Shown: positions 1-64,000 of the stretch, piece by piece | How the letters are laid out: each line of letters opens with the position of its first letter | How positions within the stretch are numbered: position 1 is the stretch's first letter | Source: Christensenella timonensis | GTDB lineage: Bacteria > Bacillota > Clostridia > Christensenellales > Christensenellaceae | DNA: 64,000 nt | Reading direction: 5' to 3' | Assembly (NCBI RefSeq): GCF_900087015.1 | Contig: NZ_FLKP01000002.1 | Span: 930,001 to 994,000, forward strand | Notes under the pieces: model-generated | The model's database searches: none | The model's input: only the letters and a program-made list of their open reading frames with translations | What the model was told of the DNA's origin: nothing | Position numbers and translations under genes: made by a program

Positions 1-1
1 G

Positions 2-856
2 GCAAAGGATGCGTATAACTTTGTATTCTTATCGCCCAACCAAGGAAACCCGTTCTGGGTGTCCGTATCGGAAGGCGTGAAGCAGACGGCCGAAGCGAAG
101 GGCGCGACGGTCACGGTATACGATGCACAGGACGACCCGGCAAAACAGGTCAGCCAGGCGGAGGATGCGATCCTCGCAGGCGTGGACGCGCTTTTTGTCA
201 GCCCGTTTGAAACGGATACCGGCACGGCGATCACGGAAAAGGCCAATGAAGCGAACATCCCGGTATTTATCCTCGATACAGGCGCGGAAGGCGATTACAC
301 CGCGTTTATTACGTCGGATAATAAGCAGGGCGGAAAAGTGGCGGCAGAATACTTGCTGGAAAATACTGGGGACGACAGGAACATTGCGGAGCTGCAGGGC
401 CTGATCGGCCGTGTGATCCCGGCGCAGCGCGGCGTTGGTTTTAACGAAGTGATGGATGAAAAGGGCGTGAAAGTCAACTATGTACAGCCGGCGGACTTCA
501 ACCGTTCCAAGGGCATGGACTTGATGGACACCTTCCTGACGCAGGATCCGGCGATCAATGCGGTATTCTGCTGGAACGACGAGATGGCGCTGGGCGCGAA
601 GGAAGCGATTGCGGCGCACGGCCTGACGGACAAGGTGCTGCTCATCGGTTTTGACGCGACGGACGAAGGCCTGCAGGCGGTAAAGGACGGAGAAATGGCC
701 GCTACCGTGGCACAGAACCCATTTGGCTTCGGTGAAATGGGCGTTGAGCTTGCGTACAAGCACTTCAACGGCGAAAGCTTTGAAAAAGACGTGCTGATCG
801 AGTGCGAACTGATCACAAAGGACAACGTGGACGAATATATGGCTTCCCACAAATAA
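2..856 (+). CDS. Sugar ABC transporter substrate-binding protein (5' truncated by window edge)
   Basis: The open frame enters from the left edge and ends at TAA 854-856, giving 284 codons of a type-1 periplasmic binding fold protein of the RbsB/ribose-galactose group. Seen: the N-terminal strand FVFLSPNQGNPFW, an Asp-Ala-Leu-Phe-Val-Ser-Pro loop, the second-lobe ITSDNKQGG segment, and FCWNDEMALGAKEAI followed by GFDAT, all typical of this family. The signal peptide and lipobox lie upstream of the window. The protein should bind a monosaccharide outside the membrane and hand it to an RbsC/RbsA-type permease presumably encoded further upstream. It directly precedes the glycyl radical enzyme genes on the same strand, so its ligand is probably their substrate or precursor. 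The ligand cannot be told from sequence. Confidence 0.93.
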   Translation, partial: AKDAYNFVFLSPNQGNPFWVSVSEGVKQTAEAKGATVTVYDAQDDPAKQVSQAEDAILAGVDALFVSPFETDTGTAITEKANEANIPVFILDTGAEGDYTAFITSDNKQGGKVAAEYLLENTGDDRNIAELQGLIGRVIPAQRGVGFNEVMDEKGVKVNYVQPADFNRSKGMDLMDTFLTQDPAINAVFCWNDEMALGAKEAIAAHGLTDKVLLIGFDATDEGLQAVKDGEMAATVAQNPFGFGEMGVELAYKHFNGESFEKDVLIECELITKDNVDEYMASHK

Positions 857-882
857 GGGCCCATATTCGATGCGGTATGCGC

Positions 883-907
883 GGGCATGGACGACCCGTC
901 CATGCCC
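883..907 (+). other. Intercistronic GC-rich hairpin after the binding-protein gene
   Basis: A perfect 10-bp inverted repeat, GGGCATGGAC / GTCCATGCCC with a 5-nt loop, lies 26 bp after the stop codon. No T-run follows, so it is more likely an mRNA-stabilising or processing hairpin than a terminator. It covers the ATG at 887, which argues against that codon as the next gene's start. Confidence 0.6.
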
Positions 908-931
908 CGCAATGCCGCGGCAGGCAGGGTG

Positions 932-1813
932 ATGGAAAAATATTGCGTCTTCGACATACAGAATTTTTCGTACCATGACGGGCCGGGAATCCGGACGACC
1001 GTATTCCTGAAAGGATGCAGCTTGCGCTGCTTTTGGTGTCAAAACCCGGAATCACAGGATGAAAACCCGGAATTGATGTACTTTGAGAATCTTTGTATCC
1101 GCTGCGGACAGTGCATAAGGGTATGTACGCGGGGAGCGTTGGAGGCAGGAAACAAACACGCGTTGCGCATTGGCCGCTCCGTATGCGATGCATGTGGAAA
1201 ATGCGCTGGAATATGTCCGGCTGGGGCGCTCAAGATAGCCGGAAAGTACATGACGGCGCAGGAGATATTGGAGCGGGTATGCATGGACAGGGAGTTTTTC
1301 GGGCAGGACGGCGGAATGACACTAAGCGGCGGGGAACCGCTGTATCACAAAAATGCAGCCGCTTTATTAAAGCTGGCGAGGGAAGAAGGAATCAACACCG
1401 CGGTGCAGACCGCGGGTCACATAGAACGGGAAGCGCTCAAGCAGGCCGCACGGTATACGGATATTTTTTTATATGACCTCAAAGCGTATGACGATGCAAA
1501 GCACAAAAAAGCATGCGGCAGCGGCAACGCGCGTATTTTAAGCAACCTGGAATGGCTGGCAGGAAACGGAGCGCGCGTGCGGGTCAGGATCCCGGTGATC
1601 CCCGGCGTAAACGACGGCTGGGAAGAGATAGGCAAGATCGCGAAATATGTGAAAGGGCTTGGCCTAAGCGCACCGGAGTTGCTGGCGTTTCACACGCTGG
1701 GAGCTGCAAAATACAGGGCGCTCGGACGGCGGTACGGGGCGGAAGGGCTTCCGGCTTCCGGCGGGGAGCAGCGCGCCGCACTGCAAGAGGCGGTCGGCCG
1801 CTTGTTCGGATAA
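932..1813 (+). CDS. Glycyl radical enzyme activating protein (radical SAM), first copy
   Basis: This is a PflA-family activase that installs the glycyl radical on its partner by SAM cleavage. Residues 29-36 carry the radical-SAM cluster motif CX3CX2C (GCSLRCFWC). A two-cluster ferredoxin-type insert follows (CIRCGQCIRVC and CDACGKCAGICP), as in activases of glycerol/choline-type enzymes and unlike plain PflA. GGMTLSGGEP is the SAM-binding GGE motif. I choose ATG 932 (293 aa): the 887 ATG lies in a hairpin and has no ribosome site, while 932 begins the conserved sequence (GTG 929 is also possible). It ends 14 bp before the first glycyl radical enzyme, its likely client. The paired arrangement is repeated downstream. 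Confidence 0.93.
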   Translation: MEKYCVFDIQNFSYHDGPGIRTTVFLKGCSLRCFWCQNPESQDENPELMYFENLCIRCGQCIRVCTRGALEAGNKHALRIGRSVCDACGKCAGICPAGALKIAGKYMTAQEILERVCMDREFFGQDGGMTLSGGEPLYHKNAAALLKLAREEGINTAVQTAGHIEREALKQAARYTDIFLYDLKAYDDAKHKKACGSGNARILSNLEWLAGNGARVRVRIPVIPGVNDGWEEIGKIAKYVKGLGLSAPELLAFHTLGAAKYRALGRRYGAEGLPASGGEQRAALQEAVGRLFG

Positions 1814-1827
1814 GGGAAGGGGCAGAC

Positions 1828-4098
1828 ATGGTTTCTGAAAGGATCCGAAAGATCAGGGATATTTCGTTTGATTACGGCGAGATGTCAAAGTACATATCCG
1901 TGCAGGAGATCAGATTTACGCCTGACCCGCAAAAAAGCCGGATCCTGCGGCATGCGGACGCTTTTTGCGCGGTGATGGACCAGCTCGAAACCAATTATAT
2001 CCCCGGGAGCCTGCTCGCGGGAAACGGTGGGGATAAGTTTGCAGCGCGCCCCAGGCACCTTTTTGCGGAGGAGATGGAAGAGATCAGGCAATATCCGCGA
2101 GGGTGCAGGAAAGAATTGCTGGATGCGCTGCGCGAGGAAATGTTTTTTATCTGGCCGTTTTCAGACGGGCACATCGCGCCCCATTTTGAACGGCTGTTGC
2201 AAACGGGGATCGACGGGCTGCTGGCGGAGATCGGTAAACGCATGAAAGATACCGGGCTCAGCCCGAAACAGGCAGCGTTTTTGGCAGCGGCAAAGCAGGA
2301 ATGGGAAGCGGTGAAGCGGCTTGCCCTGCGTTACGCAGGCTTTTTCAGGAAAAAAGCGGCGCAAGCGGCAAGGCAGGAGGAACGGGACGCCTATCTGGAG
2401 ACCGCAGATACGGTCACGCGCGTTCCCGCCGGCCCGGCAAGGACGTTCCGCGAGGCACTGCAAAGCGTATATTTCCTGCATATGTGCACACAGTTCGACG
2501 ACGTGAGCAACCATTCCTTCGGGCGGTTTGACCAGTACATGTACCCCTATTATGAGCGGGACATAGAAAAAGGCATTTTGACAAAAGAGCAGGCGCGCGA
2601 CTTGTTTTACGAATTTTGGTTGAAATTCACACCGGGGTATTTGAAATCACAGCACGACGGGCAACGTTCGGAGGGACAAGGCTTTTTAAAGGAGAACATC
2701 CCGGAAAACGGCCTTACCTGGCTGACGCTCAAATGCATCAGCCACGTGCGGCATTTAGACGATGGGCAGACCATGGATATCTGCGGATATACCAAAGGGG
2801 GCGGGGACGCGACCAATGACATATCGCGTATGGCGATCGAGGCGCTCGACCTTTTCAGGACGTTTGAGCCAAAGCCGGTCGTACAGTATACGGAAAAGAC
2901 AGACCAGGCGCTGATGGATCGATGCTACGCGATCCTTGCAAGCGGTCATGGGCATCCGGCGATCGCCTATCCCAAGAACGGCCGCGAAGGGCTGCGCAGG
3001 TATGACGGCTATTTTCGGGAAGAGGATATCGGTAACTATTGCCATATCGGCTGTGTGGAGCCCGGCATCGCGGGGAAAGGGTATACCGACCCGATGAATT
3101 GCTTTTTCAACCTCCCCAAGGCGTTGCTGGTGACGATACAGGGCGGGTATCTGGACGGTAAACAGATCGGCCTTTTGCAGGAAACACCGCGAACCTATGA
3201 AGCCTTCCTCAGGAATTTTTATGAACAGGTCGGTTATTTTATGGATTTGTATGTGGAGGGGAGCAACGATGCGAACCCTTTCTACGCACAATACTTTTTC
3301 CGACCGCTGGTATCCGCGGCGATCGACGGATGCATTAAAAAGGCGCTGGCCGTAGACGAGGGCGGAAGCGAATATTGGAGCAAGGGCATGAATATCGCGG
3401 GGCTTGCCACAGCGGCGGACTCGCTTTACGCAATCAAAAAACTGGTCTATGACGAACGGGAAATGGGCATCGGGGAGCTGGCGGGTATCCTGCAAGGCAA
3501 TTATGAAAAGCAGGATGCTTTGCGCAGCAGGCTTGCAAACCGACTGCCCAAATATGGAAACGGACAAGGAGAAGTGGACAGGATCGCCGCCGGCCTGGCG
3601 CGGTATTGCTGCGAGCGGGTACGCAGCTACCGCACCTATAATGGGAACAGGTACCGCCCGGGGCTATACAGCTTTTACGAAACGGTGAACCGGCTGGGAA
3701 GCGTGACGGGGGCGACGCCCAACGGGCGAAAAGCGGGGGAACGTTTTTCGCTGAATACGGCCCCGGATCATGGGGCGATCCGTAGCGGGATCACGCCGGC
3801 CCTGCGTTCTGTCACGGCCTTTGCGCATTCGCTGGCGGACAATGCCTGCACGGTGGACCTGCACCTTTGCGCGGGCACGCCGCCCGGGGCCATCCGCTCG
3901 GTAAGTGAATATTTGAACGGCCACGGCGCGCTGTACCTGCAAACGTCCGTGGTGGACAAAGAGGATATGGAAAGAGCGGAAATACACCCGGAGGATTACC
4001 GCGACCTGGTGGTACGTGTGACGGGTTTCAGCGCACTGTACGTGACGCTGGACGAAGCGACCCGCAATGAGATCAGGGAACGTTCCTATTGGGGGTGA
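1828..4098 (+). CDS. Glycyl radical enzyme, dehydratase/lyase type, first copy
   Basis: A 756-aa PFL/glycerol dehydratase family protein. The thiyl Cys is C409 in IGCVEP, followed two residues later by the Glu that acts as base in diol dehydratases; PFL instead has two adjacent Cys. The glycyl radical site is G733 in RVTGFSALY, close to the C-terminus as expected. SNHSFGRFDQYMYPYY forms the N-terminal half-barrel motif, with His-Ser-Phe where glycerol dehydratase has His-Ser-Ile-Ser. The start ATG 1828 follows GGGAAGGGG; the frame stays open upstream but there it lies in the activase gene. The reaction is probably elimination or C-C/C-O cleavage on a polyol or sugar-derived substrate, given the neighbouring sugar genes. 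The exact substrate is unknown. The enzyme would be oxygen-sensitive and cytoplasmic. Confidence 0.9.
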   Translation: MVSERIRKIRDISFDYGEMSKYISVQEIRFTPDPQKSRILRHADAFCAVMDQLETNYIPGSLLAGNGGDKFAARPRHLFAEEMEEIRQYPRGCRKELLDALREEMFFIWPFSDGHIAPHFERLLQTGIDGLLAEIGKRMKDTGLSPKQAAFLAAAKQEWEAVKRLALRYAGFFRKKAAQAARQEERDAYLETADTVTRVPAGPARTFREALQSVYFLHMCTQFDDVSNHSFGRFDQYMYPYYERDIEKGILTKEQARDLFYEFWLKFTPGYLKSQHDGQRSEGQGFLKENIPENGLTWLTLKCISHVRHLDDGQTMDICGYTKGGGDATNDISRMAIEALDLFRTFEPKPVVQYTEKTDQALMDRCYAILASGHGHPAIAYPKNGREGLRRYDGYFREEDIGNYCHIGCVEPGIAGKGYTDPMNCFFNLPKALLVTIQGGYLDGKQIGLLQETPRTYEAFLRNFYEQVGYFMDLYVEGSNDANPFYAQYFFRPLVSAAIDGCIKKALAVDEGGSEYWSKGMNIAGLATAADSLYAIKKLVYDEREMGIGELAGILQGNYEKQDALRSRLANRLPKYGNGQGEVDRIAAGLARYCCERVRSYRTYNGNRYRPGLYSFYETVNRLGSVTGATPNGRKAGERFSLNTAPDHGAIRSGITPALRSVTAFAHSLADNACTVDLHLCAGTPPGAIRSVSEYLNGHGALYLQTSVVDKEDMERAEIHPEDYRDLVVRVTGFSALYVTLDEATRNEIRERSYWG

Positions 4099-4109
4099 GG
4101 AGGCCGGCA

Positions 4110-5033
4110 GTGCAAAAGAATATTGGGATCGATATCGGCGGCACAAAAATCCGCATAGGCGTTATAGACGGTAAGGCGCATATCCTCGCGATGGAAAAGC
4201 TTCCCATGCAACACATCCCGGCAGGACAAATGATCGGCCGGATATGCGATGCGGCGGAGCGGATGCTGGAAAAAGCAGGGCTGTGTATGGAGGAAATCGG
4301 CGGGGTCGGGATCGGTGTCCCGGGCACGGTGGATCATGAAACAGGGGCCATAGAATACTGCCCGAATATCGGCTGGACAGGCCAGCCGGCAGGCAAATAC
4401 TTCCGTGGGCGGTGGAACAAGAACATCGCCATTGACCAGGATTCCCGGCTGGCGGCCTTGGGAGAGGCCTTATACGGCGCAGGCAGGGGATACGGCAGCA
4501 TCGCTTGTATCACGCTGGGGACGGGGATCGGCTGCGGCGTCGTGATGGATGGGAAAATATTCCGCGGCGGCATGAACACGGCGGGGGAACTGGGGCATAT
4601 CTGCGTCGAGCCGGGAGGCAGGAGATGTGCCTGCGGAAACCGCGGATGCCTGGAACGGTATTGTTCGGGTACGGGGATCCTGCTCGGCGCGAGGGAACGG
4701 TTTTCGCAAAAGCTGGATGCGGGTGCGCGCACGGAAGATGTTTTTGAGATGGCATACGGCGGGGACGGGGATGCGCTTGCACTGATCGCTGATTGCGTCC
4801 GCATTTTGGCGCAAGGCATCGTGGCGCTGGTGAACGTACTGTCGCCGGAGGCGGTCATCTTGAGCGGAGGATTATGCGCCCATGAAAAGCTTTTGGTAGA
4901 ACCGCTCAAAGAGCGGGTATATGCGCAGGGATATCCTGCGTGGACGAACAGGAAGAAGCTGGCCGTCAAAAAAGCCGAGCTGGGAGAATATGCGCCCCTC
5001 GTCGGCGCGGCGGCAATCGGCACAGGAGCATAA
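4110..5033 (+). CDS. ROK family sugar kinase
   Basis: A 307-aa ROK kinase. The N-terminal phosphate loop is DIGGTKIRIGVIDG; the ROK zinc signature appears as a His-Ile-Cys-Val-Glu segment and then CACGNRGCLE; LGTGIGCGVV and the C-terminal LSGGL motif are present, as in glucokinase/allokinase/fructokinase members. The start GTG 4110 follows GAGGAGG by a good distance and lies 11 bp after the preceding stop; an in-frame TTG at 4089 would overlap that gene and is less likely. It sits between the two glycyl radical enzymes, which suggests that the imported sugar or a product is phosphorylated here. The hydroxyl and sugar specificity cannot be read. Confidence 0.9.
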   Translation: MQKNIGIDIGGTKIRIGVIDGKAHILAMEKLPMQHIPAGQMIGRICDAAERMLEKAGLCMEEIGGVGIGVPGTVDHETGAIEYCPNIGWTGQPAGKYFRGRWNKNIAIDQDSRLAALGEALYGAGRGYGSIACITLGTGIGCGVVMDGKIFRGGMNTAGELGHICVEPGGRRCACGNRGCLERYCSGTGILLGARERFSQKLDAGARTEDVFEMAYGGDGDALALIADCVRILAQGIVALVNVLSPEAVILSGGLCAHEKLLVEPLKERVYAQGYPAWTNRKKLAVKKAELGEYAPLVGAAAIGTGA

Positions 5034-5073
5034 GCACAATAGGATGTGGATCATCATGAACGGAGGTTTTAAC

Positions 5074-7548
5074 ATGAGATACTATTCACCGAAAAACCAT
5101 AAGGACACGGGACACCAATTTTTGGAACGGCCGGTGGTCAGGAGCGCGAGGATCGAGGGGCTGCGCAATACCCTGGTCGACGCGACGCCGCAGATATGCT
5201 CGGACAGGGCGCGGCTTTTGACCGAGGCATACCGCGAGAACCTTTCCGACCCGGTGGAAATAAAGCGGGCGAAAGCGTTTGCGCATGTACTCGACAATAT
5301 GGAGATCGATATACTGGACGGGGAGCTGATTTTGGGCAGCCTGGGCGTAAAGCCGAGAACCGCGCCCATCTTCCCAGAGTTTGGGATGGACTGGCTGGTC
5401 GAAGAGCTTAATGGAAACCCCGTACGCCCGGAGGAACGCCCCGGCGATCGTTATGTGATCAGTGAAGAGGATGAAGCCATATTGCGCGATATCCATGCGT
5501 TCTGGCACGGAAACGACCATGAGACCCGGTGCAGGGCGGCGCTGCCACAGGAAACGGAAACAGCGCGCGCGATCGGCGTGACGGATTCTTACTGGCTGAT
5601 GATCGGCGGAGACGGGCATTTGACGGTCGATTTGAAGGGCGTGATCGACAAGGGCCTTTGCGATGTGATCGCGCGCGCGGAGCAGCGGCTGGAAACGCTC
5701 GACCTTTCAGACCCGGAACAGGAAAAACAGCAATCGTTTTTGAAGGCGGTCATCCTGGCAAACCAGGCGGTCATCCGCTTTGCGGCGAGGTATGCCGCGC
5801 TGGCACGGGAAAAGGCGGCGCAGGAAAAAGACGAGGCGAGGAAAGCCGAGCTTTTGCAAATGGCTGAGGTGTGCGAGCATGTACCTGCGCAGGCGGCGCG
5901 CAGCTTCCACGAGGGGGTACAGGCGGCATGGTTCATCAATTTGACGATGCAGCTCGAAAACAACGGACATTCCATTTCGCTGGGACGCTTCGACCAGAAC
6001 CTGATCGACCTTTACAAGAAGGACATCGAGGCAGGCGTGATCGAATATCCTGACGCACTGGAGCTGGTGGAATGTTTGTTCCTGAAAATGTTCCAGCTCT
6101 TAAAGATCACGTGCTGGGGGAATACCAAAGCCTTTGCCGGATACCAATTGTTCCAGAATTTTACCATCGGCGGACAGGACAAGAACGGCAAGGACAGTAC
6201 GAACGAGCTTTCGTTCCTGATCCTTAACGCGCAGGCGGCGATCGCGCTCAATACGCCGTCCATTTCGCTGCGCTACCACAACCGTATTTCTGAGCGCTTA
6301 CTGTATGCGGCGTTCGACGTGGTACGCATCGGCGGCGGACAGCCGGCTATGTACAGTGACGAGGTGTATATCCCTTCGCTCATCAACCGCGGTATCCCGT
6401 GGGACGATGCGGTCAATTATTCCGTCGTCGGGTGTGTGGAAGCGGTCATCGAGGGCAAACAGACGTGCCGCCCGAACGGTGCGGGCTTCATCAACTTAGG
6501 CAAGATCATGGAGCTGGCGTTATATGACGGGAAAGACCCCAAAACAGGCATATGTATGTGCGCAGGAAACGGCGACCTCAATACCTTCCGGAATTTCGAC
6601 GAGCTGTATGAGGCGTTCAAGATACAGGCGCGCTATTATTTCAGGCAGCAGGTGATCAACGACAATACGATCGACCGCGTGATGGGTGAAGGCATCGCCG
6701 ATCCGTATGTCTCGTCGCTGGTCTCGGACTGCATTACGCGCGGTAAGACCATGAAGGCGGGCGGCGCGGTCTACGATTATTGCGGGCCGCTTTACGTGGG
6801 CGTGGCCAATGTGGGAAATATCCTGGCGGCGGTAAAGAAGGTCGTATTCGATGAAAAGAAGCTGACGGGCTCGCAGCTTAAACATGCCCTGGAAACCAAT
6901 TATGAGGACATGGAAACGACGCCCACCGGACCGGAAATCCAGAGGATGATGCTGGATGCGCCCAAATATGGAAACGACGATGATTATGTGGACGATATCA
7001 TGGTGGATTACTTCCGCTTTATTTGTGAGGAAACGGCGAAATACCACACGACGCGTTATGGCAAAGGGCCGATCGGCGGCACGTGGCAGCCGTCCACCAG
7101 CTCCGTATCTTCCAATGTGCCTATGGGCGAGTTCGTAGGGGCGACGCCGGACGGCAGGAAAGATGGGGAAGCGCTGGCGGATACCTCTTCGCCTACGCAC
7201 GGGACGGATACGCACGGCATCACCGCTTCGTTAAAGTCGGTAGGAAAGCTGCCGACGATCCTCGTTTCGGGCGGGCAGCTTTTGAATATCAAGGTCATGC
7301 CGGCTTCCCTCGAGCCGGGTATGCCGGTCAGGAAGCTCGCGCATGTGATCCGTACCTATTTCAGCGATTTTAAAGGGATGCATGTGCAGATCAACTGTGT
7401 CTCGGCGGAAACGCTGCGCGCCGCGCAGGCCGATCCTTCGGAATATAAAGACCTGATGGTACGTGTGGCGGGGTACAGCGCGCTGTTCACACCTCTTGAC
7501 AAGGCGCTGCAGGACGATATCATCGAGCGTACGCAGCACGCGGTATAA
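5074..7548 (+). CDS. Glycyl radical enzyme, dehydratase type, second copy
   Basis: An 824-aa glycyl radical enzyme, clearly distinct from the 1828-4098 copy. The active-site Cys is C454 in VGCVEA (Cys-x-Glu), the glycyl site is G800 in RVAGYSALF, and ENNGHSISLGRFDQ carries the His-Ser pair that in glycerol/propanediol dehydratases contacts the substrate hydroxyls. The start ATG 5074 has CGGAGG seven bases upstream; in-frame ATGs at 5044 and 5056 would begin before that site. The gene is about 70 residues longer than the first copy, and its match to dehydratases is cleaner. It is followed 23 bp later by its own activase. I infer dehydration of a vicinal-diol-containing sugar or sugar phosphate; the substrate is unproven. 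Confidence 0.92.
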   Translation: MRYYSPKNHKDTGHQFLERPVVRSARIEGLRNTLVDATPQICSDRARLLTEAYRENLSDPVEIKRAKAFAHVLDNMEIDILDGELILGSLGVKPRTAPIFPEFGMDWLVEELNGNPVRPEERPGDRYVISEEDEAILRDIHAFWHGNDHETRCRAALPQETETARAIGVTDSYWLMIGGDGHLTVDLKGVIDKGLCDVIARAEQRLETLDLSDPEQEKQQSFLKAVILANQAVIRFAARYAALAREKAAQEKDEARKAELLQMAEVCEHVPAQAARSFHEGVQAAWFINLTMQLENNGHSISLGRFDQNLIDLYKKDIEAGVIEYPDALELVECLFLKMFQLLKITCWGNTKAFAGYQLFQNFTIGGQDKNGKDSTNELSFLILNAQAAIALNTPSISLRYHNRISERLLYAAFDVVRIGGGQPAMYSDEVYIPSLINRGIPWDDAVNYSVVGCVEAVIEGKQTCRPNGAGFINLGKIMELALYDGKDPKTGICMCAGNGDLNTFRNFDELYEAFKIQARYYFRQQVINDNTIDRVMGEGIADPYVSSLVSDCITRGKTMKAGGAVYDYCGPLYVGVANVGNILAAVKKVVFDEKKLTGSQLKHALETNYEDMETTPTGPEIQRMMLDAPKYGNDDDYVDDIMVDYFRFICEETAKYHTTRYGKGPIGGTWQPSTSSVSSNVPMGEFVGATPDGRKDGEALADTSSPTHGTDTHGITASLKSVGKLPTILVSGGQLLNIKVMPASLEPGMPVRKLAHVIRTYFSDFKGMHVQINCVSAETLRAAQADPSEYKDLMVRVAGYSALFTPLDKALQDDIIERTQHAV

Positions 7549-7571
7549 CCAAAGTAAAGGCAGGGCAACCG

Positions 7572-8507
7572 ATGTTTTTTGATAACCAGGAAGAACGGAA
7601 CACGTTTGGGATTGTTTTCAATATTGAGAAATACCATATCCACGACGGCGAGGGTATCCGTACGAACGTCTTTTTGAAGGGCTGTAACCTGTGGTGCCCG
7701 TGGTGCTGCAACCCGGAATCACAGGTGTTTGCGGCACAGATCGCCATACACGAGAACCTGTGCCAGCGGTGCGGGTATTGCTGCCAGGGCATTTGCCCGC
7801 AGGAGGCGATTTCCCAGGACGGCGACGGGAAAATATGGATCGACAAGGAAAAATGCAACGCCTGCGGCCTGTGCGTGGAAAAGTGTCCCTATTCCGCGCG
7901 CGAGCTGTATGGGAAACGTATGAGCGTTGCGGAAGTGATCGCAGAGGTGGAAAAGGACAGCGCTTATTATTTCCAGTCGGGCGGGGGAATGACGATCTCC
8001 GGCGGGGAACCGTGCATGCAGGCGGATTTTGCAAGCGAGCTTGCAAAAGCTGCACGGCGCAGGTATATCCATGTGGCGATGGAAACGGCGGGGGCCGTCC
8101 CCAAAGAACAATTCTGGAAAGTGGCGCAGCATGTGGACGAGCTTTTGTGCGACCTGAAGTTTACCGACCCGGAAAAGTTCAAGTCGATCTCCGGCGTGCC
8201 GCTTTATGTGGTGAAAGAGAATATCGCGTATGCACGTCAAAACGGGAAATATGTTAAGCTCCGCTGCCCCATCATCCCGACGCTCAACGATGATGAAGGA
8301 CATCTTGCCGGTATTGTCGCCTGGGCGAAGGAGCTTGATATCACGGACGTGGATATCCTGCCTTTCCACCAGCTCGGCAAGTACAAATACGATTCGCTCG
8401 ATTATGACTATACGCTGGGGGAGTTTGCGGATATGGACAAGGCCGTAGCGCAGAAAATTGCCGACGGCATGTGCGCGCAGGGCCTGCACGCGATCGTAGG
8501 GGGCTGA
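7572..8507 (+). CDS. Glycyl radical enzyme activating protein (radical SAM), second copy
   Basis: A 311-aa radical-SAM activase. CX3CX2C at residues 38-45 (GCNLWCPWCC, with an extra adjacent Cys) binds the SAM cluster. Two further four-Cys clusters follow (CQRCGYCCQGICP, CNACGLCVEKCP), and GGGMTISGGEP is the GGE motif. The start ATG 7572 follows AAAGGCAGGG. It probably serves the second enzyme just upstream. Only modest identity to the first activase is visible outside the motifs, so the two enzyme-activase pairs look like separate lineages rather than a recent duplication. Cytoplasmic; it needs reduced ferredoxin or flavodoxin. Confidence 0.93.
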   Translation: MFFDNQEERNTFGIVFNIEKYHIHDGEGIRTNVFLKGCNLWCPWCCNPESQVFAAQIAIHENLCQRCGYCCQGICPQEAISQDGDGKIWIDKEKCNACGLCVEKCPYSARELYGKRMSVAEVIAEVEKDSAYYFQSGGGMTISGGEPCMQADFASELAKAARRRYIHVAMETAGAVPKEQFWKVAQHVDELLCDLKFTDPEKFKSISGVPLYVVKENIAYARQNGKYVKLRCPIIPTLNDDEGHLAGIVAWAKELDITDVDILPFHQLGKYKYDSLDYDYTLGEFADMDKAVAQKIADGMCAQGLHAIVGG

Positions 8508-8534
8508 CAAGAAGGCGGCAAGATGTGTTATAAT
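8504..8534 (+). promoter_or_regulatory. Internal sigma-A promoter before the FGGY kinase
   Basis: Extended -10 TGTTATAAT (hexamer 8529-8534) with a weak -35, CTGACA at 8504-8509, 19 bp upstream. It would allow separate expression of the kinase and mutarotase genes. Confidence 0.5.
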
Positions 8535-8584
8535 GTGCGTATCTTATTTCATAAGAAATTTACAGAATTGGTGGCGTGAGAAAT

Positions 8585-10126
8585 ATGAAAAACACAGAGT
8601 GCTTACTTGGGATCGATATGGGGACGAGCAGCGTGAAGGCCGGGCTTTTCGACCTGCAGGGAACCCCGATCGCTTTTGCGGATGAAACGTATCCGCTATA
8701 TACGCCGAGATCCGGCTGGGCGGAACAGACGGTAGAGGAGTGGTGGAACGCAATCTGCAAGGCGACGCGCAAGCTTGTCGACAAAAGCGGGGTATCGCCG
8801 TCGGCGATCATGGGTATGAGCGTGGATACGACGTGCTGTACCGTGATGATCGCCGATCGGGATATGAACATCCTGCGCCCGGCGATCATGTGGATGGACG
8901 TGCGCGCCTCAAAACAGGCGAAAGAAATCACGGCGACGGGCGACCCAGCGCTGAAGATCAACGGGTACGGCAACGTATCGGCGGAATCCATGCCCGCAAA
9001 GGCGTTGTGGATCAAACAGAACGAGCCGGAGCTCTACAAAAAAGCGGAGCACGTGTTTGAATGCGTGGACTGGCTGATGCATAAGCTGACGGGAGAGCTG
9101 ACGGCGAGCATCGATACGACGGCGCCGCGCTGGTATTACGACCGCCCAAACGGCGGCTGGCCGGTTTCGTTCTACGAAAAGATCGGCCTTGCAGACGTGC
9201 TGGATAAATTCCCCAAAGACGTGCTGGATCTGGGAACGCCCGTCGCGGGCCTTACCAAAAAAGCGGCGGAAGATTTGGGCCTTACGGCGGGAATCCCCGT
9301 CGGCGAAGGTGGTGCGGATGCCTTTGTAGGGATGGTGGGGTTAAACGTTGTGCAGCCGGGGCGCATCGCCATGATCACCGGGACGTCGCACCTGCACCTG
9401 GGACTGACGGAAAAGGAAATGCATTCCAAGGGCATGTGGGGTTCTTACCCCGACGCGGTGATCCGTGGCCTGCAGATGATCGAGGGCGGCCAGACCTCCA
9501 CGGGAGCGATCGTCAACTGGTTCAAGACGAATTTCTGCGGGGATATCCGCCAGTTGGCGGAAAAAGAGGGCAGGAGCGTATACGACCTGCTGAACGAAGG
9601 GGCGCAGGAGCTGCCCATCGGCGCGGACGGACTGCTGGCACTCGATTATTTCCAGGGGAACCGTACGCCGTATGCCGACCCTGACGTGCGCGGCATGTTT
9701 TACGGGCTGTCGCTTTCGCATACGCCGTACCACCTATACCGGGCGATCATCGAATCAATCTGCTATGGGACGGAAGCGATCATGCAGACGTTCCGCGACG
9801 GGGGGATGGAGCCGGACGGCATCTATATTTCGGGCGGCGCGGTGAAGAGCGCCTTCTGGACGCAGGCGCACGCCGACGTCTGCAACCTGCCCATCTTTAT
9901 CCCCAAGGTCACGGAGGCGCCGTGCCTGGGGTCGGCGATATTGGGCGCCGTCGCCTGCGGGGCGTATGCGGACATCCAGACGGCGGCCAAGAACATGGTG
10001 ACGATCGAGGACAGGGTGGAGCCGGATGCCGGGCGGCATGAGCAATACATGTTCTATTATGAAAAGTACAAGGAAGCGTACCAGGTATCCAAGGGCTGGA
10101 TGCACGAGGTGACGACGCATTCCTGA
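8585..10126 (+). CDS. FGGY family carbohydrate kinase (xylulokinase-like)
   Basis: A 513-aa FGGY kinase (cytoplasmic ATP-dependent phosphorylation of a ketose, aldose or polyol). Seen: the N-terminal phosphate-1 motif DMGTSSVKAGLFD, a WMDVRA segment, ITGTSHLHLG, and near the C-terminus SGGAVKSAFWTQAHADV and GSAILGAVACG, the FGGY adenosine signature region. Length matches XylB-like members. The start ATG 8585 is preceded by a weak GTGAG; GTG 8576 is the alternative. It follows the second activase by 77 bp containing a promoter. Together with the mutarotase and the epimerase downstream it suggests phosphorylation of a ketose to feed the pentose phosphate route. Specificity unassigned. Confidence 0.9.
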   Translation: MKNTECLLGIDMGTSSVKAGLFDLQGTPIAFADETYPLYTPRSGWAEQTVEEWWNAICKATRKLVDKSGVSPSAIMGMSVDTTCCTVMIADRDMNILRPAIMWMDVRASKQAKEITATGDPALKINGYGNVSAESMPAKALWIKQNEPELYKKAEHVFECVDWLMHKLTGELTASIDTTAPRWYYDRPNGGWPVSFYEKIGLADVLDKFPKDVLDLGTPVAGLTKKAAEDLGLTAGIPVGEGGADAFVGMVGLNVVQPGRIAMITGTSHLHLGLTEKEMHSKGMWGSYPDAVIRGLQMIEGGQTSTGAIVNWFKTNFCGDIRQLAEKEGRSVYDLLNEGAQELPIGADGLLALDYFQGNRTPYADPDVRGMFYGLSLSHTPYHLYRAIIESICYGTEAIMQTFRDGGMEPDGIYISGGAVKSAFWTQAHADVCNLPIFIPKVTEAPCLGSAILGAVACGAYADIQTAAKNMVTIEDRVEPDAGRHEQYMFYYEKYKEAYQVSKGWMHEVTTHS

Positions 10127-10142
10127 TAGGAAAGGAATGCCT

Positions 10143-10166
10143 GTTTTGATAAAAGGCTATCAAAAC
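10143..10166. promoter_or_regulatory. Perfect inverted repeat between kinase and mutarotase genes
   Basis: GTTTTGATA and TATCAAAAC form 9-bp arms around a 6-nt centre. It could be an operator for the SorC-type regulator downstream, or an mRNA hairpin. No T-run follows, so it is not a terminator. Confidence 0.45.
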
Positions 10167-10193
10167 CAATCATAATAAAAGGAGAAGAAGGTC

Positions 10194-10661
10194 ATGAAAA
10201 AGAGTGGGATCTTGAATCCGCAGCTCGCGGAGCTTGTGGCAAGCATGGGGCATGGAGATATCCTGATGGTGGCGGACAGGGGCGTTCCCTTCCCGCAGCA
10301 CGACGAAACGGTGTGTATCGACCTCTCGGTGCGCCCGGGCCTGCCGGGCCTGATCGACGTACTGGAGACCGTGCTGGAGGAGCTGGAGATCGAGAGCGTG
10401 ATTATCCCCAACGAAACGCAGGAGAAAAACCCGGAAATGTATCGAAAGATGCAGGACGTCCTGGCAAAGGTGAAAAACAAGGGCAACGACATTGTGGAAG
10501 AAAATATCCCCCATGTAGATTGTAAAAACCTGTTTTTGACAGGGGACACCGTAGACCCGGAGGTGATCGACCTGTGGGGGCGGGAAGTGAAAGGGATCGT
10601 ACGGACGGGGGAATGTACGCCGTTTTCTTATATTATGCTGGTGAGCGGTACGACATTCTGA
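10194..10661 (+). CDS. rbsD: RbsD/FucU family sugar mutarotase (D-ribose pyranase-like)
   Basis: A 155-aa protein of the RbsD/FucU fold, which interconverts pyranose and furanose (or alpha and beta) forms of a sugar before kinase action. The catalytic His is H20 in MGHGD, followed by the conserved Asp28 in ADRG; the C-terminal VRTGECTPFSYIMLVSG matches the RbsD signature (Arg-Ser/Thr-Gly-Glu-Cys-x-Pro-Tyr/Phe). It is about 15 residues longer than classic RbsD. The start ATG 10194 has AAAAGGAGAAG. Last gene of the kinase operon; a terminator follows. Because the context is not a plain ribose operon, the true sugar may be another pentose or deoxyhexose. Confidence 0.85.
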   Translation: MKKSGILNPQLAELVASMGHGDILMVADRGVPFPQHDETVCIDLSVRPGLPGLIDVLETVLEELEIESVIIPNETQEKNPEMYRKMQDVLAKVKNKGNDIVEENIPHVDCKNLFLTGDTVDPEVIDLWGREVKGIVRTGECTPFSYIMLVSGTTF

Positions 10662-10683
10662 CCGAATACGATAAAAGGAACGT

Positions 10684-10722
10684 AAAAGCTGCGGGGGAGA
10701 AAACTCCTCCGGCGGCTTTTTT
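10684..10722 (+). terminator. Intrinsic terminator of the sugar operon
   Basis: A GC-rich stem (AAAGCTGCGGGGGAG against CTCCTCCGGCGGCTTT, with G-U pairs) closed by an AAAA loop and followed by a T-run. Confidence 0.85.
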
Positions 10723-10782
10723 GATAGGGGAGGGCATTTTATAAAACTGTCAAACGTGAATGGTTTTAAAAATAAATAACAA

Positions 10783-10812
10783 TTGACACAACAAAAACGG
10801 TTTTGCTATAAT
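10783..10812 (+). promoter_or_regulatory. Consensus promoter of the SorC-type regulator gene
   Basis: TTGACA 10783-10788 and TATAAT 10807-10812 with an 18-bp spacer and an extended TGC before the -10. Confidence 0.9.
10792..10805. promoter_or_regulatory. Near-palindrome inside the promoter spacer, probable autoregulatory operator
   Basis: CAAAAACGGTTTTG is symmetric at 6 of 7 base pairs and lies wholly between -35 and -10, where a bound repressor would block polymerase. Confidence 0.45.
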
Positions 10813-10871
10813 GGATTCAGGCAATATACACATTTATGTCCGGGGCGCCGGACATGGCGAGGGAGACAGGA

Positions 10872-11873
10872 ATGGACTCTATGATCGATTTAAGCATTGG
10901 AAAAAAGGCAAGCCAATACGAGCAAATGATCCAGATCGCAAAGCTGTATTATATGGAAGATATGTCGCAGCAGCAAATCGCGGACAGGGTCAATATGTCG
11001 CGTTCCAATGTTTCCCGTATCCTGAAATCCTGCAAGGAGCTCGGGATCGTGGAGATCCGTATCCACGAGGCGTCGCTGAGGTCTTTTGAGATCAAAAAGA
11101 AGCTGATCAACCGTTTCGGGATCGGCTCGGTGGTGATCACGCCGCGGGTGGACGACCGGGAAGCGAGCGCAGAGAACGCGGGAATCGCGGCGGCACGTTA
11201 TGTGGAAAACGTCTTGACGGACAACATGAGCGTGGGGATCGGCTGGGGGGCGAGCGTATACAAAATGGTGAAAGCCTTTACGCCGACCGTGCTCAACAAT
11301 ATGCAGATCATCCAACTGATGGGCGGCACGCGCATCAAAGAAGCATACAAGGACGGCGTGCAGCTGACGCTTGACTTTGCGGAAAAAACGAGCGGTACGC
11401 CGTATATATTAAACGCGCCGCTGCTCGTCACGACGCGGCAGGTACGCGATTTGTTCATTGAAGAAGGCGGGATCAAGGATCAGCTGGAAATGACCAAAAA
11501 GATCGACGTGGCACTGGTGACGCTGGGTACGAACGAGCCGGAAAGCAACGCCATGGTACGCGCAAACTTCATGACGCCGGAACAATCGAAGGAGCTTTAC
11601 GACGCGGGGCTTTACTCGCACATATTAGGGCAGCACATCGACATCCGCGGGAAGATCGGCAATACGGAATTAAACGACCGCGTAGTGGGCATCAACATTA
11701 ATACGTTCAAGAAAATCCCTTTGAAGATCGGGATCGTGGTAGGCGAGCAAAAGGTGAAGGCCATCGTATCGGCCCTGATGGGAGGCTTCCTCGATACGCT
11801 GATCACCGACGAGCCGACCGCGTTCGCAGTGGAAGATTATGCGGCAAAGCACGGGCTATATAAACCGTTTTAA
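10872..11873 (+). CDS. SorC/DeoR-type sugar-binding transcriptional regulator
   Basis: A 333-aa SorC family regulator. Residues about 15-60 hold a helix-turn-helix (MSQQQIADRVNMSRSNVSRILK). The rest is the sugar-phosphate-binding domain, with SVGIGWGASVYKMV, MGGTRI and a C-terminal LITDEPTA segment typical of the family. The start ATG 10872 is preceded by GAGGGAGA; in-frame ATGs at 10836 and 10854 lie further upstream without a ribosome site. These proteins usually repress sugar operons until a phosphorylated sugar binds. The likely targets are its own promoter, the glycyl radical/kinase operon and the epimerase gene 27 bp downstream. Confidence 0.92.
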   Translation: MDSMIDLSIGKKASQYEQMIQIAKLYYMEDMSQQQIADRVNMSRSNVSRILKSCKELGIVEIRIHEASLRSFEIKKKLINRFGIGSVVITPRVDDREASAENAGIAAARYVENVLTDNMSVGIGWGASVYKMVKAFTPTVLNNMQIIQLMGGTRIKEAYKDGVQLTLDFAEKTSGTPYILNAPLLVTTRQVRDLFIEEGGIKDQLEMTKKIDVALVTLGTNEPESNAMVRANFMTPEQSKELYDAGLYSHILGQHIDIRGKIGNTELNDRVVGININTFKKIPLKIGIVVGEQKVKAIVSALMGGFLDTLITDEPTAFAVEDYAAKHGLYKPF

Positions 11874-11900
11874 ATTTTGGACAGGAATGGAGAGAAAACA

Positions 11901-12563
11901 ATGCATAAAGTAGCAGCAACAATACTGACATGTAATAATGCTTTTTTGGGGCAGGCGGTACTGGCGGCGCAGCACGGCGGCGCAGATCAATTGCACGTGG
12001 ATATCATTGACGGCAGGTACGCGTCCAATTTTTCATTTGGGCCCAAGACCATCGCCGACCTAAAAGAAGTTGTGGATATTCCGATCGAAGTTCATTTCGA
12101 GCTTTATGACCCGCAATATTATATCGATATGTTTGCGGAGGCGGGCGCTGATATGATGACAATACAAATGGATGGATGCGCCTGCCCTATTCAGGCGGTA
12201 AGCCGGGTCAGGCGTTTGGGAAAACAGGTGGGCGTCGGTTTAAAACCTACGGAACGTGTTGAAAGCATAGAATATATCGCGCACCACCTCGATTACCTGA
12301 TCATGATGAGCGTGGAGCCCGGTTTTGGCGGGCAGAAGCTGGAGGAATCGATTTATACGAAGATAGCAGCTGCCAAGAAGATGTTCGCGGAGCAGGGGCT
12401 TGACATCCCGATCTACGTGGACGGGAGCGTCAACAAGGAAACGGCGCCTAAGCTCCTTGAGAGCGGCGCGGACGTGCTGATCGTCGGTTCGTCGGTTTTT
12501 TCCAGCAACAAGGTAACGGACGAAGAAATCAAAGCAGGGATGCAGTATTTTAAAAACCTTTGA
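11901..12563 (+). CDS. Ribulose-phosphate 3-epimerase family protein
   Basis: A 220-aa TIM-barrel epimerase. Seen: LHVDIIDG (metal-binding His and catalytic Asp), VHFELYDP, the MSVEPGFGGQ loop that grips phosphate, and YVDGSVN with the second catalytic Asp, followed by IVGSSVF. The N-terminal half departs from housekeeping Rpe (ASNFSFGPKTI instead of the usual VPNITFGP), so it may be a pathway-specific enzyme such as an allulose- or ribulose-phosphate epimerase. The start ATG 11901 follows GGAGAG. Probably co-transcribed with the regulator. Its product could enter the pentose phosphate pathway. Confidence 0.85.
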   Translation: MHKVAATILTCNNAFLGQAVLAAQHGGADQLHVDIIDGRYASNFSFGPKTIADLKEVVDIPIEVHFELYDPQYYIDMFAEAGADMMTIQMDGCACPIQAVSRVRRLGKQVGVGLKPTERVESIEYIAHHLDYLIMMSVEPGFGGQKLEESIYTKIAAAKKMFAEQGLDIPIYVDGSVNKETAPKLLESGADVLIVGSSVFSSNKVTDEEIKAGMQYFKNL

Positions 12564-12566
12564 GAG

Positions 12567-12598
12567 AAAAACAGCCATGAAAGTGTGGCTGTTTTTTT
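12567..12598. terminator. Intrinsic terminator, probably bidirectional
   Basis: AAAAACAGCCA and TGGCTGTTTTTTT around an 8-nt loop, between the epimerase gene (+) and the end of the membrane protein gene (-). Confidence 0.85.
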
Positions 12599-14525
12599 AT
12601 TGGAGGACAGGGAGCTCGTTTTGAAGGCCAATGAGCATCAAAAGGTTTGCTGCATATCGCTGCAACAGGTGGCTGATATATGGATCGGAAAGGGAAGGGA
12701 CTGCCATCGGGACGTCGCGGCGATGGCCTTGTAGTTGTTCGTCCATGTTGAGCGCGAAGCGGTCGATTTGGTCGCGTTCCCTGGGAGATAAGCTCTCGTT
12801 CTGTAAGTAAAAAATCAATTGCTCGGCTTCTGCTGTCATACGCCACATGACCGAAAGCATTTTTTCATATAGCGCGGTGTCGATCGGAAATGAGGGCGAT
12901 TTTATGTATTGGCGCACATCGTCATATAGCATATGGAAGGTAATGAGGGCGCTTGCAACTACGCCATAGTCGATCGACCGGCGAGTACTCAGATGCAGCA
13001 TAAAAAGATAGGAATGCTGGATATGGAACAGTTCCTTCACGTTATTGTTAAACTGGCCTTTCTGGCTGGTGGGAAAGAAAAAACGGTTGACCACAAGCAC
13101 GAGCACGACCGCAAGCGCGAGATAAAAAAGCCGCAGTTCGATAGCAGACTGGCCGCTTATGGTAAGGGAAGCAAGGGACAGGGCAAAAGCTGTTGCAAAA
13201 ATCGGCTGCACCCACGTTCCCGGTGTGCTGCAATACATGAAGCTGATCATGACCGTTGCAAAAATCATGTGTCCCAAAATGCCGGGAGGCAAAAGAGGCA
13301 GGACGAAAAAGGCGACGGCACAACCAATAAGCGTTCCAATGGTACGCGTTTTCATACGGTAGGCGCTTTCTTCGTACATGGGCTGCACAAGAAGGAAAGC
13401 ATTGAGCGGAAGCCAATAAGCGTGATCGCTTTCTGTGATCCGGCATACGGCAAAGCTGATCGTTGATACAAGGCACAGGCGAAGCGCAAAGCGCACTTCA
13501 AACGTATCAAGGCGCAGGCGATACTTTAAGCCGTGCAGGGGACGCGCATGCGCGGGGAGCCTCCATTCCGCAGGGGATGAATTATGCGCCATGCTTTCCA
13601 GCGCGAGGGCCAAAAGATGCATGAAATTCCGGATGAACACTGCAAACCGCTCGGTAAGTCCATCCGTTTCTTCCGCAAGGATGTTGGCGGTGTTGACGAG
13701 CTTTGCATGATCCTCTGTTCCCATATTCTTTTGTACGGTATCCAAAAATACCGCGATTGTTTGCAGCCGTTGCGCGTCACGCGCACAATTCCTGTCGGCA
13801 GACTGCGAAAAATCATCCATGAAATAGACGGCGCGCTGGAAAAGGAGTGCGAACATATAATGGATCTTTCCTTCCCCGCGTACGACATAGGAAAAATCGC
13901 GGCTTGTGTAGGCCATGCGGTTGAGTGCGGTATGGAGCGAAACCATATCCTTTTGCAGCGCAGGATCGCATTGCCCTTCAGCCATCATTGCAAAGGAAGA
14001 AGATAGCAGGGAAAGACCGTGGCGCACTTGACTGTAATTTTGCTGTTTCCTGTGAACGAGCGAATAAAAGACAAGCCCTGCGATGAGAAAAAGGGAAGCG
14101 TATGCCATGATGCCAAGCAGGGGCAGGAAGTTGTCCCAACCGACAGGACGCAGTTGTAAAAATACAAATTCCATCGCATTTGTAAAATACCCTTTTGGGT
14201 TAAATTGTATCGTTTGCAGGTAAATCAGGATAAAAGGGACGGCAATATTGAGCAATATGCAAAAAAGAAGATTTAATGTTGCAAAAAATGCCAACACGCA
14301 TAGCAGCATCTGTACCAAAAACAAAGTGAGCATCGAGCGGACGGTATGCGTTTTTAGGAGCTTGACCCTGAACGTTGCGGTAACAAAAGAAACGACCAGG
14401 GCGTATTGTGTACCAAACAAAAACACGATTGTATAGAACAATAAAAGGAAAAATACGATGACCGGCACGGCAGTTGTAAATTTTCCCCTGAAATCCATAA
14501 GCATATTTTTAAAATGCAGTTGCAT
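12597..14525 (-). CDS. FUSC family inner-membrane protein (aromatic acid exporter-like)
   Basis: A 642-aa membrane protein with two sets of closely spaced hydrophobic helices (about residues 18-145 plus 165-185, and 355-490) flanking a long soluble middle section, the layout of FUSC/YccS-YhfK/ArAE proteins. The second set begins with VRFALRLCLVSTISFAVCRI and contains WLPLNAFLLVQPMYEES, close to the FUSC core motif. Members are thought to export aromatic or other organic acids; the substrate here is unknown. It is encoded alone on the minus strand, facing away from the dehydrogenase operon. GGGGT lies a few bases before the start codon. No other membrane-fusion partner is encoded nearby. Confidence 0.8.
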   Translation of the reverse strand: MQLHFKNMLMDFRGKFTTAVPVIVFFLLLFYTIVFLFGTQYALVVSFVTATFRVKLLKTHTVRSMLTLFLVQMLLCVLAFFATLNLLFCILLNIAVPFILIYLQTIQFNPKGYFTNAMEFVFLQLRPVGWDNFLPLLGIMAYASLFLIAGLVFYSLVHRKQQNYSQVRHGLSLLSSSFAMMAEGQCDPALQKDMVSLHTALNRMAYTSRDFSYVVRGEGKIHYMFALLFQRAVYFMDDFSQSADRNCARDAQRLQTIAVFLDTVQKNMGTEDHAKLVNTANILAEETDGLTERFAVFIRNFMHLLALALESMAHNSSPAEWRLPAHARPLHGLKYRLRLDTFEVRFALRLCLVSTISFAVCRITESDHAYWLPLNAFLLVQPMYEESAYRMKTRTIGTLIGCAVAFFVLPLLPPGILGHMIFATVMISFMYCSTPGTWVQPIFATAFALSLASLTISGQSAIELRLFYLALAVVLVLVVNRFFFPTSQKGQFNNNVKELFHIQHSYLFMLHLSTRRSIDYGVVASALITFHMLYDDVRQYIKSPSFPIDTALYEKMLSVMWRMTAEAEQLIFYLQNESLSPRERDQIDRFALNMDEQLQGHRRDVPMAVPSLSDPYISHLLQRYAANLLMLIGLQNELPVLQ

Positions 14526-14642
14526 AATGATACCCCGAAAGTAAGCTTTCCACGCAATGCAATTATATCACTTTTGTCTTGCAACGTCTAATTTTTCAAG
14601 CAAAAAATACACAGCGATGACCGCCTGCAAAAAGTATAGGTT

Positions 14643-14669
14643 TTTTACAAAAAACAATAAATTTTACAA
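14643..14669. repeat. Direct repeat TTTTACAA upstream of the dehydrogenase operon
   Basis: TTTTACAA occurs at 14643-14650 and 14662-14669 (19-bp period). A related CTTTACAA lies at 14747-14754. They flank the promoter and may bind a regulator. Confidence 0.4.
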
Positions 14670-14686
14670 CTATGAAGGAAATAGCA

Positions 14687-14715
14687 TTGACAGGAAGCAA
14701 CGGAAATAGTATCAT
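14687..14715 (+). promoter_or_regulatory. Promoter of the dehydrogenase-complex operon
   Basis: TTGACA 14687-14692 and TATCAT 14710-14715 with a 17-bp spacer. Confidence 0.6.
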
Positions 14716-14747
14716 AAAAACATGAAATATAACTTTTGCAAAGAAAC

Positions 14748-14761
14748 TTTACAAATGTAAA
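14748..14761. promoter_or_regulatory. Palindrome downstream of the promoter
   Basis: TTTACA-AA-TGTAAA has perfect 6-bp arms and sits about 35 bp past the -10, in the untranslated leader of the first dehydrogenase gene; a possible repressor site. Confidence 0.4.
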
Positions 14762-14809
14762 ATATCAATGCGAAAGAAACTCAAATTTATCAAATAAGCG
14801 GGTGAAAAA

Positions 14810-15766
14810 ATGGAATTAACAAAAGAACAAATGAGGAAAATCTATTATCAGATGTTCAGCTCCCGAACGTTTGAGGAACGCGTAAACGAAATGTTTATGA
14901 AGGGCCTCATCCACGGGACGACGCACCTTGCGGTCGGCGAGGAAGCGACGGCTGCCGGCGGGATCGGCGCGCTTGAGCCGGACGACTACATCATGAGCTG
15001 CCACAGGGGGCATGCACACTGTATCGCGAAGGGTGCGGACGTAAAACGCATGATGTGCGAACTGCTCGGTAAGAAAGACGGCTTCTGCAAGGGCCTCGGC
15101 GGCTCGATGCATATCGTCGATATTTCCGTGGGCAACTATGGCGCGAACGGCGTGATCGGGCCTGCGATCCCGATGGCCACAGGCGTAGCCCTCGCGATCA
15201 AAAAGGACAAGAGCAACAAGGTGATCCTCGACTATTTTGGAGACGGTACTTCAAACTCCGGTTTATTCCATGAAGCGCTCAACATGGCGGCGCTGTGGAA
15301 GCTGCCCATCGTATATATGTGTGAAAACAACCTGTATGGTATGTCTACGCCGGTGGAAAACAGCGTCTCCGTCAAAGATATCGCGACAAGGGCGAAGGCT
15401 TACGGCATCCCGGGAGTGATCGTTGACGGGACGGACGTCCTCGCGATCATGGACGTGGTGAAAGAAGCGGCAGACCGCGCACGCCGCGGCGAGGGCCCGA
15501 CGCTCATCGAAGCAAAAACCTACCGTTACCTGGGGCATTCCAAGAGCGATAAGCGCGCATACCGTACGCGTGAGGAAGAAGCGGAGTGGAAGGCAAAAGA
15601 CCCGATCATTTCCTTTGGCAAGTATATGCTGGAGCATGGCTTTACGCAGCAGGAGATCGACGATATCCGTTCTTTGGTGGAACGGGAATGCGAAGAAGCT
15701 GTGGAATATGCGCAGGCTGCGGAAACGATCACTCTTGAAGAAGCAAAAAAACTTGTTTTTGCATAA
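14810..15766 (+). CDS. acoA: Acetoin/2-oxoacid dehydrogenase E1 component, alpha subunit
   Basis: A 318-aa TPP-dependent E1 alpha. Seen: HLAVGEEA, the CHRGHAHCIAKG segment, KGLGGSMHI, and the TPP/Mg motif GDGTSNSGLFHEALNMA with the NN pair at CENNLYGMST. The short form without an N-terminal extension and the RGHAHCIAKG wording resemble AcoA of acetoin cleavage more than PdhA, but substrate choice cannot be settled. It pairs with E1 beta 13 bp downstream to decarboxylate or cleave the substrate and acylate the lipoyl group. GGGTGA precedes the start. First gene of a four-gene operon; no lipoate ligase or AcoR activator is adjacent. Confidence 0.87.
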   Translation: MELTKEQMRKIYYQMFSSRTFEERVNEMFMKGLIHGTTHLAVGEEATAAGGIGALEPDDYIMSCHRGHAHCIAKGADVKRMMCELLGKKDGFCKGLGGSMHIVDISVGNYGANGVIGPAIPMATGVALAIKKDKSNKVILDYFGDGTSNSGLFHEALNMAALWKLPIVYMCENNLYGMSTPVENSVSVKDIATRAKAYGIPGVIVDGTDVLAIMDVVKEAADRARRGEGPTLIEAKTYRYLGHSKSDKRAYRTREEEAEWKAKDPIISFGKYMLEHGFTQQEIDDIRSLVERECEEAVEYAQAAETITLEEAKKLVFA

Positions 15767-15779
15767 CGGAGGTTATTAA

Positions 15780-16760
15780 ATGAGTACAATTACTTATGTA
15801 CAGGCGGTTTCAGACGCCTTAAAAGAAGAACTGAGAAGGGACGAAAAAGTCTTTTTGCTGGGTGAGGACATGGGCGTATACGGCGGGTGTTTCGGCGTAA
15901 CGCGTGGATTCCTCGATGAATTCGGCCCGGACAGGATCATGGATACGCCCATTTCCGAAGGCGGTTTTACAGGGATCGCGGTAGGCGCAGCCATGGCGGG
16001 TTACCGTCCGGTCGTGGAATACATGTTCTCCGACTTTGTGACGTGCGCGATGGACCTGATCTGCAACCAGGCTGCAAAACAGCGTTTTATGCTGGGCGGG
16101 CAGGTCAAGATTCCGCTCGTCATCCGTACCCCGGAGGGAAGCGGCACGGGCGCTGCTGCGCAGCATTCCCAAAGCCTCGAAGCATGGTTCTGCCATGTGC
16201 CGGGATTAAAAGTCGTATGCCCGGCAACGCCTTATGATGTCAAGGGGCTATTAAAGGCGGCGATACGCGAGGATAACCCGATCGTATTTTACGAGCACAA
16301 GCTTTTGTACGGTACGAAGGGCGAGGTTCCGGACGAAGAATACGTGCTGCCCATCGGCAAAGCGGATGTGAAGCGCGAAGGAAAAGATATTACGATCATC
16401 AGCTATTCGATGACGCTCTTAAAGGCGCTCAAGGCTGCGGAGATGCTGGAAAAAGACGGTATCGACGCGGAAGTGGTCGACTTGCGTACGGTATCGCCGC
16501 TCGATGTGGAAACGATCGTTGCTTCGGCGAAAAAGACAGGGCACGTCCTGGTGACGCACGAAGGCGTGCAGAAGTTTGGCGTGGGTGCGGAAGTATCCTC
16601 CATTATCAATGACAGCGAAGCGTTCTTCTATCTTGACAGGCCGGTAAGGCGGTTCGGCGGCGCGGACGATATTCCGATCCCGTACTCCCCGCAGCTTGAG
16701 GCTATGGTGGTTCCGCAGGCGGAAACGATTTACGAAAAAGCAAAAGAATTGCTGAAATAG
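15780..16760 (+). CDS. acoB: Acetoin/2-oxoacid dehydrogenase E1 component, beta subunit
   Basis: A 326-aa E1 beta. The transketolase-like pyrimidine domain occupies about residues 1-180 (VFLLGEDMGVYGGCFGVTRG, DTPISEGGFTGIAVGAAM) and the C-terminal domain follows (TIISYSMTLLKAL, VVDLRTVSPLD, LVTHEGVQKFGVGAEV). It forms the heterotetramer with E1 alpha. CGGAGG lies 9 bp before ATG 15780. Length is normal for the family. The spacing to both neighbours (13 and 12 bp) indicates a single transcript and leaves no room for a missing domain of the next gene. Confidence 0.9.
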   Translation: MSTITYVQAVSDALKEELRRDEKVFLLGEDMGVYGGCFGVTRGFLDEFGPDRIMDTPISEGGFTGIAVGAAMAGYRPVVEYMFSDFVTCAMDLICNQAAKQRFMLGGQVKIPLVIRTPEGSGTGAAAQHSQSLEAWFCHVPGLKVVCPATPYDVKGLLKAAIREDNPIVFYEHKLLYGTKGEVPDEEYVLPIGKADVKREGKDITIISYSMTLLKALKAAEMLEKDGIDAEVVDLRTVSPLDVETIVASAKKTGHVLVTHEGVQKFGVGAEVSSIINDSEAFFYLDRPVRRFGGADDIPIPYSPQLEAMVVPQAETIYEKAKELLK

Positions 16761-16772
16761 GGGGACGCGCAA

Positions 16773-17735
16773 ATGACAAAAGTGATGTCCACACCCGCTG
16801 CGAAGCGCGTAGCGGGAGAACGAAAAATTGACCTTGCAAAGGTCAAGGGAACAGGCATCGGCGGTTATGTGCAATTAAGCGACGTGCTTTCCTTCAAGGG
16901 AGGCAGGGCGACGTTTTTGGCCCGCGCGATGGCGGATTACTTAGGGCTCGATATCGACGCGGTACCGGCCGAAGGCGATATGGTGCGCAAGGCGGACGTG
17001 CTTGCTTATAAGGCGCTGATGGGCGAAGATAAGATCATACCGCTGAACGGTATGAGAAAAACGATCGCGAGACAGATGAAGGCAAGTCTTGATACGGCGG
17101 CGCAGTATACGATCATGGGCGAGGCGGATTGTTCCAAACTAAAGCCGCTCATGAAACAGTACACGGCGGACTGCCTGGAGAAAACAGGCGTAAAGCCGAC
17201 GTTTTCCGATCTGTTTATCAAGGCGGCGGCGATGGCGCTCAAGATGAATCCTATGCTGAATTCGTCCTTTATGGAAGACCACGTGCTTTTGAAAGGAAAT
17301 ATCAACATCGGCCTTGCGGTATCGCTGGGCGAGGACGGACTCATCGTACCGAACCTGAAAAACGCGCACATGATGTCCCTATATGAAATCACGAAGATGC
17401 GCGAGGATCTCGTGACGCGCGCAAGGGAAGGAAAGCTGACGCCGGACGAATATTCCGGAGGAACGTTCTCCATTTCCAATTATGGGCGCACGCCGGTACA
17501 GTATTTCACACCGATCATCAACGTGCCGGAAAGTGCGATCATCGGCATCGGCAACATGACGAATAAGCCGGTAGCGGTTGGAAACGATATTGGTATCCGC
17601 CCGATGCTGGGATTGAGCCTGACGCTTGACCACAGGCACATCGACGGGACGACAGGCGAAAAATTCTTGAAGGATTTCCGTGATATCATCGAAAATCCGG
17701 ATCAGTTGCTTGACGAAAGCAACCTTAGCAAGTAG
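16773..17735 (+). CDS. acoC: Dihydrolipoamide acyltransferase (E2) lacking a lipoyl domain
   Basis: A 320-aa E2. Residues about 5-38 (TPAAKRVAGERKIDLAKVKGTG) form a peripheral-subunit-binding domain and a second, more degenerate copy may follow at about 45-80. The catalytic domain runs from about 90 to the end, with MRKTIARQMKAS, ALKMNPMLNSSF, TFSISNYG and the active-site HxxxDG in DHRHIDG. No N-terminal lipoyl domain is present: the protein starts at the binding domain, ATG 16773 has GGGGGA at good distance, and only 12 bp separate it from E1 beta. The lipoyl domain is instead carried by the E3 protein encoded next. The enzyme must therefore take acyl groups from that arm. Confidence 0.88.
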   Translation: MTKVMSTPAAKRVAGERKIDLAKVKGTGIGGYVQLSDVLSFKGGRATFLARAMADYLGLDIDAVPAEGDMVRKADVLAYKALMGEDKIIPLNGMRKTIARQMKASLDTAAQYTIMGEADCSKLKPLMKQYTADCLEKTGVKPTFSDLFIKAAAMALKMNPMLNSSFMEDHVLLKGNINIGLAVSLGEDGLIVPNLKNAHMMSLYEITKMREDLVTRAREGKLTPDEYSGGTFSISNYGRTPVQYFTPIINVPESAIIGIGNMTNKPVAVGNDIGIRPMLGLSLTLDHRHIDGTTGEKFLKDFRDIIENPDQLLDESNLSK

Positions 17736-17749
17736 AAAGGAAGAATAAA

Positions 17750-19483
17750 ATGGGTAATTTTATTACGATGCCTAAGCTCGGTATGACGATGGCTGAGGGC
17801 AAGATCATAAAATGGTTGGTAGAGGAAGGCGCGACGGTAGAAAAGGGCGACTACATCTTTGAAGTGGAAACGGACAAGACTTCGCTGGAAGTGGACGTTT
17901 TGTATTCCGGTACGATCCTGAAAATCTATTACGGCGCAGGTGAAACGGCGCCGGTCAACGAACCGGTGGCATTCATCGGGCAGGAGGGAGAGGAGATCCC
18001 GGAGGTAGACAAATCGGCGGCAGCGGCGCCGGAAGAAGCAGAGGCAGCACCTGCCCCGGCGGCAGCGCCCGCAGCGGTGGCTCCGGCGAAAAAGGAAGTC
18101 ACAAAGGAAAAAGCGAAGCGGCCGGAAGGTAACTTTGATTATGACCTGGTCGTCATCGGCGCGGGCCCGGGCGGATATGTTGCGGCCATCCGTGCGGCGC
18201 AGCTGGGCGCAAAGGTTGCGGTCGTGGAAAAGGACACGGTAGGCGGCACATGCCTAAACCGCGGATGCATCCCCACAAAGGCGTACTACGCAAGCGCGAA
18301 GCACTGGAAGGATATCCAGAACGCGGATGAGTTTGGTATCTCGGTGAGCGGATCCTCCTTTGACTGGAAGAAGATCCTTAATAGGAAGAATAAGATCGTG
18401 GAGCAGCTTACGAACGGCGTAGGCGGGCTCTTCAAGAAAAACAAGGTAGAACTCATACAGGGCGAAGCAGTTGTCGAGAAAGCCAACGAAGTCAAGGTCG
18501 GCGGCAAGACGTATACCTGCGCGTTTATGCTGCTTGCGACGGGCGCAAAGCCGGCTTCGGTGATCAAGACGGACGCGAGGCTCCTCAATACAGACCAGAT
18601 CCTCGATATCGACAAGCTGCCTGCGTCCATCGTGATTATTGGCGGCGGCGTGATCGGCTGCGAAATGGCGTGCATCTTCAATGCGTTCGGCGTACAGACG
18701 ACGGTTGTGGAGCTGATGGATCAGATCCTGCCCATGACGGACGACGAAGTGGCGGCAACGCTGGCAGAGCACATGAAGAAGAGCGGTATCAACCTTCTGA
18801 CGGGCACGACATGCGACGAGATCAAGGAAGGAAACGGCAAGTATACGATCAAGCTTTCCAATGGACAGACCATGGAATGTGAAATGATGCTGGAAGCGGT
18901 CGGAAGGAGCGCAGAGGGCAGCGGTTTTGAAAAGCTCGACGTGAAACGTACGCCCAAGGGCTGCGTGGAAGTGGATGACCTCATGCGTACGAGCGTGGAC
19001 AATATCTATGCGATCGGCGACATCAACGGAAAGTTCCAGCTCGCGCATGCAGCTTCCGAGCAGGGCATCCTTGCGGTGGAGCACATGTTTGGCGGAATCG
19101 AATCCGCGGACGAACAGCCCGTCCCGTCGTGTATCTTCACAGACCTGGAGATCGCGTTTGTAGGGTTGACGGAAAAGCAGGCAAAGGAACAGGGTATCCC
19201 GGTGAAGACGTATAAGTTCCCCTATGCGGCAAACGGCAAAGCGCTGACGCTCGGCGAAGCGGAAGGCTTTGTGAAAGTGATTGCAGATGAACGCTGGGGC
19301 GAGATCCTGGGCGTGCATATCATCGGTGCGGAAGCTTCGAGCATGATCGAAGAGGCTGTAATGGCGATGCGCTGCGAAGCGACGGCGCAGGCGGCGGGCA
19401 GCACCATCCACGCGCATCCGACCCTTTCAGAGACCCTGATGGAAGCGTTCCTCGGCGCAAGCCGCGGCGCGATCCACATGTAA
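17750..19483 (+). CDS. acoL: Dihydrolipoyl dehydrogenase (E3) with N-terminal lipoyl domain
   Basis: A 577-aa fusion. Residues 1-80 are a lipoyl domain with the modified lysine K43 in VETDKTSLE. An Ala/Pro/Glu-rich flexible linker follows (about 85-125). The rest is a full flavoprotein disulfide reductase: FAD site VIGAGPGGYVAAI, redox pair C168/C173 in GGTCLNRGC, NAD site IIGGGVIGCEMA, FAD-binding IGDING, and the C-terminal dimer motif HIIGAEASSMIEE with HAHPTLSE. It reoxidises lipoamide to form NADH and also supplies the swinging arm that E2 lacks. It ends the operon ahead of a strong terminator. Lipoyl-E3 fusions are known in some clostridial acetoin systems and mycoplasmas. Confidence 0.93.
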   Translation: MGNFITMPKLGMTMAEGKIIKWLVEEGATVEKGDYIFEVETDKTSLEVDVLYSGTILKIYYGAGETAPVNEPVAFIGQEGEEIPEVDKSAAAAPEEAEAAPAPAAAPAAVAPAKKEVTKEKAKRPEGNFDYDLVVIGAGPGGYVAAIRAAQLGAKVAVVEKDTVGGTCLNRGCIPTKAYYASAKHWKDIQNADEFGISVSGSSFDWKKILNRKNKIVEQLTNGVGGLFKKNKVELIQGEAVVEKANEVKVGGKTYTCAFMLLATGAKPASVIKTDARLLNTDQILDIDKLPASIVIIGGGVIGCEMACIFNAFGVQTTVVELMDQILPMTDDEVAATLAEHMKKSGINLLTGTTCDEIKEGNGKYTIKLSNGQTMECEMMLEAVGRSAEGSGFEKLDVKRTPKGCVEVDDLMRTSVDNIYAIGDINGKFQLAHAASEQGILAVEHMFGGIESADEQPVPSCIFTDLEIAFVGLTEKQAKEQGIPVKTYKFPYAANGKALTLGEAEGFVKVIADERWGEILGVHIIGAEASSMIEEAVMAMRCEATAQAAGSTIHAHPTLSETLMEAFLGASRGAIHM

Positions 19484-19515
19484 TCAGCGTAACACTCCTT
19501 AAAAATATGGTACAT

Positions 19516-19553
19516 AAAAAGAGGCAGCCGCTTTAAGCGGTCAGCCTCTTTTT
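19516..19553. terminator. Intrinsic terminator of the dehydrogenase operon
   Basis: AAAAAGAGGC / GCCTCTTTTT outer stem, CCGCT / AGCGG inner stem, then T-run. It could also serve the minus-strand thioredoxin transcript. Confidence 0.85.
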
Positions 19554-19573
19554 ATGATTGGGGGTATATGCAA

Positions 19574-19591
19574 ACGCGAAACGTTTCGCGT
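19574..19591. promoter_or_regulatory. 18-bp perfect palindrome
   Basis: ACGCGAAACGTTTCGCGT is fully symmetric with no loop, 10 bp beyond the thioredoxin stop codon and 21 bp past the terminator. A LacI-like protein-binding site is possible; as a hairpin it would be poor. Confidence 0.4.
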
Positions 19592-19600
19592 CTGAAGCAA

Positions 19601-19915
19601 TTATGCGTTTTCTACGAAGTCGACGATCTCTTCCTTGGATTTTACGCCGACAAAGCGGCCCATTTTTGCACCGCCGTCAAAAAGATAAACGGTGGGAATG
19701 GACATCACCCCGTATTCCTTGGCAAGATTCTGCGCCTCGTCGACATTGACCTTAACGATTTTCAGGTTCGGGATTTCGCCGTCGATTTCTTCCAGGATAG
19801 GCGTAAGCATTTTGCACGGTCCGCACCAATCGGCATAAAAATCGACTAACACCATATTTTTATCTTGCAGAACCTCTGAGTCGAACTGTCCTTCGGTGAT
19901 ATGTTTGATACTCAT
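19601..19915 (-). CDS. trxA: Thioredoxin
   Basis: A 104-aa thioredoxin with the redox site WCGPC in VDFYADWCGPCKM, the cis-proline loop MSIPTVYLF, and normal length. It reduces protein disulfides in the cytoplasm using thioredoxin reductase, which is not encoded nearby. AAGGAG lies about 12 bases upstream of the ATG, slightly far. It is downstream of the fetAB genes on the same strand with an 80-bp AT-rich gap, so it may have its own promoter. Confidence 0.96.
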   Translation of the reverse strand: MSIKHITEGQFDSEVLQDKNMVLVDFYADWCGPCKMLTPILEEIDGEIPNLKIVKVNVDEAQNLAKEYGVMSIPTVYLFDGGAKMGRFVGVKSKEEIVDFVENA

Positions 19916-19994
19916 AATAAATACACACTCCTTACACTTTCTTATTGTTTGTTAAAATATATTTACCCAGTGAGGATATCATTAAACAAATTAT

Positions 19995-20774
19995 TTATAC
20001 TTCCACGCCATTGAATTCCCGTTTTAAAAAACAGCGCGAGGCCATGGTGAGGAAGATGAGCACGCAGATGGCGACGCTGCCCAGGATAGCAAGCATCACG
20101 CCGATCTGGTAACGCACGGCAAGCTCGGGCGGCGTTCCTGCAAGGATCTGCCCGGTCATCATGCCCGGCAAGGTGACGATACCCATCGTGAGCATGGACG
20201 TTAGCGTGGGCAGAATGGCGTTCGTAAACGCGTTGTTGATGCTGTCGCGAACAGCGCGTTTGGGCGTCGCACCCAGCATAAGCGCCTGTTCGATGTGCCC
20301 GCGGCTTTGCTTGAACTCCGTGACCAGCGTATTCATGGAAAGGGCGACGCCTGTCATGGAATTGCCGAGTACCATGCCCGCGATGCTGACGAAATAACGC
20401 GTTTCGTACCATGGCTTAACGCCAATGACCAGGGCCAGGAAATAAACCATGACGCACGAGGAGCCGATCGTGATGGCAACTGCGACCGGCCGCCGCACAA
20501 TGGGGCGCAGCTCTTTGGGTGCGCGGTACGTAACGGTCAGGACGGCAAATACGAGCATGCCTAAAAAGATTGCCAGCGTGAGCCACCAGCTGGGGTTATT
20601 GAACGCAAGGGTCAGGAGATACCCTGCCAGCACCAGTTGCAACGTCATGCGCAATGTCGATATGACGACTTGCTTTTTCTTGTCGATCCCGCGTATCTTG
20701 AACAAGACAAGGAGCAGGATCACAAAAATATAAGCGGCAACGAGCTGCCAGATGGTGATGACTACCGAATCCAT
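19995..20774 (-). CDS. fetB: FetB-like ABC transporter permease (metal export, UPF0014)
   Basis: A 259-aa permease with about seven hydrophobic segments and the UPF0014 family core: GNSMTGVALSMNTL, ALMLGATPKRAVRDSI and TLPGMMTGQILAGTPPELAVRYQI. In E. coli FetAB exports iron and helps in peroxide resistance; the same role is inferred. Its start overlaps the end of the ATPase gene by 13 bp, indicating translational coupling. The next gene downstream is thioredoxin, consistent with a loose redox/metal stress theme, though that is only suggestive. Confidence 0.9.
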   Translation of the reverse strand: MDSVVITIWQLVAAYIFVILLLVLFKIRGIDKKKQVVISTLRMTLQLVLAGYLLTLAFNNPSWWLTLAIFLGMLVFAVLTVTYRAPKELRPIVRRPVAVAITIGSSCVMVYFLALVIGVKPWYETRYFVSIAGMVLGNSMTGVALSMNTLVTEFKQSRGHIEQALMLGATPKRAVRDSINNAFTNAILPTLTSMLTMGIVTLPGMMTGQILAGTPPELAVRYQIGVMLAILGSVAICVLIFLTMASRCFLKREFNGVEV

Positions 20775-21388
20775 GTAAATCCGCCCCCTTTATGCACCTC
20801 GGCATGGCGGTCGCACAGCTCCGCGCTTTCAGGCGAATGTGTGACCAATATGACTGTGCTCCCGAGCTCACGGATGAACCTGAGGATATTCCGCATGACG
20901 GCAAGCTGCGTATCTTCATCGAGCGCGCTCGTGGGCTCGTCGATGAGGTAAGTTTCGCTTTTTAAGGAAAGGGCGCGCGCAAGGCATAGCCTGGAGCGTT
21001 CCCCTCCGGACAACATTTTCGTTTCGTGGCTGAGCGGAACGGGAAGCTGTACGCAGCGCAGGATATCTTCAAAAAAAGAATCCTCCGGCACAGGACGGTC
21101 GGAAAAATCAAAGGCGATCTTCAAATTATAACCGACATTGCCTTCGTAGACCACGGGGGACTGGGCTGCCATGGTGACGCGGCGGCGCAGGTTCTTAAGC
21201 GCACGGATATCGCGTCCGTCATAAAAAATTTGTCCGCTGTCCGGCAGGTAAAGGCCGTCGAGCAATTTTAAAAGCGTTGTTTTCCCGGCGCCGGAAGGGC
21301 CGGTGACCGCGGTCGACCGTCCTTTTGGAAAATGCAGATCGCCAATATGCAGAATGTCGCGGTAAACAAGATTTTTTACCCGGTACAT
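20762..21388 (-). CDS. fetA: FetA-like ABC transporter ATP-binding protein
   Basis: A 208-aa ABC ATPase: Walker A GPSGAGKTT, Q-loop AAQSPVVYEG, signature LSGGERSRLCLARAL, Walker B YLIDEPTSALDE, switch His VTHS. It pairs with the permease overlapping its 3' end. The short length and the VVYEGNVGYNL stretch after the Q-loop fit YbbL/FetA. It starts 20 bp after the GtrA-like gene, so the three may share a transcript, although no functional link between them is known. Confidence 0.9.
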   Translation of the reverse strand: MYRVKNLVYRDILHIGDLHFPKGRSTAVTGPSGAGKTTLLKLLDGLYLPDSGQIFYDGRDIRALKNLRRRVTMAAQSPVVYEGNVGYNLKIAFDFSDRPVPEDSFFEDILRCVQLPVPLSHETKMLSGGERSRLCLARALSLKSETYLIDEPTSALDEDTQLAVMRNILRFIRELGSTVILVTHSPESAELCDRHAEVHKGGGFTWIR

Positions 21389-21408
21389 GAGCGCACCCCA
21401 ATCATACC

Positions 21409-22341
21409 TTACTTTAAGAGGCCTTTTGATTCTTTGAATACCCAGTCGCGCTGGATGGAAAAACTGGCAATAAAAATGATGAGATCCACCACTACCTTGA
21501 GCAGCGTATTGACTTCGTCGCCGCCGCCCAGCATGGAACCGATCCCCCAGACCAGCAGCCAGGAAACGATGAGCTGCGCGGCGGCGAGGATGATGAAACG
21601 GATCACGGTGCCGCGCGAACGGGCCTGTGAATTGAATACGGCGCCTTTATTGAGCAGGTAAGTCGCAATGGAACACAAGATCCTCGAGATAACGGTCGCC
21701 GTCAGTATTTTGAATTCATCGTCCAAAAACGAGAAAAGCTTTTGAAACAGGTAGAAAGTGCCGATGTCCACCAGATATGCGATGAACGCGGCGATGCTGA
21801 ACTTGATGAATACGAGGTACAGCTTCAAGGAAGAGGTAAGGAGCTCAAAACCGGGGGCCGTATCGATTTTGGCCTGTGTGGGAATATCCACGATCGCCAG
21901 GTTCTTTTCACGCGCTTCCAAAAGGATATTGGAACAAAAGGCCCTATCCTTGCTTTTCATACGCGTCATGAGCTCCAGGTTTTCGCGTGACATGGCAAAC
22001 AGCGAGGAACACACGTCGCGTGCTTCGATCCCCGACAAAAAACCGTAAATATTCTGCGCAAGGGATTTTTTCACGGTCTGTTCCCGCGAACCGACATAGA
22101 CCTTTTCAGGTTCGCCCGTCGCCGCCTGTGCGACCTTTTCGACATCCTCAAAGACAAAACCTTCACCCGCGTCAAGGCGCACAAAAAGAGGCGCATCCGA
22201 CTCCTTGAGTGCAAACTGGAAAAATGCGCGCATAGTCATGTCCGGCTGCGGCTCAAGTATGCGGAAGCCGGCCTGGCTCAGTTGCTGTGATAAAGTTTTG
22301 TCGCTGCCGGTCAGAAGAACCGTTATCCTGCTCGTATCCAT
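21409..22341 (-). CDS. GtrA-like membrane protein fused to a degenerate GT2 glycosyltransferase domain
   Basis: A 310-aa protein. The C-terminal part (from about residue 178) is a four-helix GtrA/DPMS-associated domain (IKFSIAAFIAYLVDIGTFYLF, LLNKGAVF, FSIQRDWVF). Residues 1-170 resemble only the remains of a polyprenol-phosphate sugar transferase: VYVGSREQTVKKSLAQN, FLSGIEARDVCSSLFAMSR and LLEAREKNLAIVDIPTQAKI follow the C-terminal half of the GT2 catalytic fold. The nucleotide-binding N-terminal motif and the DxD are not recognisable, so it is probably inactive as an enzyme. GtrA proteins are thought to flip or position lipid-linked sugars for cell-surface glycosylation. Confidence 0.75.
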   Translation of the reverse strand: MDTSRITVLLTGSDKTLSQQLSQAGFRILEPQPDMTMRAFFQFALKESDAPLFVRLDAGEGFVFEDVEKVAQAATGEPEKVYVGSREQTVKKSLAQNIYGFLSGIEARDVCSSLFAMSRENLELMTRMKSKDRAFCSNILLEAREKNLAIVDIPTQAKIDTAPGFELLTSSLKLYLVFIKFSIAAFIAYLVDIGTFYLFQKLFSFLDDEFKILTATVISRILCSIATYLLNKGAVFNSQARSRGTVIRFIILAAAQLIVSWLLVWGIGSMLGGGDEVNTLLKVVVDLIIFIASFSIQRDWVFKESKGLLK

Positions 22342-22409
22342 AACGCTACTATTCTACCATTTTATCTGAAATTTGGCAATGCAGGTTAAAAAAGTAGTGT
22401 GTGGCGTTT

Positions 22410-22438
22410 TTGCATTGGCGGGGGATTTCGTATATAAT
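22410..22438 (+). promoter_or_regulatory. Promoter of the small membrane-anchored protein gene
   Basis: TTGCAT 22410-22415 and TATAAT 22433-22438, 17-bp spacer. The -10 overlaps an in-frame ATG at 22437, which therefore cannot be the main start. Confidence 0.7.
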
Positions 22439-22472
22439 GGGGAAAAGAAAGTATCCGGGGAGGGATCGTAAG

Positions 22473-22814
22473 GTGCGCGCGCTGCGGAATATCCTGATTT
22501 TGCTGATCGCTGTGGTCGTGTTTGTATTTGTATTCGCCGGGCACAGCGACCTCGACCAATATCTGCCGCTCATGGAAACAAAGGGAGCGGTCACGACAAT
22601 GGTATTTGGCGGGGTATATGACCTCGGAGGCGGGGATTATCTCGTGCGCTTAAGCGATAAGGATGCCTTTGTGGACAAAATGTTGGAGGACGGCTGGGTG
22701 ATGCAGCCGGACGAAGATAGAAAGCTGGTATTTGAAAAGGATGGACAGGATGTGGCTTATCAGGAATCGGGATTCCTGGGCGGATTCACGATATACAGGC
22801 TGGTACCGAGATAA
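22473..22814 (+). CDS. Small membrane-anchored protein, function unknown
   Basis: A 113-aa protein starting at GTG 22473, behind GGGGAGGGA and the promoter just upstream. It has one hydrophobic helix at residues 5-21 (ILILLIAVVVFVFVFAG), then a soluble domain of about 85 residues outside the cell, with a Gly-rich FGGVYDLGGGDY turn and a C-terminal GFTIYRLVPR strand. No family is recognised. It stands alone between a divergent GtrA-like gene and a terminator. The window also holds other short one-helix proteins. Confidence 0.7.
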   Translation: MRALRNILILLIAVVVFVFVFAGHSDLDQYLPLMETKGAVTTMVFGGVYDLGGGDYLVRLSDKDAFVDKMLEDGWVMQPDEDRKLVFEKDGQDVAYQESGFLGGFTIYRLVPR

Positions 22815-22845
22815 AAAAAGCTGCCTTTATACGGCAGCTTTTTTT
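22814..22845. terminator. Bidirectional intrinsic terminator
   Basis: AAAAAAGCTGCC / GGCAGCTTTTTT with a 7-nt loop, shared by the small protein gene (+) and the glycosyltransferase operon (-). Confidence 0.92.
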
Positions 22846-22855
22846 ATGAAGTCTT

Positions 22856-25114
22856 TTAATCGTCGCGCGTACGGTTGGGATTGATCGAATAATCCTCAAA
22901 CTCGTGCGTCAGGTTCTTGCTGTACAGGGGATCGTACGGATACTTTGCGTCCCACTTGGAAAGCCACTTTTTTTGCTCGCCCTCAAAGCGTTTGATTTTT
23001 TCAGGGGTTTCTTCGTAGCCGCGCGTTTTGGACTCGTAGTGGTAAAGCTCGGCAAACGGCGTGAACAGGTTGATATAGCCTTTTTCACGTATTTTCAGGC
23101 ACAAGTCTACATCGTTGAATGCGACGACAAACTGCTCGTCAAAGCCGCCGGCCTCTTCAAACACACTTTTTCTGACCATCAGGCAGGCGGCGGTCACGCC
23201 TGCGACATCCTGCGCAAAGGTCATGCGGCCAAACGAACCCACCTCCCAGCGGTCAAGGTGCTTGTGGGAATGTCCGGCGACCGGGCCGATTTTGAGAACC
23301 ACGCCGGCATGCTGGATGGTATCGTCGGGATAGTAGAGCTTCGCACCCACCGCACCGATCTCCCGGCGCACCGCATGCATGGCCATTTGCTCCAGCCAGT
23401 CGGGGGAGATGATCGACACATCGTTGTTTAAAAACAGCAGCAATTCGCCTTTTGCCTGCCGGGCGGCAAAATTGTTGATGGCCGCGTAGTTAAAAATACC
23501 GTCCCAGGTAACGACACGGATGTTGTTATGCTGTTTCAATTTTTCGTAATACGCGAAAATTTCCTTGCCTGTACTGTTGTTTTCCACGACGAGGATTTCG
23601 TAATTATCGTACGTCGATTTGGATAAAATCGAATCGATACACTTTTTAAGCGTAGCGCTCTCATCCTTGTTGGGAATGATGATGGAAATGAGCGGATGCG
23701 GCGTGGGGATATCGTAGCTTGTAATGTAATAGTTATCGAGCGTATGATAGGAAACATGCGCGTTTTTCATGCCACGGCGCAAAAAGGCTGCTTCGAGAGC
23801 CTTTTTTCCGGCCTCCACCGTATAGCTTTTGGTATCGGATGAAAACGCCGTAGACGTTTCGGATATCCGCCAGTGGTAGAGGATGTCGGCGATATGGCCG
23901 ACTTTTTTGGCTTTTTCCGTTGCGCGCAAAAAAAGGTCGTAATCCTGCGCGCCGTTAAACTGCGCGTTAAAAGCGCCGACTTCATCGAGCAGGGATTTTT
24001 TCATGACTACGAAGTGCGTGATGTAATTGAACGCAAGGAACATATTGGGCGCAAAATCCGGCTTGAAAAATGGATCGAAGCGCCTGTCGCCATCCTCTGT
24101 GATCTTATCCTCGTCCGAATAGATGAATTCATAATCCCGGTCTTTGTTGATCAGGGCTACATTTTCGTAGAGCGCCTGCGGCATGAGCGTATCGTCGTGG
24201 TCTAACAGCGCAATATATTCGCCTGTCGCCATCTCGATCGCGCGGTTGGAATTGCCGGAGATCCCTTCGTTTTGATCGAGCCTTTTATAGACGATGCGTT
24301 CGTCATGGTAGGAAGCGGCGATACTTTGCAGGCCGTTTGCCTGCGTGCTGCCGTCCGCCAAACACAGCTCCCAGTTTGCATAGGTCTGAGCGATCACAGA
24401 ATCGGCCATCTCGCGGAAAAAGCGTTCGGAGGTATTATAAAGGGGCACGATAATGCTGATTTTAGGCGAATACGCAAATAGATGGGCGCGCTGCGCGGCA
24501 TATTCTTCCTCGGTAGGCGTATTGTTTTTCATCCAATGCAGATATTCGGCGTCGACGCGGAGATACAGCCGGCAAGCGATGCAGCCGCCGCCTTCTAAGA
24601 TGAAACCATGCTTGCTTTTATGACGGTTCACAAATACGCCGCATGTAGGCGAGGATGCCGTAAAAGTAAACGTAAGCGGTACATGCATAACGTTAAGCAA
24701 GGGTAGAAATGAAAAAACGGTGTAGCCGTTGTTTTCGATATCTGCCGATGTTTTTTCCAAAAGCACTTGGCCGCCTGCATCCCGTATTGTCATGGTGATA
24801 GTATCTTCCGGGCTCTCGCTCTGTGTCAGGATATCCACCTGGCCAATGTTACGAGAAGCGGGGGCGACGGTAAAGGTCACACTTTGCTCCGGATGGTAAC
24901 CGGCAGGATTTGCGGGATTTTTGATAAACGATTCGTTGGTGATGATGGCAAACCTGCGCGAAAGGCCCATAGAGCCGTCTCCATATTGCATCTTCTCTTT
25001 GACGCGGCGCAGGAACTCGCGCATGCCATAGTCCCGGATAATGACGCGCACGCGTTTCCATTTTTTGTTTTTGAGTTTTCCCGCAACCTTCGCGAGATTT
25101 TTCAGTTTACCCAT
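22856..25114 (-). CDS. Two-domain family 2 glycosyltransferase
   Basis: A 752-aa protein with a basic N-terminus, a beta-rich region of about 150 residues, and two GT2 domains. Domain 1 (about 227-430) shows SIIVPLYNTSERFF, LADGS and LLDHDDTL (DDD-type metal site). Domain 2 (about 475-720) shows SIIIPNKDESATLKKCIDSI, VVENNS, LLFLNNDVSI and a C-terminal VAFNDVDLCLKI acceptor motif. Such tandem enzymes build rhamnose-rich or other surface polysaccharides on the cytoplasmic membrane face. The start ATG 25114 has GGAGG six bases upstream; an upstream in-frame extension has no such site. Last gene of a three-gene minus-strand operon. Confidence 0.88.
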   Translation of the reverse strand: MGKLKNLAKVAGKLKNKKWKRVRVIIRDYGMREFLRRVKEKMQYGDGSMGLSRRFAIITNESFIKNPANPAGYHPEQSVTFTVAPASRNIGQVDILTQSESPEDTITMTIRDAGGQVLLEKTSADIENNGYTVFSFLPLLNVMHVPLTFTFTASSPTCGVFVNRHKSKHGFILEGGGCIACRLYLRVDAEYLHWMKNNTPTEEEYAAQRAHLFAYSPKISIIVPLYNTSERFFREMADSVIAQTYANWELCLADGSTQANGLQSIAASYHDERIVYKRLDQNEGISGNSNRAIEMATGEYIALLDHDDTLMPQALYENVALINKDRDYEFIYSDEDKITEDGDRRFDPFFKPDFAPNMFLAFNYITHFVVMKKSLLDEVGAFNAQFNGAQDYDLFLRATEKAKKVGHIADILYHWRISETSTAFSSDTKSYTVEAGKKALEAAFLRRGMKNAHVSYHTLDNYYITSYDIPTPHPLISIIIPNKDESATLKKCIDSILSKSTYDNYEILVVENNSTGKEIFAYYEKLKQHNNIRVVTWDGIFNYAAINNFAARQAKGELLLFLNNDVSIISPDWLEQMAMHAVRREIGAVGAKLYYPDDTIQHAGVVLKIGPVAGHSHKHLDRWEVGSFGRMTFAQDVAGVTAACLMVRKSVFEEAGGFDEQFVVAFNDVDLCLKIREKGYINLFTPFAELYHYESKTRGYEETPEKIKRFEGEQKKWLSKWDAKYPYDPLYSKNLTHEFEDYSINPNRTRDD

Positions 25115-25139
25115 GGCTGGCCTCCGATGATGCAGCTGG

Positions 25140-25349
25140 TCATGCGACACCCGCATAGATGATGTTGTAGACCAATATGACGAGCAGGATGAACCCAAAG
25201 ACGCCCAGGATGGTGAACCAGAAAGATTTGGGGATCTTTTCTTTCTTTTGGGGGGCAGCAGTCTTTACTTCCTCAAGCTGCGCCTTGCATTGGGGGCAGA
25301 ATTCCGCAGAGTCGTCAAATTTTGTTTTGCAGATAGGGCAGATTTTCAT
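25140..25349 (-). CDS. Zinc-ribbon single-pass membrane protein
   Basis: A 69-aa protein with an N-terminal double CxxC zinc ribbon (CPICKTKF and CPQCKAQL), a Lys-rich linker and one C-terminal membrane helix (FWFTILGVFGFILLVILVYNII). Its start overlaps the upstream stop as ATGA, so it is coupled to the 25346-25636 gene. No catalytic role is visible. Similar small zinc-ribbon membrane proteins are common in Clostridia and mostly uncharacterised. Confidence 0.8.
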   Translation of the reverse strand: MKICPICKTKFDDSAEFCPQCKAQLEEVKTAAPQKKEKIPKSFWFTILGVFGFILLVILVYNIIYAGVA

Positions 25350-25636
25350 TGCTGGTCGTCCTCATCTTCTTCTTTTTTGTTTTTTTGCAGCTGTTTTTGT
25401 TCGCGGCGGTAAAAATACAGCAAAACCAGGAACAACGCGCTTAATCCCGCGATGGTAAGGATACAAAATACGATATTGTCCGACAGAAAGATACTGCTCA
25501 ATACAAAACAGGCGTATGCGACAAAGGAGAGACGCGACAGCCCTTTTCGGAGCAGCTCGGACAATAACAATACGACGCCCGCAAAAAAAGCGACCGTACC
25601 GATCAGGTTATTGGTTGTCAAAAATAATCCATCCAT
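25346..25636 (-). CDS. Small three- or four-helix membrane protein
   Basis: A 96-aa hydrophobic protein with segments at about 10-27, 34-50 and 55-75, and a highly charged tail ending in KKEEDEDDQQ. It overlaps the zinc-ribbon gene by 4 bp (ATGA) and opens the glycosyltransferase operon. A TGC-extended TATAAT lies about 20 bp upstream of the ATG on the minus strand (complement of 25656-25661). No family recognised. Confidence 0.72.
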   Translation of the reverse strand: MDGLFLTTNNLIGTVAFFAGVVLLLSELLRKGLSRLSFVAYACFVLSSIFLSDNIVFCILTIAGLSALFLVLLYFYRREQKQLQKNKKEEDEDDQQ

Positions 25637-25703
25637 AAATTATACCTGCACCCATTATAGCATGGAAAGAGGGCGAGGACATAAAAAATTTACGTTATTT
25701 TTG

Positions 25704-25732
25704 TTAACAAAACTGGGCATATATGGTAGTAT
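25704..25732 (+). promoter_or_regulatory. Probable promoter of the signalling gene cluster
   Basis: TTAACA 25704-25709 and TAGTAT 25727-25732 with a 17-bp spacer, about 20 bp before the first start codon. Confidence 0.45.
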
Positions 25733-25752
25733 AAAGAAGTAGGTACAACAGT

Positions 25753-25965
25753 ATGGACGATATTATTTTAAAAACGCTGACGCTTTGCTTGCGGGAGGAT
25801 AAGCCTGCCATCGTGATTTACGAGGGGGCAAAAGGAATATCGCAGCGGCGTGTTTATGTAAGAAAAATCACGGAACAGAATGTGACAGTATATTGTATGC
25901 AGAAAAAGGGGCTCCGCGTTTTTCGCTTAGACGGTATTTTATCGGCAAAAGTAGCCGACGAATGA
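25753..25965 (+). CDS. Small protein with WYL-like fold, function unknown
   Basis: A 70-aa protein. The stretch RRVYVRKITEQNVTVYCMQKKGLRVFRLDGI has the spacing of a WYL-domain core (strand, Tyr-Cys, then Arg-x-Phe-Arg-Leu-Asp), but there is no DNA-binding domain or C-terminal extension. Free-standing WYL-like domains may sense nucleotides or ligands. It lies 12 bp before the next small gene and heads the cluster with the PAS-SpoIIE phosphatase and c-di-AMP cyclase. The domain call is tentative. Confidence 0.65.
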   Translation: MDDIILKTLTLCLREDKPAIVIYEGAKGISQRRVYVRKITEQNVTVYCMQKKGLRVFRLDGILSAKVADE

Positions 25966-25977
25966 CGAGGAGAAGCA

Positions 25978-26220
25978 ATGAAAGGTAAGGATAAAGAAGA
26001 CTGTTCCGCAAAGAAAAAGGAAGCGCTCCGCGAACTGGATGAAAAGATGCAGGCATTCGCGCAGGAACGGGAAAAGCTCAACCGGATGAGCGCGCAGCGT
26101 ATCGCGTTAGGCAAGCCGCTTACAGACGGTGAAATCCTTGTGCAGAATGAACGGTGCAGCGATATGAGCCTTGATATTATGAAGCTGCAGGAATATTTGG
26201 ACGAAATTGAGGGCGAATAG
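25978..26220 (+). CDS. Small helical protein, possibly Spo0E-like
   Basis: An 80-aa, highly charged protein predicted to be two helices: residues about 8-42 (KKKEALRELDEKMQAFAQERE) and about 49-78 (MSLDIMKLQEYLDEIEGE). The hairpin size and the SxxLD-like spacing recall Spo0E aspartyl-phosphate phosphatases, but the exact SQELD motif is absent, so this is weak. GAGGAG lies 5 bp before the ATG. It ends 4 bp before the SpoIIE-type gene. Confidence 0.65.
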   Translation: MKGKDKEDCSAKKKEALRELDEKMQAFAQEREKLNRMSAQRIALGKPLTDGEILVQNERCSDMSLDIMKLQEYLDEIEGE

Positions 26221-26224
26221 CTTT

Positions 26225-27331
26225 ATGGACACGATCATGAATGACACCGAATACTTAGCGTCTGTTTTAGGCGCAATGAGCGATATGGTGCGCGTTATAT
26301 CAAGGGACGGCAAAGTCGTTATGGCAAACGAGGCGTTTGAAAAACGCTTTGGTGCTGGGGAGGGCCATAAATGCTATGAACCGTTCCATCAGGATGCGCC
26401 GTGCGAGCACTGCCTTTCGCGGGAAGTGCTCGAAGAGGGAGGCCCCAAACGTCTGACGCGCAAGGTGGGTGGGCGCGTCTATTCGGTGACGGTTTCACCT
26501 TTAAAAGGGCCGGATGGAAGCAATATCGCGGCAGTGGAAGTGTTCCGCGATATCACGCTTGACTACAATATCAAACAAAACCTGCTGATGCAGAATGCAA
26601 AGATGCAAAAGGATTTACAGTTGGCGCGTAAATTGCAGGAGGCGCTTGTTAAGAGCACTATGCCTAAAGTCGGCTGCGGGTATGAGCTGACGGCAGGTTT
26701 TTTCCCGTGCGAGGCAGTCGGCGGGGATATTTACGACTGTACCGTTTATGATGATAAGCTGGTCGTCTACCTGGCGGATGTGTCGGGGCATGGCGTCATG
26801 CCTGCGATGTTGTCCGTGTTTTTCTCAAGGGTGGTACGCGCCGCCTGTTTGATGGGATATTTCAAACCGTCCGAGATCCTGAACTATGCGGAGCATGAGT
26901 TTTTGGACTTGAATTTGTCGGATGCGATTTATATTACTGCATTCATCACCGTTATTGATTTGAAGACGAATGAAGCGACCTATTCCAACGCGGGCTTGTC
27001 CGTTATGCCCGTGCTTTATAAGGACGGGGAATTCAGGGAGCTTTATATGCCCTCGCACCCGCTGTGCGACTGGTTTTTGGATACGCCGTTTGCGGACGGG
27101 ACGTTTACCTTTGAAGACGGCATGCGCTTTTTGATCTATTCGGATGGCGTGGACGATATCCATAGCGATCCTAAGGTAAAGGAGCGTTTGTTCGAGCTGC
27201 TCGGGCAGGATACGTTCAACAGTAAGGATTTTATCAAGGAAGTACGGGAAGAACTGCACAGCAATCCGGAGGACGACCTGACGATGCTGCTGTGCGAGAA
27301 GAAGGCTTACCAGGAAGACAAGGGAGAGTAA
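26225..27331 (+). CDS. PAS domain-containing SpoIIE/RsbU-type serine phosphatase
   Basis: A 368-aa regulator. Residues about 10-115 are a PAS domain containing a Cys/His cluster (CYEPFHQDAPCEHC) that may bind a metal or cofactor. A short coiled coil follows (LLMQNAKMQKDLQLARKLQEAL). The C-terminal PP2C-type domain shows GGDIYDC, the metal-site VYLADVSGHGVMPA, SNAGL and the final DDLTMLL motif, all needed for activity. Such enzymes dephosphorylate anti-anti-sigma factors in partner-switch pathways; no anti-sigma gene is adjacent. The start ATG 26225 is chosen over 26237 for its GAGGGCG site. It is followed directly by cdaA (1-bp gap). Confidence 0.87.
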   Translation: MDTIMNDTEYLASVLGAMSDMVRVISRDGKVVMANEAFEKRFGAGEGHKCYEPFHQDAPCEHCLSREVLEEGGPKRLTRKVGGRVYSVTVSPLKGPDGSNIAAVEVFRDITLDYNIKQNLLMQNAKMQKDLQLARKLQEALVKSTMPKVGCGYELTAGFFPCEAVGGDIYDCTVYDDKLVVYLADVSGHGVMPAMLSVFFSRVVRAACLMGYFKPSEILNYAEHEFLDLNLSDAIYITAFITVIDLKTNEATYSNAGLSVMPVLYKDGEFRELYMPSHPLCDWFLDTPFADGTFTFEDGMRFLIYSDGVDDIHSDPKVKERLFELLGQDTFNSKDFIKEVREELHSNPEDDLTMLLCEKKAYQEDKGE

Positions 27332-27332
27332 T

Positions 27333-28190
27333 TTGGAAAAGTTCTGGGAACCGCTTGTAAACAGTTTGCTGGCCTTTACATGGCTTGACGCGCTCGATAT
27401 CATTATCGTGGCGGTCATCCTTTATTGGGTCATCAAGCTGCTCGCGAAAACGCGGGCCATACGGGTGTTGATCGGGCTGGGGATCATCCTGATCCTGGCG
27501 CGGGTGTTCGTTGTGTTTGATTTAAAGACAGCCTCGTGGCTGTTTAACGCGATCCTGACGGCGGGCGCCGTCCTGATCGTCATATTGTTCCAGCCGGAGA
27601 TCCGGCGGGCGCTAGAGACGCTGGGGCGTGGGAAAATATTTTCTTTTGCCAGCAAGACGCAGGTCGACGTTCAAAAAGCGGAGAAGATCATCGAAGAGAT
27701 CTCGCGCGCGGTACTCAATATGTCCAAGCAGAAGGTGGGCGCGATCCTCGTTTTTGAGCGTAAGACGGGGCTGGGGGATATCACGGAGTCGGGCACGGTG
27801 CTCCAAGCGGATATCTCCAGTGAACTGATCGAAAACATTTTTTATCCGAATACGCCGCTTCACGACGGGGCGATGATCCTGCGCAGGGACAAAATACTGG
27901 CTGCGGGTTGCTTCCTGCCGCTTTCCGACAACAAGCAAATCGCGCAGGAATTAGGGACGCGCCACCGGGCGTCGCTGGGGATATCTGAAGTTTCCGACGC
28001 ATATGTCCTCGTCGTTTCCGAAGAAAAGGGAATCATTTCGTTTGTATATGACGGCGTGCTCAAGCGTTACATCGACGCAAAGATGCTCAAAGAGATATTA
28101 TCCGAGCTGTATATGCCGGAAACGGATGAAAAGCCGAATAAAAAACTCACCGGTTCCAAATTCAAACGGAAGGTGGGTGACGACGAATGA
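27333..28190 (+). CDS. cdaA: Diadenylate cyclase CdaA
   Basis: A 285-aa membrane-bound DAC enzyme making cyclic di-AMP from two ATP. Three N-terminal helices (about 18-100) precede the DAC domain, with the catalytic DGA motif in PLHDGAMI and the RHR motif in LGTRHRAS. The start is TTG 27333, two bases after the previous stop; a GGGAGAG site lies inside the end of the phosphatase gene. It overlaps cdaR by 4 bp (ATGA). c-di-AMP controls potassium and osmolyte uptake and wall homeostasis in Firmicutes. The usual third gene, glmM, does not follow. Confidence 0.95.
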   Translation: MEKFWEPLVNSLLAFTWLDALDIIIVAVILYWVIKLLAKTRAIRVLIGLGIILILARVFVVFDLKTASWLFNAILTAGAVLIVILFQPEIRRALETLGRGKIFSFASKTQVDVQKAEKIIEEISRAVLNMSKQKVGAILVFERKTGLGDITESGTVLQADISSELIENIFYPNTPLHDGAMILRRDKILAAGCFLPLSDNKQIAQELGTRHRASLGISEVSDAYVLVVSEEKGIISFVYDGVLKRYIDAKMLKEILSELYMPETDEKPNKKLTGSKFKRKVGDDE

Positions 28191-29440
28191 ACAAGATCCT
28201 GGATATTATAAAACGTATCTTCGTCCACAACTGGAAGATGAAAGTAGGCGCCGTGGCGTTTGCCTTTATCCTGTGGAGCTTTATGATCGCCTCCACGGAT
28301 CCGTATATGTCCAAGACATTTGAGAGTATACCGGTCACCTATACGGCGGCGGACGAGCTGAAGCAAAATAACCTGACGACAACAGTACCGCTTTCCGACC
28401 TGTTGAAGACGGCGGAGGTCACGGCTTCCGCGCCCACAAGCGCGCTCCAGTACCTGAACGAAAACATGCTCCAGGCCAGCATCGACCTTTCCAACATCAA
28501 GACGCCTGGGGAATATACCCTCCAAGTGGACGTCAAGCCGTTGCTGGAAAAGTGTAATATCACGAAGGTGAACCCGAGCTCGGTCACGGTGGTGGTAGAG
28601 GAGATCGTCTCCAAGGAAGTACCCGTAGAGGTCAAGCTGGCCGGGACGGAGAAGGATTGGCTTTACTATGGGGAGCCGGTGCTTTCTGAAACATATGTTA
28701 CCGTAACGGGCGCCCAGTCCAATGTGGAAAATGTCGCCAAAGCGGTATGTACAGTGGATATCGACGAGGCGAAAGAGTCGGTCAAGGGGAGCTACAAGGT
28801 GACGTATGTGAACGACAAGGGAGAGGAAGTAGGCAATAACCTCTTCAGCGGCGTGCCGTCTGTTATTGTGGAAATCCCTGTTTACCAGAAAAAGTCCGTT
28901 ACTATCGATACGGCGGCGATCCAAACGACGACCACGGGGCTTGCGGACGGTTATAAGATCACGGGCGTGAGTGTGGAACCGGCGAGCGTGGATCTGGCGG
29001 GAGAGCTGGAAACGCTGGAAGCGATCGGCAGCGTGACGCTCGAACCGATCGAGCTGGATAACGCTTCCGGGGACATGATCGTCGAGGCGAGCGTAAAGCT
29101 GCCGGATGGCGTGATAGCGGCAGTACCGGCCAAAGTGCAGGTGCAACTGACGATCGCGCAGCCGGAAGAAAAACGCACCTATTCCGCGGTGAAGATTGCA
29201 TATAAAAATCTGGCCGACGGGGCGAAGGCTAAAATCGATCCGGAAAACATCGATGTTGAAGTATTGGGCACGGAAGAGGCATTCCAGTCCTTCTCCGCTT
29301 CTAAGCTCAAACCGTTCGTCGATCTCTCGGGCCTTACGAAAGGTGTACATGAAAATGTGCAGGTCAAGTTTGAAAACGAACCGGATCTGGGCGTGAAGGT
29401 GGCGGCAAGCCCTGCAACAGTGACGGTGACAATATCGTAA
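28187..29440 (+). CDS. cdaR: CdaA regulatory protein CdaR (YbbR repeats)
   Basis: A 417-aa protein with one N-terminal membrane helix (about 19-35, VGAVAFAFILWSFMI) and an extracellular series of four YbbR repeats of about 85-90 residues, each with alternating beta strands (for example VEVKLAGTEKDW and VTVTGAQSNV). CdaR binds CdaA and modulates c-di-AMP output. The 4-bp overlap with cdaA indicates coupled translation. Length is similar to other clostridial CdaR proteins. The C-terminal VTVTIS closes the last repeat. Confidence 0.92.
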   Translation: MNKILDIIKRIFVHNWKMKVGAVAFAFILWSFMIASTDPYMSKTFESIPVTYTAADELKQNNLTTTVPLSDLLKTAEVTASAPTSALQYLNENMLQASIDLSNIKTPGEYTLQVDVKPLLEKCNITKVNPSSVTVVVEEIVSKEVPVEVKLAGTEKDWLYYGEPVLSETYVTVTGAQSNVENVAKAVCTVDIDEAKESVKGSYKVTYVNDKGEEVGNNLFSGVPSVIVEIPVYQKKSVTIDTAAIQTTTTGLADGYKITGVSVEPASVDLAGELETLEAIGSVTLEPIELDNASGDMIVEASVKLPDGVIAAVPAKVQVQLTIAQPEEKRTYSAVKIAYKNLADGAKAKIDPENIDVEVLGTEEAFQSFSASKLKPFVDLSGLTKGVHENVQVKFENEPDLGVKVAASPATVTVTIS

Positions 29441-29496
29441 CGGCACAGCCGCAAGGAGGCTTCGTCCGGCGGAGGAAGAACGAATATTAAGGCATG

Positions 29497-29523
29497 AAAC
29501 GGCGCGCTGGACGCGCCGTTTTG
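29497..29523 (+). terminator. Hairpin, likely weak terminator or attenuator
   Basis: AAACGGCGCG / CGCGCCGTTT with a 5-nt loop and only four Ts, between cdaR and the ATPase gene. Confidence 0.55.
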
Positions 29524-29537
29524 GACAGGGGAAAAGA

Positions 29538-30221
29538 ATGAAAAGATTTAATATATTTGCTGGCAACTACGGCAGCGGTAAAACGGAAATATCACTCAAT
29601 ACGGCACTGAAGCTAGCGGAAACGCAGCAGGTGACGCTTGTCGATATGGACGTTGTCAATCCGTATTTCCGCAGCGCGGAAAACGAAGCGCTTTTAGCAC
29701 GGCACAGCGTGAAGCTGATCGCACCGCCGTATGCCAATACCAATGTGGACGTGCCCGTCCTTTCGGCGGAGGTCATGGCGGCCTTTGAAAGTGAAACAGC
29801 GGTGTTCGACGCGGGCGGTGACCCGGTGGGGGCGGCGGCACTGGGCGGCTTGCTGCAGAAGTTCCAGCCGGTACGGGAGGATACGGTGTTTTATTATGTT
29901 GTGAATGCGCGCCGGCCGCTGCAGCAGACGGCAGGAGAGATCATGGACATGATGGAGCAGATCAGCGCACGGGTACGCCTCAAGATAGACGGATTGGTCA
30001 ATAATACGAACCTGGGGCGTGAGAGCAGCATTACAGACCTGTTGGACGGGCAGAAGGTATGTGAAGAGGTGAGCAGGAAAACAGGGGTGCCGATCCTGTA
30101 TGTTTCCGGCAAACCGGAGATTCTGGTCGAATTCAGCAATGCGGGTTATAAACTCCCGCAAATACCGCTCAACATCTATACTTTCCCGGACTGGCTTGTT
30201 GACGCTGAAAGTGAAAAGTGA
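29538..30221 (+). CDS. P-loop ATPase of the MinD/CobQ type
   Basis: A 227-aa ATPase. Walker A is AGNYGSGKTE at the very N-terminus; LVDMDVVNPYFRS matches the switch strand of deviant-Walker ATPases; VFDAGGDPVGA is Walker B-like; a V-N-N-T-N guanine/adenine-contact motif lies near residue 155. There is no membrane-targeting helix. It stands 76 bp before a four-subunit ferredoxin oxidoreductase, an arrangement I recall from other Clostridia, which suggests a role in cofactor delivery or assembly of that enzyme. That role is inference. Confidence 0.8.
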   Translation: MKRFNIFAGNYGSGKTEISLNTALKLAETQQVTLVDMDVVNPYFRSAENEALLARHSVKLIAPPYANTNVDVPVLSAEVMAAFESETAVFDAGGDPVGAAALGGLLQKFQPVREDTVFYYVVNARRPLQQTAGEIMDMMEQISARVRLKIDGLVNNTNLGRESSITDLLDGQKVCEEVSRKTGVPILYVSGKPEILVEFSNAGYKLPQIPLNIYTFPDWLVDAESEK

Positions 30222-30297
30222 TACTCTATAGGGGTACCCTTTTGGGCGCAGTAAAGCGAAATTGCAAAAAAATTTATATATAAAAGGTGATGAGAAA

Positions 30298-30504
30298 ATG
30301 GCAAAGTTAACGATCTATGAGGATACATGTAAGGGCTGCGGCCTGTGCATCGGAGCTTGTCCCAGGAAGCTGCTGGCGATCGACAAGTCGCATCTGAATG
30401 TGAAGGGATATCATCCGATCGGCATCGAGCAGCCGGAGGAATGTATCGGCTGCGCGGCATGTGCGCGTATGTGCCCGGATTGTGCCCTTGAAGTGGATAA
30501 ATAA
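30298..30504 (+). CDS. 2-oxoacid:ferredoxin oxidoreductase delta subunit (2[4Fe-4S] ferredoxin)
   Basis: A 68-aa ferredoxin with two classic clusters, CKGCGLCIGACP and CIGCAACARMCP. It relays electrons from the TPP-bearing subunit to free ferredoxin. The start ATG 30298 follows AAAGGTGA; a TTG at 30262 is in frame but has no site. First of four contiguous oxidoreductase genes. Confidence 0.92.
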   Translation: MAKLTIYEDTCKGCGLCIGACPRKLLAIDKSHLNVKGYHPIGIEQPEECIGCAACARMCPDCALEVDK

Positions 30505-30540
30505 TTTTAATCAAATTTTAGGATAAAGGTGAAAAGATAA

Positions 30541-31602
30541 ATGGCTAAGGTATTAATGAAAGGAAACGAGGCAATTGCGGAAGCCGCCATCAAGGCAGGA
30601 TGCACGCACTTTTTCGGCTACCCGATCACGCCTCAGAATCAGGTGCCTGAATATATGTCCAAGCGCATGCCGCAGGTAGGCGGGACGTTCATCCAGGCGG
30701 AGAGCGAAGTTTCCGCGATCAATATGGTATATGGCGCGGCGGGCGCTGGCGCGCGCGTAATGACTTCTTCTTCTTCCCCGGGGATCAGCTTAAAGCAGGA
30801 GGGGATCAGTTATATCGCCTGCGCGCAGCTTCCCTGCCTCATTGTGAACATTATCCGCAGCGGGCCCGGCCTGGGCGGTATCCTGCCGTCGCAGGGCGAC
30901 TATTTCCAGGCGACGAAGGGCGGCGGACATGGCGATTACCACCTTGTAGTGCTGGCGCCGTCGAGCGTACAGGAAGCGGCAGACCTCGTTGCAGAAGGGT
31001 TTGATATTGCAGACCAATACCGTATCCCTGTCATGATTTTGGGCGACGGTATGATCGGCCAAATGATGGAACCGGTTGAATTTGCAGAGAAAAAAGGCCG
31101 TGACTTGCCTGAAAAGACATGGGCGGCAAACGGCTGGAAGGATAAATCCCGTCCGCGGAACATCATTAATTCACTGTATATCGAAGCGGAGTCCATGAAG
31201 GAAGTCAACGACCAGTTGCAGGCGAAATACGCTGAGATCACCAAGAACGAAACGCGTGTGCAGGAATTCATGACAGACGACGCGGACTATGTGATCGCGG
31301 CTTTCGGGACGACGGCGCGTATTGCCAAAAATGCGGCTTTAAAAGCGCGCGAGATGGGCATCAAAGTGGGCGTGATCCGTCCGATCACCCTGTGGCCGTT
31401 CCCCACCGAGGCTTTTGCGAAGGCGGCAGAACGTGTCAAGGGCATGTTGTGCGTGGAAATGAACACAGGGCAGATGATCGAAGACGTAAGGCTTGCTGTG
31501 AACGGGAAAGTGCCGGTGGAATTTTATGGCACGACAGGCGGCTTTATCCCGGCTCCGGACGCTGTCGTAAAGGCGCTTCTTAAGCTGAAGGAGGGCAAAT
31601 AA
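30541..31602 (+). CDS. vorB: 2-oxoacid:ferredoxin oxidoreductase alpha subunit (VorB/KorA-like)
   Basis: A 353-aa alpha subunit: [15 protein letters not shown] with the [13 protein letters not shown] substrate loop, [32 protein letters not shown], and a C-terminal transketolase-like domain ([20 protein letters not shown]). It oxidatively decarboxylates a 2-oxoacid to the acyl-CoA with ferredoxin reduction. Wording and gene order fit the branched-chain (3-methyl-2-oxobutanoate) or 2-oxoglutarate type rather than pyruvate enzymes, but the substrate is not certain. AAAGGTGA precedes the ATG. Confidence 0.9.
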
Positions 31603-31604
31603 TC

Positions 31605-32342
31605 ATGACGAAGGTATTCCAGAAAACGAAAATGCTCACAGACGTTCCCTTCCATTATTGCCCGGGGTGCACGCACGGTATCATCCACAGGCTGGTGGCA
31701 GAGTGCATTGAAGAAATGGGCATGGAGGATAAGGCGGTCGGTATCGCACCGGTCGGCTGCGCGGTCTTTGCATACAACTATTTTAACTGCGACATGATGG
31801 AAGCGGCGCATGGGCGTGCGCCGGCTGTCGCAACAGGGATCAAGCGTACCTGCCCGGAAGATCTGGTATTCACTTACCAGGGGGACGGCGACCTTGCCTC
31901 CATCGGTACGGCAGAGATCGTACACGCAGCGGCAAGGGGCGAGAAGATCACGACGATCTTTGTCAACAATGCGATCTATGGTATGACAGGCGGCCAGATG
32001 GCGCCTACGACGCTGGTAGGGCAGGTCACGACGACTTCCCCTTACGGCAGGAACCCGGAAACGCAGGGGATGCCCGTGCGCATGGCGGAAATGCTCGCTA
32101 CGCTTGACGGGGCATATTATATCGAACGTACGTCCGTACATGACGTACCCAATATCATCAAAACAAAAAAAGCCATCAAAAAAGCGTTCGAGTGTCAGAT
32201 GGAGGGGAAAGGGTTCTCAATGGTGGAGATACTCTCTACCTGCCCGACAAACTGGGGGCTCAACCCGGTAGAGGCGCTTGAGTGGCTGAAAGAGAACATG
32301 ATTCCCCAATATCCTTTGGGCGTAACGAAGGAGGGCAGATAA
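31605..32342 (+). CDS. 2-oxoacid:ferredoxin oxidoreductase beta subunit (TPP-binding)
   Basis: A 245-aa beta subunit, 2 bp after the alpha gene. CPGCTHG is the family signature; TPP/Mg binding is [22 protein letters not shown] ending in [14 protein letters not shown]-terminal [11 protein letters not shown] matches the Kor/Vor group. It carries the thiamine chemistry and passes electrons to the delta ferredoxin. There is no fused ferredoxin domain. Confidence 0.93.
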
Positions 32343-32344
32343 TC

Positions 32345-32881
32345 ATGACAGAACAGATTATTTTGGCAGGCTTTGGCGGACAGGGCGTATTGCTCGCCGG
32401 CCAGATCATCGCCTATGCGGGTATGAACGAAGGTAAAAACGTTTCCTGGCTGCCGTCGTACGGCCCGGAGATGCGCGGGGGCACGGCGAACTGTAACGTC
32501 GTGGTATCTGACGATGAAGTGGGTTCGCCCGTGGTTGTGGAAGCGGATTACCTGATCGTCATGAACCGGCCGTCGCTGGAAAAGTATGAGAAGGACTTAA
32601 AGCCGGGCGGACTGCTGCTGATGGATTCCGATCTCATCGAGGTGGAGCCGCAGCGCAGCGATATCAAGGTGATCAAAGTCCCGGCCAACACGCTGGCGGA
32701 AAAAGCGGGCAGTGTCAAAGCGGCGAACATGGTCATGCTGGGTGCGTACAATGAATGTGCCCATGTGGTCGACAATAAGACGATCATCGAATGTCTGGCA
32801 AAGATCATGGGAGAGAAGAAAGCGCACCTCATCCCCATGAACGAGGAAGCGCTCAAGCTGGGGGCACAGGCAGCAAGGTAG
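32345..32881 (+). CDS. 2-oxoacid:ferredoxin oxidoreductase gamma subunit
   Basis: A 178-aa gamma subunit beginning at ATG 32345, 2 bp after the beta stop (an upstream extension would lie within the beta gene). Hallmarks are ILAGFGGQGVLLAGQI, SYGPEMRGGTANC and the VMNRPSLEKYE loop. It completes the four-subunit enzyme (delta, alpha, beta, gamma) and likely binds coenzyme A. A strong terminator follows. Confidence 0.93.
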   Translation: MTEQIILAGFGGQGVLLAGQIIAYAGMNEGKNVSWLPSYGPEMRGGTANCNVVVSDDEVGSPVVVEADYLIVMNRPSLEKYEKDLKPGGLLLMDSDLIEVEPQRSDIKVIKVPANTLAEKAGSVKAANMVMLGAYNECAHVVDNKTIIECLAKIMGEKKAHLIPMNEEALKLGAQAAR

Positions 32882-32899
32882 TAAAAAAATACGAATGAG

Positions 32900-32933
32900 A
32901 AAAGCCCGTATGGAATTACCATACGGGCTTTTT
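32900..32933. terminator. Bidirectional intrinsic terminator
   Basis: AAAGCCCGTATGG / CCATACGGGCTTT with a 5-nt loop, between the oxidoreductase operon (+) and PBP1A (-). Confidence 0.95.
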
Positions 32934-32951
32934 ATGTTGTTGATTGGCCGA

Positions 32952-35900
32952 TCAGCCGCCTTCAGGCTGGGGCGCCTGTGAAGGAGAAGGCTCGGGCGCA
33001 GTCGTTGGTGCGGGGGTGGACGACGGCGCCGGCGTATACGTCTCAGTGGGCGTAGGCGATTCTGACGGCAGGTCCCATCCTGGAAAGTGTACATTACACT
33101 CCGTATTCGGATCGCCACCGGAGGTATAAAGGCCGTCCTCTCCTACTGCGGTTTCCGTTGTAGACGAACCGCTGCCGCTCCATTTGGCATACGGGGAATC
33201 CGACGGGAATGAGTGGGAATAATAATAGTATGCCGATTCTTCCGGACATACGCCCTCGATGAAGCGCATCCCCGAAATGCCGCACATCTTAATCGAAGAG
33301 GTCGAGTGCTGGCCGCTGCATACCTCCGTCGGTTCAGTACCGGAAAGCATCCAGCCTGAAAATACAAGGCAGCCGCTGCCCGGCGCAAGGTTGGTGTATG
33401 CACAGACTTGCGCGTTCGTATTGATGTTGAAATCTTCGGGCGTGCCGTCAATGATAGGGGCATCGCCTAATCCAAGCCCTTCATGGATTTTCTGCATATA
33501 TTCCTTCCACAAGGGGGCGGTCACGCGGCTGGCAAGGGAGCTGTCGCCGATGGTCTTATTCTGATCCTGCCCTACCCACACAAAAGAAGAATAGTAATGG
33601 GTATAACCGGCAAATGTCGCGCCTTTGTTGTTGCCGACCGTACCCGTTTTGCCCGCTGTAGTGATCCCGTCAAGGTTGCCATTTTCACCGGTACCCTCAC
33701 GGACAGCCTCCTCCAGGACGTTTGTCAGCATGTAAGCCGTAGAGGGCTTGAAGGCCTGGTGTACGTCCCGGTCTGTAGACGCGTCGATGATCACATTTTT
33801 GTTCGCATCGCGCACGAGCGTAAAGGAAACGGGCTGGCGGTATTCGCCCTGGTTGGCGATGGCTGCATAGGCCGCAGTCATCTGGATGGGAGTTACCGGC
33901 GAGCCGCCTAGGGCAAGGCCTACGCCTGTAGGCGTGATATTTTCGTTCGGGATACCGAGCTTATTCAGGTAATCTACGGACGTATCGATGGTGACATAAT
34001 CCATCAGCGTATGCGCTGCGGCGACGTTGAGGGATTTCACGACTGCATACCGCATTGTGATAGGGCCTTGCGTACCGCCCTGCATGCGGGGATTGCTTTC
34101 GTCGCCATCCTCGTTGAGCCATCCCGAAATGGGTGCGTCGATATAGGGAACGCCGGAGACAGGGCCGTAGCCGATGTCAAACGCAGGCCCGTATACGGCA
34201 AGCGGCTTCATAGAGGAACCGACCGGCAGGCCCTCATCGGCACGGTTGGTGGTGATACGGATGGTTGGCTCGTCTTTGGAACCTACGATAGCCACCAGAT
34301 ATCCGGTTTCGTTATCTATGACCGCTGCCGCAGCTTGCGGCTGGGGCGTTATAATACCATTGCTGTCTGTGATTTCCGTGGCGACACCCTTGGGCAACGT
34401 GGGATACCCATCGTAATTCGCAAGCGTATTCTGTACGGTCTCCTGGATCGTCGGGTTGAGCGTGGTATAGATTTCATAACCGCCCGCCCGCATTTCCAGA
34501 TCCACTTTCTGGCGGTTGGCTTCCGTATCTTCAAGGCCTTCTTTTTGCAGCAGGAAGGTTTGGACGTCCTTTATGACATATTCGACAAAATGCGGATATT
34601 TATAAAGCTCGTTCGTGGGGGATTCCGGCTGGATATTCATCATTTCTTTCCACGTATCAAGGTATCCGTCTTTCAAAATTTTTTCGCCGGTATAGCCGGG
34701 CTCCAAACATTCGGGAGCGAGGTAATCCGCGGAAGGGATCATGACCTCGTTATATTGCTCCTCGGTGATCATACCGTCCCAGTACATGCGTTCCGCAACG
34801 ATGTTCATACGGTTGATCAAGTCGGGCAGGTGCTCCGGGTATTTGTACGTCGCGAGCCGCGGATTGTATTTGGTCGGGTTTTGCGTGATCGAAGCGATGA
34901 GGATCATTTCGCGCAGGTTGAGCTCGGACAGGTCTTTGGCAAAATAATCCTTGGCAGCCGTTTTGACGCCATATACCGTGCCGCCTAAAGGAATCGCGTT
35001 CAGGTAGGCTTCGAGTATTTCGTCTTTGCTGTATTTTTTCTCAAGCTCGGTCGCAAGATAGGCTTCCTGCAGCTTACGCTTATAGGAACGCTCATTGGAG
35101 AGCAGCTTGTTTTTAACGAGCTGCTGGGTGATCGTGCTGCCGCCCTCCACCTTACCGGAAGACAGGTTGGAGAGGAATGCGCCGACGAGGCGGCGGAAAT
35201 CTACGCCGTTATGATCGTAAAAGCGGATATCCTCGACTGCGATCACGGCATTGCGGAGGTCTTCGGGAATTTCGTCAAGCGTTGCGTAATCACGGTTCTG
35301 GGAACCCGTATAGGTGGCAAGCAGTTTGGTCGTGTCGCCATCCTGGTAATAAATCTTGGAGCTCAAGCTCTGATCCTGTATTTTGCCTACGTCGAGTTCC
35401 GGCGTGGTATCGAGGTAGGCGTTCGCAACGCCCATCAGGGAACCAAAGCCGATAACCACGGCGATGATGATCGCCACAAAGGTAAATTTAATGGTCGTCA
35501 AAACAACGCCGAGGGCAAAATTCGGTTTTTTGTCGCGCGGTTTGAAAAGGGATTTTTTACCGCCCACCACAGGGATGGACTGGGTTTGCTCTTTTCGGGG
35601 CGTTGCAGCCGTTTTGATTTTTTTACCGGCCGGCTCGGAAAAAATGACCGTTTCATCTGAAACAGGAACATCCGTGGTTTTCTTTTGTAACGGCTTTGGC
35701 TTGACCGGCTGCTTTTTCACCGGTTTTTCCGCCGCCGCTTTCGCCTTGGGTACATAAGCCTTTGCGGGCTTTTGACCAGCCGGCTTTTCCGGCAAAGGCC
35801 CTGAGGATTTGGGGACATAAGTTTTTGTTTTTACAGGCTTTTGGGGAACCTCTTCCTTCTCGAACGGAATCGGCGTCGGCCGCCTTAACTTGCGGACGCT

Positions 35901-36038
35901 TTCGGACGTCACTTTTTTTACCTGGTTGGATGCGCCCGAAAAACCCCCTTTTATTTTATTTGCCGCAGAGGAGAAAAACTTTTTGGTTTTTTCCCCGGCG
36001 TTTTTTATCGTATCCCGAAAATCTTTCTTGGGAGCCAT
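32952..36038 (-). CDS. Class A penicillin-binding protein (PBP1A-type)
   Basis: A 1028-aa bifunctional wall synthase. A long basic, Lys/Pro-rich cytoplasmic tail of about 175 residues precedes one membrane helix (about 178-205). The GT51 glycosyltransferase follows, with AVEDIRFYDHNGVD and GGSTITQQLVKN. The transpeptidase has the active Ser in SSMK, the SLN motif in VVKSLNVAA and KTGT. The C-terminus is a Cys-containing region and a Ser/Thr/Pro-rich tail (SPTPTETYTPAPS). The start ATG 36038 has GGAGG about ten bases upstream; a 15-residue extension has no site. It polymerises and cross-links peptidoglycan at the outer membrane face. The cytoplasmic tail is longer than in most PBP1A proteins. 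Confidence 0.94.
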   Translation of the reverse strand: MAPKKDFRDTIKNAGEKTKKFFSSAANKIKGGFSGASNQVKKVTSESVRKLRRPTPIPFEKEEVPQKPVKTKTYVPKSSGPLPEKPAGQKPAKAYVPKAKAAAEKPVKKQPVKPKPLQKKTTDVPVSDETVIFSEPAGKKIKTAATPRKEQTQSIPVVGGKKSLFKPRDKKPNFALGVVLTTIKFTFVAIIIAVVIGFGSLMGVANAYLDTTPELDVGKIQDQSLSSKIYYQDGDTTKLLATYTGSQNRDYATLDEIPEDLRNAVIAVEDIRFYDHNGVDFRRLVGAFLSNLSSGKVEGGSTITQQLVKNKLLSNERSYKRKLQEAYLATELEKKYSKDEILEAYLNAIPLGGTVYGVKTAAKDYFAKDLSELNLREMILIASITQNPTKYNPRLATYKYPEHLPDLINRMNIVAERMYWDGMITEEQYNEVMIPSADYLAPECLEPGYTGEKILKDGYLDTWKEMMNIQPESPTNELYKYPHFVEYVIKDVQTFLLQKEGLEDTEANRQKVDLEMRAGGYEIYTTLNPTIQETVQNTLANYDGYPTLPKGVATEITDSNGIITPQPQAAAAVIDNETGYLVAIVGSKDEPTIRITTNRADEGLPVGSSMKPLAVYGPAFDIGYGPVSGVPYIDAPISGWLNEDGDESNPRMQGGTQGPITMRYAVVKSLNVAAAHTLMDYVTIDTSVDYLNKLGIPNENITPTGVGLALGGSPVTPIQMTAAYAAIANQGEYRQPVSFTLVRDANKNVIIDASTDRDVHQAFKPSTAYMLTNVLEEAVREGTGENGNLDGITTAGKTGTVGNNKGATFAGYTHYYSSFVWVGQDQNKTIGDSSLASRVTAPLWKEYMQKIHEGLGLGDAPIIDGTPEDFNINTNAQVCAYTNLAPGSGCLVFSGWMLSGTEPTEVCSGQHSTSSIKMCGISGMRFIEGVCPEESAYYYYSHSFPSDSPYAKWSGSGSSTTETAVGEDGLYTSGGDPNTECNVHFPGWDLPSESPTPTETYTPAPSSTPAPTTAPEPSPSQAPQPEGG

Positions 36039-36161
36039 TGCAATACTTACCTCCGTGTAAATAACTACATCTATATATAGCAAGATACAATAATACTAGC
36101 ATAATTCACATTACAAATAAATGTTTTTCACAAAATATTCACAGAACAAGAGCCGCAGAAG

Positions 36162-36190
36162 TTTACAAAAAGGCCGAGTTATGGTACTAT
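36162..36190 (+). promoter_or_regulatory. Promoter of yebC
   Basis: TTTACA 36162-36167 and TACTAT 36185-36190, 17-bp spacer. Confidence 0.7.
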
Positions 36191-36227
36191 CGTACCGTAA
36201 TTATTATGGGTTTGAGGTGAAAAAGCA

Positions 36228-36959
36228 ATGTCCGGACATTCAAAATGGTCAACAATCAAAAACAAAAAGGGAAAAGCCGATGCCGCGCGCGGCAAGGTTT
36301 TCACAAAAATAGGCAGGGAGATCGCGGTTGCGGTCAAGTTGGGCGGCCCTGACCCGTCGATGAATTCGCGCCTTAGGGACGTAATTGCCAAGGCGAAGGC
36401 CAACAATATGCCGAACGACAATATCTCCAGATCGATCAAAAAGGCGTCGGGAGAGCTGGGAAGCATCAACTATGAGGAGCTGACCTATGAAGGATATGGC
36501 ATTGGCGGCGTAGCCGTGATCGTGGAAACGATGACGGACAATAAAAACCGTACGGTGGGCGAGGTGCGCCATGCGTTCGATAAATTCGGCGGATCGCTGG
36601 GCACGAACGGAAGCGTATCTTTCATGTTTGATAAAAAGGGCGTGATCGTTATCGACGCGCAGGCGGGAGACGAGGATACGGTGATGGAAGCGGCCCTGGA
36701 AGCTGGTGCGGAGGATTTTTCGGCAGAGGACGGCGCGTACGAGATCACTACTGCCCCGGAGGATTTTTCAGCGGTACGCGAAGCTCTGGAAGAGGCGGGC
36801 TATGAATTCCTGTCCGCGGAGCTCGATATGGTTCCGCAAACGACGACGGCCTTAAATGAGGAGCAGCAAATCAAGTTTGAAAAGATGCTGGATATGCTCG
36901 AGGACAACGACGACGTGCAGAATATTTTCCACAACGCTGATTTGCCGGACGAGGAATAA
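36228..36959 (+). CDS. yebC: YebC/PmpR family protein
   Basis: A 243-aa YebC-type protein of normal length: [28 protein letters not shown] at the start, [20 protein letters not shown], and [14 protein letters not shown]. Family members act as DNA-binding regulators or, as recently shown, help ribosomes through proline runs. In many Firmicutes yebC is next to ruvC; here the two are about 14 kb apart. The gene has its own promoter and terminator. The start follows GGTGAAAAAGCA. The acidic C-terminus ([18 protein letters not shown]) is usual. Confidence 0.95.
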
Positions 36960-37028
36960 AAGCTTTTGGCAGGGGGATTTGAAACTGTAATATTTTAAAT
37001 GGTACAGATTGCTTAGCGGCTTGTTTCC

Positions 37029-37073
37029 AATCTCTTGATCGCCATGTATGCCATGGAGACCAAGAGATTTTTT
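37029..37073 (+). terminator. Intrinsic terminator of yebC
   Basis: AATCTCTTG / CAAGAGATT stem (12 bp with one mismatch when extended inward) and a T-run. Confidence 0.85.
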
Positions 37074-37126
37074 GTTATGAAATAATAGCGATTTGTAAGA
37101 AATCCGCAATACATATCCCCAAAATA

Positions 37127-37156
37127 TTTACATGACCGAGCGGGTAATGTTATACT
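37127..37156 (+). promoter_or_regulatory. Promoter of the pilin-like gene
   Basis: TTTACA 37127-37132, extended -10 TGTTATACT (hexamer 37151-37156), 18-bp spacer. A small hairpin (CCTAT / ATAGG, 37170-37192) sits in the leader. Confidence 0.75.
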
Positions 37157-37204
37157 AAAATTAGGGAGACCTATGCGGAAAACACGGATAGGCCGGAAAG
37201 TGAT

Positions 37205-37999
37205 ATGATGAAGCGGAAGAGGAAAGAAGCGTTTACGTTAATAGAGTTGATCGTTGTGATTGCGATCATCGGCGTGCTGGCAGCGATACTGATTCCGACG
37301 ATGATGGGCTTTGTCGGCGATGCGCAGGAGAGCACATGCGCGGCGAACAGAGACACGGCGGCAAGGAACGTTACACATTGGCTGGCTTTACAAAGAGGCA
37401 AGGGAAACACGGACGAAAACGCGCTGGTTGATGAAGCGATACAACAGTCGTTTGAAGGACAAGCGGTTAAGACGGGGACAAATACATATACGGGTTTATG
37501 CCCGACGGACGGCATATATACGGTCATTGTTGCACCTGATGGGAGCGCGGCATGCGCATGCAGCGCGCACGGAGGAGGAGAGCAGCCCAACCCGCCTAAC
37601 CCCGGAAAGACGGATGAAGAACATATACAGGATCTATGGTCGCTGGACATCGTTAAGAATTATTTTACCAGTAAGCCCGTAAGGTCTACGCTGGATTCGA
37701 GCGCTACCCATGGATCGGCGATCGCGAGCGAGATCAACAAATTATTGGAGGAGCAATTCGGCGTGGACGCTGCGAATACCAGTTGGCGGATTTATAAGAA
37801 CGGGGACGACGACTTTACGATTACCTGGGCAAACCTCAACATTGAGGGGCTCGATCCGGCGGACAAGGATCGTTTCCCGGTCACGCGTTACCAGACAAAA
37901 TCGGGAACCACGGAAACGGGAACGATGTGCATCGGCACGAAGACAACGGAAGGAAAGACATACAACGTCCTTGACGGCGGTTCGTTTGAGAAATCCTGA
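37205..37999 (+). CDS. Type IV pilin-like protein (prepilin N-terminus), orphan
   Basis: A 264-aa prepilin-like protein. The basic leader MMKRKRKEA precedes FTLIELIVVIAIIGVLAAILIP, the methylated helix that packs in a pilus or pseudopilus core, with Glu5. The residue before the cut site is Ala instead of Gly. A C-terminal head contains CPTDGIYTV and CACSAHGGG, then a linker (EQPNPPNPG) and a further domain of about 120 residues. No prepilin peptidase, ATPase or platform gene is in the window. The start is ATG 37205 (or 37208). Probably a minor pilin or a surface pseudopilin; the function is open. Confidence 0.85.
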   Translation: MMKRKRKEAFTLIELIVVIAIIGVLAAILIPTMMGFVGDAQESTCAANRDTAARNVTHWLALQRGKGNTDENALVDEAIQQSFEGQAVKTGTNTYTGLCPTDGIYTVIVAPDGSAACACSAHGGGEQPNPPNPGKTDEEHIQDLWSLDIVKNYFTSKPVRSTLDSSATHGSAIASEINKLLEEQFGVDAANTSWRIYKNGDDDFTITWANLNIEGLDPADKDRFPVTRYQTKSGTTETGTMCIGTKTTEGKTYNVLDGGSFEKS

Positions 38000-38048
38000 A
38001 AGCCTAGCCCGATGAAAAGACGGGCGCAGGCGTGCGGTCGAAATATGA

Positions 38049-38810
38049 TTATTTCATGGCATTCCAGAAGGTCATGATCGAGCTGTCGGGCAAAATTTTG
38101 GCAAAAAACATATGCAATTTGTTGAATATGCCGTAGACGGAAACATCCTTTTCGCGCTGCGCGTCTTTCAGTGCGCGTGCAACGACATTTTCGGGTTTGG
38201 ATAAAAAGAGGAAGTTTTTGACCGCGCCCTTGCTGGCGTTCTTTTGGGCTACGTCGAAAAATTCCGTCTTAGTCCAGCCGGGGCACACCGCCGTAACGGA
38301 AACGCCTTTTTTGCCGAGCTCACGGTTTAAGGCACGCGAATAGCTTAGGACAAAGGCCTTGGAAGCGGCGTAGATGTTCATATCCGGAAGCGGCTGGAAG
38401 GCGGCCGTCGAGGCGATCTGTATGATGTGCCCGCCGGGCAGCATATGGGGAATACACGCCATCGTAAGGGCCACGAGCGCGCGGACATCAAGGTCGATCA
38501 TGGCGAGCGCATCCTGCTCGCGTACCTGCTCAAAATCACCGAACTTGGCAAAGCCCGAACAGTTGGCAAGCAGCTGCACGCCGGGCTTCTCTTTGTCCAT
38601 CACCTGCTTTAAGGCATCGATATGGGACATATCCGTCAAATCGTAAGCAAAAACGCGCAGGGGCGTCTGAACCTCCTGCGCAAGCTCTTCAAGCCGTTCT
38701 TTCCTGCGTGCGATGACCCAAATCTGTTCCACGCACTTTTGCGCGCTTACCTGTTTGACGAATTCCTTCCCCATGCCTGAGGAAGCTCCTGTGATGATCG
38801 CAATTTTCAC
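38049..38810 (-). CDS. Short-chain dehydrogenase/reductase
   Basis: A 253-aa classical SDR with the NAD(P) motif TGASSGMGKEF, the Asn-containing NCSGFA, catalytic Ser in IASTAAF and YAASK (YxxxK). The start is GTG 38810 with AGAGGTG seven bases upstream; a TTG start 21 bp earlier is weaker. An Arg pair after strand 2 (IARRKERL) suggests NADP(H). It lies 58 bp after a second SDR on the same strand, to which it is related in length and motifs, so this is likely a tandem duplication. The substrate is unknown. Confidence 0.88.
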   Translation of the reverse strand: MKIAIITGASSGMGKEFVKQVSAQKCVEQIWVIARRKERLEELAQEVQTPLRVFAYDLTDMSHIDALKQVMDKEKPGVQLLANCSGFAKFGDFEQVREQDALAMIDLDVRALVALTMACIPHMLPGGHIIQIASTAAFQPLPDMNIYAASKAFVLSYSRALNRELGKKGVSVTAVCPGWTKTEFFDVAQKNASKGAVKNFLFLSKPENVVARALKDAQREKDVSVYGIFNKLHMFFAKILPDSSIMTFWNAMK

Positions 38811-38868
38811 GCCCTGACACCTCTTTTTCAAGTCTTGTGCTATTGATAAACAGCTTTTGCAAAGAGTA

Positions 38869-39621
38869 TCAACCCTTTTTGGAATTTTGGAAGCCGTAAG
38901 CCATTTTGGCGACGAGGCCGTCGGGCAGCAGCTTGGAAAAAAAGCGCGCGACCTTCATAACGGCGCCGGGCACGATAACCGTTTTCCCGGCAAACATTTT
39001 TTTGACCGCGTATGCGGCGACATATTCCGAAGCGAGTCCGTGCAGGCCAAACTGTACGCCCGCCGTCTGGTTGAACTCCGTATTGACGGGGCCGGGGCAC
39101 AGCGCGCCGATATATACGTCCCGCCCCGCCTTTTTCAGCTCTTCGCGGATGGCCTGCGTGAGGCGCAGCACGTACGCTTTGGAAGCGTAGTAGGATGAAA
39201 AGAGAGGGCCGGGCATGAAGGCCGCGGACGAGGCCACGTTGAGGATATAGCCGTGATCCTTTTGGATGAAATCCTTTAAGAACAGCTTGCTAAGAATGTG
39301 CACGGAGACGATGTCAACGGCGATCATGTTGAGCTCGGCGTAAAGATCCGTTTCATCGAATGCGCCGAACACGCCGTAGCCTGCATTATTGATGAGGATA
39401 TCGATATCTTCGCCTTTCACCGCCTCATACAGCCGCAGGCATTCCTCCTTTTTGGAAAGGTCGGCGGTGATAACCTCTACGCCGGTCGAAAGTTCATTTT
39501 TGAGTTCCAGCAGGCGGTCTTCACGGCGCGCGCTGATGATGAGGCCGCAGCCCCGCTTGCTAAGTTCCCTTGCGATATCCCGCCCGATGCCCGAGCTTGC
39601 CCCTGTGATCAATGCTTTCAT
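38869..39621 (-). CDS. Short-chain dehydrogenase/reductase
   Basis: A 250-aa classical SDR: TGASSGIGRDIA, NNAGYG, catalytic VASSAAF and YYASK, CPGPVNTEF. ISARREDRL suggests NADP(H). GGGAGG lies a few bases before the ATG. The C-terminal segment (KVARFFSKLLPDGLVAKMAYGFQ) resembles that of the neighbouring SDR (FNKLHMFFAKILPDSSIM), and both contain an amphipathic stretch that may touch the membrane or lipid substrates. The substrate is unknown. Confidence 0.9.
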   Translation of the reverse strand: MKALITGASSGIGRDIARELSKRGCGLIISARREDRLLELKNELSTGVEVITADLSKKEECLRLYEAVKGEDIDILINNAGYGVFGAFDETDLYAELNMIAVDIVSVHILSKLFLKDFIQKDHGYILNVASSAAFMPGPLFSSYYASKAYVLRLTQAIREELKKAGRDVYIGALCPGPVNTEFNQTAGVQFGLHGLASEYVAAYAVKKMFAGKTVIVPGAVMKVARFFSKLLPDGLVAKMAYGFQNSKKG

Positions 39622-39670
39622 TGCCGCCTCCCGCTTTGTTTTTGTTTCATTATAACACTATGGGGCGAGA

Positions 39671-39699
39671 TTGTGTAATGATGGGAATGAGGGTATAAT
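39671..39699 (+). promoter_or_regulatory. Promoter of the amidase gene
   Basis: TTGTGT 39671-39676 and TATAAT 39694-39699, 17-bp spacer. Confidence 0.7.
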
Positions 39700-39727
39700 A
39701 AAACAAAGAATAAAAAATGGAGCGGAT

Positions 39728-40777
39728 ATGAAAAAACGGATAATCGCGATCGTATGCATGATAGTATTGGCGGCTATGCTTATGGCATGCGCCGCTCAGG
39801 GGACGCAGCCGCCCGAAACGCCTGTTCCCAGCGCACAGGGTTCCCCGGGTACGGCGGCGCAGCTTCCGACAGTTTTGCCCACGCAGACGGCAACGCCGAC
39901 GCCTGAACCGACCCCGACCCCCGACCCGACACTCAAAATCGGAGTAGAGAGCGAGGCGGTCATGGCACTGCAAAAGCGGCTTTCCGAGCTTGGATACCTC
40001 AAAATAGACGAATTTACCACGAAATATGGCCCGGCGACGCAAAGGGCTGTGACGCTGTTCCAAAAGCAGAACGCTCTGAGCGCGGACGGGATTGCGGGGG
40101 AGCAGACGCTTTCGCGTATTTATGCGGACGACGCAAAGGAATGTACGCTGCCGCTTTCGGGTATCGTGATCGGCATAGACCCGGGACACCAGGCAAAGGG
40201 AAATTCGGCAACGGAGCCGCAGGCGCCGGATTCGCCGGTGAAAAAAGCAAAAGTCTCTTCGGGCGCGGACGGAAAGAACACGGGAACGCCGGAATATAAG
40301 GTCACGCTGGCGGTGGGGCTTAAGCTGCGGGACTTGCTGGAAGAAAACGGAGCGGAAGTGGTGATGACGCGCGAAAGCTCGGACGTCGATATTTCCAACA
40401 AACAGCGCGCACAGCTTTTTAATGACGCGGGGGTCGACCTCGCCGTCAGGTTGCACTGCGACGGGGTGGACGATTCTTCGGTACACGGCGCGCTCATGCT
40501 CGTTCCCAGCGGGCCGTACACGGAAGGGATCGCGGGGCAAAGCCGCGCGGCGGGCGAGGCGATCCTGAGTGCGTTCGTTGATGAGACAGGCGCGAAAAAC
40601 CGCGGGATAAGCGAGCGGGACGACCAGACGGGCTTTAATTGGAGCAGCGTGCCCGTATGCAATATGGAGATGGGCTGCCTTTCCAACGGCAATGAAGAAG
40701 AATTGTTGATTTCAGACGATTACCAGCAGAAGTGCGCACAGGGCGTATTGCAGGGAATACTGGATTATTTCGCATAA
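39728..40777 (+). CDS. N-acetylmuramoyl-L-alanine amidase lipoprotein with peptidoglycan-binding domain
   Basis: A 349-aa secreted protein. The signal peptide ends in a lipobox (MLMAC) at about residue 21. A Thr/Pro-rich linker (TPTPEPTPTPDP) leads to a PG_binding_1 domain (about 75-130, LQKRLSELGYLKIDEF, GPATQRAVTLFQ). The amidase_3 catalytic domain follows, with zinc ligands in IDPGHQ, the Glu after GTPEYKV and RLHCDG, and the second Glu in NMEMGCLSN. It hydrolyses the amide between muramic acid and the stem peptide. The start ATG 39728 follows GGAGCG and the promoter just upstream; earlier in-frame codons fall in the promoter. Confidence 0.92.
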   Translation: MKKRIIAIVCMIVLAAMLMACAAQGTQPPETPVPSAQGSPGTAAQLPTVLPTQTATPTPEPTPTPDPTLKIGVESEAVMALQKRLSELGYLKIDEFTTKYGPATQRAVTLFQKQNALSADGIAGEQTLSRIYADDAKECTLPLSGIVIGIDPGHQAKGNSATEPQAPDSPVKKAKVSSGADGKNTGTPEYKVTLAVGLKLRDLLEENGAEVVMTRESSDVDISNKQRAQLFNDAGVDLAVRLHCDGVDDSSVHGALMLVPSGPYTEGIAGQSRAAGEAILSAFVDETGAKNRGISERDDQTGFNWSSVPVCNMEMGCLSNGNEEELLISDDYQQKCAQGVLQGILDYFA

Positions 40778-40801
40778 ACGGCTGGGCAGGATGTTTGCGA
40801 C

Positions 40802-40830
40802 TTGTTTTCGTTAAAACGGGATGTTATACT
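40802..40830 (+). promoter_or_regulatory. Promoter of proA
   Basis: TTGTTT 40802-40807 and extended -10 TGTTATACT (hexamer 40825-40830), 17-bp spacer. Confidence 0.65.
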
Positions 40831-40862
40831 GAAAAAAAGCAAAGAAAGACGAGGAGAAGGCC

Positions 40863-42101
40863 ATGGGTTCGGTGTTAAAGGTCGCGCAGGCGGCGAAAGA
40901 CGCAAAAACGGCGATGAACAAGCTCTCGACCATCGAAAAAAACAAGATTCTGGAAGCGATGGCGCAGGGGCTTTTAAACCATACGGAATTTATATTAAAG
41001 CAGAATATGCTGGACGTGGAAGCGGCGAAGGAAAAGGGCCGTACTTCGGCGCTCATCGACAGGCTTGCACTCACCAAGGCGCGTATACAGGATATGGCGC
41101 AAGGGCTTCGGGACGTGGCGGCGCTTGCCGACCCGGTCGGAGAGATCATACATGGGACAAAACGCCCCAATGGCCTTATGATCACAAAAAAGCGCGTGCC
41201 GCTGGGCGTTGTGGGTATTATTTATGAAGCGCGCCCGAACGTGACGGCGGACGCGATCGGCTTGTGCCTGAAAACGTCCAACGCGGTCGTTTTAAAGGGC
41301 GGCAGCGAGGCGATCCATTCCAATTCCGCAGTGGCGGACGTAATGGTACAGGCGGGCGAGGTCGCAGGGCTGCCCAAAGGCGCGGTGGGACTGATCCGCG
41401 ACGTATCGCGCAGCGCAGTCACGGAAATGATGAAGTTAAACGACCTGATCGACGTGCTCATCCCGCGCGGCGGTGCGGGACTGATCCAATCTGTGGTACA
41501 GAACGCGACAGTTCCGGTCATCGAAACCGGTACGGGGAACTGCCACATTTATGTCGATGATTCGGCAGACCTCAATATGGCGGCACAGATCACCGTAAAC
41601 GCGAAAACGACGCGCCCGGCCGTATGCAACGCGGCGGAGAGCCTGCTCGTGCATGCTGACGTGGCGGCAGGATTCCTGCCCAAAGTGTTTGCAGACCTCA
41701 AAAAAGAGGGCGTGGAAATCCGCGGCTGCGAGGTCAGCCAGAAATATGGCGCGATTCCGGCTACGCAGGAGGATTACGAGACGGAATTCCTCGATTATAT
41801 CATTTCGGTGAAGGTCGTGCGGGATGTGGACGAGGCGATCGCCCATATCAACAAATACAGCACGGGCCATTCGGAGGCGATCATCACCAACGATTATAAG
41901 AATGCGGAGAGGTTCAAGGACGAAGTGGACAGCGCGGCGGTATATGTCAACGCGAGCACGCGTTTTACAGACGGGTTTGAATTCGGTTTTGGCGCGGAGA
42001 TCGGCATTTCCACGCAGAAGCTGCACGCGCGCGGGCCGATGGGGCTTGAAGAATTGACGACGGTAAAATATGTGATAGACGGTGACGGGCAGATCCGTTA
42101 A
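40863..42101 (+). CDS. proA: Glutamate-5-semialdehyde dehydrogenase
   Basis: A 412-aa ProA, the NADPH-dependent reductase of proline synthesis. Seen: VPLGVVGIIYEARPNVT, VVLKGGSEA, VIETGTGNCHIYVD, and the catalytic Cys in TTRPAVCNAAESLL, with GHSEAI and FGFGAEIGIST near the end. Length is typical. AGGAGAAGG lies before the ATG. The usual partner proB (glutamate 5-kinase) is not adjacent; the gene has its own promoter. A small membrane protein gene follows after 23 bp. Confidence 0.95.
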   Translation: MGSVLKVAQAAKDAKTAMNKLSTIEKNKILEAMAQGLLNHTEFILKQNMLDVEAAKEKGRTSALIDRLALTKARIQDMAQGLRDVAALADPVGEIIHGTKRPNGLMITKKRVPLGVVGIIYEARPNVTADAIGLCLKTSNAVVLKGGSEAIHSNSAVADVMVQAGEVAGLPKGAVGLIRDVSRSAVTEMMKLNDLIDVLIPRGGAGLIQSVVQNATVPVIETGTGNCHIYVDDSADLNMAAQITVNAKTTRPAVCNAAESLLVHADVAAGFLPKVFADLKKEGVEIRGCEVSQKYGAIPATQEDYETEFLDYIISVKVVRDVDEAIAHINKYSTGHSEAIITNDYKNAERFKDEVDSAAVYVNASTRFTDGFEFGFGAEIGISTQKLHARGPMGLEELTTVKYVIDGDGQIR

Positions 42102-42124
42102 ATAAAACAAGAGGGGATTACAAT

Positions 42125-42736
42125 ATGGATAACCAGGATTTGATACCGGAAATGGATTTTGAACCGGAAGAGCTTGCAAAGCGCGTCAAGCAGCACAGGA
42201 TCGCGGGCGTGATTGTGGCGGTGTGCCTGATCGCGATGGGGCTTTTGATGGTTTTCCTGCCGTTTTTGGGAAGTGTGAGCATCAACAACACCTTAGGCCT
42301 TGGCGTACTGCTTCTGGGCGTTTACGAGCTGATCATTTATTTCCGCACGGCCGCTGCATACCGCAACGCGGCAACGCTGGTAAGCGGATTTATCCTCGCC
42401 ATTATGGGTGCGGTCATCCTTGTGCTTTCGCTGGGCGACCCGGCGAGCCAGATCGCGATGATGAACATCTTTACCATCGTGCTTGGATTCGTGACCATCT
42501 ACCGCGGATTTTTGCAGATGTTCGCATGCAGGCGTTTTCGGAGCCTCGATGAAAAGGATACGGGCTGGCTTTCGACCAGCGGGGTACTCAATATCATCCT
42601 TGGAATCATCATCGTCGTGGTGCCGTTTACGGGCTGGCTTACATCCGCAGTGGTGATCGGCATTTACCTTGCGATCGCGGGCGTGGCGCTCCTTACCGAG
42701 GCGATGGCCGGAAAGACGGCGGTCAATAAAAGGTAA
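42125..42736 (+). CDS. HdeD/DUF308-family membrane protein
   Basis: A 203-aa protein with six hydrophobic helices arranged as three pairs (about 27-48, 55-73, 84-103, 112-131, 150-170, 176-196), the DUF308 pattern, with an acidic N-terminal tail (DLIPEMDFEPEELAKRV). In enteric bacteria HdeD is linked to acid tolerance; the role here is unknown. It probably shares a transcript with proA and ends at a terminator. Confidence 0.8.
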   Translation: MDNQDLIPEMDFEPEELAKRVKQHRIAGVIVAVCLIAMGLLMVFLPFLGSVSINNTLGLGVLLLGVYELIIYFRTAAAYRNAATLVSGFILAIMGAVILVLSLGDPASQIAMMNIFTIVLGFVTIYRGFLQMFACRRFRSLDEKDTGWLSTSGVLNIILGIIIVVVPFTGWLTSAVVIGIYLAIAGVALLTEAMAGKTAVNKR

Positions 42737-42754
42737 AGGATATTATGGGAAATC

Positions 42755-42787
42755 AAAAGAGGCTGCCATAAAAGGCAGCTTCTTTTT
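42755..42787. terminator. Intrinsic terminator, probably bidirectional
   Basis: GGCTGCC / GGCAGC stem extended by AAAAGA / TCTTTT, T-run after. Confidence 0.88.
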
Positions 42788-42798
42788 GTTGTATAAAA

Positions 42799-43395
42799 TC
42801 AAGTAAGCGTAACATCAACGTCCTCTTCAACGATGGCGTTGCCGCCGACCGTAATGTTGTTGGGGACTCCTATTTCATAGAATTGCCAACAATTATTTGG
42901 ATCGGAAACATTGATGAATACTTCCAGCCGATAGCCGTTTTCAAAATCAATTGTTAGATCACCGAATTTGGATACATTGATTTTTTTGACGATAAACCCT
43001 AGTGTCTGTTCATAGACGGGTCTAAAAGTTTGTTCGTTGATTTCGTCAAGGCGGTTACTTCCATACTCTAAATAGTCGAAATCCGGTACGTCTTCTCCGT
43101 CCCTGATTCCTAAGCCATTTGCCTCAAGTATGGGAATACTGGGCTGAAACATGTCCTGATTGGCCAGAATTATTCGATCTTGATATGTCCAACGAAATGT
43201 GCAGAATGCCGCAACAACGAAATCCTCTTCAATTCTTTCTGTTGTACGAAGCTGATCTCGAATAATCTCGACATCCCTGTTCGCGGGAATAAATCCAAAT
43301 TCAGCATAATTGTCCCAACGTTCCATATTTACCAGTCGTTGTCCTAGAAGTGTGCTTACTTTATCTTTGATTTTTTGAATTTCTTGTTTTTTCAT
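42799..43395 (-). CDS. Hypothetical protein, AT-richer than its surroundings
   Basis: A 198-aa protein with no signal peptide or membrane helix. The C-terminal part (GDLTIDFENGYRLEVFINVSDPNNCWQFYE) has the form of a small beta domain with a Trp, seen in several immunity-like or phage-adjacent families, but I cannot name it. Codon use is visibly AT-richer (many AAT, TTT, ATT) than the neighbours, a sign of recent acquisition. AAGGAG lies before the ATG. Four phased GGACAT repeats sit about 95 bp upstream of its start. Confidence 0.7.
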   Translation of the reverse strand: MKKQEIQKIKDKVSTLLGQRLVNMERWDNYAEFGFIPANRDVEIIRDQLRTTERIEEDFVVAAFCTFRWTYQDRIILANQDMFQPSIPILEANGLGIRDGEDVPDFDYLEYGSNRLDEINEQTFRPVYEQTLGFIVKKINVSKFGDLTIDFENGYRLEVFINVSDPNNCWQFYEIGVPNNITVGGNAIVEEDVDVTLT

Positions 43396-43491
43396 TGCGT
43401 TTCTCCTTATTTTCCAGTATGCTTTTTTATCTGGATTCCCCCTGATTATCTTTTATATTAATATCTTACTACATTTTCTTCGCGCGACAAA

Positions 43492-43528
43492 GGACATCCG
43501 CGGACATAAAAAGGACATGTGCGGACAT
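43492..43528. repeat. Four helically phased GGACAT repeats
   Basis: GGACAT at 43492-43497, 43502-43507, 43513-43518 and 43523-43528: steps of 10, 11 and 10 bp. On the minus strand they lie just upstream of a possible promoter (TTGTCG, 16 bp, TAAGAT) for the 42799-43395 gene, where an activator could bind one face of the DNA. Confidence 0.6.
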
Positions 43529-43546
43529 CGATCGTTTGCATAAAAA

Positions 43547-43723
43547 TCAAAGCAGGCGTAAATAGAAAATAAGTTCTTTTAAGAGACGCTGGCCGTCCGC
43601 GTCTAATTTCAATGCCAGGCGGTCGGTCAGGTAATCGATATGGCGCAGGACTTCGGTCCTGCGCTCTTTGTTTAGCTGGGAAAGGGTATATTCCTCATAG
43701 GAAATATCTTTGCGCGATTTCAT
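43547..43723 (-). CDS. Small hypothetical protein paired with the XRE regulator
   Basis: A 58-aa helical protein (SRKDISYEEYTLSQLNKERR, then LTDRLALKLDADGQRLLKEL). The start ATG 43723 follows AAGAGGCG by five bases; a longer form (to 43822) would run through the divergent operator and is rejected. It is transcribed divergently from the XRE gene, from a promoter whose spacer contains the palindrome at 43773-43792. Function unknown; possibly a small regulator or a toxin-antitoxin-like partner. Confidence 0.6.
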   Translation of the reverse strand: MKSRKDISYEEYTLSQLNKERRTEVLRHIDYLTDRLALKLDADGQRLLKELIFYLRLL

Positions 43724-43736
43724 AATACGCCTCTTG

Positions 43737-43751
43737 GAATGACAATCATTC
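43737..43751. promoter_or_regulatory. Inverted repeat in the divergent region
   Basis: GAATGA-CAA-TCATTC has perfect 6-bp arms. It lies in the leader of the minus-strand small gene and may be a second regulator site. Confidence 0.4.
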
Positions 43752-43769
43752 GGGGTCACTATTGCCTCT

Positions 43770-43798
43770 ATTATGCTACCGATTGGTAACATAGTCAA
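43770..43798 (-). promoter_or_regulatory. Promoter of the small divergent gene with operator in its spacer
   Basis: On the minus strand: -35 TTGACT (complement of 43793-43798) and -10 CATAAT (complement of 43770-43775), 17-bp spacer. The 20-bp palindrome ATGCTACCGATTGGTAACAT (43773-43792) fills the spacer. Confidence 0.7.
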
Positions 43799-43810
43799 GA
43801 GGTGATTGCT

Positions 43811-44044
43811 ATGATTTTGCAAAGATTGGAAGATTTAAGGATAGACCATGATTTATCTCAGCGTCAGGTTGGTGAAATTCTGAAATGCAATCGTAATGTC
43901 TATGGGCGATATGAACGCGGCGAAAGAGATATACCCGTTTGGGCTGTAATTAAGCTGGCGGCACACTATGGCGTGAGCACGGACTACATTTTAGGCCTGA
44001 CGGACGACCCAAGGCCGTATCCGCGCGCGAAGCACGCGCGCTAA
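43811..44044 (+). CDS. XRE-family helix-turn-helix regulator
   Basis: A 77-aa Cro/CI-type repressor made of the DNA-binding domain alone: LEDLRIDHDLSQRQVGEILKCNRNVYGRYERGERDIPVWAVIKLAAHYGVSTDYILGLTD is split into five helices, with the recognition helix around QVGEILKC and RNVYGRYE. The start ATG 43811 follows AGAGGTGA; GTG 43802 is the alternative. It is divergent from the 58-aa gene, and the palindrome between them is the natural operator. Its last four bases overlap the convergent corA gene. Confidence 0.88.
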   Translation: MILQRLEDLRIDHDLSQRQVGEILKCNRNVYGRYERGERDIPVWAVIKLAAHYGVSTDYILGLTDDPRPYPRAKHAR

Positions 44045-44949
44045 AACCACTTTTGTTTTTTGAAGAACGCAATACTTAAAATGACGATCATCAGGCTGAT
44101 GACGATCACGACGGGATAGGCAAACGGCGCGGCGTATTCGGGCATTTTCAGGTTCATGCCGTACCAGCCGACGATGAGCGTCAAGGGCATGAAAATCATG
44201 GTGATGATGGTGAGTATCTTCATGATATTGTTCATGCGCAGGTCGACCTCGGCCTGGTAAGCCTCGCGGATTTCCGAAACGTATTCGCGCAGGCTTTTTG
44301 TTTTGTCGTAAAGGCGCTGCGTTTTGCCGTAGATAATGTTCAAAAAGCGCACGGAGCTTTTGCTGAACAGACGCTTTTCGTTCATGGAAAGGGATTCCAG
44401 TATATTCAAAAGCTGCTCATAATAGCGCATGATCACCATCAGGTGTTTGCGCCTGTCGATGATACTTTTGGTGATGTTGCCCTGCTTATCCGTCAGTACG
44501 TCGTCCTCTAAGTCGCCAATCTGTTCTTCGATCCTGTCGAGGGAGGCCAGGTCGTCGTCCAGAATATACTCAAAAAACGCGCACACCAGCCGCCCGACGC
44601 TCGCTTCGCCTTTATTGGTATGCGCGAAGCGGTCAAGCAGCGAAGCCAGCTCTTCGCACTGGTCGCACACGAAATGCAGGCGGCCGGCACGCAGGAAAAT
44701 GTAAACGGGCGGACTGTCCTTTAAGCGGTGCTCAAATTCGTAAAAGGGGATGCACAGCAAATCGAAATCATCGTAGGATTCAAAGCGGATAGACGGGTTT
44801 TCGAGGGCGGCAAGCAGCGTCTGGCGCGGAATATCCGTGATATGGGCGGAAAATTCCTTGATAGTGGACACGGAAACGTATTCCGCCTCTTTTTTGCCGC
44901 CGACCGCGTCTGTTTGGGTCATGATCCCGTTGGTGATTTCGTATAACAT
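44041..44949 (-). CDS. corA: CorA-family divalent cation transporter
   Basis: A 302-aa CorA-type channel: a long cytoplasmic alpha/beta part, then two C-terminal helices with the selectivity motif in WYGMN between them (LTLIVGWYGMNLKMPEYA), and a short Lys-rich tail (FFKKQKWF). It moves Mg2+ (or Co2+/Ni2+). The start ATG 44949 has GAGGA nine bases upstream; an 18-residue extension lacks a site. It is encoded alone, divergent from argH and convergent with the XRE gene, overlapping it by 4 bp. Confidence 0.92.
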   Translation of the reverse strand: MLYEITNGIMTQTDAVGGKKEAEYVSVSTIKEFSAHITDIPRQTLLAALENPSIRFESYDDFDLLCIPFYEFEHRLKDSPPVYIFLRAGRLHFVCDQCEELASLLDRFAHTNKGEASVGRLVCAFFEYILDDDLASLDRIEEQIGDLEDDVLTDKQGNITKSIIDRRKHLMVIMRYYEQLLNILESLSMNEKRLFSKSSVRFLNIIYGKTQRLYDKTKSLREYVSEIREAYQAEVDLRMNNIMKILTIITMIFMPLTLIVGWYGMNLKMPEYAAPFAYPVVIVISLMIVILSIAFFKKQKWF

Positions 44950-45014
44950 AGCATGCGTTCCTCGTTTCGCGTTCATTATAGCACCGGACAGGGAAAAAGA
45001 CAAAATCCCTATGT

Positions 45015-45041
45015 TATAATATACGCCGCTTATGATATAAT
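45015..45041 (+). promoter_or_regulatory. Candidate promoter -10 elements before argH
   Basis: Two TATAAT boxes, 45015-45020 (with extended TGT) and 45036-45041. No good -35 is visible for either. Confidence 0.4.
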
Positions 45042-45075
45042 AAACAAGTATGAAAACAGAGCAAGGAGAAGCGTT

Positions 45076-46455
45076 ATGCCGAAATTATGGGGCGGAAGGT
45101 TTGAAGGGAATACGGACGAATTTGCAGAGGGCTTCCAGTCTTCTATCGGGTTTGACTGCCGCATGTACCGCGAGGACATCACGGGGAGCATCGCGCACGC
45201 GCGTATGCTGGGCGAGCAGGGGATCATCCCCAAAGAGGACGCAGGGAAAATCATCGAGGGACTGAAAGGTATTTTAGAAGATATTGACGCGGGCAAGGTG
45301 GAGTTTTCCGTACACGACGAGGACATCCACATGAACGTGGAGCGGCTTTTAACGGAGCGCGTCGGCGACGTGGGAAAGAAGCTGCACACAGGACGCAGCC
45401 GCAACGACCAGGTGGCGACGGATTTCAGGCTGTATATGCGCCGCTCGGTCGACGAGACGACACAAAACCTGATACAGCTATGCGGCGTGCTGATCGACAT
45501 AGCGGAAGAAAACACGGACACGATTATGTCCGCTTATACGCACCTGCAAAAGGCGCAGCCCACGACGCTCGGGCATTATATGATGGCCTATTTTGAGATG
45601 TTCTACCGCGACATAGAGCGGCTGATTGACTGCCGCAGGCGCACGAACATCCTGCCCCTTGGGTCGGGCGCGCTGTGCGCGACGACATACCCGCTTGACC
45701 GCGCGATGGCGGCGGAAGAGCTGGGGATGGACGAGATTACGCGCAACAGTTTAGACGGCGTATCCGACCGCGATTTTGCGCTGGAATATTTGTCGGTGGC
45801 TTCGATATGCATGATGCATTTATCGAGGCTGTGCGAGGAGATCATTTTATTTTCCACCAACGAATACGGCACGCTGCGTTTATCGGACGCGTACTCCACT
45901 GGGTCGAGCATCATGCCGCAAAAGAAAAATCCGGATATGGCGGAGCTGATACGCGGCAAGACGGGCAGGGTATACGGCGACCTGATGGGCCTGCTGACCG
46001 TTATGAAAGGGCTGCCGCTTGCATATAACAAGGATATGCAGGAGGACAAGGAAGGCGTATTTGACGCGGTAGATACGGTAAACGCGTGCCTTCAGGTGAT
46101 GTGCGGGATGCTCAAGACGGCGGAATGGAAGAAAGATATGCTGCAACTGGGCGCGGGACGTGGTTTTACCAACGCGACGGACGCGGCGGATTATTTCGTG
46201 AAGAACGGCATGGCGTTCCGCGACGCGCACGCGGTAGTAGGGCATTTGGTGCTTTACTGCGAGCAGAACGGCAAAGCGATCGACGAACTGACGCTCGAGG
46301 AAATCCGGAAGTTTGCGCCGGACGCAAAAGAGGACATCTTTGACGCGATCAGCCTTACGACATGTGTGAACACGAGAAACGTTCCGGGCGGGCCCGCGCC
46401 GGAAGCGGTGAATGAGCATATCCGGCAGGCAAAACGGCTGCTGGGAGAGCTTTAA
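45076..46455 (+). CDS. argH: Argininosuccinate lyase
   Basis: A 459-aa ArgH, last step of arginine synthesis (argininosuccinate to arginine and fumarate). Signatures: LWGGRFEG at the start, TGRSRNDQVATDFRLY, THLQKAQPTTLGHY, and the fumarase/aspartase signature GSSIMPQKKNPD with its catalytic Ser. AAGGAGAA precedes ATG 45076; the frame stays open 123 bp upstream but runs through the promoter. argG, normally adjacent, lies 2.7 kb away on the other strand. Confidence 0.97.
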   Translation: MPKLWGGRFEGNTDEFAEGFQSSIGFDCRMYREDITGSIAHARMLGEQGIIPKEDAGKIIEGLKGILEDIDAGKVEFSVHDEDIHMNVERLLTERVGDVGKKLHTGRSRNDQVATDFRLYMRRSVDETTQNLIQLCGVLIDIAEENTDTIMSAYTHLQKAQPTTLGHYMMAYFEMFYRDIERLIDCRRRTNILPLGSGALCATTYPLDRAMAAEELGMDEITRNSLDGVSDRDFALEYLSVASICMMHLSRLCEEIILFSTNEYGTLRLSDAYSTGSSIMPQKKNPDMAELIRGKTGRVYGDLMGLLTVMKGLPLAYNKDMQEDKEGVFDAVDTVNACLQVMCGMLKTAEWKKDMLQLGAGRGFTNATDAADYFVKNGMAFRDAHAVVGHLVLYCEQNGKAIDELTLEEIRKFAPDAKEDIFDAISLTTCVNTRNVPGGPAPEAVNEHIRQAKRLLGEL

Positions 46456-46471
46456 TGAACGATTGTTCATT
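46454..46471. promoter_or_regulatory. TetR-type palindrome at the argH end
   Basis: AATGAACGATTGTTCATT has 7-bp arms around GATT. It overlaps the argH stop region, just upstream of the L,D-transpeptidase gene; the shape resembles TetR/AcrR operators. Confidence 0.45.
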
Positions 46472-46511
46472 TAAAATGGGAAAAACTGGAATACTAAGGA
46501 ATAAAAAGGGA

Positions 46512-47591
46512 ATGGCAAACAAATGGAAAAAAGCGGCTGTTTGGGCAGCGGCGGCAACGATGCTGGCGGCGTCTCTTTTGACGGGGTGCGCGGCGGCGGA
46601 TGCAGGGCAGCCGTCCGAGCAGCCGACAGCTATACCGAGCGCAACGCAAATGCCCGCGGCGACGCCGACGCCTAAACCAACCCCGACGCCCACGCCTACT
46701 CCGGCGACGCTTAAGGAGGGGGCGCAGTCGCCTGAAGTCACCAAATTGCAGGAGCGGCTGATTCAGCTCGATTACCTGCACGCGGACAAGGCGACGGATT
46801 ATTACGGTTCGGCGACCAGGGAAGCGGTGGAAACGTTCCAGAGGCAGAACGGGCTTGATGTCACGGGGATCGCGGACGCGCAGACAATAGAATTATTAAA
46901 TTCCGGCAAGGCGAAAGCATGCGATACGTTTTTAAAGCTCGCCCCTACGGTCGGCATGAGTTTTGAAGAGCTGGTGATGAGCGACGACGGGACGCGCGAC
47001 GAATATCCGAAAGGGTTCCCTGAGGCGGGAACGTACAAGATCATCGTGGATGTGGAGCATCAGGTGACGCTTGTTTATACGAAAGACGACGACGGGAATT
47101 ATACGATCCCGGTTCGTTACATGCTGTGTTCTACGGGCAAGGACGGCGCGACGCCGCAGGGTACTTTTAAAATGAACAAATACCATGTGCGGTTCAGCCA
47201 GTTTGCGCGCGATAAGACGTACGGGCAATACTGGACGCAGATATACGGCGCGTTTTATTTCCACACGATCCTTTATGATAAGATGGATACGGGTACGTAC
47301 ATCGAAGAAGTATGGGAAAAGATGGGTACGGCGGATTCACACGGGTGCGTGCGCCTTACCGTGCCGGACGCCAAGTGGATGTGGTACAACATCGCGCCGG
47401 GAACGGTGTGCGTGATCCGCGCGGGCGACCCGAACGATGAAAAGACGGCTTCGATCCGCGAGCAGTTGGAGCTGGCGCCGTTGCCCAGCGAGCGGCCGGA
47501 CATTGATCCGGAAAACATTCCCAGTACGGACAACTGGAGCGTAAAGGATGTTGCGACGGACGTACCCTTCGTGCAGGGGTCGCAGGACTAA
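46512..47591 (+). CDS. L,D-transpeptidase lipoprotein with peptidoglycan-binding domain
   Basis: A 359-aa secreted protein. The signal peptide carries a lipobox (LLTGC). A Thr-Pro repeat linker (TPTPKPTPTPTPTP) leads to a PG_binding_1 domain (LQERLIQLDYLHADK, GSATREAVETFQRQNGL), then a YkuD domain with the catalytic Cys in SHGCVRL and the upstream His in YFHTILYD. It makes 3-3 peptidoglycan cross-links or attaches proteins to the wall. The start ATG 46512 is chosen because the longer form adds a non-signal N-terminus across the palindrome. It shares linker style and binding domain with the amidase at 39728. Confidence 0.92.
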   Translation: MANKWKKAAVWAAAATMLAASLLTGCAAADAGQPSEQPTAIPSATQMPAATPTPKPTPTPTPTPATLKEGAQSPEVTKLQERLIQLDYLHADKATDYYGSATREAVETFQRQNGLDVTGIADAQTIELLNSGKAKACDTFLKLAPTVGMSFEELVMSDDGTRDEYPKGFPEAGTYKIIVDVEHQVTLVYTKDDDGNYTIPVRYMLCSTGKDGATPQGTFKMNKYHVRFSQFARDKTYGQYWTQIYGAFYFHTILYDKMDTGTYIEEVWEKMGTADSHGCVRLTVPDAKWMWYNIAPGTVCVIRAGDPNDEKTASIREQLELAPLPSERPDIDPENIPSTDNWSVKDVATDVPFVQGSQD

Positions 47592-47606
47592 AAAATATAA
47601 CGGACG

Positions 47607-47641
47607 AAAAGCCCGGCGGCAGGAATGCGCCGGGCTTTTTT
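47607..47641. terminator. Bidirectional intrinsic terminator
   Basis: AAAAGCCCGGCG / CGCCGGGCTTTTTT with a 9-nt loop, between the L,D-transpeptidase (+) and MATE (-) genes. Confidence 0.93.
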
Positions 47642-48989
47642 ATGCAGTACGGATCGCCGCGTGGGCGCTGTGCTTTTTGAAGAAGCGGAACACGAGGATG
47701 AGCGCACACGCAAGCGTCAGTATCTCGGTCGCGGGCCCCGCCATCCAGACTCCGTTTAAACCAAAGAAACCCGGCAGCAACAATACGAACGGGATAATGA
47801 GCGCAAAGCCGCGCAGCGCGGAGATAACAAAGGACGGGCGCGGCTGCGCGATAGAGGCGAAAAACGAGGTCGTGACGATGTTGAGCCCCGCAAAGAGGAA
47901 GCCGAAGAAGTAGATGCGCAAGCCGTCTACCGTCAGGGCGGCAAGCTGGGCGTTGTTTTCACTGTTGAAGATGGAAGCGATCTGCGACGGGAAAAAGAAC
48001 CCGACCAGGAAGAACACAAGGCCGAGGATGCCCGCGAGGATCGCCCCGCCGGTATAGATGTGCCGCACATGATCCATGCGCCCCGCGCCGTAGGAATGGC
48101 TCAAGATGGGCTGTATCCCCTGGCCGACACCGGTGAAGATGGCGATGCACACGAGCGCAAGGTTGGCGATAATGCCATAGGCGGCAACGCCAAGGTCGCC
48201 CGCGATGCGCAGGATGGTCAGGTTAAAGACAATGATGATGATACCGGACGAAGCTTCCATGATAAACGAGGGCAGCCCGGTCAGCATTGTTTTTTTGACT
48301 TCCGCACCCTTGAATTTTGTTTTTTGCAGCTTGAAGTTATTTTTTTTGCGCAGGAAATGCAGCGAGAGGATCGCCATGCTGACAATGGGGGAAACGCCTG
48401 TTGCCAGCGCCGCGCCGAAGATGCCCAGCTGCATGGGGAACACGAAAATATAGTCGAACACGATATTGAACAGGCAGCCTGACAGCATACCGATCATGGC
48501 AAGGCGCGGATCCCCGTCGTTGCGTACGAACGCGACCAGCAGGTTGTTCAGAATGAACGCACACGAGAAAAGCATGAGCATTTTCAGGTAGGTGGAGGTC
48601 ATTTCAATGATGTGCTCCCCCTCCGCTCCGAGGGCGATGGAAAGCGGGCGGTTGAAGAGCAGGCCGCAGGCTGTGATTACTATGCCGCATATGGCGGCGA
48701 CGACAAATGCCTGCGTAAAGATACGGTTTAGGGAATCCTGCCTGCCTTTGCCGATGGCGATGGAAAAAAGCGTCGCCGAGCCGATGCCGATCATCAGGCC
48801 GAGCCCATTGATAAAGCTGTAGACGGGGATGGCGAGGTTCAGGGCAACGAGGCCGTCCGCCCCGATACCGTTGGCGACAAAAAAGGTATCCGCCAGCACA
48901 TAAAGGGACAGGCCGAACATGCTGAGTACGTTTAAGGAAACATACTTTAAAAAGGTAGCGGTGATGTTTTGGTTGTTTATATCCTGCAT
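47640..48989 (-). CDS. MATE family efflux transporter
   Basis: A 449-aa MATE pump with 12 predicted helices in two halves. Seen: NITATFLKYVSLNVLSMFG near the start, DTFFVANGIGADGLVALNLAIP (the family signature), ATGVSPIVSMAIL and SHSYGAGRMDHVRHIY in the second half. It exports cationic compounds using a Na+ or H+ gradient. The start ATG 48989 has AAGGAGA upstream; the longer form would start inside the leader terminator. It is the MepA-like type found behind guanidine-IV riboswitches in Clostridia, and its leader has such an architecture. Confidence 0.93.
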   Translation of the reverse strand: MQDINNQNITATFLKYVSLNVLSMFGLSLYVLADTFFVANGIGADGLVALNLAIPVYSFINGLGLMIGIGSATLFSIAIGKGRQDSLNRIFTQAFVVAAICGIVITACGLLFNRPLSIALGAEGEHIIEMTSTYLKMLMLFSCAFILNNLLVAFVRNDGDPRLAMIGMLSGCLFNIVFDYIFVFPMQLGIFGAALATGVSPIVSMAILSLHFLRKKNNFKLQKTKFKGAEVKKTMLTGLPSFIMEASSGIIIIVFNLTILRIAGDLGVAAYGIIANLALVCIAIFTGVGQGIQPILSHSYGAGRMDHVRHIYTGGAILAGILGLVFFLVGFFFPSQIASIFNSENNAQLAALTVDGLRIYFFGFLFAGLNIVTTSFFASIAQPRPSFVISALRGFALIIPFVLLLPGFFGLNGVWMAGPATEILTLACALILVFRFFKKHSAHAAIRTA

Positions 48990-49012
48990 ATCGCTTTTAC
49001 TCTCCTTACCAA

Positions 49013-49042
49013 ATAAAAAAGGCCCGTGCGTATCCACAGGCC
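49013..49042 (-). terminator. Intrinsic terminator inside the MATE leader
   Basis: On the minus strand: GGCCTGTG / CACGGGCC with a short GATACG loop, then six Ts, ending 24 bp before the MATE start codon. A regulatory (premature) terminator. Confidence 0.8.
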
Positions 49043-49109
49043 TAACAATACGAATCCTTACTATTTTGGGAGCACCCGGCGGTGCGCAGCTTTCCCACTT
49101 ATTTCACTG
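49043..49109 (-). promoter_or_regulatory. Structured MATE leader, candidate guanidine-IV (mepA) riboswitch
   Basis: Between the predicted start site (about 49109) and the terminator the transcript folds a stem GGGA...TCCC enclosing GCACC / GGTGC with a GCCG loop (complement of about 49068-49096), and a downstream CGTAT that can pair with ATACG in the terminator loop. This is the layout of a transcription-controlling riboswitch. The class is inferred from the MATE gene and size, not from a checked consensus. Confidence 0.45.
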
Positions 49110-49115
49110 ATTGCC

Positions 49116-49144
49116 ATTATAGCAAAGGGGGAGAGGGGTGTCAA
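49116..49144 (-). promoter_or_regulatory. Consensus promoter of the MATE gene
   Basis: On the minus strand: TTGACA (complement of 49139-49144), 17-bp spacer, TATAAT (complement of 49116-49121) with TGC before it. Confidence 0.92.
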
Positions 49145-49145
49145 G

Positions 49146-49170
49146 AGAAAAGAGCCGCCTATTTGGCGGC
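49146..49170 (-). terminator. Intrinsic terminator of argG
   Basis: GCCGCC / GGCGGC with a 5-nt loop, then TCTTTTCT on the minus strand, 17 bp after the argG stop. Confidence 0.75.
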
Positions 49171-49186
49171 CCTTTGGATGGACGTT

Positions 49187-50401
49187 TTAGATTTCCTTAT
49201 CTTTTAACGCAAGCGCGCGCATTTTAAGCGGCAGGCCGAAGAGGTTGATGAAGCCTTCCGCGTCCTTGTGGTCATAGACCTCGTCCTCGCCGAACGTTGC
49301 GAATTCTTCGATGTACAGCGAATAGGGCGACTGGATGCCAACGTGTTTGCAATTGCCTTTGTACAGCTTCATGCGCACGGTACCCGTGACGGTCTTTTGC
49401 GTCTCTTCCACAAAAGCGGACAGCGACTCGCGCAGCGGGCAGAACCATTTGCCGTCGTATACGAGCTCTGCGAATTTTGCGGCAACGCCTTCCTTATAGT
49501 GCATGGTGTCTTTGTCGAGCGTCAGCGTTTCAAGCGCTGCGTGCGCCGTATAGAGGATGCGTCCGCCCGGATTTTCATATACGCCGCGGCTCTTCATGCC
49601 TACAAGGCGGTTTTCCACGAGGTCATCGATACCTACGCCGTTTTCCGCGCCCAGCTCGTTTAGCTTCGTGATCATTTCTACCGGGCCGTATTTTTTACCG
49701 TCGATGGAAACGGGGATGCCTTTTTCAAATTCGATCGTGAAATAGCACGGCTTGTCCGGCGCCTGTTCAGGCGTTTTGCAGACCATATACAGGTCGTCCT
49801 TGGGTTCGTTCCACGGGTCTTCAAGGTCTGCGCCTTCATGCGACAGGTGCCAGATGTTCGCGTCCATGCTGTAGTTGTGCTCTTTATCGACCGGAACGGG
49901 GATATTGCGCGCCTGTGCGTATTCGATTTCTTCTTCACGGGACTTTAAATCCCAGATACGCCAGGGGGCGATGATATCCAGCTCGGGCGCGAGCGCCTTG
50001 ACCGTCAGCTCGAAGCGCACCTGGTCGTTGCCTTTGCCCGTCGCGCCGTGGCAGATCGCGTCCGCGCCGACTTCCTTTGCAATTTCAACGAGGCGTTTTG
50101 CGATGACCGGACGCGCGAACGACGTGCCGAGCAGGTATTTGCCCTCATACATTGCGCCTGCCTGCATGGTCGGGTATACGTAATCGGTGATGAATTCTTC
50201 CGTCAGGTCTTCGATATACGCGTCGCTGGCGCCTGTATTAATCGCTTTTTCATACAGGCCGTCGAGCTCCTTGCCCTGGCCGACATTGCCGCATACCGCG
50301 ACCACATCCTTTACGCCGTATGTTTCCTTGAGCCACGGGATGATGATGGAAGTATCAAGACCGCCGGAATATGCGAGAACTACTTTGTTATACTGTTTCA
50401 T
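49187..50401 (-). CDS. argG: Argininosuccinate synthase
   Basis: A 404-aa ArgG, joining citrulline and aspartate with ATP. The pyrophosphatase-type ATP motif AYSGGLDTS is near the start; [14 protein letters not shown] and [14 protein letters not shown] are family signatures. The start ATG 50401 has AAAAGGAG seven bases upstream. Its promoter is overlapped by two ARG-box-like palindromes, so arginine repression through ArgR is likely. argH lies 2.7 kb to the left on the opposite strand; no argG-argH operon exists here. Confidence 0.97.
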
Positions 50402-50452
50402 GTTAAAACTCCTTTTACTGCGCCTGTTTGCAGGCGTTTCATTCATTTGATA

Positions 50453-50488
50453 TTTATAATTATACATAAAAATGAATAATTATGCAAT
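50453..50488. promoter_or_regulatory. Tandem ARG boxes (ArgR operators) over the argG promoter
   Basis: AATGAATAATTATGCAAT (50471-50488) fits the ArgR consensus WNTGAATWWWWATTCANW with one mismatch. A weaker copy, TTTATAATTATACA (50453-50466), is centred 20 bp away, the usual tandem spacing. They cover -35 and -10. Confidence 0.65.
50459..50487 (-). promoter_or_regulatory. Promoter of argG
   Basis: On the minus strand: TTGCAT (complement of 50482-50487), 17-bp spacer, TATAAT (complement of 50459-50464). Confidence 0.75.
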
Positions 50489-50533
50489 AGGGAATTTTAA
50501 GAAAATACAAAAATTTTTTCAGCAGGCGGGAAA

Positions 50534-50562
50534 TTGCGAAATGGCGCAGAATCATGTATACT
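50534..50562 (+). promoter_or_regulatory. Promoter of the ruv operon
   Basis: TTGCGA 50534-50539 and TATACT 50557-50562, 17-bp spacer. Confidence 0.6.
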
Positions 50563-50594
50563 ACTAGGGAGCAGTGGAACCCGTTTGCTGGTCA

Positions 50595-50683
50595 GGACGT
50601 CAGGAATTGATTGGTTTTGCAAGCGGAAACGCGAAGCAAAACAACTTTGAGCAAAGGGGGCACGCGGGGGAAGTGCAACGTCC
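50595..50683 (+). promoter_or_regulatory. Structured leader upstream of ruvC
   Basis: GGACGT (50595-50600) can pair with ACGTCC (50678-50683), enclosing a hairpin at 50614-50642 (GTTTTGC / GCAAAAC outside, GCG-GAAA-CGC inside, a GNRA tetraloop) and a smaller GCAC / GTGC stem. No terminator follows. Function unknown. Confidence 0.4.
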
Positions 50684-50715
50684 GACCGCGAAGCGACCTA
50701 GAGGGAGCGCAATTA

Positions 50716-51219
50716 GTGATAGTATTAGGAATCGATCCGGGGCTTGCGACAGTCGGGTACGGCGTTGTGGGCTGCGATGAAAAGACAAGGCTGGAATTGA
50801 TCGACTACGGCACGATATTGACGGAAGCGGGGGAGCAGTTCCCCATCCGCTTAAAGCAGATACACCATGGGATCGGCCGGCTGATCGACATGTTCCATCC
50901 GGATTGCGTGGCGTTTGAGGAGTTGTTTTTCAACAAGAACGTAACGACGGCGATCAACGTGGCGCAGGCGAGGGGGGCGGCCCTTGTGGCGGCATCCGAA
51001 CGGATGGAGGAGTTATATGAATATACGCCGCTGCAGATCAAGCAGGCGGTCGTAGGGTATGGGCGCGCGGACAAGCACCAGGTGCAGATGATGGTCAAAA
51101 CGCTGCTCTCCCTAAAGGAGATCCCCCGCCCCGACGACGCGGCGGACGCAGTTGCGGTGGCGATCTGCCATGCGCACAGTGCAAAAACGGCGGGGATCCT
51201 CAATACGAAGATCAAATAA
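50716..51219 (+). CDS. ruvC: Holliday junction resolvase RuvC
   Basis: A 167-aa RuvC with the acidic active site in GIDPG (Asp7-type), EELFF, and the C-terminal DDAADA pair, and AINVAQARG in the middle. It cuts Holliday junctions with RuvAB. The start is GTG 50716 after GAGGGAG; the frame is open further upstream but that stretch is the structured leader. First gene of a ruv operon that also includes an unrelated lipoprotein. Confidence 0.95.
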   Translation: MIVLGIDPGLATVGYGVVGCDEKTRLELIDYGTILTEAGEQFPIRLKQIHHGIGRLIDMFHPDCVAFEELFFNKNVTTAINVAQARGAALVAASERMEELYEYTPLQIKQAVVGYGRADKHQVQMMVKTLLSLKEIPRPDDAADAVAVAICHAHSAKTAGILNTKIK

Positions 51220-51232
51220 GAGGTAGGAAATC

Positions 51233-51820
51233 ATGTACGCATATATATCCGGTGAGGTGGTGCAGAAGGCGGCGAATTACGCAGTCATCGACGTAGGCGG
51301 CGTAGGATACCAGATTTTTACGGACACGTTTTCATTGAATACATTGAAAACGGGTGAAACGGGAAAGCTGTATACGTATCTGAAGGTCGCGGAAGCCGAA
51401 ATGACGCTTTACGGGTTTTCAACGACGGAACAGAAGAACATGTTTGAAAAACTGATCACAATCAGTGGGATCGGCCCCAAGGTCGCGGCTTCCGTGCTTT
51501 GTGTAATGCGCGTAAACGATATTGCGGCGGCGGTCATTTCCGGCGACGACAAAGCCTTTGCGGCGGTTCCGGGCATCGGCAAGAAGACGGCGCAGAGGCT
51601 GGTTCTGGAGCTCAAGGAAAAGGTGGATATCGAGGACGCCATAACAGACGGCGTAGATATGGAGATGTTTGCGCAGGACGCGGCGAGCGAGGCTGTGGCG
51701 GCGCTCAGCGGGCTGGGATATAATAGGCAGGAAGCTGTCGCAGCGATTTCGGCAGTGAAAAATTTGGGGGACAGCGCAGAGGAATTGGTTTCACTGGCAT
51801 TAAAGAGAATGGGAAGATAA
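51233..51820 (+). CDS. ruvA: Holliday junction branch migration protein RuvA
   Basis: A 195-aa RuvA. The N-terminal OB fold starts MYAYISGEVVQKAANYAVIDVGGVGYQI; the helix-hairpin-helix pairs are at LITISGIGPKVAASVL and FAAVPGIGKKTAQRLVLELKEK; the C-terminal three-helix domain (SEAVAALSGLGYNRQEAVAAI) binds RuvB. Tetramers hold the junction. AGAGGTAGG precedes the ATG; 13 bp separate it from ruvC. Confidence 0.97.
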   Translation: MYAYISGEVVQKAANYAVIDVGGVGYQIFTDTFSLNTLKTGETGKLYTYLKVAEAEMTLYGFSTTEQKNMFEKLITISGIGPKVAASVLCVMRVNDIAAAVISGDDKAFAAVPGIGKKTAQRLVLELKEKVDIEDAITDGVDMEMFAQDAASEAVAALSGLGYNRQEAVAAISAVKNLGDSAEELVSLALKRMGR

Positions 51821-51832
51821 AAGGAGAGAAAG

Positions 51833-52441
51833 ATGAAAAGAGTATTGACGGTAGTATTGGTAACCTTGCTCGCAGTGGTGATGGTGTCTTGCGCGCAGCA
51901 GGAGGTTAAGCCCAGCGAAATGCCCGCTCCATCAGAGCCGCCTGAACTTTCGGAAAGCGCAACGCCGCAGCCGGCGGCGACCGCGGAAGAAAGCGTGCAG
52001 CCTTCGCAGAGCGCACAGCCGGAGGAAACGGCAGGCATGGCGAACCCGTGGAAAACGGTTGCCGATGCTGCGGAAGCGGAAAAGCTTACCGGGCTTACGA
52101 TGAGCGCGCTGCCGGAGGGGGCGGCGGATGTCACATACTCTGTTATGGAAAGCGATAAGACGGCGCAGGCGGTTTTTACGTGGAACGGCGATACCTATAC
52201 GTTCCGTATGACCCCGGGTACGCCGGAAACAGACCTTTCGGGTATGTTCGTGGATTTTGCCAATACGGAAGACCTGACATGGAAGGACTATCCGTTTACT
52301 GTAAGCTATAATGAAGGAGCGGAAGGAAAAGCGGCGTGGCACGATGAGCTTACGGACGTGACCTATTCCGTTACCATGTCGCAGGGGGCGACAAGGGACA
52401 AGCTCGCCGAGGTTTCCAAGGTGCTGATCCCTGCGGGGTGA
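51833..52441 (+). CDS. Lipoprotein of unknown function inside the ruv operon
   Basis: A 202-aa secreted lipoprotein: signal helix VLTVVLVTLLAVVMV followed by lipobox VVMVSC, a Ser/Pro/Glu-rich linker of about 50 residues, then a domain of about 130 residues with two similar segments (ADVTYSVMESDKTAQAVF and TDVTYSVTMSQGATRDKL), the second ending the protein. No family recognised; the shape is that of a small beta-rich extracellular domain. AAGGAGAG precedes the ATG, 12 bp after ruvA and 17 bp before ruvB, so it is translated from the ruv message. Confidence 0.8.
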   Translation: MKRVLTVVLVTLLAVVMVSCAQQEVKPSEMPAPSEPPELSESATPQPAATAEESVQPSQSAQPEETAGMANPWKTVADAAEAEKLTGLTMSALPEGAADVTYSVMESDKTAQAVFTWNGDTYTFRMTPGTPETDLSGMFVDFANTEDLTWKDYPFTVSYNEGAEGKAAWHDELTDVTYSVTMSQGATRDKLAEVSKVLIPAG

Positions 52442-52458
52442 GCTGAAAGGGGTATCAC

Positions 52459-53505
52459 TTGAGTTTTGAAGAAGAAGAATCCCGTATTGTTTCCGGGATG
52501 AAAATGACGGAGGACATCGTAGCGGATGCAACGCTGCGGCCGCAGTCGCTTGAGGAATATATCGGCCAGGATAAAGTAAAGGAAAAGATGGCCATCTTTA
52601 TCGAGGCGGCAAAAAAGAGGGGCGAGGCGCTGGATCACGTGCTGCTTTACGGCCCGCCGGGGCTGGGCAAAACGACGCTGGCGCATATCATCGCGCAGGA
52701 GCTGAACGTCAATATCCGCATTACCTCCGGGCCTGCGATCGAGCGGCCGGGGGATTTGGCGGCGCTGCTGACAAACCTTACGGATAAGGACGTCCTTTTT
52801 ATCGACGAGATACACCGCCTCAATTCCAGCGTGGAGGAGGTGCTGTATCCCGCGATGGAGGACTATGCGCTCGACATCATCCTGGGTAAGGGCCCGTCCG
52901 CGCGTTCCATGCGCATCGACCTGCCGCGCTTCACGCTGGTAGGCGCGACAACACGCGCGGGTATGCTGACGTCGCCGCTCCGGGACAGGTTTGGGATCAT
53001 CAACCGCCTGCAGATGTACGATGCAGGCCAGCTCCAAACGATCGTCAAGCGTTCAGCGAATATTTTGGATATCCATGTGGACGAGGAGGGCGCGGTGGAG
53101 ATCGCGCGCCGCTCGCGGGGAACCCCGCGTATCGCCAACAGGCTGCTGCGCCGTGTGCGCGATTTTGCGGACGTACGCGCCGAGGGAATGATCACCAAGG
53201 AAGCCGCGGACGAGGGCCTTAAGCTTTTGGAGGTAGACGGACTGGGGCTCGACCATTCCGACCGCCTTGTCCTCGAGGCGATCATCGTAAAATTCGGCGG
53301 CGGCCCGGTAGGGCTGGAAACGCTTGCCGCGACGACGGGTGAGGAATCGGGCACGATCGAGGATGTGATCGAACCGTTTTTGCTGCAATTGGGCTTTATC
53401 CAAAGGACGCCGCGCGGACGCTGCGCGACGGAAAACGCTTACCGGCATATGGGGCTGCCCATGCCGAATAATGACGGAAACAAGGGGCAAACAAAGCTGT
53501 TCTAG
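52459..53505 (+). CDS. ruvB: Holliday junction branch migration ATPase RuvB
   Basis: A 348-aa RuvB with the AAA+ core: [18 protein letters not shown], Walker [15 protein letters not shown], Walker [10 protein letters not shown], sensor 1 [11 protein letters not shown], arginine finger region PLRDRFGI, and the winged-helix C-terminus ending FIQRTPRGR. The start is TTG 52459 behind AAAGGGG. It drives branch migration as a hexameric ring with RuvA. Length is normal for the family; queA follows after 15 bp. Confidence 0.97.
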
Positions 53506-53520
53506 TTTGAATAATACACC

Positions 53521-54540
53521 ATGAAAACATCTGATTTTGATTATGACCTGCCCGAAGAACTGATCGCACAAACGCCCATCGAGCCGCGTGACCATTCGCG
53601 GCTTTTGGTATATGACCGCTTGTCAAAAAAAGTGGAACACAAGCACTTTTACGATGTGGCCGATTATTTGAAAGCGGGCGATGTGCTGGTGGTGAATGAA
53701 ACAAAGGTCATTCCCGCGCGCCTGTACGGAAAAAAGCGTGAAACGGGTACGGACTTTGAATTCTTACTGCTGAAGCGCTCAGCGCTCGATACGTGGGACG
53801 TGATCATGCGGCCGGGAAAAAAATTGAAACCGGGCGGTTATGTGGATTTCGGCGACGACCTGTGTGCGAAGCTGCTGTGCAAGAAAGAGGACGGCGTGTG
53901 CGAGGTTGCCTTTGAATACGAGGGCGTGTTTGAAGACGTGCTTGAAAGGTACGGCAATATGCCGCTGCCTCCGTATATCACGCAGCGCCTGGAGAAAAAG
54001 GAGCGTTACCAGACGGTATACGCAAAGGAGGACGGCAGCGCGGCTGCGCCGACGGCGGGACTGCATTTTACTCCTGCCCTTTTAAAGAAGCTGGAAGACA
54101 AAGGCGTGATTTTGGTAAAGATATTGCTGCATGTGGGACTGGGAACCTTCCGCCCCATGAAGGAAGAAACGGTGGAAAACCACGTCATGCATTCGGAATA
54201 TTACAGCGTCAGCGAAGATGCCGCACGAGCGATCAACGCGGCCAAACGGGAAGGACGCAGGGTGATCGCCGTGGGAACGACGTCTGTGCGGACGCTGGAG
54301 AGCGCGGCAAGGGACGGCCTGGTTCAGGCGGGCAGCGCGGATACGGATATTTTTATTTATCCGGGTTATGCGTGGCAGGTCGTGGATGCGCTGATTACCA
54401 ATTTCCACCTGCCGAAATCTACGCTGGTGATGTTGGTGAGCGCGTTTTGCGGACGGGAAGAAACGCTGGATCTGTATCAGCAGGCAGTCGAGATGAAATA
54501 CAGGTTCTTTAGCTTTGGGGATAGCATGTTGATATTGTGA
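53521..54540 (+). CDS. queA: S-adenosylmethionine:tRNA ribosyltransferase-isomerase
   Basis: A 339-aa QueA, which converts preQ1-modified tRNA to epoxyqueuosine. It begins [24 protein letters not shown] and contains [27 protein letters not shown] and the late [10 protein letters not shown]-like motif [12 protein letters not shown]. No clear ribosome site is seen before ATG 53521, so translation may rely on coupling from ruvB. Its stop overlaps the next start by one base (TGATG). tgt, which makes the substrate, is 5.2 kb downstream rather than adjacent. Confidence 0.96.
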
Positions 54541-55364
54541 TGAAGATGGAAAAGGTTTGGGCGGCATATTTCAGCGCAACGGGCACGACGAAGAAAATTG
54601 TGGAAACAGTCGCGTGGGAAATTGCGCGGGAAATGAAAATAGAATGTGAAACGTTTGATTTTACGCTGCCAAAGGCAAGGGAAGGCGCGCCCGTTTTCGG
54701 CGCGCGGGATATTGTCGTTTTCGGCACGCCCGTATATGCGGGACGCGTGCCTAACGTACTGCTTAAATATTTGAAGACAGTCAAGGGAAACGGCGCGCTG
54801 GCCGTGCCGGTCGTGGTTTTTGGCAACCGCGATTTTGACGATGCGCTCATCGAGCTGCGCGATATTTTGCAGGAAAACGGATTTGTGCCAATTGCAGCGG
54901 CAGCCTTTGTAGGAGAGCATTCTTTTTCCGATGTACTGGCAAAGGACAGGCCGGACGGCGAGGATATGAAAAAGGCGCGGGACTTTGTACAGGGCGTTAC
55001 GAAGAAAATCCATGTGCAGGGCGGTGAAAAAGGCGGCGCGTTGGCGGTGGATGGCGTGCCATATCCGTACAGGGGATATTACCAGCCGCGGGATCGTGCG
55101 GGCAACGCGATCGATATCCGCAGGGTCAAGCCGCTTACAAGCGGGGCCTGCGACAATTGCAGGCTGTGCTCGGAGATTTGCCCGATGGGCTGTATTGACT
55201 ATGAAAATGTACGGGAATATACTGGGATTTGTATCAAATGCGGTGCATGCGTCAAGCGGTGCCCCAGGGGGGCGAAGTATTACGATGATGAGGGGTACCT
55301 GTACCATAAAACAGAACTGGAAGAAGGGCTGCTGCGCAGGGCAGAGCCAAAGGTTTTCTTATAA
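54540..55364 (+). CDS. EFR1-type flavodoxin-ferredoxin fusion protein
   Basis: A 274-aa protein. The N-terminal flavodoxin-like domain (about 1-150) has the phosphate loop FSATGTTKKIVET and PVYAGRVP; the C-terminal part has two [4Fe-4S] motifs, CDNCRLCSEICP and CIKCGACVKRCP. It would shuttle electrons; the partner is unknown. The start ATG 54540 overlaps the queA stop; GTG 54537 is less likely. It may reduce other cytoplasmic enzymes; epoxyqueuosine reduction is a tempting but unproven idea given queA upstream. Confidence 0.88.
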   Translation: MKMEKVWAAYFSATGTTKKIVETVAWEIAREMKIECETFDFTLPKAREGAPVFGARDIVVFGTPVYAGRVPNVLLKYLKTVKGNGALAVPVVVFGNRDFDDALIELRDILQENGFVPIAAAAFVGEHSFSDVLAKDRPDGEDMKKARDFVQGVTKKIHVQGGEKGGALAVDGVPYPYRGYYQPRDRAGNAIDIRRVKPLTSGACDNCRLCSEICPMGCIDYENVREYTGICIKCGACVKRCPRGAKYYDDEGYLYHKTELEEGLLRRAEPKVFL

Positions 55365-55376
55365 GGGAGTGGTCGT

Positions 55377-55853
55377 ATGTTTGGGCACCTTGGGTTCTCG
55401 TATATCGGACTGATTTTTTTGTTGTTGCTTGCCGTCCCCAACATTCTTTGGAGCAGGCGGATCCCGGGAGATTACAGCGACGAAGGGGAAAACGGTATCT
55501 TGCTGTTCCTGGAACGCGTGGGCGAAATTGGCTGTGTGGTCTGCGCGGTAATGTTCAGCAATTTCAACTGTGAACCATTTACGCCGTGGACGGTATGGCT
55601 GATCGTGGCCTTTGTATGCATGGGACTTTATGAGTTATGCTGGCTGCGCTATTTCAAGGGCAGGCAGCGGGCAAAGGATATGTACCGCAGCTTTTTCAGG
55701 ATTCCTATCCCGCTGGCGGTTTTTCCCGTCGCCGGTTTCCTGCTGTTGGGTATTTATGGCAAGGTGATCTGGATGATCCTTTTTGCCGCTATTTTGGGCA
55801 TCGGACACATCGGGATCCATTTACACCACGCAAAAAGGTTTGGCCTGTTATAA
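55377..55853 (+). CDS. Four-helix membrane protein of unknown function
   Basis: A 158-aa protein with four hydrophobic segments (about 8-22, 44-60, 70-86, 112-145) and His-rich C-terminus HIGIHLHHAKRF. There is a conserved-looking NCEPFTPWTVW loop. AAGGGAGTGG precedes the ATG, 12 bp after the flavodoxin gene. No family name assigned. It is the last gene before a terminator. Confidence 0.75.
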   Translation: MFGHLGFSYIGLIFLLLLAVPNILWSRRIPGDYSDEGENGILLFLERVGEIGCVVCAVMFSNFNCEPFTPWTVWLIVAFVCMGLYELCWLRYFKGRQRAKDMYRSFFRIPIPLAVFPVAGFLLLGIYGKVIWMILFAAILGIGHIGIHLHHAKRFGLL

Positions 55854-55863
55854 AAGGGCAACG

Positions 55864-55895
55864 AAAAAAGCAGGGCATATTGCGCCCTGCTTTTT
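55864..55895. terminator. Bidirectional intrinsic terminator
   Basis: AAAAAAGCAGGGC / GCCCTGCTTTTT with a 7-nt loop, between the membrane protein (+) and yeiH (-). Confidence 0.93.
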
Positions 55896-55909
55896 AGTTT
55901 ACCATATGA

Positions 55910-56926
55910 TCACCAGATTCCCAGTATATGCTGCATCCCCAGGCTGACCGCTGCGATGCCGATCCAGCAAATGAGGCCCATGAAAATCGGTTTTCCACCT
56001 GTTTTTACCAACTTGACGATATTGGTATTGAGGCCGATGGCTGCCATGGCCATGATGATGAAGAACTTACTCAATTCTTTCAGCGGCCCGGTGACAAAGG
56101 CTGGCAGGTTGAAAACGGTCGTAACGACCGAGGCAAGTACAAAAAACAGTACGAACCAAGGAAATATTTTTTTGAAGCTGACCTTGACGCCTTCGCTCGC
56201 TTCCAGTTTCTTTTCTTTGCGGGTGCGTACAAACGCCAGCACAAGCGTGATAGGGATGATCGCCAGCGTGCGCGTCAGCTTGACGATGGTCGCGGTATCG
56301 AGGGTATTGCTGCCATGGATACCGTCCCACGCGGTTGCTGCCGCTGTGACGGAGGAGGTATCGTTGATTGCCGTCCCCGCAAAAAGGCCGAAACCTTCGT
56401 TGGAAAGACCGAGCGCGCCGCCCAAGGTCGGGAAAATGAGCGCGGCAATCACGTTGAACAGGAAGATAACGGAAATCGATTGTGCGATCTCCTCGTCGTT
56501 GGCGCCGATTACAGGCGCAGTGGCCGCAATGGCGCTGCCGCCGCAGATGGACGAGCCTACGCCGATCAGCGTTGAAATACGCGAAGGCATTTTCATTGCG
56601 CGGTACATGATGTACGCTAAGATGAGCGAGGTGGCGATGGTGGAGATGATGATGGGCAGGGACTGCGCGCCTACGCGCAGGATCTCCGTCAGGTTCATGC
56701 CGAAGCCGAGCAGTACGACCGCCCATTGCAGTATTTTCTTGGAGGTAAAGTTGACCCCCTCGTTCAGGCTGCCCCTGTTTTTGATCAGCAAGGCCAGTAC
56801 CATGCCGATCAGGATGGCGAAAACCGGGCCTCCCACTACGGGCAGCAGTTTTCCCAGGAAAAAGGCTGGTACTGCGATCACAAGGCACAGCAACAGCCCT
56901 TTCCAGTGGCTTTTTAAAAATTTCAT
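55910..56926 (-). CDS. yeiH: YeiH/UPF0324 family putative sulfate or sulfonate exporter
   Basis: A 338-aa membrane protein of about ten helices with the UPF0324 signature: [51 protein letters not shown] and [14 protein letters not shown]. Family members are suggested to export sulfate or related anions; evidence is limited. AGAGG lies seven bases before the ATG. It is divergent from a LysR gene, the same pairing as yeiH with yeiE in E. coli. Confidence 0.92.
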
Positions 56927-56990
56927 GTTTCTACCTCTTTATTATTCCAAATTAGTTTTATTATAACACGTAAAATGATAAAATAAAATT

Positions 56991-57020
56991 ATATATATTT
57001 ATGTTTAGATAAATATATAT
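56991..57020. promoter_or_regulatory. Long AT-rich palindrome between yeiH and the LysR gene
   Basis: ATATATATTTAT and ATAAATATATAT form 12-bp arms around GTTTAG. It contains T-N11-A spacings expected of LysR operators. Confidence 0.55.
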
Positions 57021-57051
57021 TATAGTTATGCGGAAAGAGGGGAAAGATCTT

Positions 57052-57930
57052 ATGTTGGATTTCAGGACGGAAACATTTTTAACGGTATGTAAGCATTTGA
57101 ATTATACAAAGGCGGCGCGGGTACTAAACATCACGCAGCCGGCGGTATCCCAGCATATTCGTTATTTGGAAGAGTATTATGCGGCGAAGCTGTTCCTGAA
57201 AAATGGAAAAAAGATCGAGTTGACACAGGCGGGGGCACAACTGCGCAGCGCCCTCATTGCCATGAAGCACGACGACCTTTTCCTGCGCAAAAAATTATCC
57301 CGCGGGCCCCGCAAAAAGGAGCTGAATTTTGGCGTCACGCTGACGGTAGGTGAATTTGTGATCCCGCGCCCGGTTGCGGAATATTTAAAAAAGCATCCGC
57401 ATACGGAGCTGCGGGTCGTTGTTGCCAATACGCAGCGGCTCCTGAAGAAGCTGGACGATGGGGAGATCGATTTTGCCTTGGTGGAAGGGTATTTTGCCAA
57501 AAACGAATACGACCACATCGTGTTCCGTACAGAGCCGTACATCGCTGTGTGCGGCAACGCTTACCGTTTAAAAAAGCAGCCGCCGTACATGCTGGACGAC
57601 CTGCTGTGCGAACGCATTTTGATCCGGGAAACGGGCAGCGGTACGCGTGAGGTGTTGGAAAAATGCCTGGAGGAAAAGAACCTGCAGGTCTCGGATTTTA
57701 GAAACGTCGTGGAGATCAGTAACTTAAGTATGATTAAAACGCTTGTAGCGGAAAACTGCGGCGTAACGTTCTTATATGAAGCTGCGGTGCGCAAAGAGCT
57801 GGATGAGCGGATCTTGCGAAAAATCGACCTCAATGATTTTTATGTGGAGCACGACCTGACCTTCATTTGGCGGCAGGGCAGCGTTTTTTCTGACGACTAC
57901 CGGGTTTTGTATGAAGAGTTGCACGGTTAA
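57052..57930 (+). CDS. LysR-type transcriptional regulator (YeiE-like)
   Basis: A 292-aa LysR protein. Helix-turn-helix at about 15-45 (HLNYTKAARVLNITQPAVSQHIRYLE), linker helix, then an effector domain with FGVTLTVGEFVIP, ALVEGYF and LIRETGSGTREVLE, the last close to the CysB/CbbR/YeiE anion-binding loop. The start ATG 57052 has GAGGGGAAAG; ATG 57028 is an alternative. Divergence from yeiH and the palindrome between them indicate that it controls yeiH. The ligand could be a sulfur oxyanion (inference). Confidence 0.9.
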   Translation: MLDFRTETFLTVCKHLNYTKAARVLNITQPAVSQHIRYLEEYYAAKLFLKNGKKIELTQAGAQLRSALIAMKHDDLFLRKKLSRGPRKKELNFGVTLTVGEFVIPRPVAEYLKKHPHTELRVVVANTQRLLKKLDDGEIDFALVEGYFAKNEYDHIVFRTEPYIAVCGNAYRLKKQPPYMLDDLLCERILIRETGSGTREVLEKCLEEKNLQVSDFRNVVEISNLSMIKTLVAENCGVTFLYEAAVRKELDERILRKIDLNDFYVEHDLTFIWRQGSVFSDDYRVLYEELHG

Positions 57931-57978
57931 AACATGGCTTTTTGACGGCCGGAACTTTTTGGAAGAATAAAGCGGCGC

Positions 57979-58007
57979 TTGACGGCGAAGGACACAGATG
58001 GTATAGT
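57979..58007 (+). promoter_or_regulatory. Promoter of the ABC-F leader
   Basis: TTGACG 57979-57984 and TATAGT 58002-58007, 17-bp spacer. Predicted start near 58014, giving a leader of about 230 nt. Confidence 0.75.
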
Positions 58008-58038
58008 AAGCAATATCAAAAAAGAAGGAGACAGTGCG

Positions 58039-58062
58039 GTGCGTAAAATTTCTTGCAGATAA
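58039..58062 (+). CDS. Leader peptide MRKISCR controlling the ABC-F gene
   Basis: GTG CGT AAA ATT TCT TGC AGA TAA: seven codons with AAGGAG eight bases upstream. Its coding bases 58049-58057 (TTTCTTGCA) are complementary to 58117-58125, so ribosome occupancy changes the fold of the leader. Too short for homology; the case rests on position, ribosome site and the pairing. Confidence 0.65.
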   Translation: MRKISCR

Positions 58063-58226
58063 TTATTTGAAAGGGTACGTGAAATGGAAGATATTCCGTT
58101 TGTTTGGGCGTGCCTGTGCAAGAAAGTTACAAAACCGGTATCGAACCTGTTCTCCCATACCAGAGGGATATTCCCGTTTGCGGCATATATGGCCTGCGGA
58201 AAAGTAATTTTCTTGCAGGCTTTTTT
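58049..58226 (+). promoter_or_regulatory. Transcription attenuator upstream of the ABC-F gene
   Basis: Segment 1 TTTCTTGCA (58049-58057) pairs with segment 2 TGCAAGAAA (58117-58125). Segment 2, extended as GCCTG-TG-CAAGAAA (58112-58125), can instead pair with the terminator 3' arm (TTTCTTG-CAGGC). The terminator is GCCTGCGGAAAA-GTAA-TTTTCTTGCAGGC then six Ts (58192-58226). A ribosome stalled on the leader peptide would free segment 2 to block the terminator. Confidence 0.7.
58192..58226 (+). terminator. Premature terminator in the ABC-F leader
   Basis: Stem GCCTGC...GCAGGC with inner AAAA / TTTT and a GTAA loop, followed by TTTTTT, 17 bp before the ABC-F start codon. Confidence 0.88.
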
Positions 58227-58242
58227 GTTGAAAGGAAACAAT

Positions 58243-60893
<2,651 letters not shown>

Positions 60894-60950
60894 GGATAGC
60901 TGGACTGGTAAACAGAAAAAAGGATCTTCAAAATAATATGAAAAAATTCT

Positions 60951-60995
60951 GCGAAATTTACGCTTGCAATCCGGCCGCGAATTTCGCGTTTTTTT
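60951..60995 (+). terminator. Intrinsic terminator of tgt
   Basis: GCGAAATT / AATTTCGC stem with a long loop, then seven Ts. Confidence 0.7.
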
Positions 60996-61124
60996 ATTTT
61001 GAAAACGGATTAAAACGCATGTTAAAAAGGATTTAATGAAAAAACAAAAATGGGTAATTTCATTAAAAATACTTTTGAAACGAAAAAAGAAATAAAAAAT
61101 ATAAAAAAGATGTAAATAAATATA

Positions 61125-61154
61125 TTGACATTCAAAAGTGAAATGTGATATATT
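61125..61154 (+). promoter_or_regulatory. Promoter of the second sugar ABC transporter
   Basis: TTGACA 61125-61130 and TATATT 61149-61154 with an 18-bp spacer and an extended TGA before the -10. Confidence 0.75.
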
Positions 61155-61378
61155 CAGGTTACAAGAAAAAGCAAATATCAATTGAACGTAACATTACAAA
61201 ATAAGCTCTGAAACGAATTTAATTTAAGGACAAAACCTTGGTAGGACATCGTTTTACCACAATATTTTTTTCGCCTAAAATAGGGTGGCGATTTTAAGGG
61301 TTTCCATGTACGGTGCGCGCATTGCCCTTTCGGGGGCAAATAAAATACAACTTCACTATACGAGGAGGAAAAGAAAAA

Positions 61379-62542
61379 ATGAAAAAGAGAATTTTGGTTG
61401 TGACAGTATGCCTGGTGCTTGTTGTTGCAATGCTGGCAGGATGCACGGCTGCTCCTGCGGCATCTTCGGAACCCGCATCGCAGGCGCCTGCGCAGACGTC
61501 TGAGGCTCCGGCAGAAACATCCGCAGCTCCGGCAGAAAGCTCGGAAGCCCCGTCTGCATCTGCAGCGGCGTCTGACGGCGGCGCGATCGTAAGCGACAGC
61601 ACGAATGTTGCGCTGGATGATTACACGCCTGCAAAAAAGGAATACAACTTCTATCTGACGTACAAGCTGGTGCATCCGTGGTGGGACGCTGTAGGCCTGG
61701 GACTGGAAGAAGCGCAGAAACAGTATGCTGAAAAAGGCATCACGGTCAATTATGAGTACACAGCCCCTGTGACGCCGGACGCAACGGATCAGGTAAGCAG
61801 GTTGGAGCAGGCTGCGGGCAGGAACTTTGACGTGATCGGCGTTGACGTAAACGATATCAAGATCGTTACGCCTACCATCAATAACCTGATCGACCAGGGC
61901 GTTAAAGTAATGACGTTCTCCAGCTCCGACGCAACAAAAGAAGACGGCTGCAAGCGTATCGCTTATGTGGGAAATACGCACAACAAACAGGACGGCGCAG
62001 ACCTGGCGGAGATCCTGGCTGAAAAGATCGGCTATAAAGGACAGGTTGCGGCTTTGGGCGGCACGATCGGCGCTCCCTGCCACGAAGACCGTATCGAGGG
62101 CTTCAAGGAAGTCATGGCAAAGTATCCTGACATCGAAGTAGTAGAAATCCAGTATGACAACGACCAGGTTGAACAGGCCCTCACATATGCGGAAGGTTTC
62201 CTGCAGAAATATCCTGACCTCAAAGGTATCTTCTGCAATAACATGGGCAACCCGATCGGCGCTGCACAGGCGGTACTCGACGCCGGTAAGCAGGATCAGG
62301 TCGTCATCGTTGGTATGGATCACGACAAACGTGCGCTTGAGTATTTAAGAGACGGCGTAATCTCTGCGCTGGGCGTACAGGATTGCTTCAAGATGGGCTT
62401 TGACACGATCCAGGTAGCGATCAAGATCGCGGATGGTTTGGAACCCGGCGATGCATATCCGGAACAGACACAGGAAAAGACGACCATCATTTATCCGGAC
62501 GGCGCACAGCATCTTCTCGACATGCTGTATCCTGAATCTTGA
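61379..62542 (+). CDS. Sugar ABC transporter substrate-binding lipoprotein
   Basis: A 387-aa lipoprotein: signal peptide with lipobox (AMLAGC) at about residue 22, an Ala/Ser/Pro/Glu-rich linker to about residue 75, then a type-1 periplasmic binding fold (YNFYLTYKLVHPWWDAV, VIGVDVND, QDGADLAEILAEKIG, GIFCNNMGNPIGAAQAV, VGMDHDKRALEYL). It captures a sugar for the ATPase encoded next. Related to, but clearly different from, the binding protein at the left edge. GAGGAGG precedes ATG 61379; TTG or ATG codons upstream lie in the leader. Ligand unknown. Confidence 0.94.
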   Translation: MKKRILVVTVCLVLVVAMLAGCTAAPAASSEPASQAPAQTSEAPAETSAAPAESSEAPSASAAASDGGAIVSDSTNVALDDYTPAKKEYNFYLTYKLVHPWWDAVGLGLEEAQKQYAEKGITVNYEYTAPVTPDATDQVSRLEQAAGRNFDVIGVDVNDIKIVTPTINNLIDQGVKVMTFSSSDATKEDGCKRIAYVGNTHNKQDGADLAEILAEKIGYKGQVAALGGTIGAPCHEDRIEGFKEVMAKYPDIEVVEIQYDNDQVEQALTYAEGFLQKYPDLKGIFCNNMGNPIGAAQAVLDAGKQDQVVIVGMDHDKRALEYLRDGVISALGVQDCFKMGFDTIQVAIKIADGLEPGDAYPEQTQEKTTIIYPDGAQHLLDMLYPES

Positions 62543-62590
62543 TGATAGTCAGTCAGAAGAAGAAATAAGATAACGATATTTCAGGTGATG

Positions 62591-62625
62591 AGGCCCCGTA
62601 CCGCGTTTTCGCGGAAGCGGGGCCT
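62591..62625 (+). other. Intercistronic hairpin after the binding-protein gene
   Basis: AGGCCCCG / CGGGGCCT outside, CCGC / GCGG inside; no T-run. As after the first binding-protein gene (883-907), it probably protects the upstream mRNA and raises binding-protein levels over the ATPase. Confidence 0.65.
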
Positions 62626-62668
62626 GAGCCTGAAAAAATGATTCAGGAACCATGTTTGGAGGACGCTT

Positions 62669-64000
62669 ATGTCTGAATTTATCTTGGAAATGAAAGGAAT
62701 CGTCAAGGAGTTCCCCGGAACGCTTGCCCTCGATCACGTTGATTTCAGCGTCCGACCGGGCGAGATCATGGCGCTTATTGGAGAAAACGGCGCCGGGAAA
62801 AGCACGCTGATGAACGTGCTGATGGGGATACACCAGCCCAATGAAGGAGAGATCCTGCTGGAAGGCAAGACGATTGAGAACAGGACGCCGAGGGAGGCCC
62901 TTGACAGGGGGATCGGGATGGTCCCGCAGGAACTGAACCTGGTGAGCGATATTTCCATCGCGGAAAATATTTTCCTGGGAAGCCACCAGAAGAAAAAAGG
63001 CGTGATCGATTGGGAGAAAACGTACGAAAAAGCTGAGGAAGCATTGAAACAACTTGATGTGGAAATGGATCCGCGCAAAAAGGTGAGCGAGATTTCGGCT
63101 GCCTACCAGCAACTGGTGTCCATTGCCAGAACGCTGACGGCAGGATCGCATATCATCGTTTTTGACGAGCCGACCGCATCCTTAACCTTGAATGAAACAC
63201 AGCACTTATTTAATAATATACGGAAGTTAAAAGCGGCGGGGAAATCCATCATCATCATTACCCACCACTTAGACGAGGTCGTGGAGCTTTCCGACCGCGT
63301 GAGCATCATGCGCGACGGGAAGATGGTGCATGTCGGCAATACGGCGGAGATGCCCATCGATGAAATGATTTACCACATGGCGGGCGAGCACGTGGAAAAA
63401 ACAGTCAAAGAGGAACGGGAGTATTCGGAAGAAGAATTCTTCTCGGTCTCTCATTTTTCGCGCAAAAAGGAATTTGACGACGTCAGCTTTTCTGTGCGCA
63501 AGGGAGAAATCTTTGGTGTTGCAGGCCTCGTGGGTGCGGGACGTACGGAGCTTTTCAGTTGTATTTACGGACTGACGAAGCGCGACAGCGGCACAGTCAG
63601 GCTGGACGGCAAAGAAGTGGAGATCCATACGCCGCATGAAGCGATCGCGCAGGGAATCGGTCTGGTACCCGAAGAACGGCGCAAGCAGGGAATGTTCCCG
63701 GTGATCCCCGTTTATGAAAATATCATGCTGCCCTCTTATGACAAGACTAAAAAGGGCGTGGTAATCGATTTTAATACCGTCAAAAAGGAATCGGACGAAT
63801 ATATCAAAAAACTCCGTATCAAAACGCCGTCGGGCAATGTCCCCATTAAGAGCCTGTCGGGCGGTAACCAGCAAAAGGTCATCCTTGCCCGCTGGATGGA
63901 GAAAAAAGTAAAATTACTTATTTTAGACGAACCGACGCGAGGGATCGACGTCCGCGCAAAGGGCGAGATTTACAAATTGATCCGGGAAATGGCCGATACG
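62669..64000 (+). CDS. Sugar ABC transporter ATP-binding protein (RbsA/MglA-like), cut by window end
   Basis: The first 444 codons of a double-cassette sugar ATPase of about 500 aa. Cassette 1: Walker A GENGAGKST, signature ISAAYQQLVSIARTL (degenerate: no LSGGQ), Walker B IIVFDEPTASL, switch HH in IITHHLDE. Cassette 2: a variant P-loop GLVGAGRTEL, as in RbsA, signature LSGGNQQKVILARWM and Walker B LLILDEPTRGIDV. The start ATG 62669 follows TTGGAGGA. The permease genes should lie beyond the right edge. Confidence 0.95.
   Translation, partial: MSEFILEMKGIVKEFPGTLALDHVDFSVRPGEIMALIGENGAGKSTLMNVLMGIHQPNEGEILLEGKTIENRTPREALDRGIGMVPQELNLVSDISIAENIFLGSHQKKKGVIDWEKTYEKAEEALKQLDVEMDPRKKVSEISAAYQQLVSIARTLTAGSHIIVFDEPTASLTLNETQHLFNNIRKLKAAGKSIIIITHHLDEVVELSDRVSIMRDGKMVHVGNTAEMPIDEMIYHMAGEHVEKTVKEEREYSEEEFFSVSHFSRKKEFDDVSFSVRKGEIFGVAGLVGAGRTELFSCIYGLTKRDSGTVRLDGKEVEIHTPHEAIAQGIGLVPEERRKQGMFPVIPVYENIMLPSYDKTKKGVVIDFNTVKKESDEYIKKLRIKTPSGNVPIKSLSGGNQQKVILARWMEKKVKLLILDEPTRGIDVRAKGEIYKLIREMADT

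Follow-up and report, generated by a model that had tools for sequence, protein, structure and literature searches.

The ten-gene run at the start of the Christensenella timonensis window (the whole stretch of DNA analysed, 64,000 nucleotides) may belong to an anaerobic operon for the catabolism of a five-carbon polyol or anhydro-polyol, in which one glycyl radical enzyme (GRE2), an FGGY kinase, an epimerase, and an E1-type complex would form a route and a second glycyl radical enzyme (GRE1) would serve a separate branch; the probability of this reading was put at about one third. The genes, their motifs, the clade placement of the enzymes, and the associations between genes are observations; the substrates, the regiochemistry, the order of the steps, and the role of the E1 complex are what we infer.

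In brief, an RbsABC-type transporter would import the polyol or anhydro-polyol, and activated GRE2 would take the hydrogen from C2 and expel the oxygen at C1 (YbiW-type regiochemistry) to give a 1-deoxypentulose. This would be phosphorylated at C5 by the FGGY kinase and set at C3 by the 3-epimerase to yield 1-deoxyxylulose-5-phosphate (DXP), an acyloin that E1–E2–E3 would cut between C2 and C3 into acetyl-CoA, glyceraldehyde-3-phosphate, and NADH. In the separate branch, GRE1 would form a 2-deoxypentose, which would be equilibrated by RbsD, phosphorylated by the ROK kinase or the ribokinase, and cleaved by a DeoC encoded elsewhere. More doubtful still is that a GRE, a pentulose kinase, a 3-epimerase, and a PDH-type complex constitute an undescribed fermentative module that has served two or more GRE clades. 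Such a module would lead from radical deoxygenation of an (anhydro-)polyol via 1-deoxypentulose and DXP to acetyl-CoA and glyceraldehyde-3-phosphate, its cleavage being DXP-synthase-like chemistry in the catabolic direction and without CO2. A passage of PMC12441222 names 1-deoxyfructose-6-phosphate as the product of YbiW/PflD, and one of PMC3424233 describes DXP raised in vivo by a mutant E. coli PDH E1.

Gene content and glycyl radical motifs

The ten genes (2–12563, + strand) were found intact and tightly spaced, each GRE with its own activase, as in the original prediction. Pfam cut-offs were passed for PFL-like and Gly_radical (both GREs), ROK, FGGY_N/C, RbsD_FucU, Sugar-bind, and Ribul_P_3_epim. 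With 887 (activase 1) and 5071 (GRE2) as starts, intergenic gaps were −10 to 174 nt; starts at 932 and 5074 change two of them to 75 and 40 nt, and activase 1 probably starts at 932, not 887. The predicted boundaries held for the ten genes inside them and left out RbsA and RbsC, which lie 5′ of the binding-protein gene, as well as the E1–E2–E3 genes. The operon probably extends functionally to this complex (14810–19483), from which the ten-gene run is separated by an inverted FusC-type gene, and we think that it matters most for the pathway. Upstream, ribokinase-type PfkB and BtpA/SgcQ genes lie in divergent orientation. The features are as follows (L017, coordinates of that locus; others, of the window).

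L017 13229–14755: RbsA, preceding the RbsB-type gene
L017 14771–15775: RbsC, preceding the RbsB-type gene
2–856, +: RbsB-type sugar-binding protein, Peripla_BP_4 over cut-off; 5′ end beyond the window (full length, L017 15831–16856)
887–1813, +: GRE activase 1, radical SAM CX3CX2C, Fer4 matches; TIGR02494 320.7 bits (cut-off 174.35)
1828–4098, +: GRE1, 756 aa, divergent; PF02901 401.4 bits, PF01228 36.9 bits
4089–5033, +: ROK-family sugar kinase; PF00480 216 bits, best NCBIfam model 186.8 (below cut-off 260.35)
5074–7548, +: GRE2, 824 aa, clade near YbiW; TIGR01774 767.3 bits (cut-off 678.2)
7572–8507, +: GRE activase 2, radical SAM CX3CX2C; TIGR02494 306.3 bits, over cut-off
8576–10126, +: FGGY pentulose-type kinase; PF00370/PF02782
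10194–10661, +: RbsD/FucU sugar mutarotase (D-ribose pyranase); NF008761 122.5 bits (cut-off 93)
10783–10812, +: sigma-70-like promoter before SorC, perfect TTGACA-18-TATAAT, from a consensus scan only
10836–11873, +: SorC-family regulator; PF04198 196.1 bits
11877–12563, +: ribulose-phosphate 3-epimerase (RPE) family enzyme; PF00834 183.1, TIGR01163 188.2 (below 212.6), NF004076 165.5 (above 165)
14810–15766, +: E1 alpha (E1a), PDH/acetoin-dehydrogenase type; pyruvate dehydrogenase E1 alpha equivalog TIGR03182 350.7 (below cut-off 393.85)
15780–16760, +: E1 beta (E1b); NF006667 418.8 (above 321)
16773–17735, +: E2 acyltransferase; TIGR01349 211.2 (below cut-off 445)
17750–19483, +: E3 dihydrolipoyl dehydrogenase; TIGR01350 534.9 (above 408.8), matched over residues 131–577, with about 130 additional residues at the N-terminus

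The RbsB-type protein was matched best by RbsB (231.5 bits, under the cut-off of 337). For the SorC regulator, the closest named model was the deoxyribonucleoside regulator DeoR (204.1 bits, under the cut-off of 420) and the closest solved relative DeoR 8r7y (127.1 bits). A terminator-like hairpin (10692–10711) lies just 5′ of the promoter-like site, one of 20 such sites in 19.8 kb (14.9 expected).

Both GREs, which belong to an oxygen-sensitive class of radical enzymes, combine a PFL-like with a C-terminal glycyl radical domain (PF02901 and PF01228 above cut-offs), the radical-glycine motif RVxGY/F (4015–4029 in GRE1, 7462–7476 in GRE2), and the eliminase-type Cys-x-Glu (GCVE at 3049–3060 and 6430–6441), and each is adjoined by an activase over the TIGR02494 cut-off. 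Active-site cysteine and radical glycine are Cys409 (Cys409-x-Glu411; codon 3052) and Gly733 (codon 4024) in GRE1, and Cys454 (Cys454-x-Glu456; codon 6433) and Gly800 (codon 7471) in GRE2. Neither enzyme reached an NCBIfam equivalog cut-off, and identity to YbiW was 27% (GRE1) and 41% (GRE2), which bears out the view that a sugar operon here encodes two eliminase-type GREs of uncharacterised function. Both were under all model cut-offs for HypD, CutC, HpfG/HpsG, indoleacetate and 4-HPA decarboxylases, and PFL. This 2.65 Mb genome encodes 16 GREs, and the genus holds up to 16 per genome.

Associations of the kinase, the epimerase, and the E1 complex

The FGGY kinase carries both FGGY_N and FGGY_C domains; its best equivalog was ribulokinase (334.1, below the cut-off of 428), with xylulokinase at 291 (below 380.25), and its closest solved relatives are named xylulose/ribulose kinases. 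Among 18 family genomes searched at 1e-150, close relatives occurred at nine places in five genomes; at seven of the nine, a GRE lay no more than 3 kb away, against 0.32 expected. The set GRE2–activase–FGGY–RPE recurs at L025 and L049 and, in another genus, at L146, so that the predicted conservation of the neighbourhood stood for this part; the double-GRE set was found only in this genome. The closest GRE2 relatives (75–78% identical) accompany FGGY and an epimerase without a ROK label (at L025, as judged by eye), and these three loci make it more likely that a kinase uses the product of the GRE, contrary to the expectation that the sugar is phosphorylated first. GRE2 relatives are paired with FGGY at L050–L052 as well, and at L051 an L-ribulose-5-phosphate 3-epimerase scored over its cut-off. 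A second GRE clade (the GREs of L020 and L130; pair support 1.0) likewise accompanies FGGY (86% and 84% identical, respectively) and RPE (37% and 41%). At L020, a cupin-like gene that the proposed scheme does not explain lies between GRE and FGGY.

The closest solved relatives of E1a are pyruvate dehydrogenases, and no acetoin-dehydrogenase model was among the profile matches listed for it. In another genome of the genus (G126), each gene of a syntenic run FGGY–SorC–RPE–E1a–E1b–E2–E3 matches its window counterpart (84, 76, 84, 95, 99, 99, and 93% identity, in that order), and no gene in the 20 kb fetched there is labelled as a GRE. Of 22 places with E1a genes, 5 lay within 10 kb of a GRE, compared with 1.25 expected (P = 0.007); the other 17 were farther away, including the E1a–E1b pairs of L109, L110, and L112 and the loci L120–L122. 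One locus (L114) holds E1a–E1b–E2–E3–RbsA–RbsC–RbsB–GRE–activase in a single run. Five sugar-transporter runs (L123, L125, L127–L129) contain E1 genes and no GRE label; hence, E1 may act there on a substrate that does not come from a GRE.

It is possible, if somewhat unlikely, that the kinase and the epimerase take ordinary pentuloses (D-ribulose or D-xylulose to xylulose-5-phosphate), that E1 is an ordinary pyruvate dehydrogenase, and that the GREs carry out an unrelated C–O or C–X elimination that releases such a pentose from its ether or conjugate. The solved relatives of FGGY and E1a agree with this, as do L111, where a xylulokinase that passes its cut-off lies roughly 2.6 kb away from an E1 complex, and L138 in G628, a transporter–FGGY(59%)–RPE(45%)–SDR run that fits ordinary pentitol catabolism, the 16 kb fetched there being free of any GRE. 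The other phylum FGGY match (G549, 52%; L139) has no GRE label within 20 kb. However, the proximity of seven of the nine close FGGY relatives to a GRE argues against it, and xylulose-5-phosphate would presumably enter the pentose phosphate pathway, leaving a dedicated E1 in the operon unneeded.

Placement of GRE2 and GRE1

GRE2 passed the model of the PFL2/glycerol-dehydratase subfamily, TIGR01774, and GRE1 did not (356.9, cut-off 678.2). YbiW was the top-scoring solved relative of GRE2, with glycerol/diol dehydratases also among the best. Placement of GRE2 among the YbiW-like enzymes was not borne out by a tree in which it falls in its own clade (support 1.0) and YbiW in another (0.993); in another tree, the GRE2 clade groups with YbiW, L006, and L007 (support 0.999). 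An unlikely alternative builds on the latter grouping and on the ROK gene immediately 5′ of GRE2: the ROK kinase would phosphorylate an imported 1,5-anhydrohexitol or anhydropentitol, GRE2 would open the ring of the phosphate like YbiW/PflD, an aldolase encoded elsewhere would cleave the 1-deoxyketose phosphate, and FGGY and epimerase would serve another sugar. A Chloroflexota plasmid (L132) fits this, in that a YbiW-like GRE and an activase share the locus with ROK and ABC transporter genes; this GRE lies in the YbiW clade, its exact place being weakly supported (0.444). Against it speak the FGGY–epimerase company of the closest GRE2 relatives, the loop after Cys-x-Glu, which is GK-xxx-RP-x-G in GRE2 and mostly GK-x-GYR-xx-GM in YbiW-like rows, and the fact that no gene in the annotated loci bears an FsaA label.

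For GRE1, scoring the best few candidates per genome returned only its own genome among 248 of the order (at 1e-100) and a true relative in one other genome among 398 of the phylum. The only close relative found (50% identical; G427, also found as JASEJE010000009.1) lies in a locus ordered DeoR–PfkB–DeoC–activase–RbsB–RbsA–RbsC–GRE1′–RbsD, with a ribokinase-type PfkB and a DeoC of 244.7 bits (> 117.3). Its position beside DeoC and a ribokinase suggests that GRE1 is a separate branch. The window cluster contains no DeoC, and four matches lie elsewhere in the genome. The evidence on GRE1 comes from this one other locus.

It is quite improbable that GRE1 and GRE2 act sequentially on one sugar, as originally predicted from the pair; they share orientation, the ROK gene lies between them, and the gaps are short, but they were unpaired in the other loci examined, GRE2 being absent from the fetched G427 stretch and a GRE1-labelled neighbour from the GRE2-relative loci L025, L049, L050–L053, and L146. 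Least probable is that both are small-diol dehydratases (glycerol, propanediol) with chance sugar-gene neighbours: such enzymes are the best solved relatives of GRE1 and among those of GRE2, and an iron-type alcohol dehydrogenase is encoded at L017 2592–3761, some 9.5 kb upstream of RbsA, but identity to a GDH-like enzyme is 31% (GRE1) and 44% (GRE2), the position of glycerol dehydratase Asp447, which we take to contact the substrate, is Met in GRE1 (with an Asp two positions earlier) and Gly in GRE2, and neither the ten genes nor those read upstream include a recognisable microcompartment gene.

Implications and comparison with known systems

If the proposed polyol pathway is correct, two functions would be added to the GREs, and sugar alcohols and anhydrosugars would have a new fermentative fate in anaerobes. 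We know of no description of a deoxysugar route via radical deoxygenation of a polyol, phosphorylation, and splitting into central metabolites, and a catabolic PDH-type complex cleaving a deoxysugar phosphate would, to our knowledge, be the first. The proposal offers a concrete, testable role for the GREs found repeatedly next to one FGGY kinase subfamily, and it singles out the genus as rich in unknown radical enzymes.

YbiW/PflD anhydroglycolysis (1,5-anhydroglucitol-6-phosphate and 1,5-anhydromannitol-6-phosphate lyases) shares with GRE2 the superfamily, Cys-x-Glu, and, by analogy, the C1–O cleavage to a 1-deoxyketose proposed here; it differs in sequence (41% identity), clade, and active-site loop, and the present operon has ABC genes instead of a PTS, and FGGY and 3-epimerase with no FsaA-type aldolase in the ten genes. 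The B12-independent GRE glycerol/propanediol dehydratases have fold family, Cys-x-Glu, and activase in common with GRE1 and GRE2, whereas Asp447 is unconserved here and the context is a sugar operon. Deoxyribose utilisation resembles the G427 locus in ribokinase-type PfkB, DeoC, and RbsD, but the latter also contains a GRE and activase, and we know of no described case of a GRE step feeding deoxyribose utilisation. Finally, acetoin and pyruvate dehydrogenase complexes have the same E1a, E1b, E2, and E3 gene set and, like DXP synthase, perform the ThDP chemistry on methyl-ketone acyloins proposed here, whereas a pentulose kinase, a 3-epimerase, and GREs are encoded near the present genes, whose products would cleave a sugar phosphate.

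Operon layout and flanking genes

All ten genes from which the original prediction had read an anaerobic sugar pathway built on two glycyl radical enzymes (GRE1 and GRE2) with ROK and FGGY kinases (RbsB, activase, GRE1, ROK, GRE2, activase, FGGY, RbsD, SorC, and epimerase) were present and intact according to open reading frame reading as well as NCBIfam and Pfam scans, with intergenic gaps of -10 to 174 nt. On the upstream side, the operon is continued by RbsC and RbsA in L017, the stretch preceding the window, where genes for a ribokinase-type PfkB and a BtpA/SgcQ-family protein stand divergent from it; a literature search on BtpA/SgcQ function gave nothing useful. A consensus scan placed a terminator-like hairpin and a sigma-70-like promoter between RbsD and SorC, and hence these last two genes, SorC and epimerase, may be transcribed separately. 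Downstream, an inverted FusC-like gene (Pfam FUSC_2) separates the epimerase from E1a of a dehydrogenase complex.

Window 1828-4098 (+): GRE1
Window 5074-7548 (+): GRE2
Window 10692-10711: terminator-like hairpin between RbsD and SorC
Window 10783-10812: perfect sigma-70-like promoter between RbsD and SorC
Window 14810-19483: E1a, E1b, E2, and E3 of a PDH/acetoin-dehydrogenase-type complex, downstream of the FusC-like gene
L017 10775-12720 (-): ribokinase-type PfkB (281.3 bits, below the 299.65 cut-off) and BtpA/SgcQ-family protein (226.8 bits, above the 153.4 cut-off), sharing this interval

In window 20000-64000, several of the ten large open reading frames scanned were housekeeping genes (RuvB, queuosine enzymes, argininosuccinate lyase, penicillin-binding protein), and an additional Peripla_BP_4 protein is encoded at 61313-62542.

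Classification and relatives of the two glycyl radical enzymes

The operon is real, and it encodes two uncharacterised GREs, one of them of a rare lineage, in a GRE-rich genome. Both enzymes carry the Cys-x-Glu and radical-glycine motifs, and each is adjoined by a CX3CX2C activase. In NCBIfam, GRE2 scored above the PFL2/glycerol-dehydratase subfamily cut-off and above no equivalog cut-off, while GRE1 stayed below even the subfamily cut-off; the known GRE equivalogs were thus rejected for both. The best solved relatives were YbiW (620.9 bits) and glycerol dehydratase (598.1 bits) for GRE2, and a diol dehydratase (261.1 bits) for GRE1. GRE2 is 41%, 37%, and 44% identical to YbiW, PflD, and a GDH-like enzyme, respectively, and GRE1 27%, 28%, and 31%; YbiW and PflD are reportedly the enzymes studied by Ma et al. 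At the position of Asp447, a substrate-contacting residue of glycerol dehydratase, GRE2 has Gly and GRE1 has Met. Given the cut-offs, this position, and the gene context, a plain glycerol or diol dehydratase was judged unlikely.

In a 60-row GRE tree, a few rows of which are one gene fetched twice, the GRE2 clade had a support of 1.0 and YbiW fell into a separate clade (0.993); in a smaller tree, the two groups join with a support of 0.999. The loop after Cys-x-Glu reads GK-xxx-RP-x-G in the GRE2 clade and mostly GK-x-GYR-xx-GM in YbiW-like rows. GRE1 paired solely with its relative in genome G427 (support 1.0), and the next neighbour of this pair, joining at 0.961, was a GRE of genome G126 (L119; 28% identical).

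Among 248 genomes of the order, GRE1 matched its own genome alone at 1e-100 (best four candidates per genome scored), and among 398 genomes of the phylum its own genome, G427, and G483 at 1e-85 (best two scored); with scoring limited to the best few candidates, a relative may have been overlooked where a genome is rich in GREs. The G427 relative is 50% identical. The G483 match (34%) resembles an ordinary glycerol dehydratase; the gene beside it is, by eye, aquaporin-like. Beyond G427, no GRE1 relatives were found in its genus, order, and class (6, 13, and 17 genomes) and none among viral contigs, while six plasmid records matched at 27-29% identity. A scan of genome contigs with two peptide patterns returned one locus; the GRE1 relative locus on JASEJE010000009.1 belongs to a Bacillota MAG.

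At 1e-240, GRE2 had relatives in four of the 248 genomes of the order; the window genome is one of the four, and they belong to a single genus (best four candidates per genome scored). One further search scored the best three, and with either limit relatives in GRE-rich genomes may have been overlooked.

The window genome has 16 PF02901 matches in 2.65 Mb, and 17 of the 18 family genomes have at least one (nine each in G094 and G126; 13 in G176, several of them fragments). Of the 16 GREs, 13 were scanned with NCBIfam (all except those in L009, L011, and L014), none reaching an equivalog cut-off. A second sugar GRE set lies in L023, whose PfkB exceeds the ribokinase cut-off (310.6 vs 299.65) and which plausibly constitutes an anhydrosugar-phosphate route. 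Similar-looking cupin-like proteins of 177-193 aa adjoin several GREs of one broad clade, and in L020 the gene sits between GRE and FGGY. Their by-eye label, D-lyxose isomerase, was rejected, as the L018 protein had no NCBIfam model at 1e-25 and matched only Pfam Cupin_2, below cut-off.

L023 1562-7850: ribokinase-type PfkB, YbiW-clade GRE, activase, Gfo/Idh oxidoreductase, and ketose-bisphosphate-type class II aldolase
L018 17078-17611, L019 4441-4992, L020 6231-6767, L021 9418-9999: cupin-like proteins

Genomic partners of GRE2, the FGGY kinase, and the E1 complex

Neighbours at compared loci were labelled by their best BLAST match to a small hand-made label set, labels below about 30% identity giving a family name only, and genes without a label were named by eye. 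L025 and L049 are near-copies carrying transporter genes (inside which the L025 stretch stops), a Gfo/Idh oxidoreductase, the GRE2 relative, activase, FGGY, SorC, epimerase, and a Zn-alcohol dehydrogenase. In another genus of the same family (L146), the order is GRE2 (75%), activase, FGGY (70%), epimerase (33%), and Zn-alcohol dehydrogenase. More distant GRE2 relatives (56-57%) are accompanied by other FGGY kinases; one of the distant loci, L051, combines an L-ribulose-5-phosphate 3-epimerase above cut-off with a gene of class II aldolase/4-epimerase type, and L050 and L052 resemble it by eye. The GRE2 relative in L053 (54%) is without such kinase, aldolase, or epimerase genes. Across these loci, the recurring partners are hence a kinase and a pentulose-phosphate 3-epimerase, and not ROK.

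Relatives of the window FGGY (E-value of at most 1e-150) occupied nine places in five of the 18 family genomes, seven of them within 3 kb of a GRE compared to 0.32 expected under a uniform-placement model that ignores the kinship of the genomes, by which chance adjacency was rejected. Two of the seven, L020 and L130, have GREs of another clade (pair support 1.0), here too accompanied by a transporter and an epimerase gene; these GREs being sisters, one FGGY subfamily accompanies more than one GRE clade. In L138, an FGGY-epimerase-SDR run is without a GRE label, so that kinases of this type may act on ordinary pentuloses as well. The two places away from a GRE are G176:C14, on a 14.6 kb contig, and G126 at about 590 kb (L108), the most telling exception.

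L130 (G126:C1:808001-824000) 1133-12373: transporter, epimerase, FGGY (84%), GntR-type, activase, and GRE
L108 (G126:C1:578001-598000) 6532-19954: GRE-less syntenic operon FGGY-SorC-epimerase-E1-E2-E3

L108 and the window are syntenic, at 73-99% identity, over FusC, FGGY, SorC, epimerase, E1a, E1b, E2, E3, and the three genes that follow. FGGY-SorC-epimerase is directly followed by E1a-E1b-E2-E3, with FusC upstream of the operon instead of between epimerase and E1a as in the window, and no GRE, RbsABC-type transporter, ROK, or RbsD was found in the fetched 20 kb. By this synteny, the E1 complex and the kinase/epimerase genes form one unit, and the GRE block was gained in the window or lost in G126.

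Elsewhere, the complex adjoins an FGGY (67% identical) beside a GRE2 relative in G094 (L052); L114 reads E1a-E1b-E2-E3-RbsA-RbsC-RbsB-GRE-activase in one direction; and L116 has, on one strand, GRE, activase, further genes, transporter, SDR, FGGY, Fe-ADH, E1a, and E1b (some labels at only 24-32%). E1a lay within 10 kb of a GRE at 5 of 22 places (1.25 expected; P = 0.007, uniform-placement simulation), which is modest evidence against chance adjacency, the G126 synteny being the stronger argument. Counting against the link, E1a was farther than 10 kb from a GRE at 17 of the 22 places. In G075, G054, and G031, close relatives of E1a form E1a-E1b pairs with no GRE label within 20 kb, and five sugar ABC-transporter runs (L123, L125, L127, L128, L129) contain PDH-type E1 genes with no GRE label; some of these runs carry FGGY or class II aldolase.

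Proposed chemistry and comparison with known systems

The G427 locus is ordered DeoR-type regulator, PfkB, DeoC, activase, RbsB, RbsA, RbsC, GRE1 relative, and RbsD, with PfkB (309.7 vs 299.65 for ribokinase), DeoC (244.7 vs 117.3), and RbsD (110.6 vs 93) above cut-off. This deoxyribose-type setting suggests that the product of GRE1 is a 2-deoxypentose, for which, on chemical grounds, ribitol or D-arabitol would be dehydrated with loss of the C2 hydroxyl. DeoC has four matches above cut-off in the window genome, none of them within the cluster. ROK could act on the GRE1 product or on an anhydrosugar ahead of GRE2; in L132 (CP069395.1, a Chloroflexota plasmid), ROK, GRE, and activase are adjacent, with D-allose-type ABC genes.

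E. coli XylB phosphorylates 1-deoxyxylulose. YbiW and PflD convert anhydrohexitol phosphates to 1-deoxyfructose-6-phosphate (PMC12441222), and by analogy GRE2 would yield a 1-deoxypentulose. A methyl-ketone acyloin phosphate would be cleaved via acetyl-ThDP to acetyl-CoA and glyceraldehyde-3-phosphate; a 3-epimerase beside the ketone would matter since the acyloin that the ThDP enzyme splits has its carbinol at C3. In E. coli, aceE mutants raised 1-deoxyxylulose-5-phosphate (DXP) about 20-fold in DXS/DXR-deficient cells, an effect that concerns the synthetic direction and mutants, the wild-type gene being without it (PMC3424233). This rise supports that a PDH-type E1 can reach DXP. For the proposed pathway, the substrates, the regiochemistry, and the direction of flux are all inferred.

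Among the matches listed for open-licence literature that connects GREs to sugars, polyols, acetoin dehydrogenase, or deoxysugars, no title or abstract opening described this gene set, and PDB code 9RCO with glycyl radical gave no match in open-licence literature. The two-GRE operon is a variation on known GRE eliminase pathways, and its link to a ThDP dehydrogenase complex is bold but testable.
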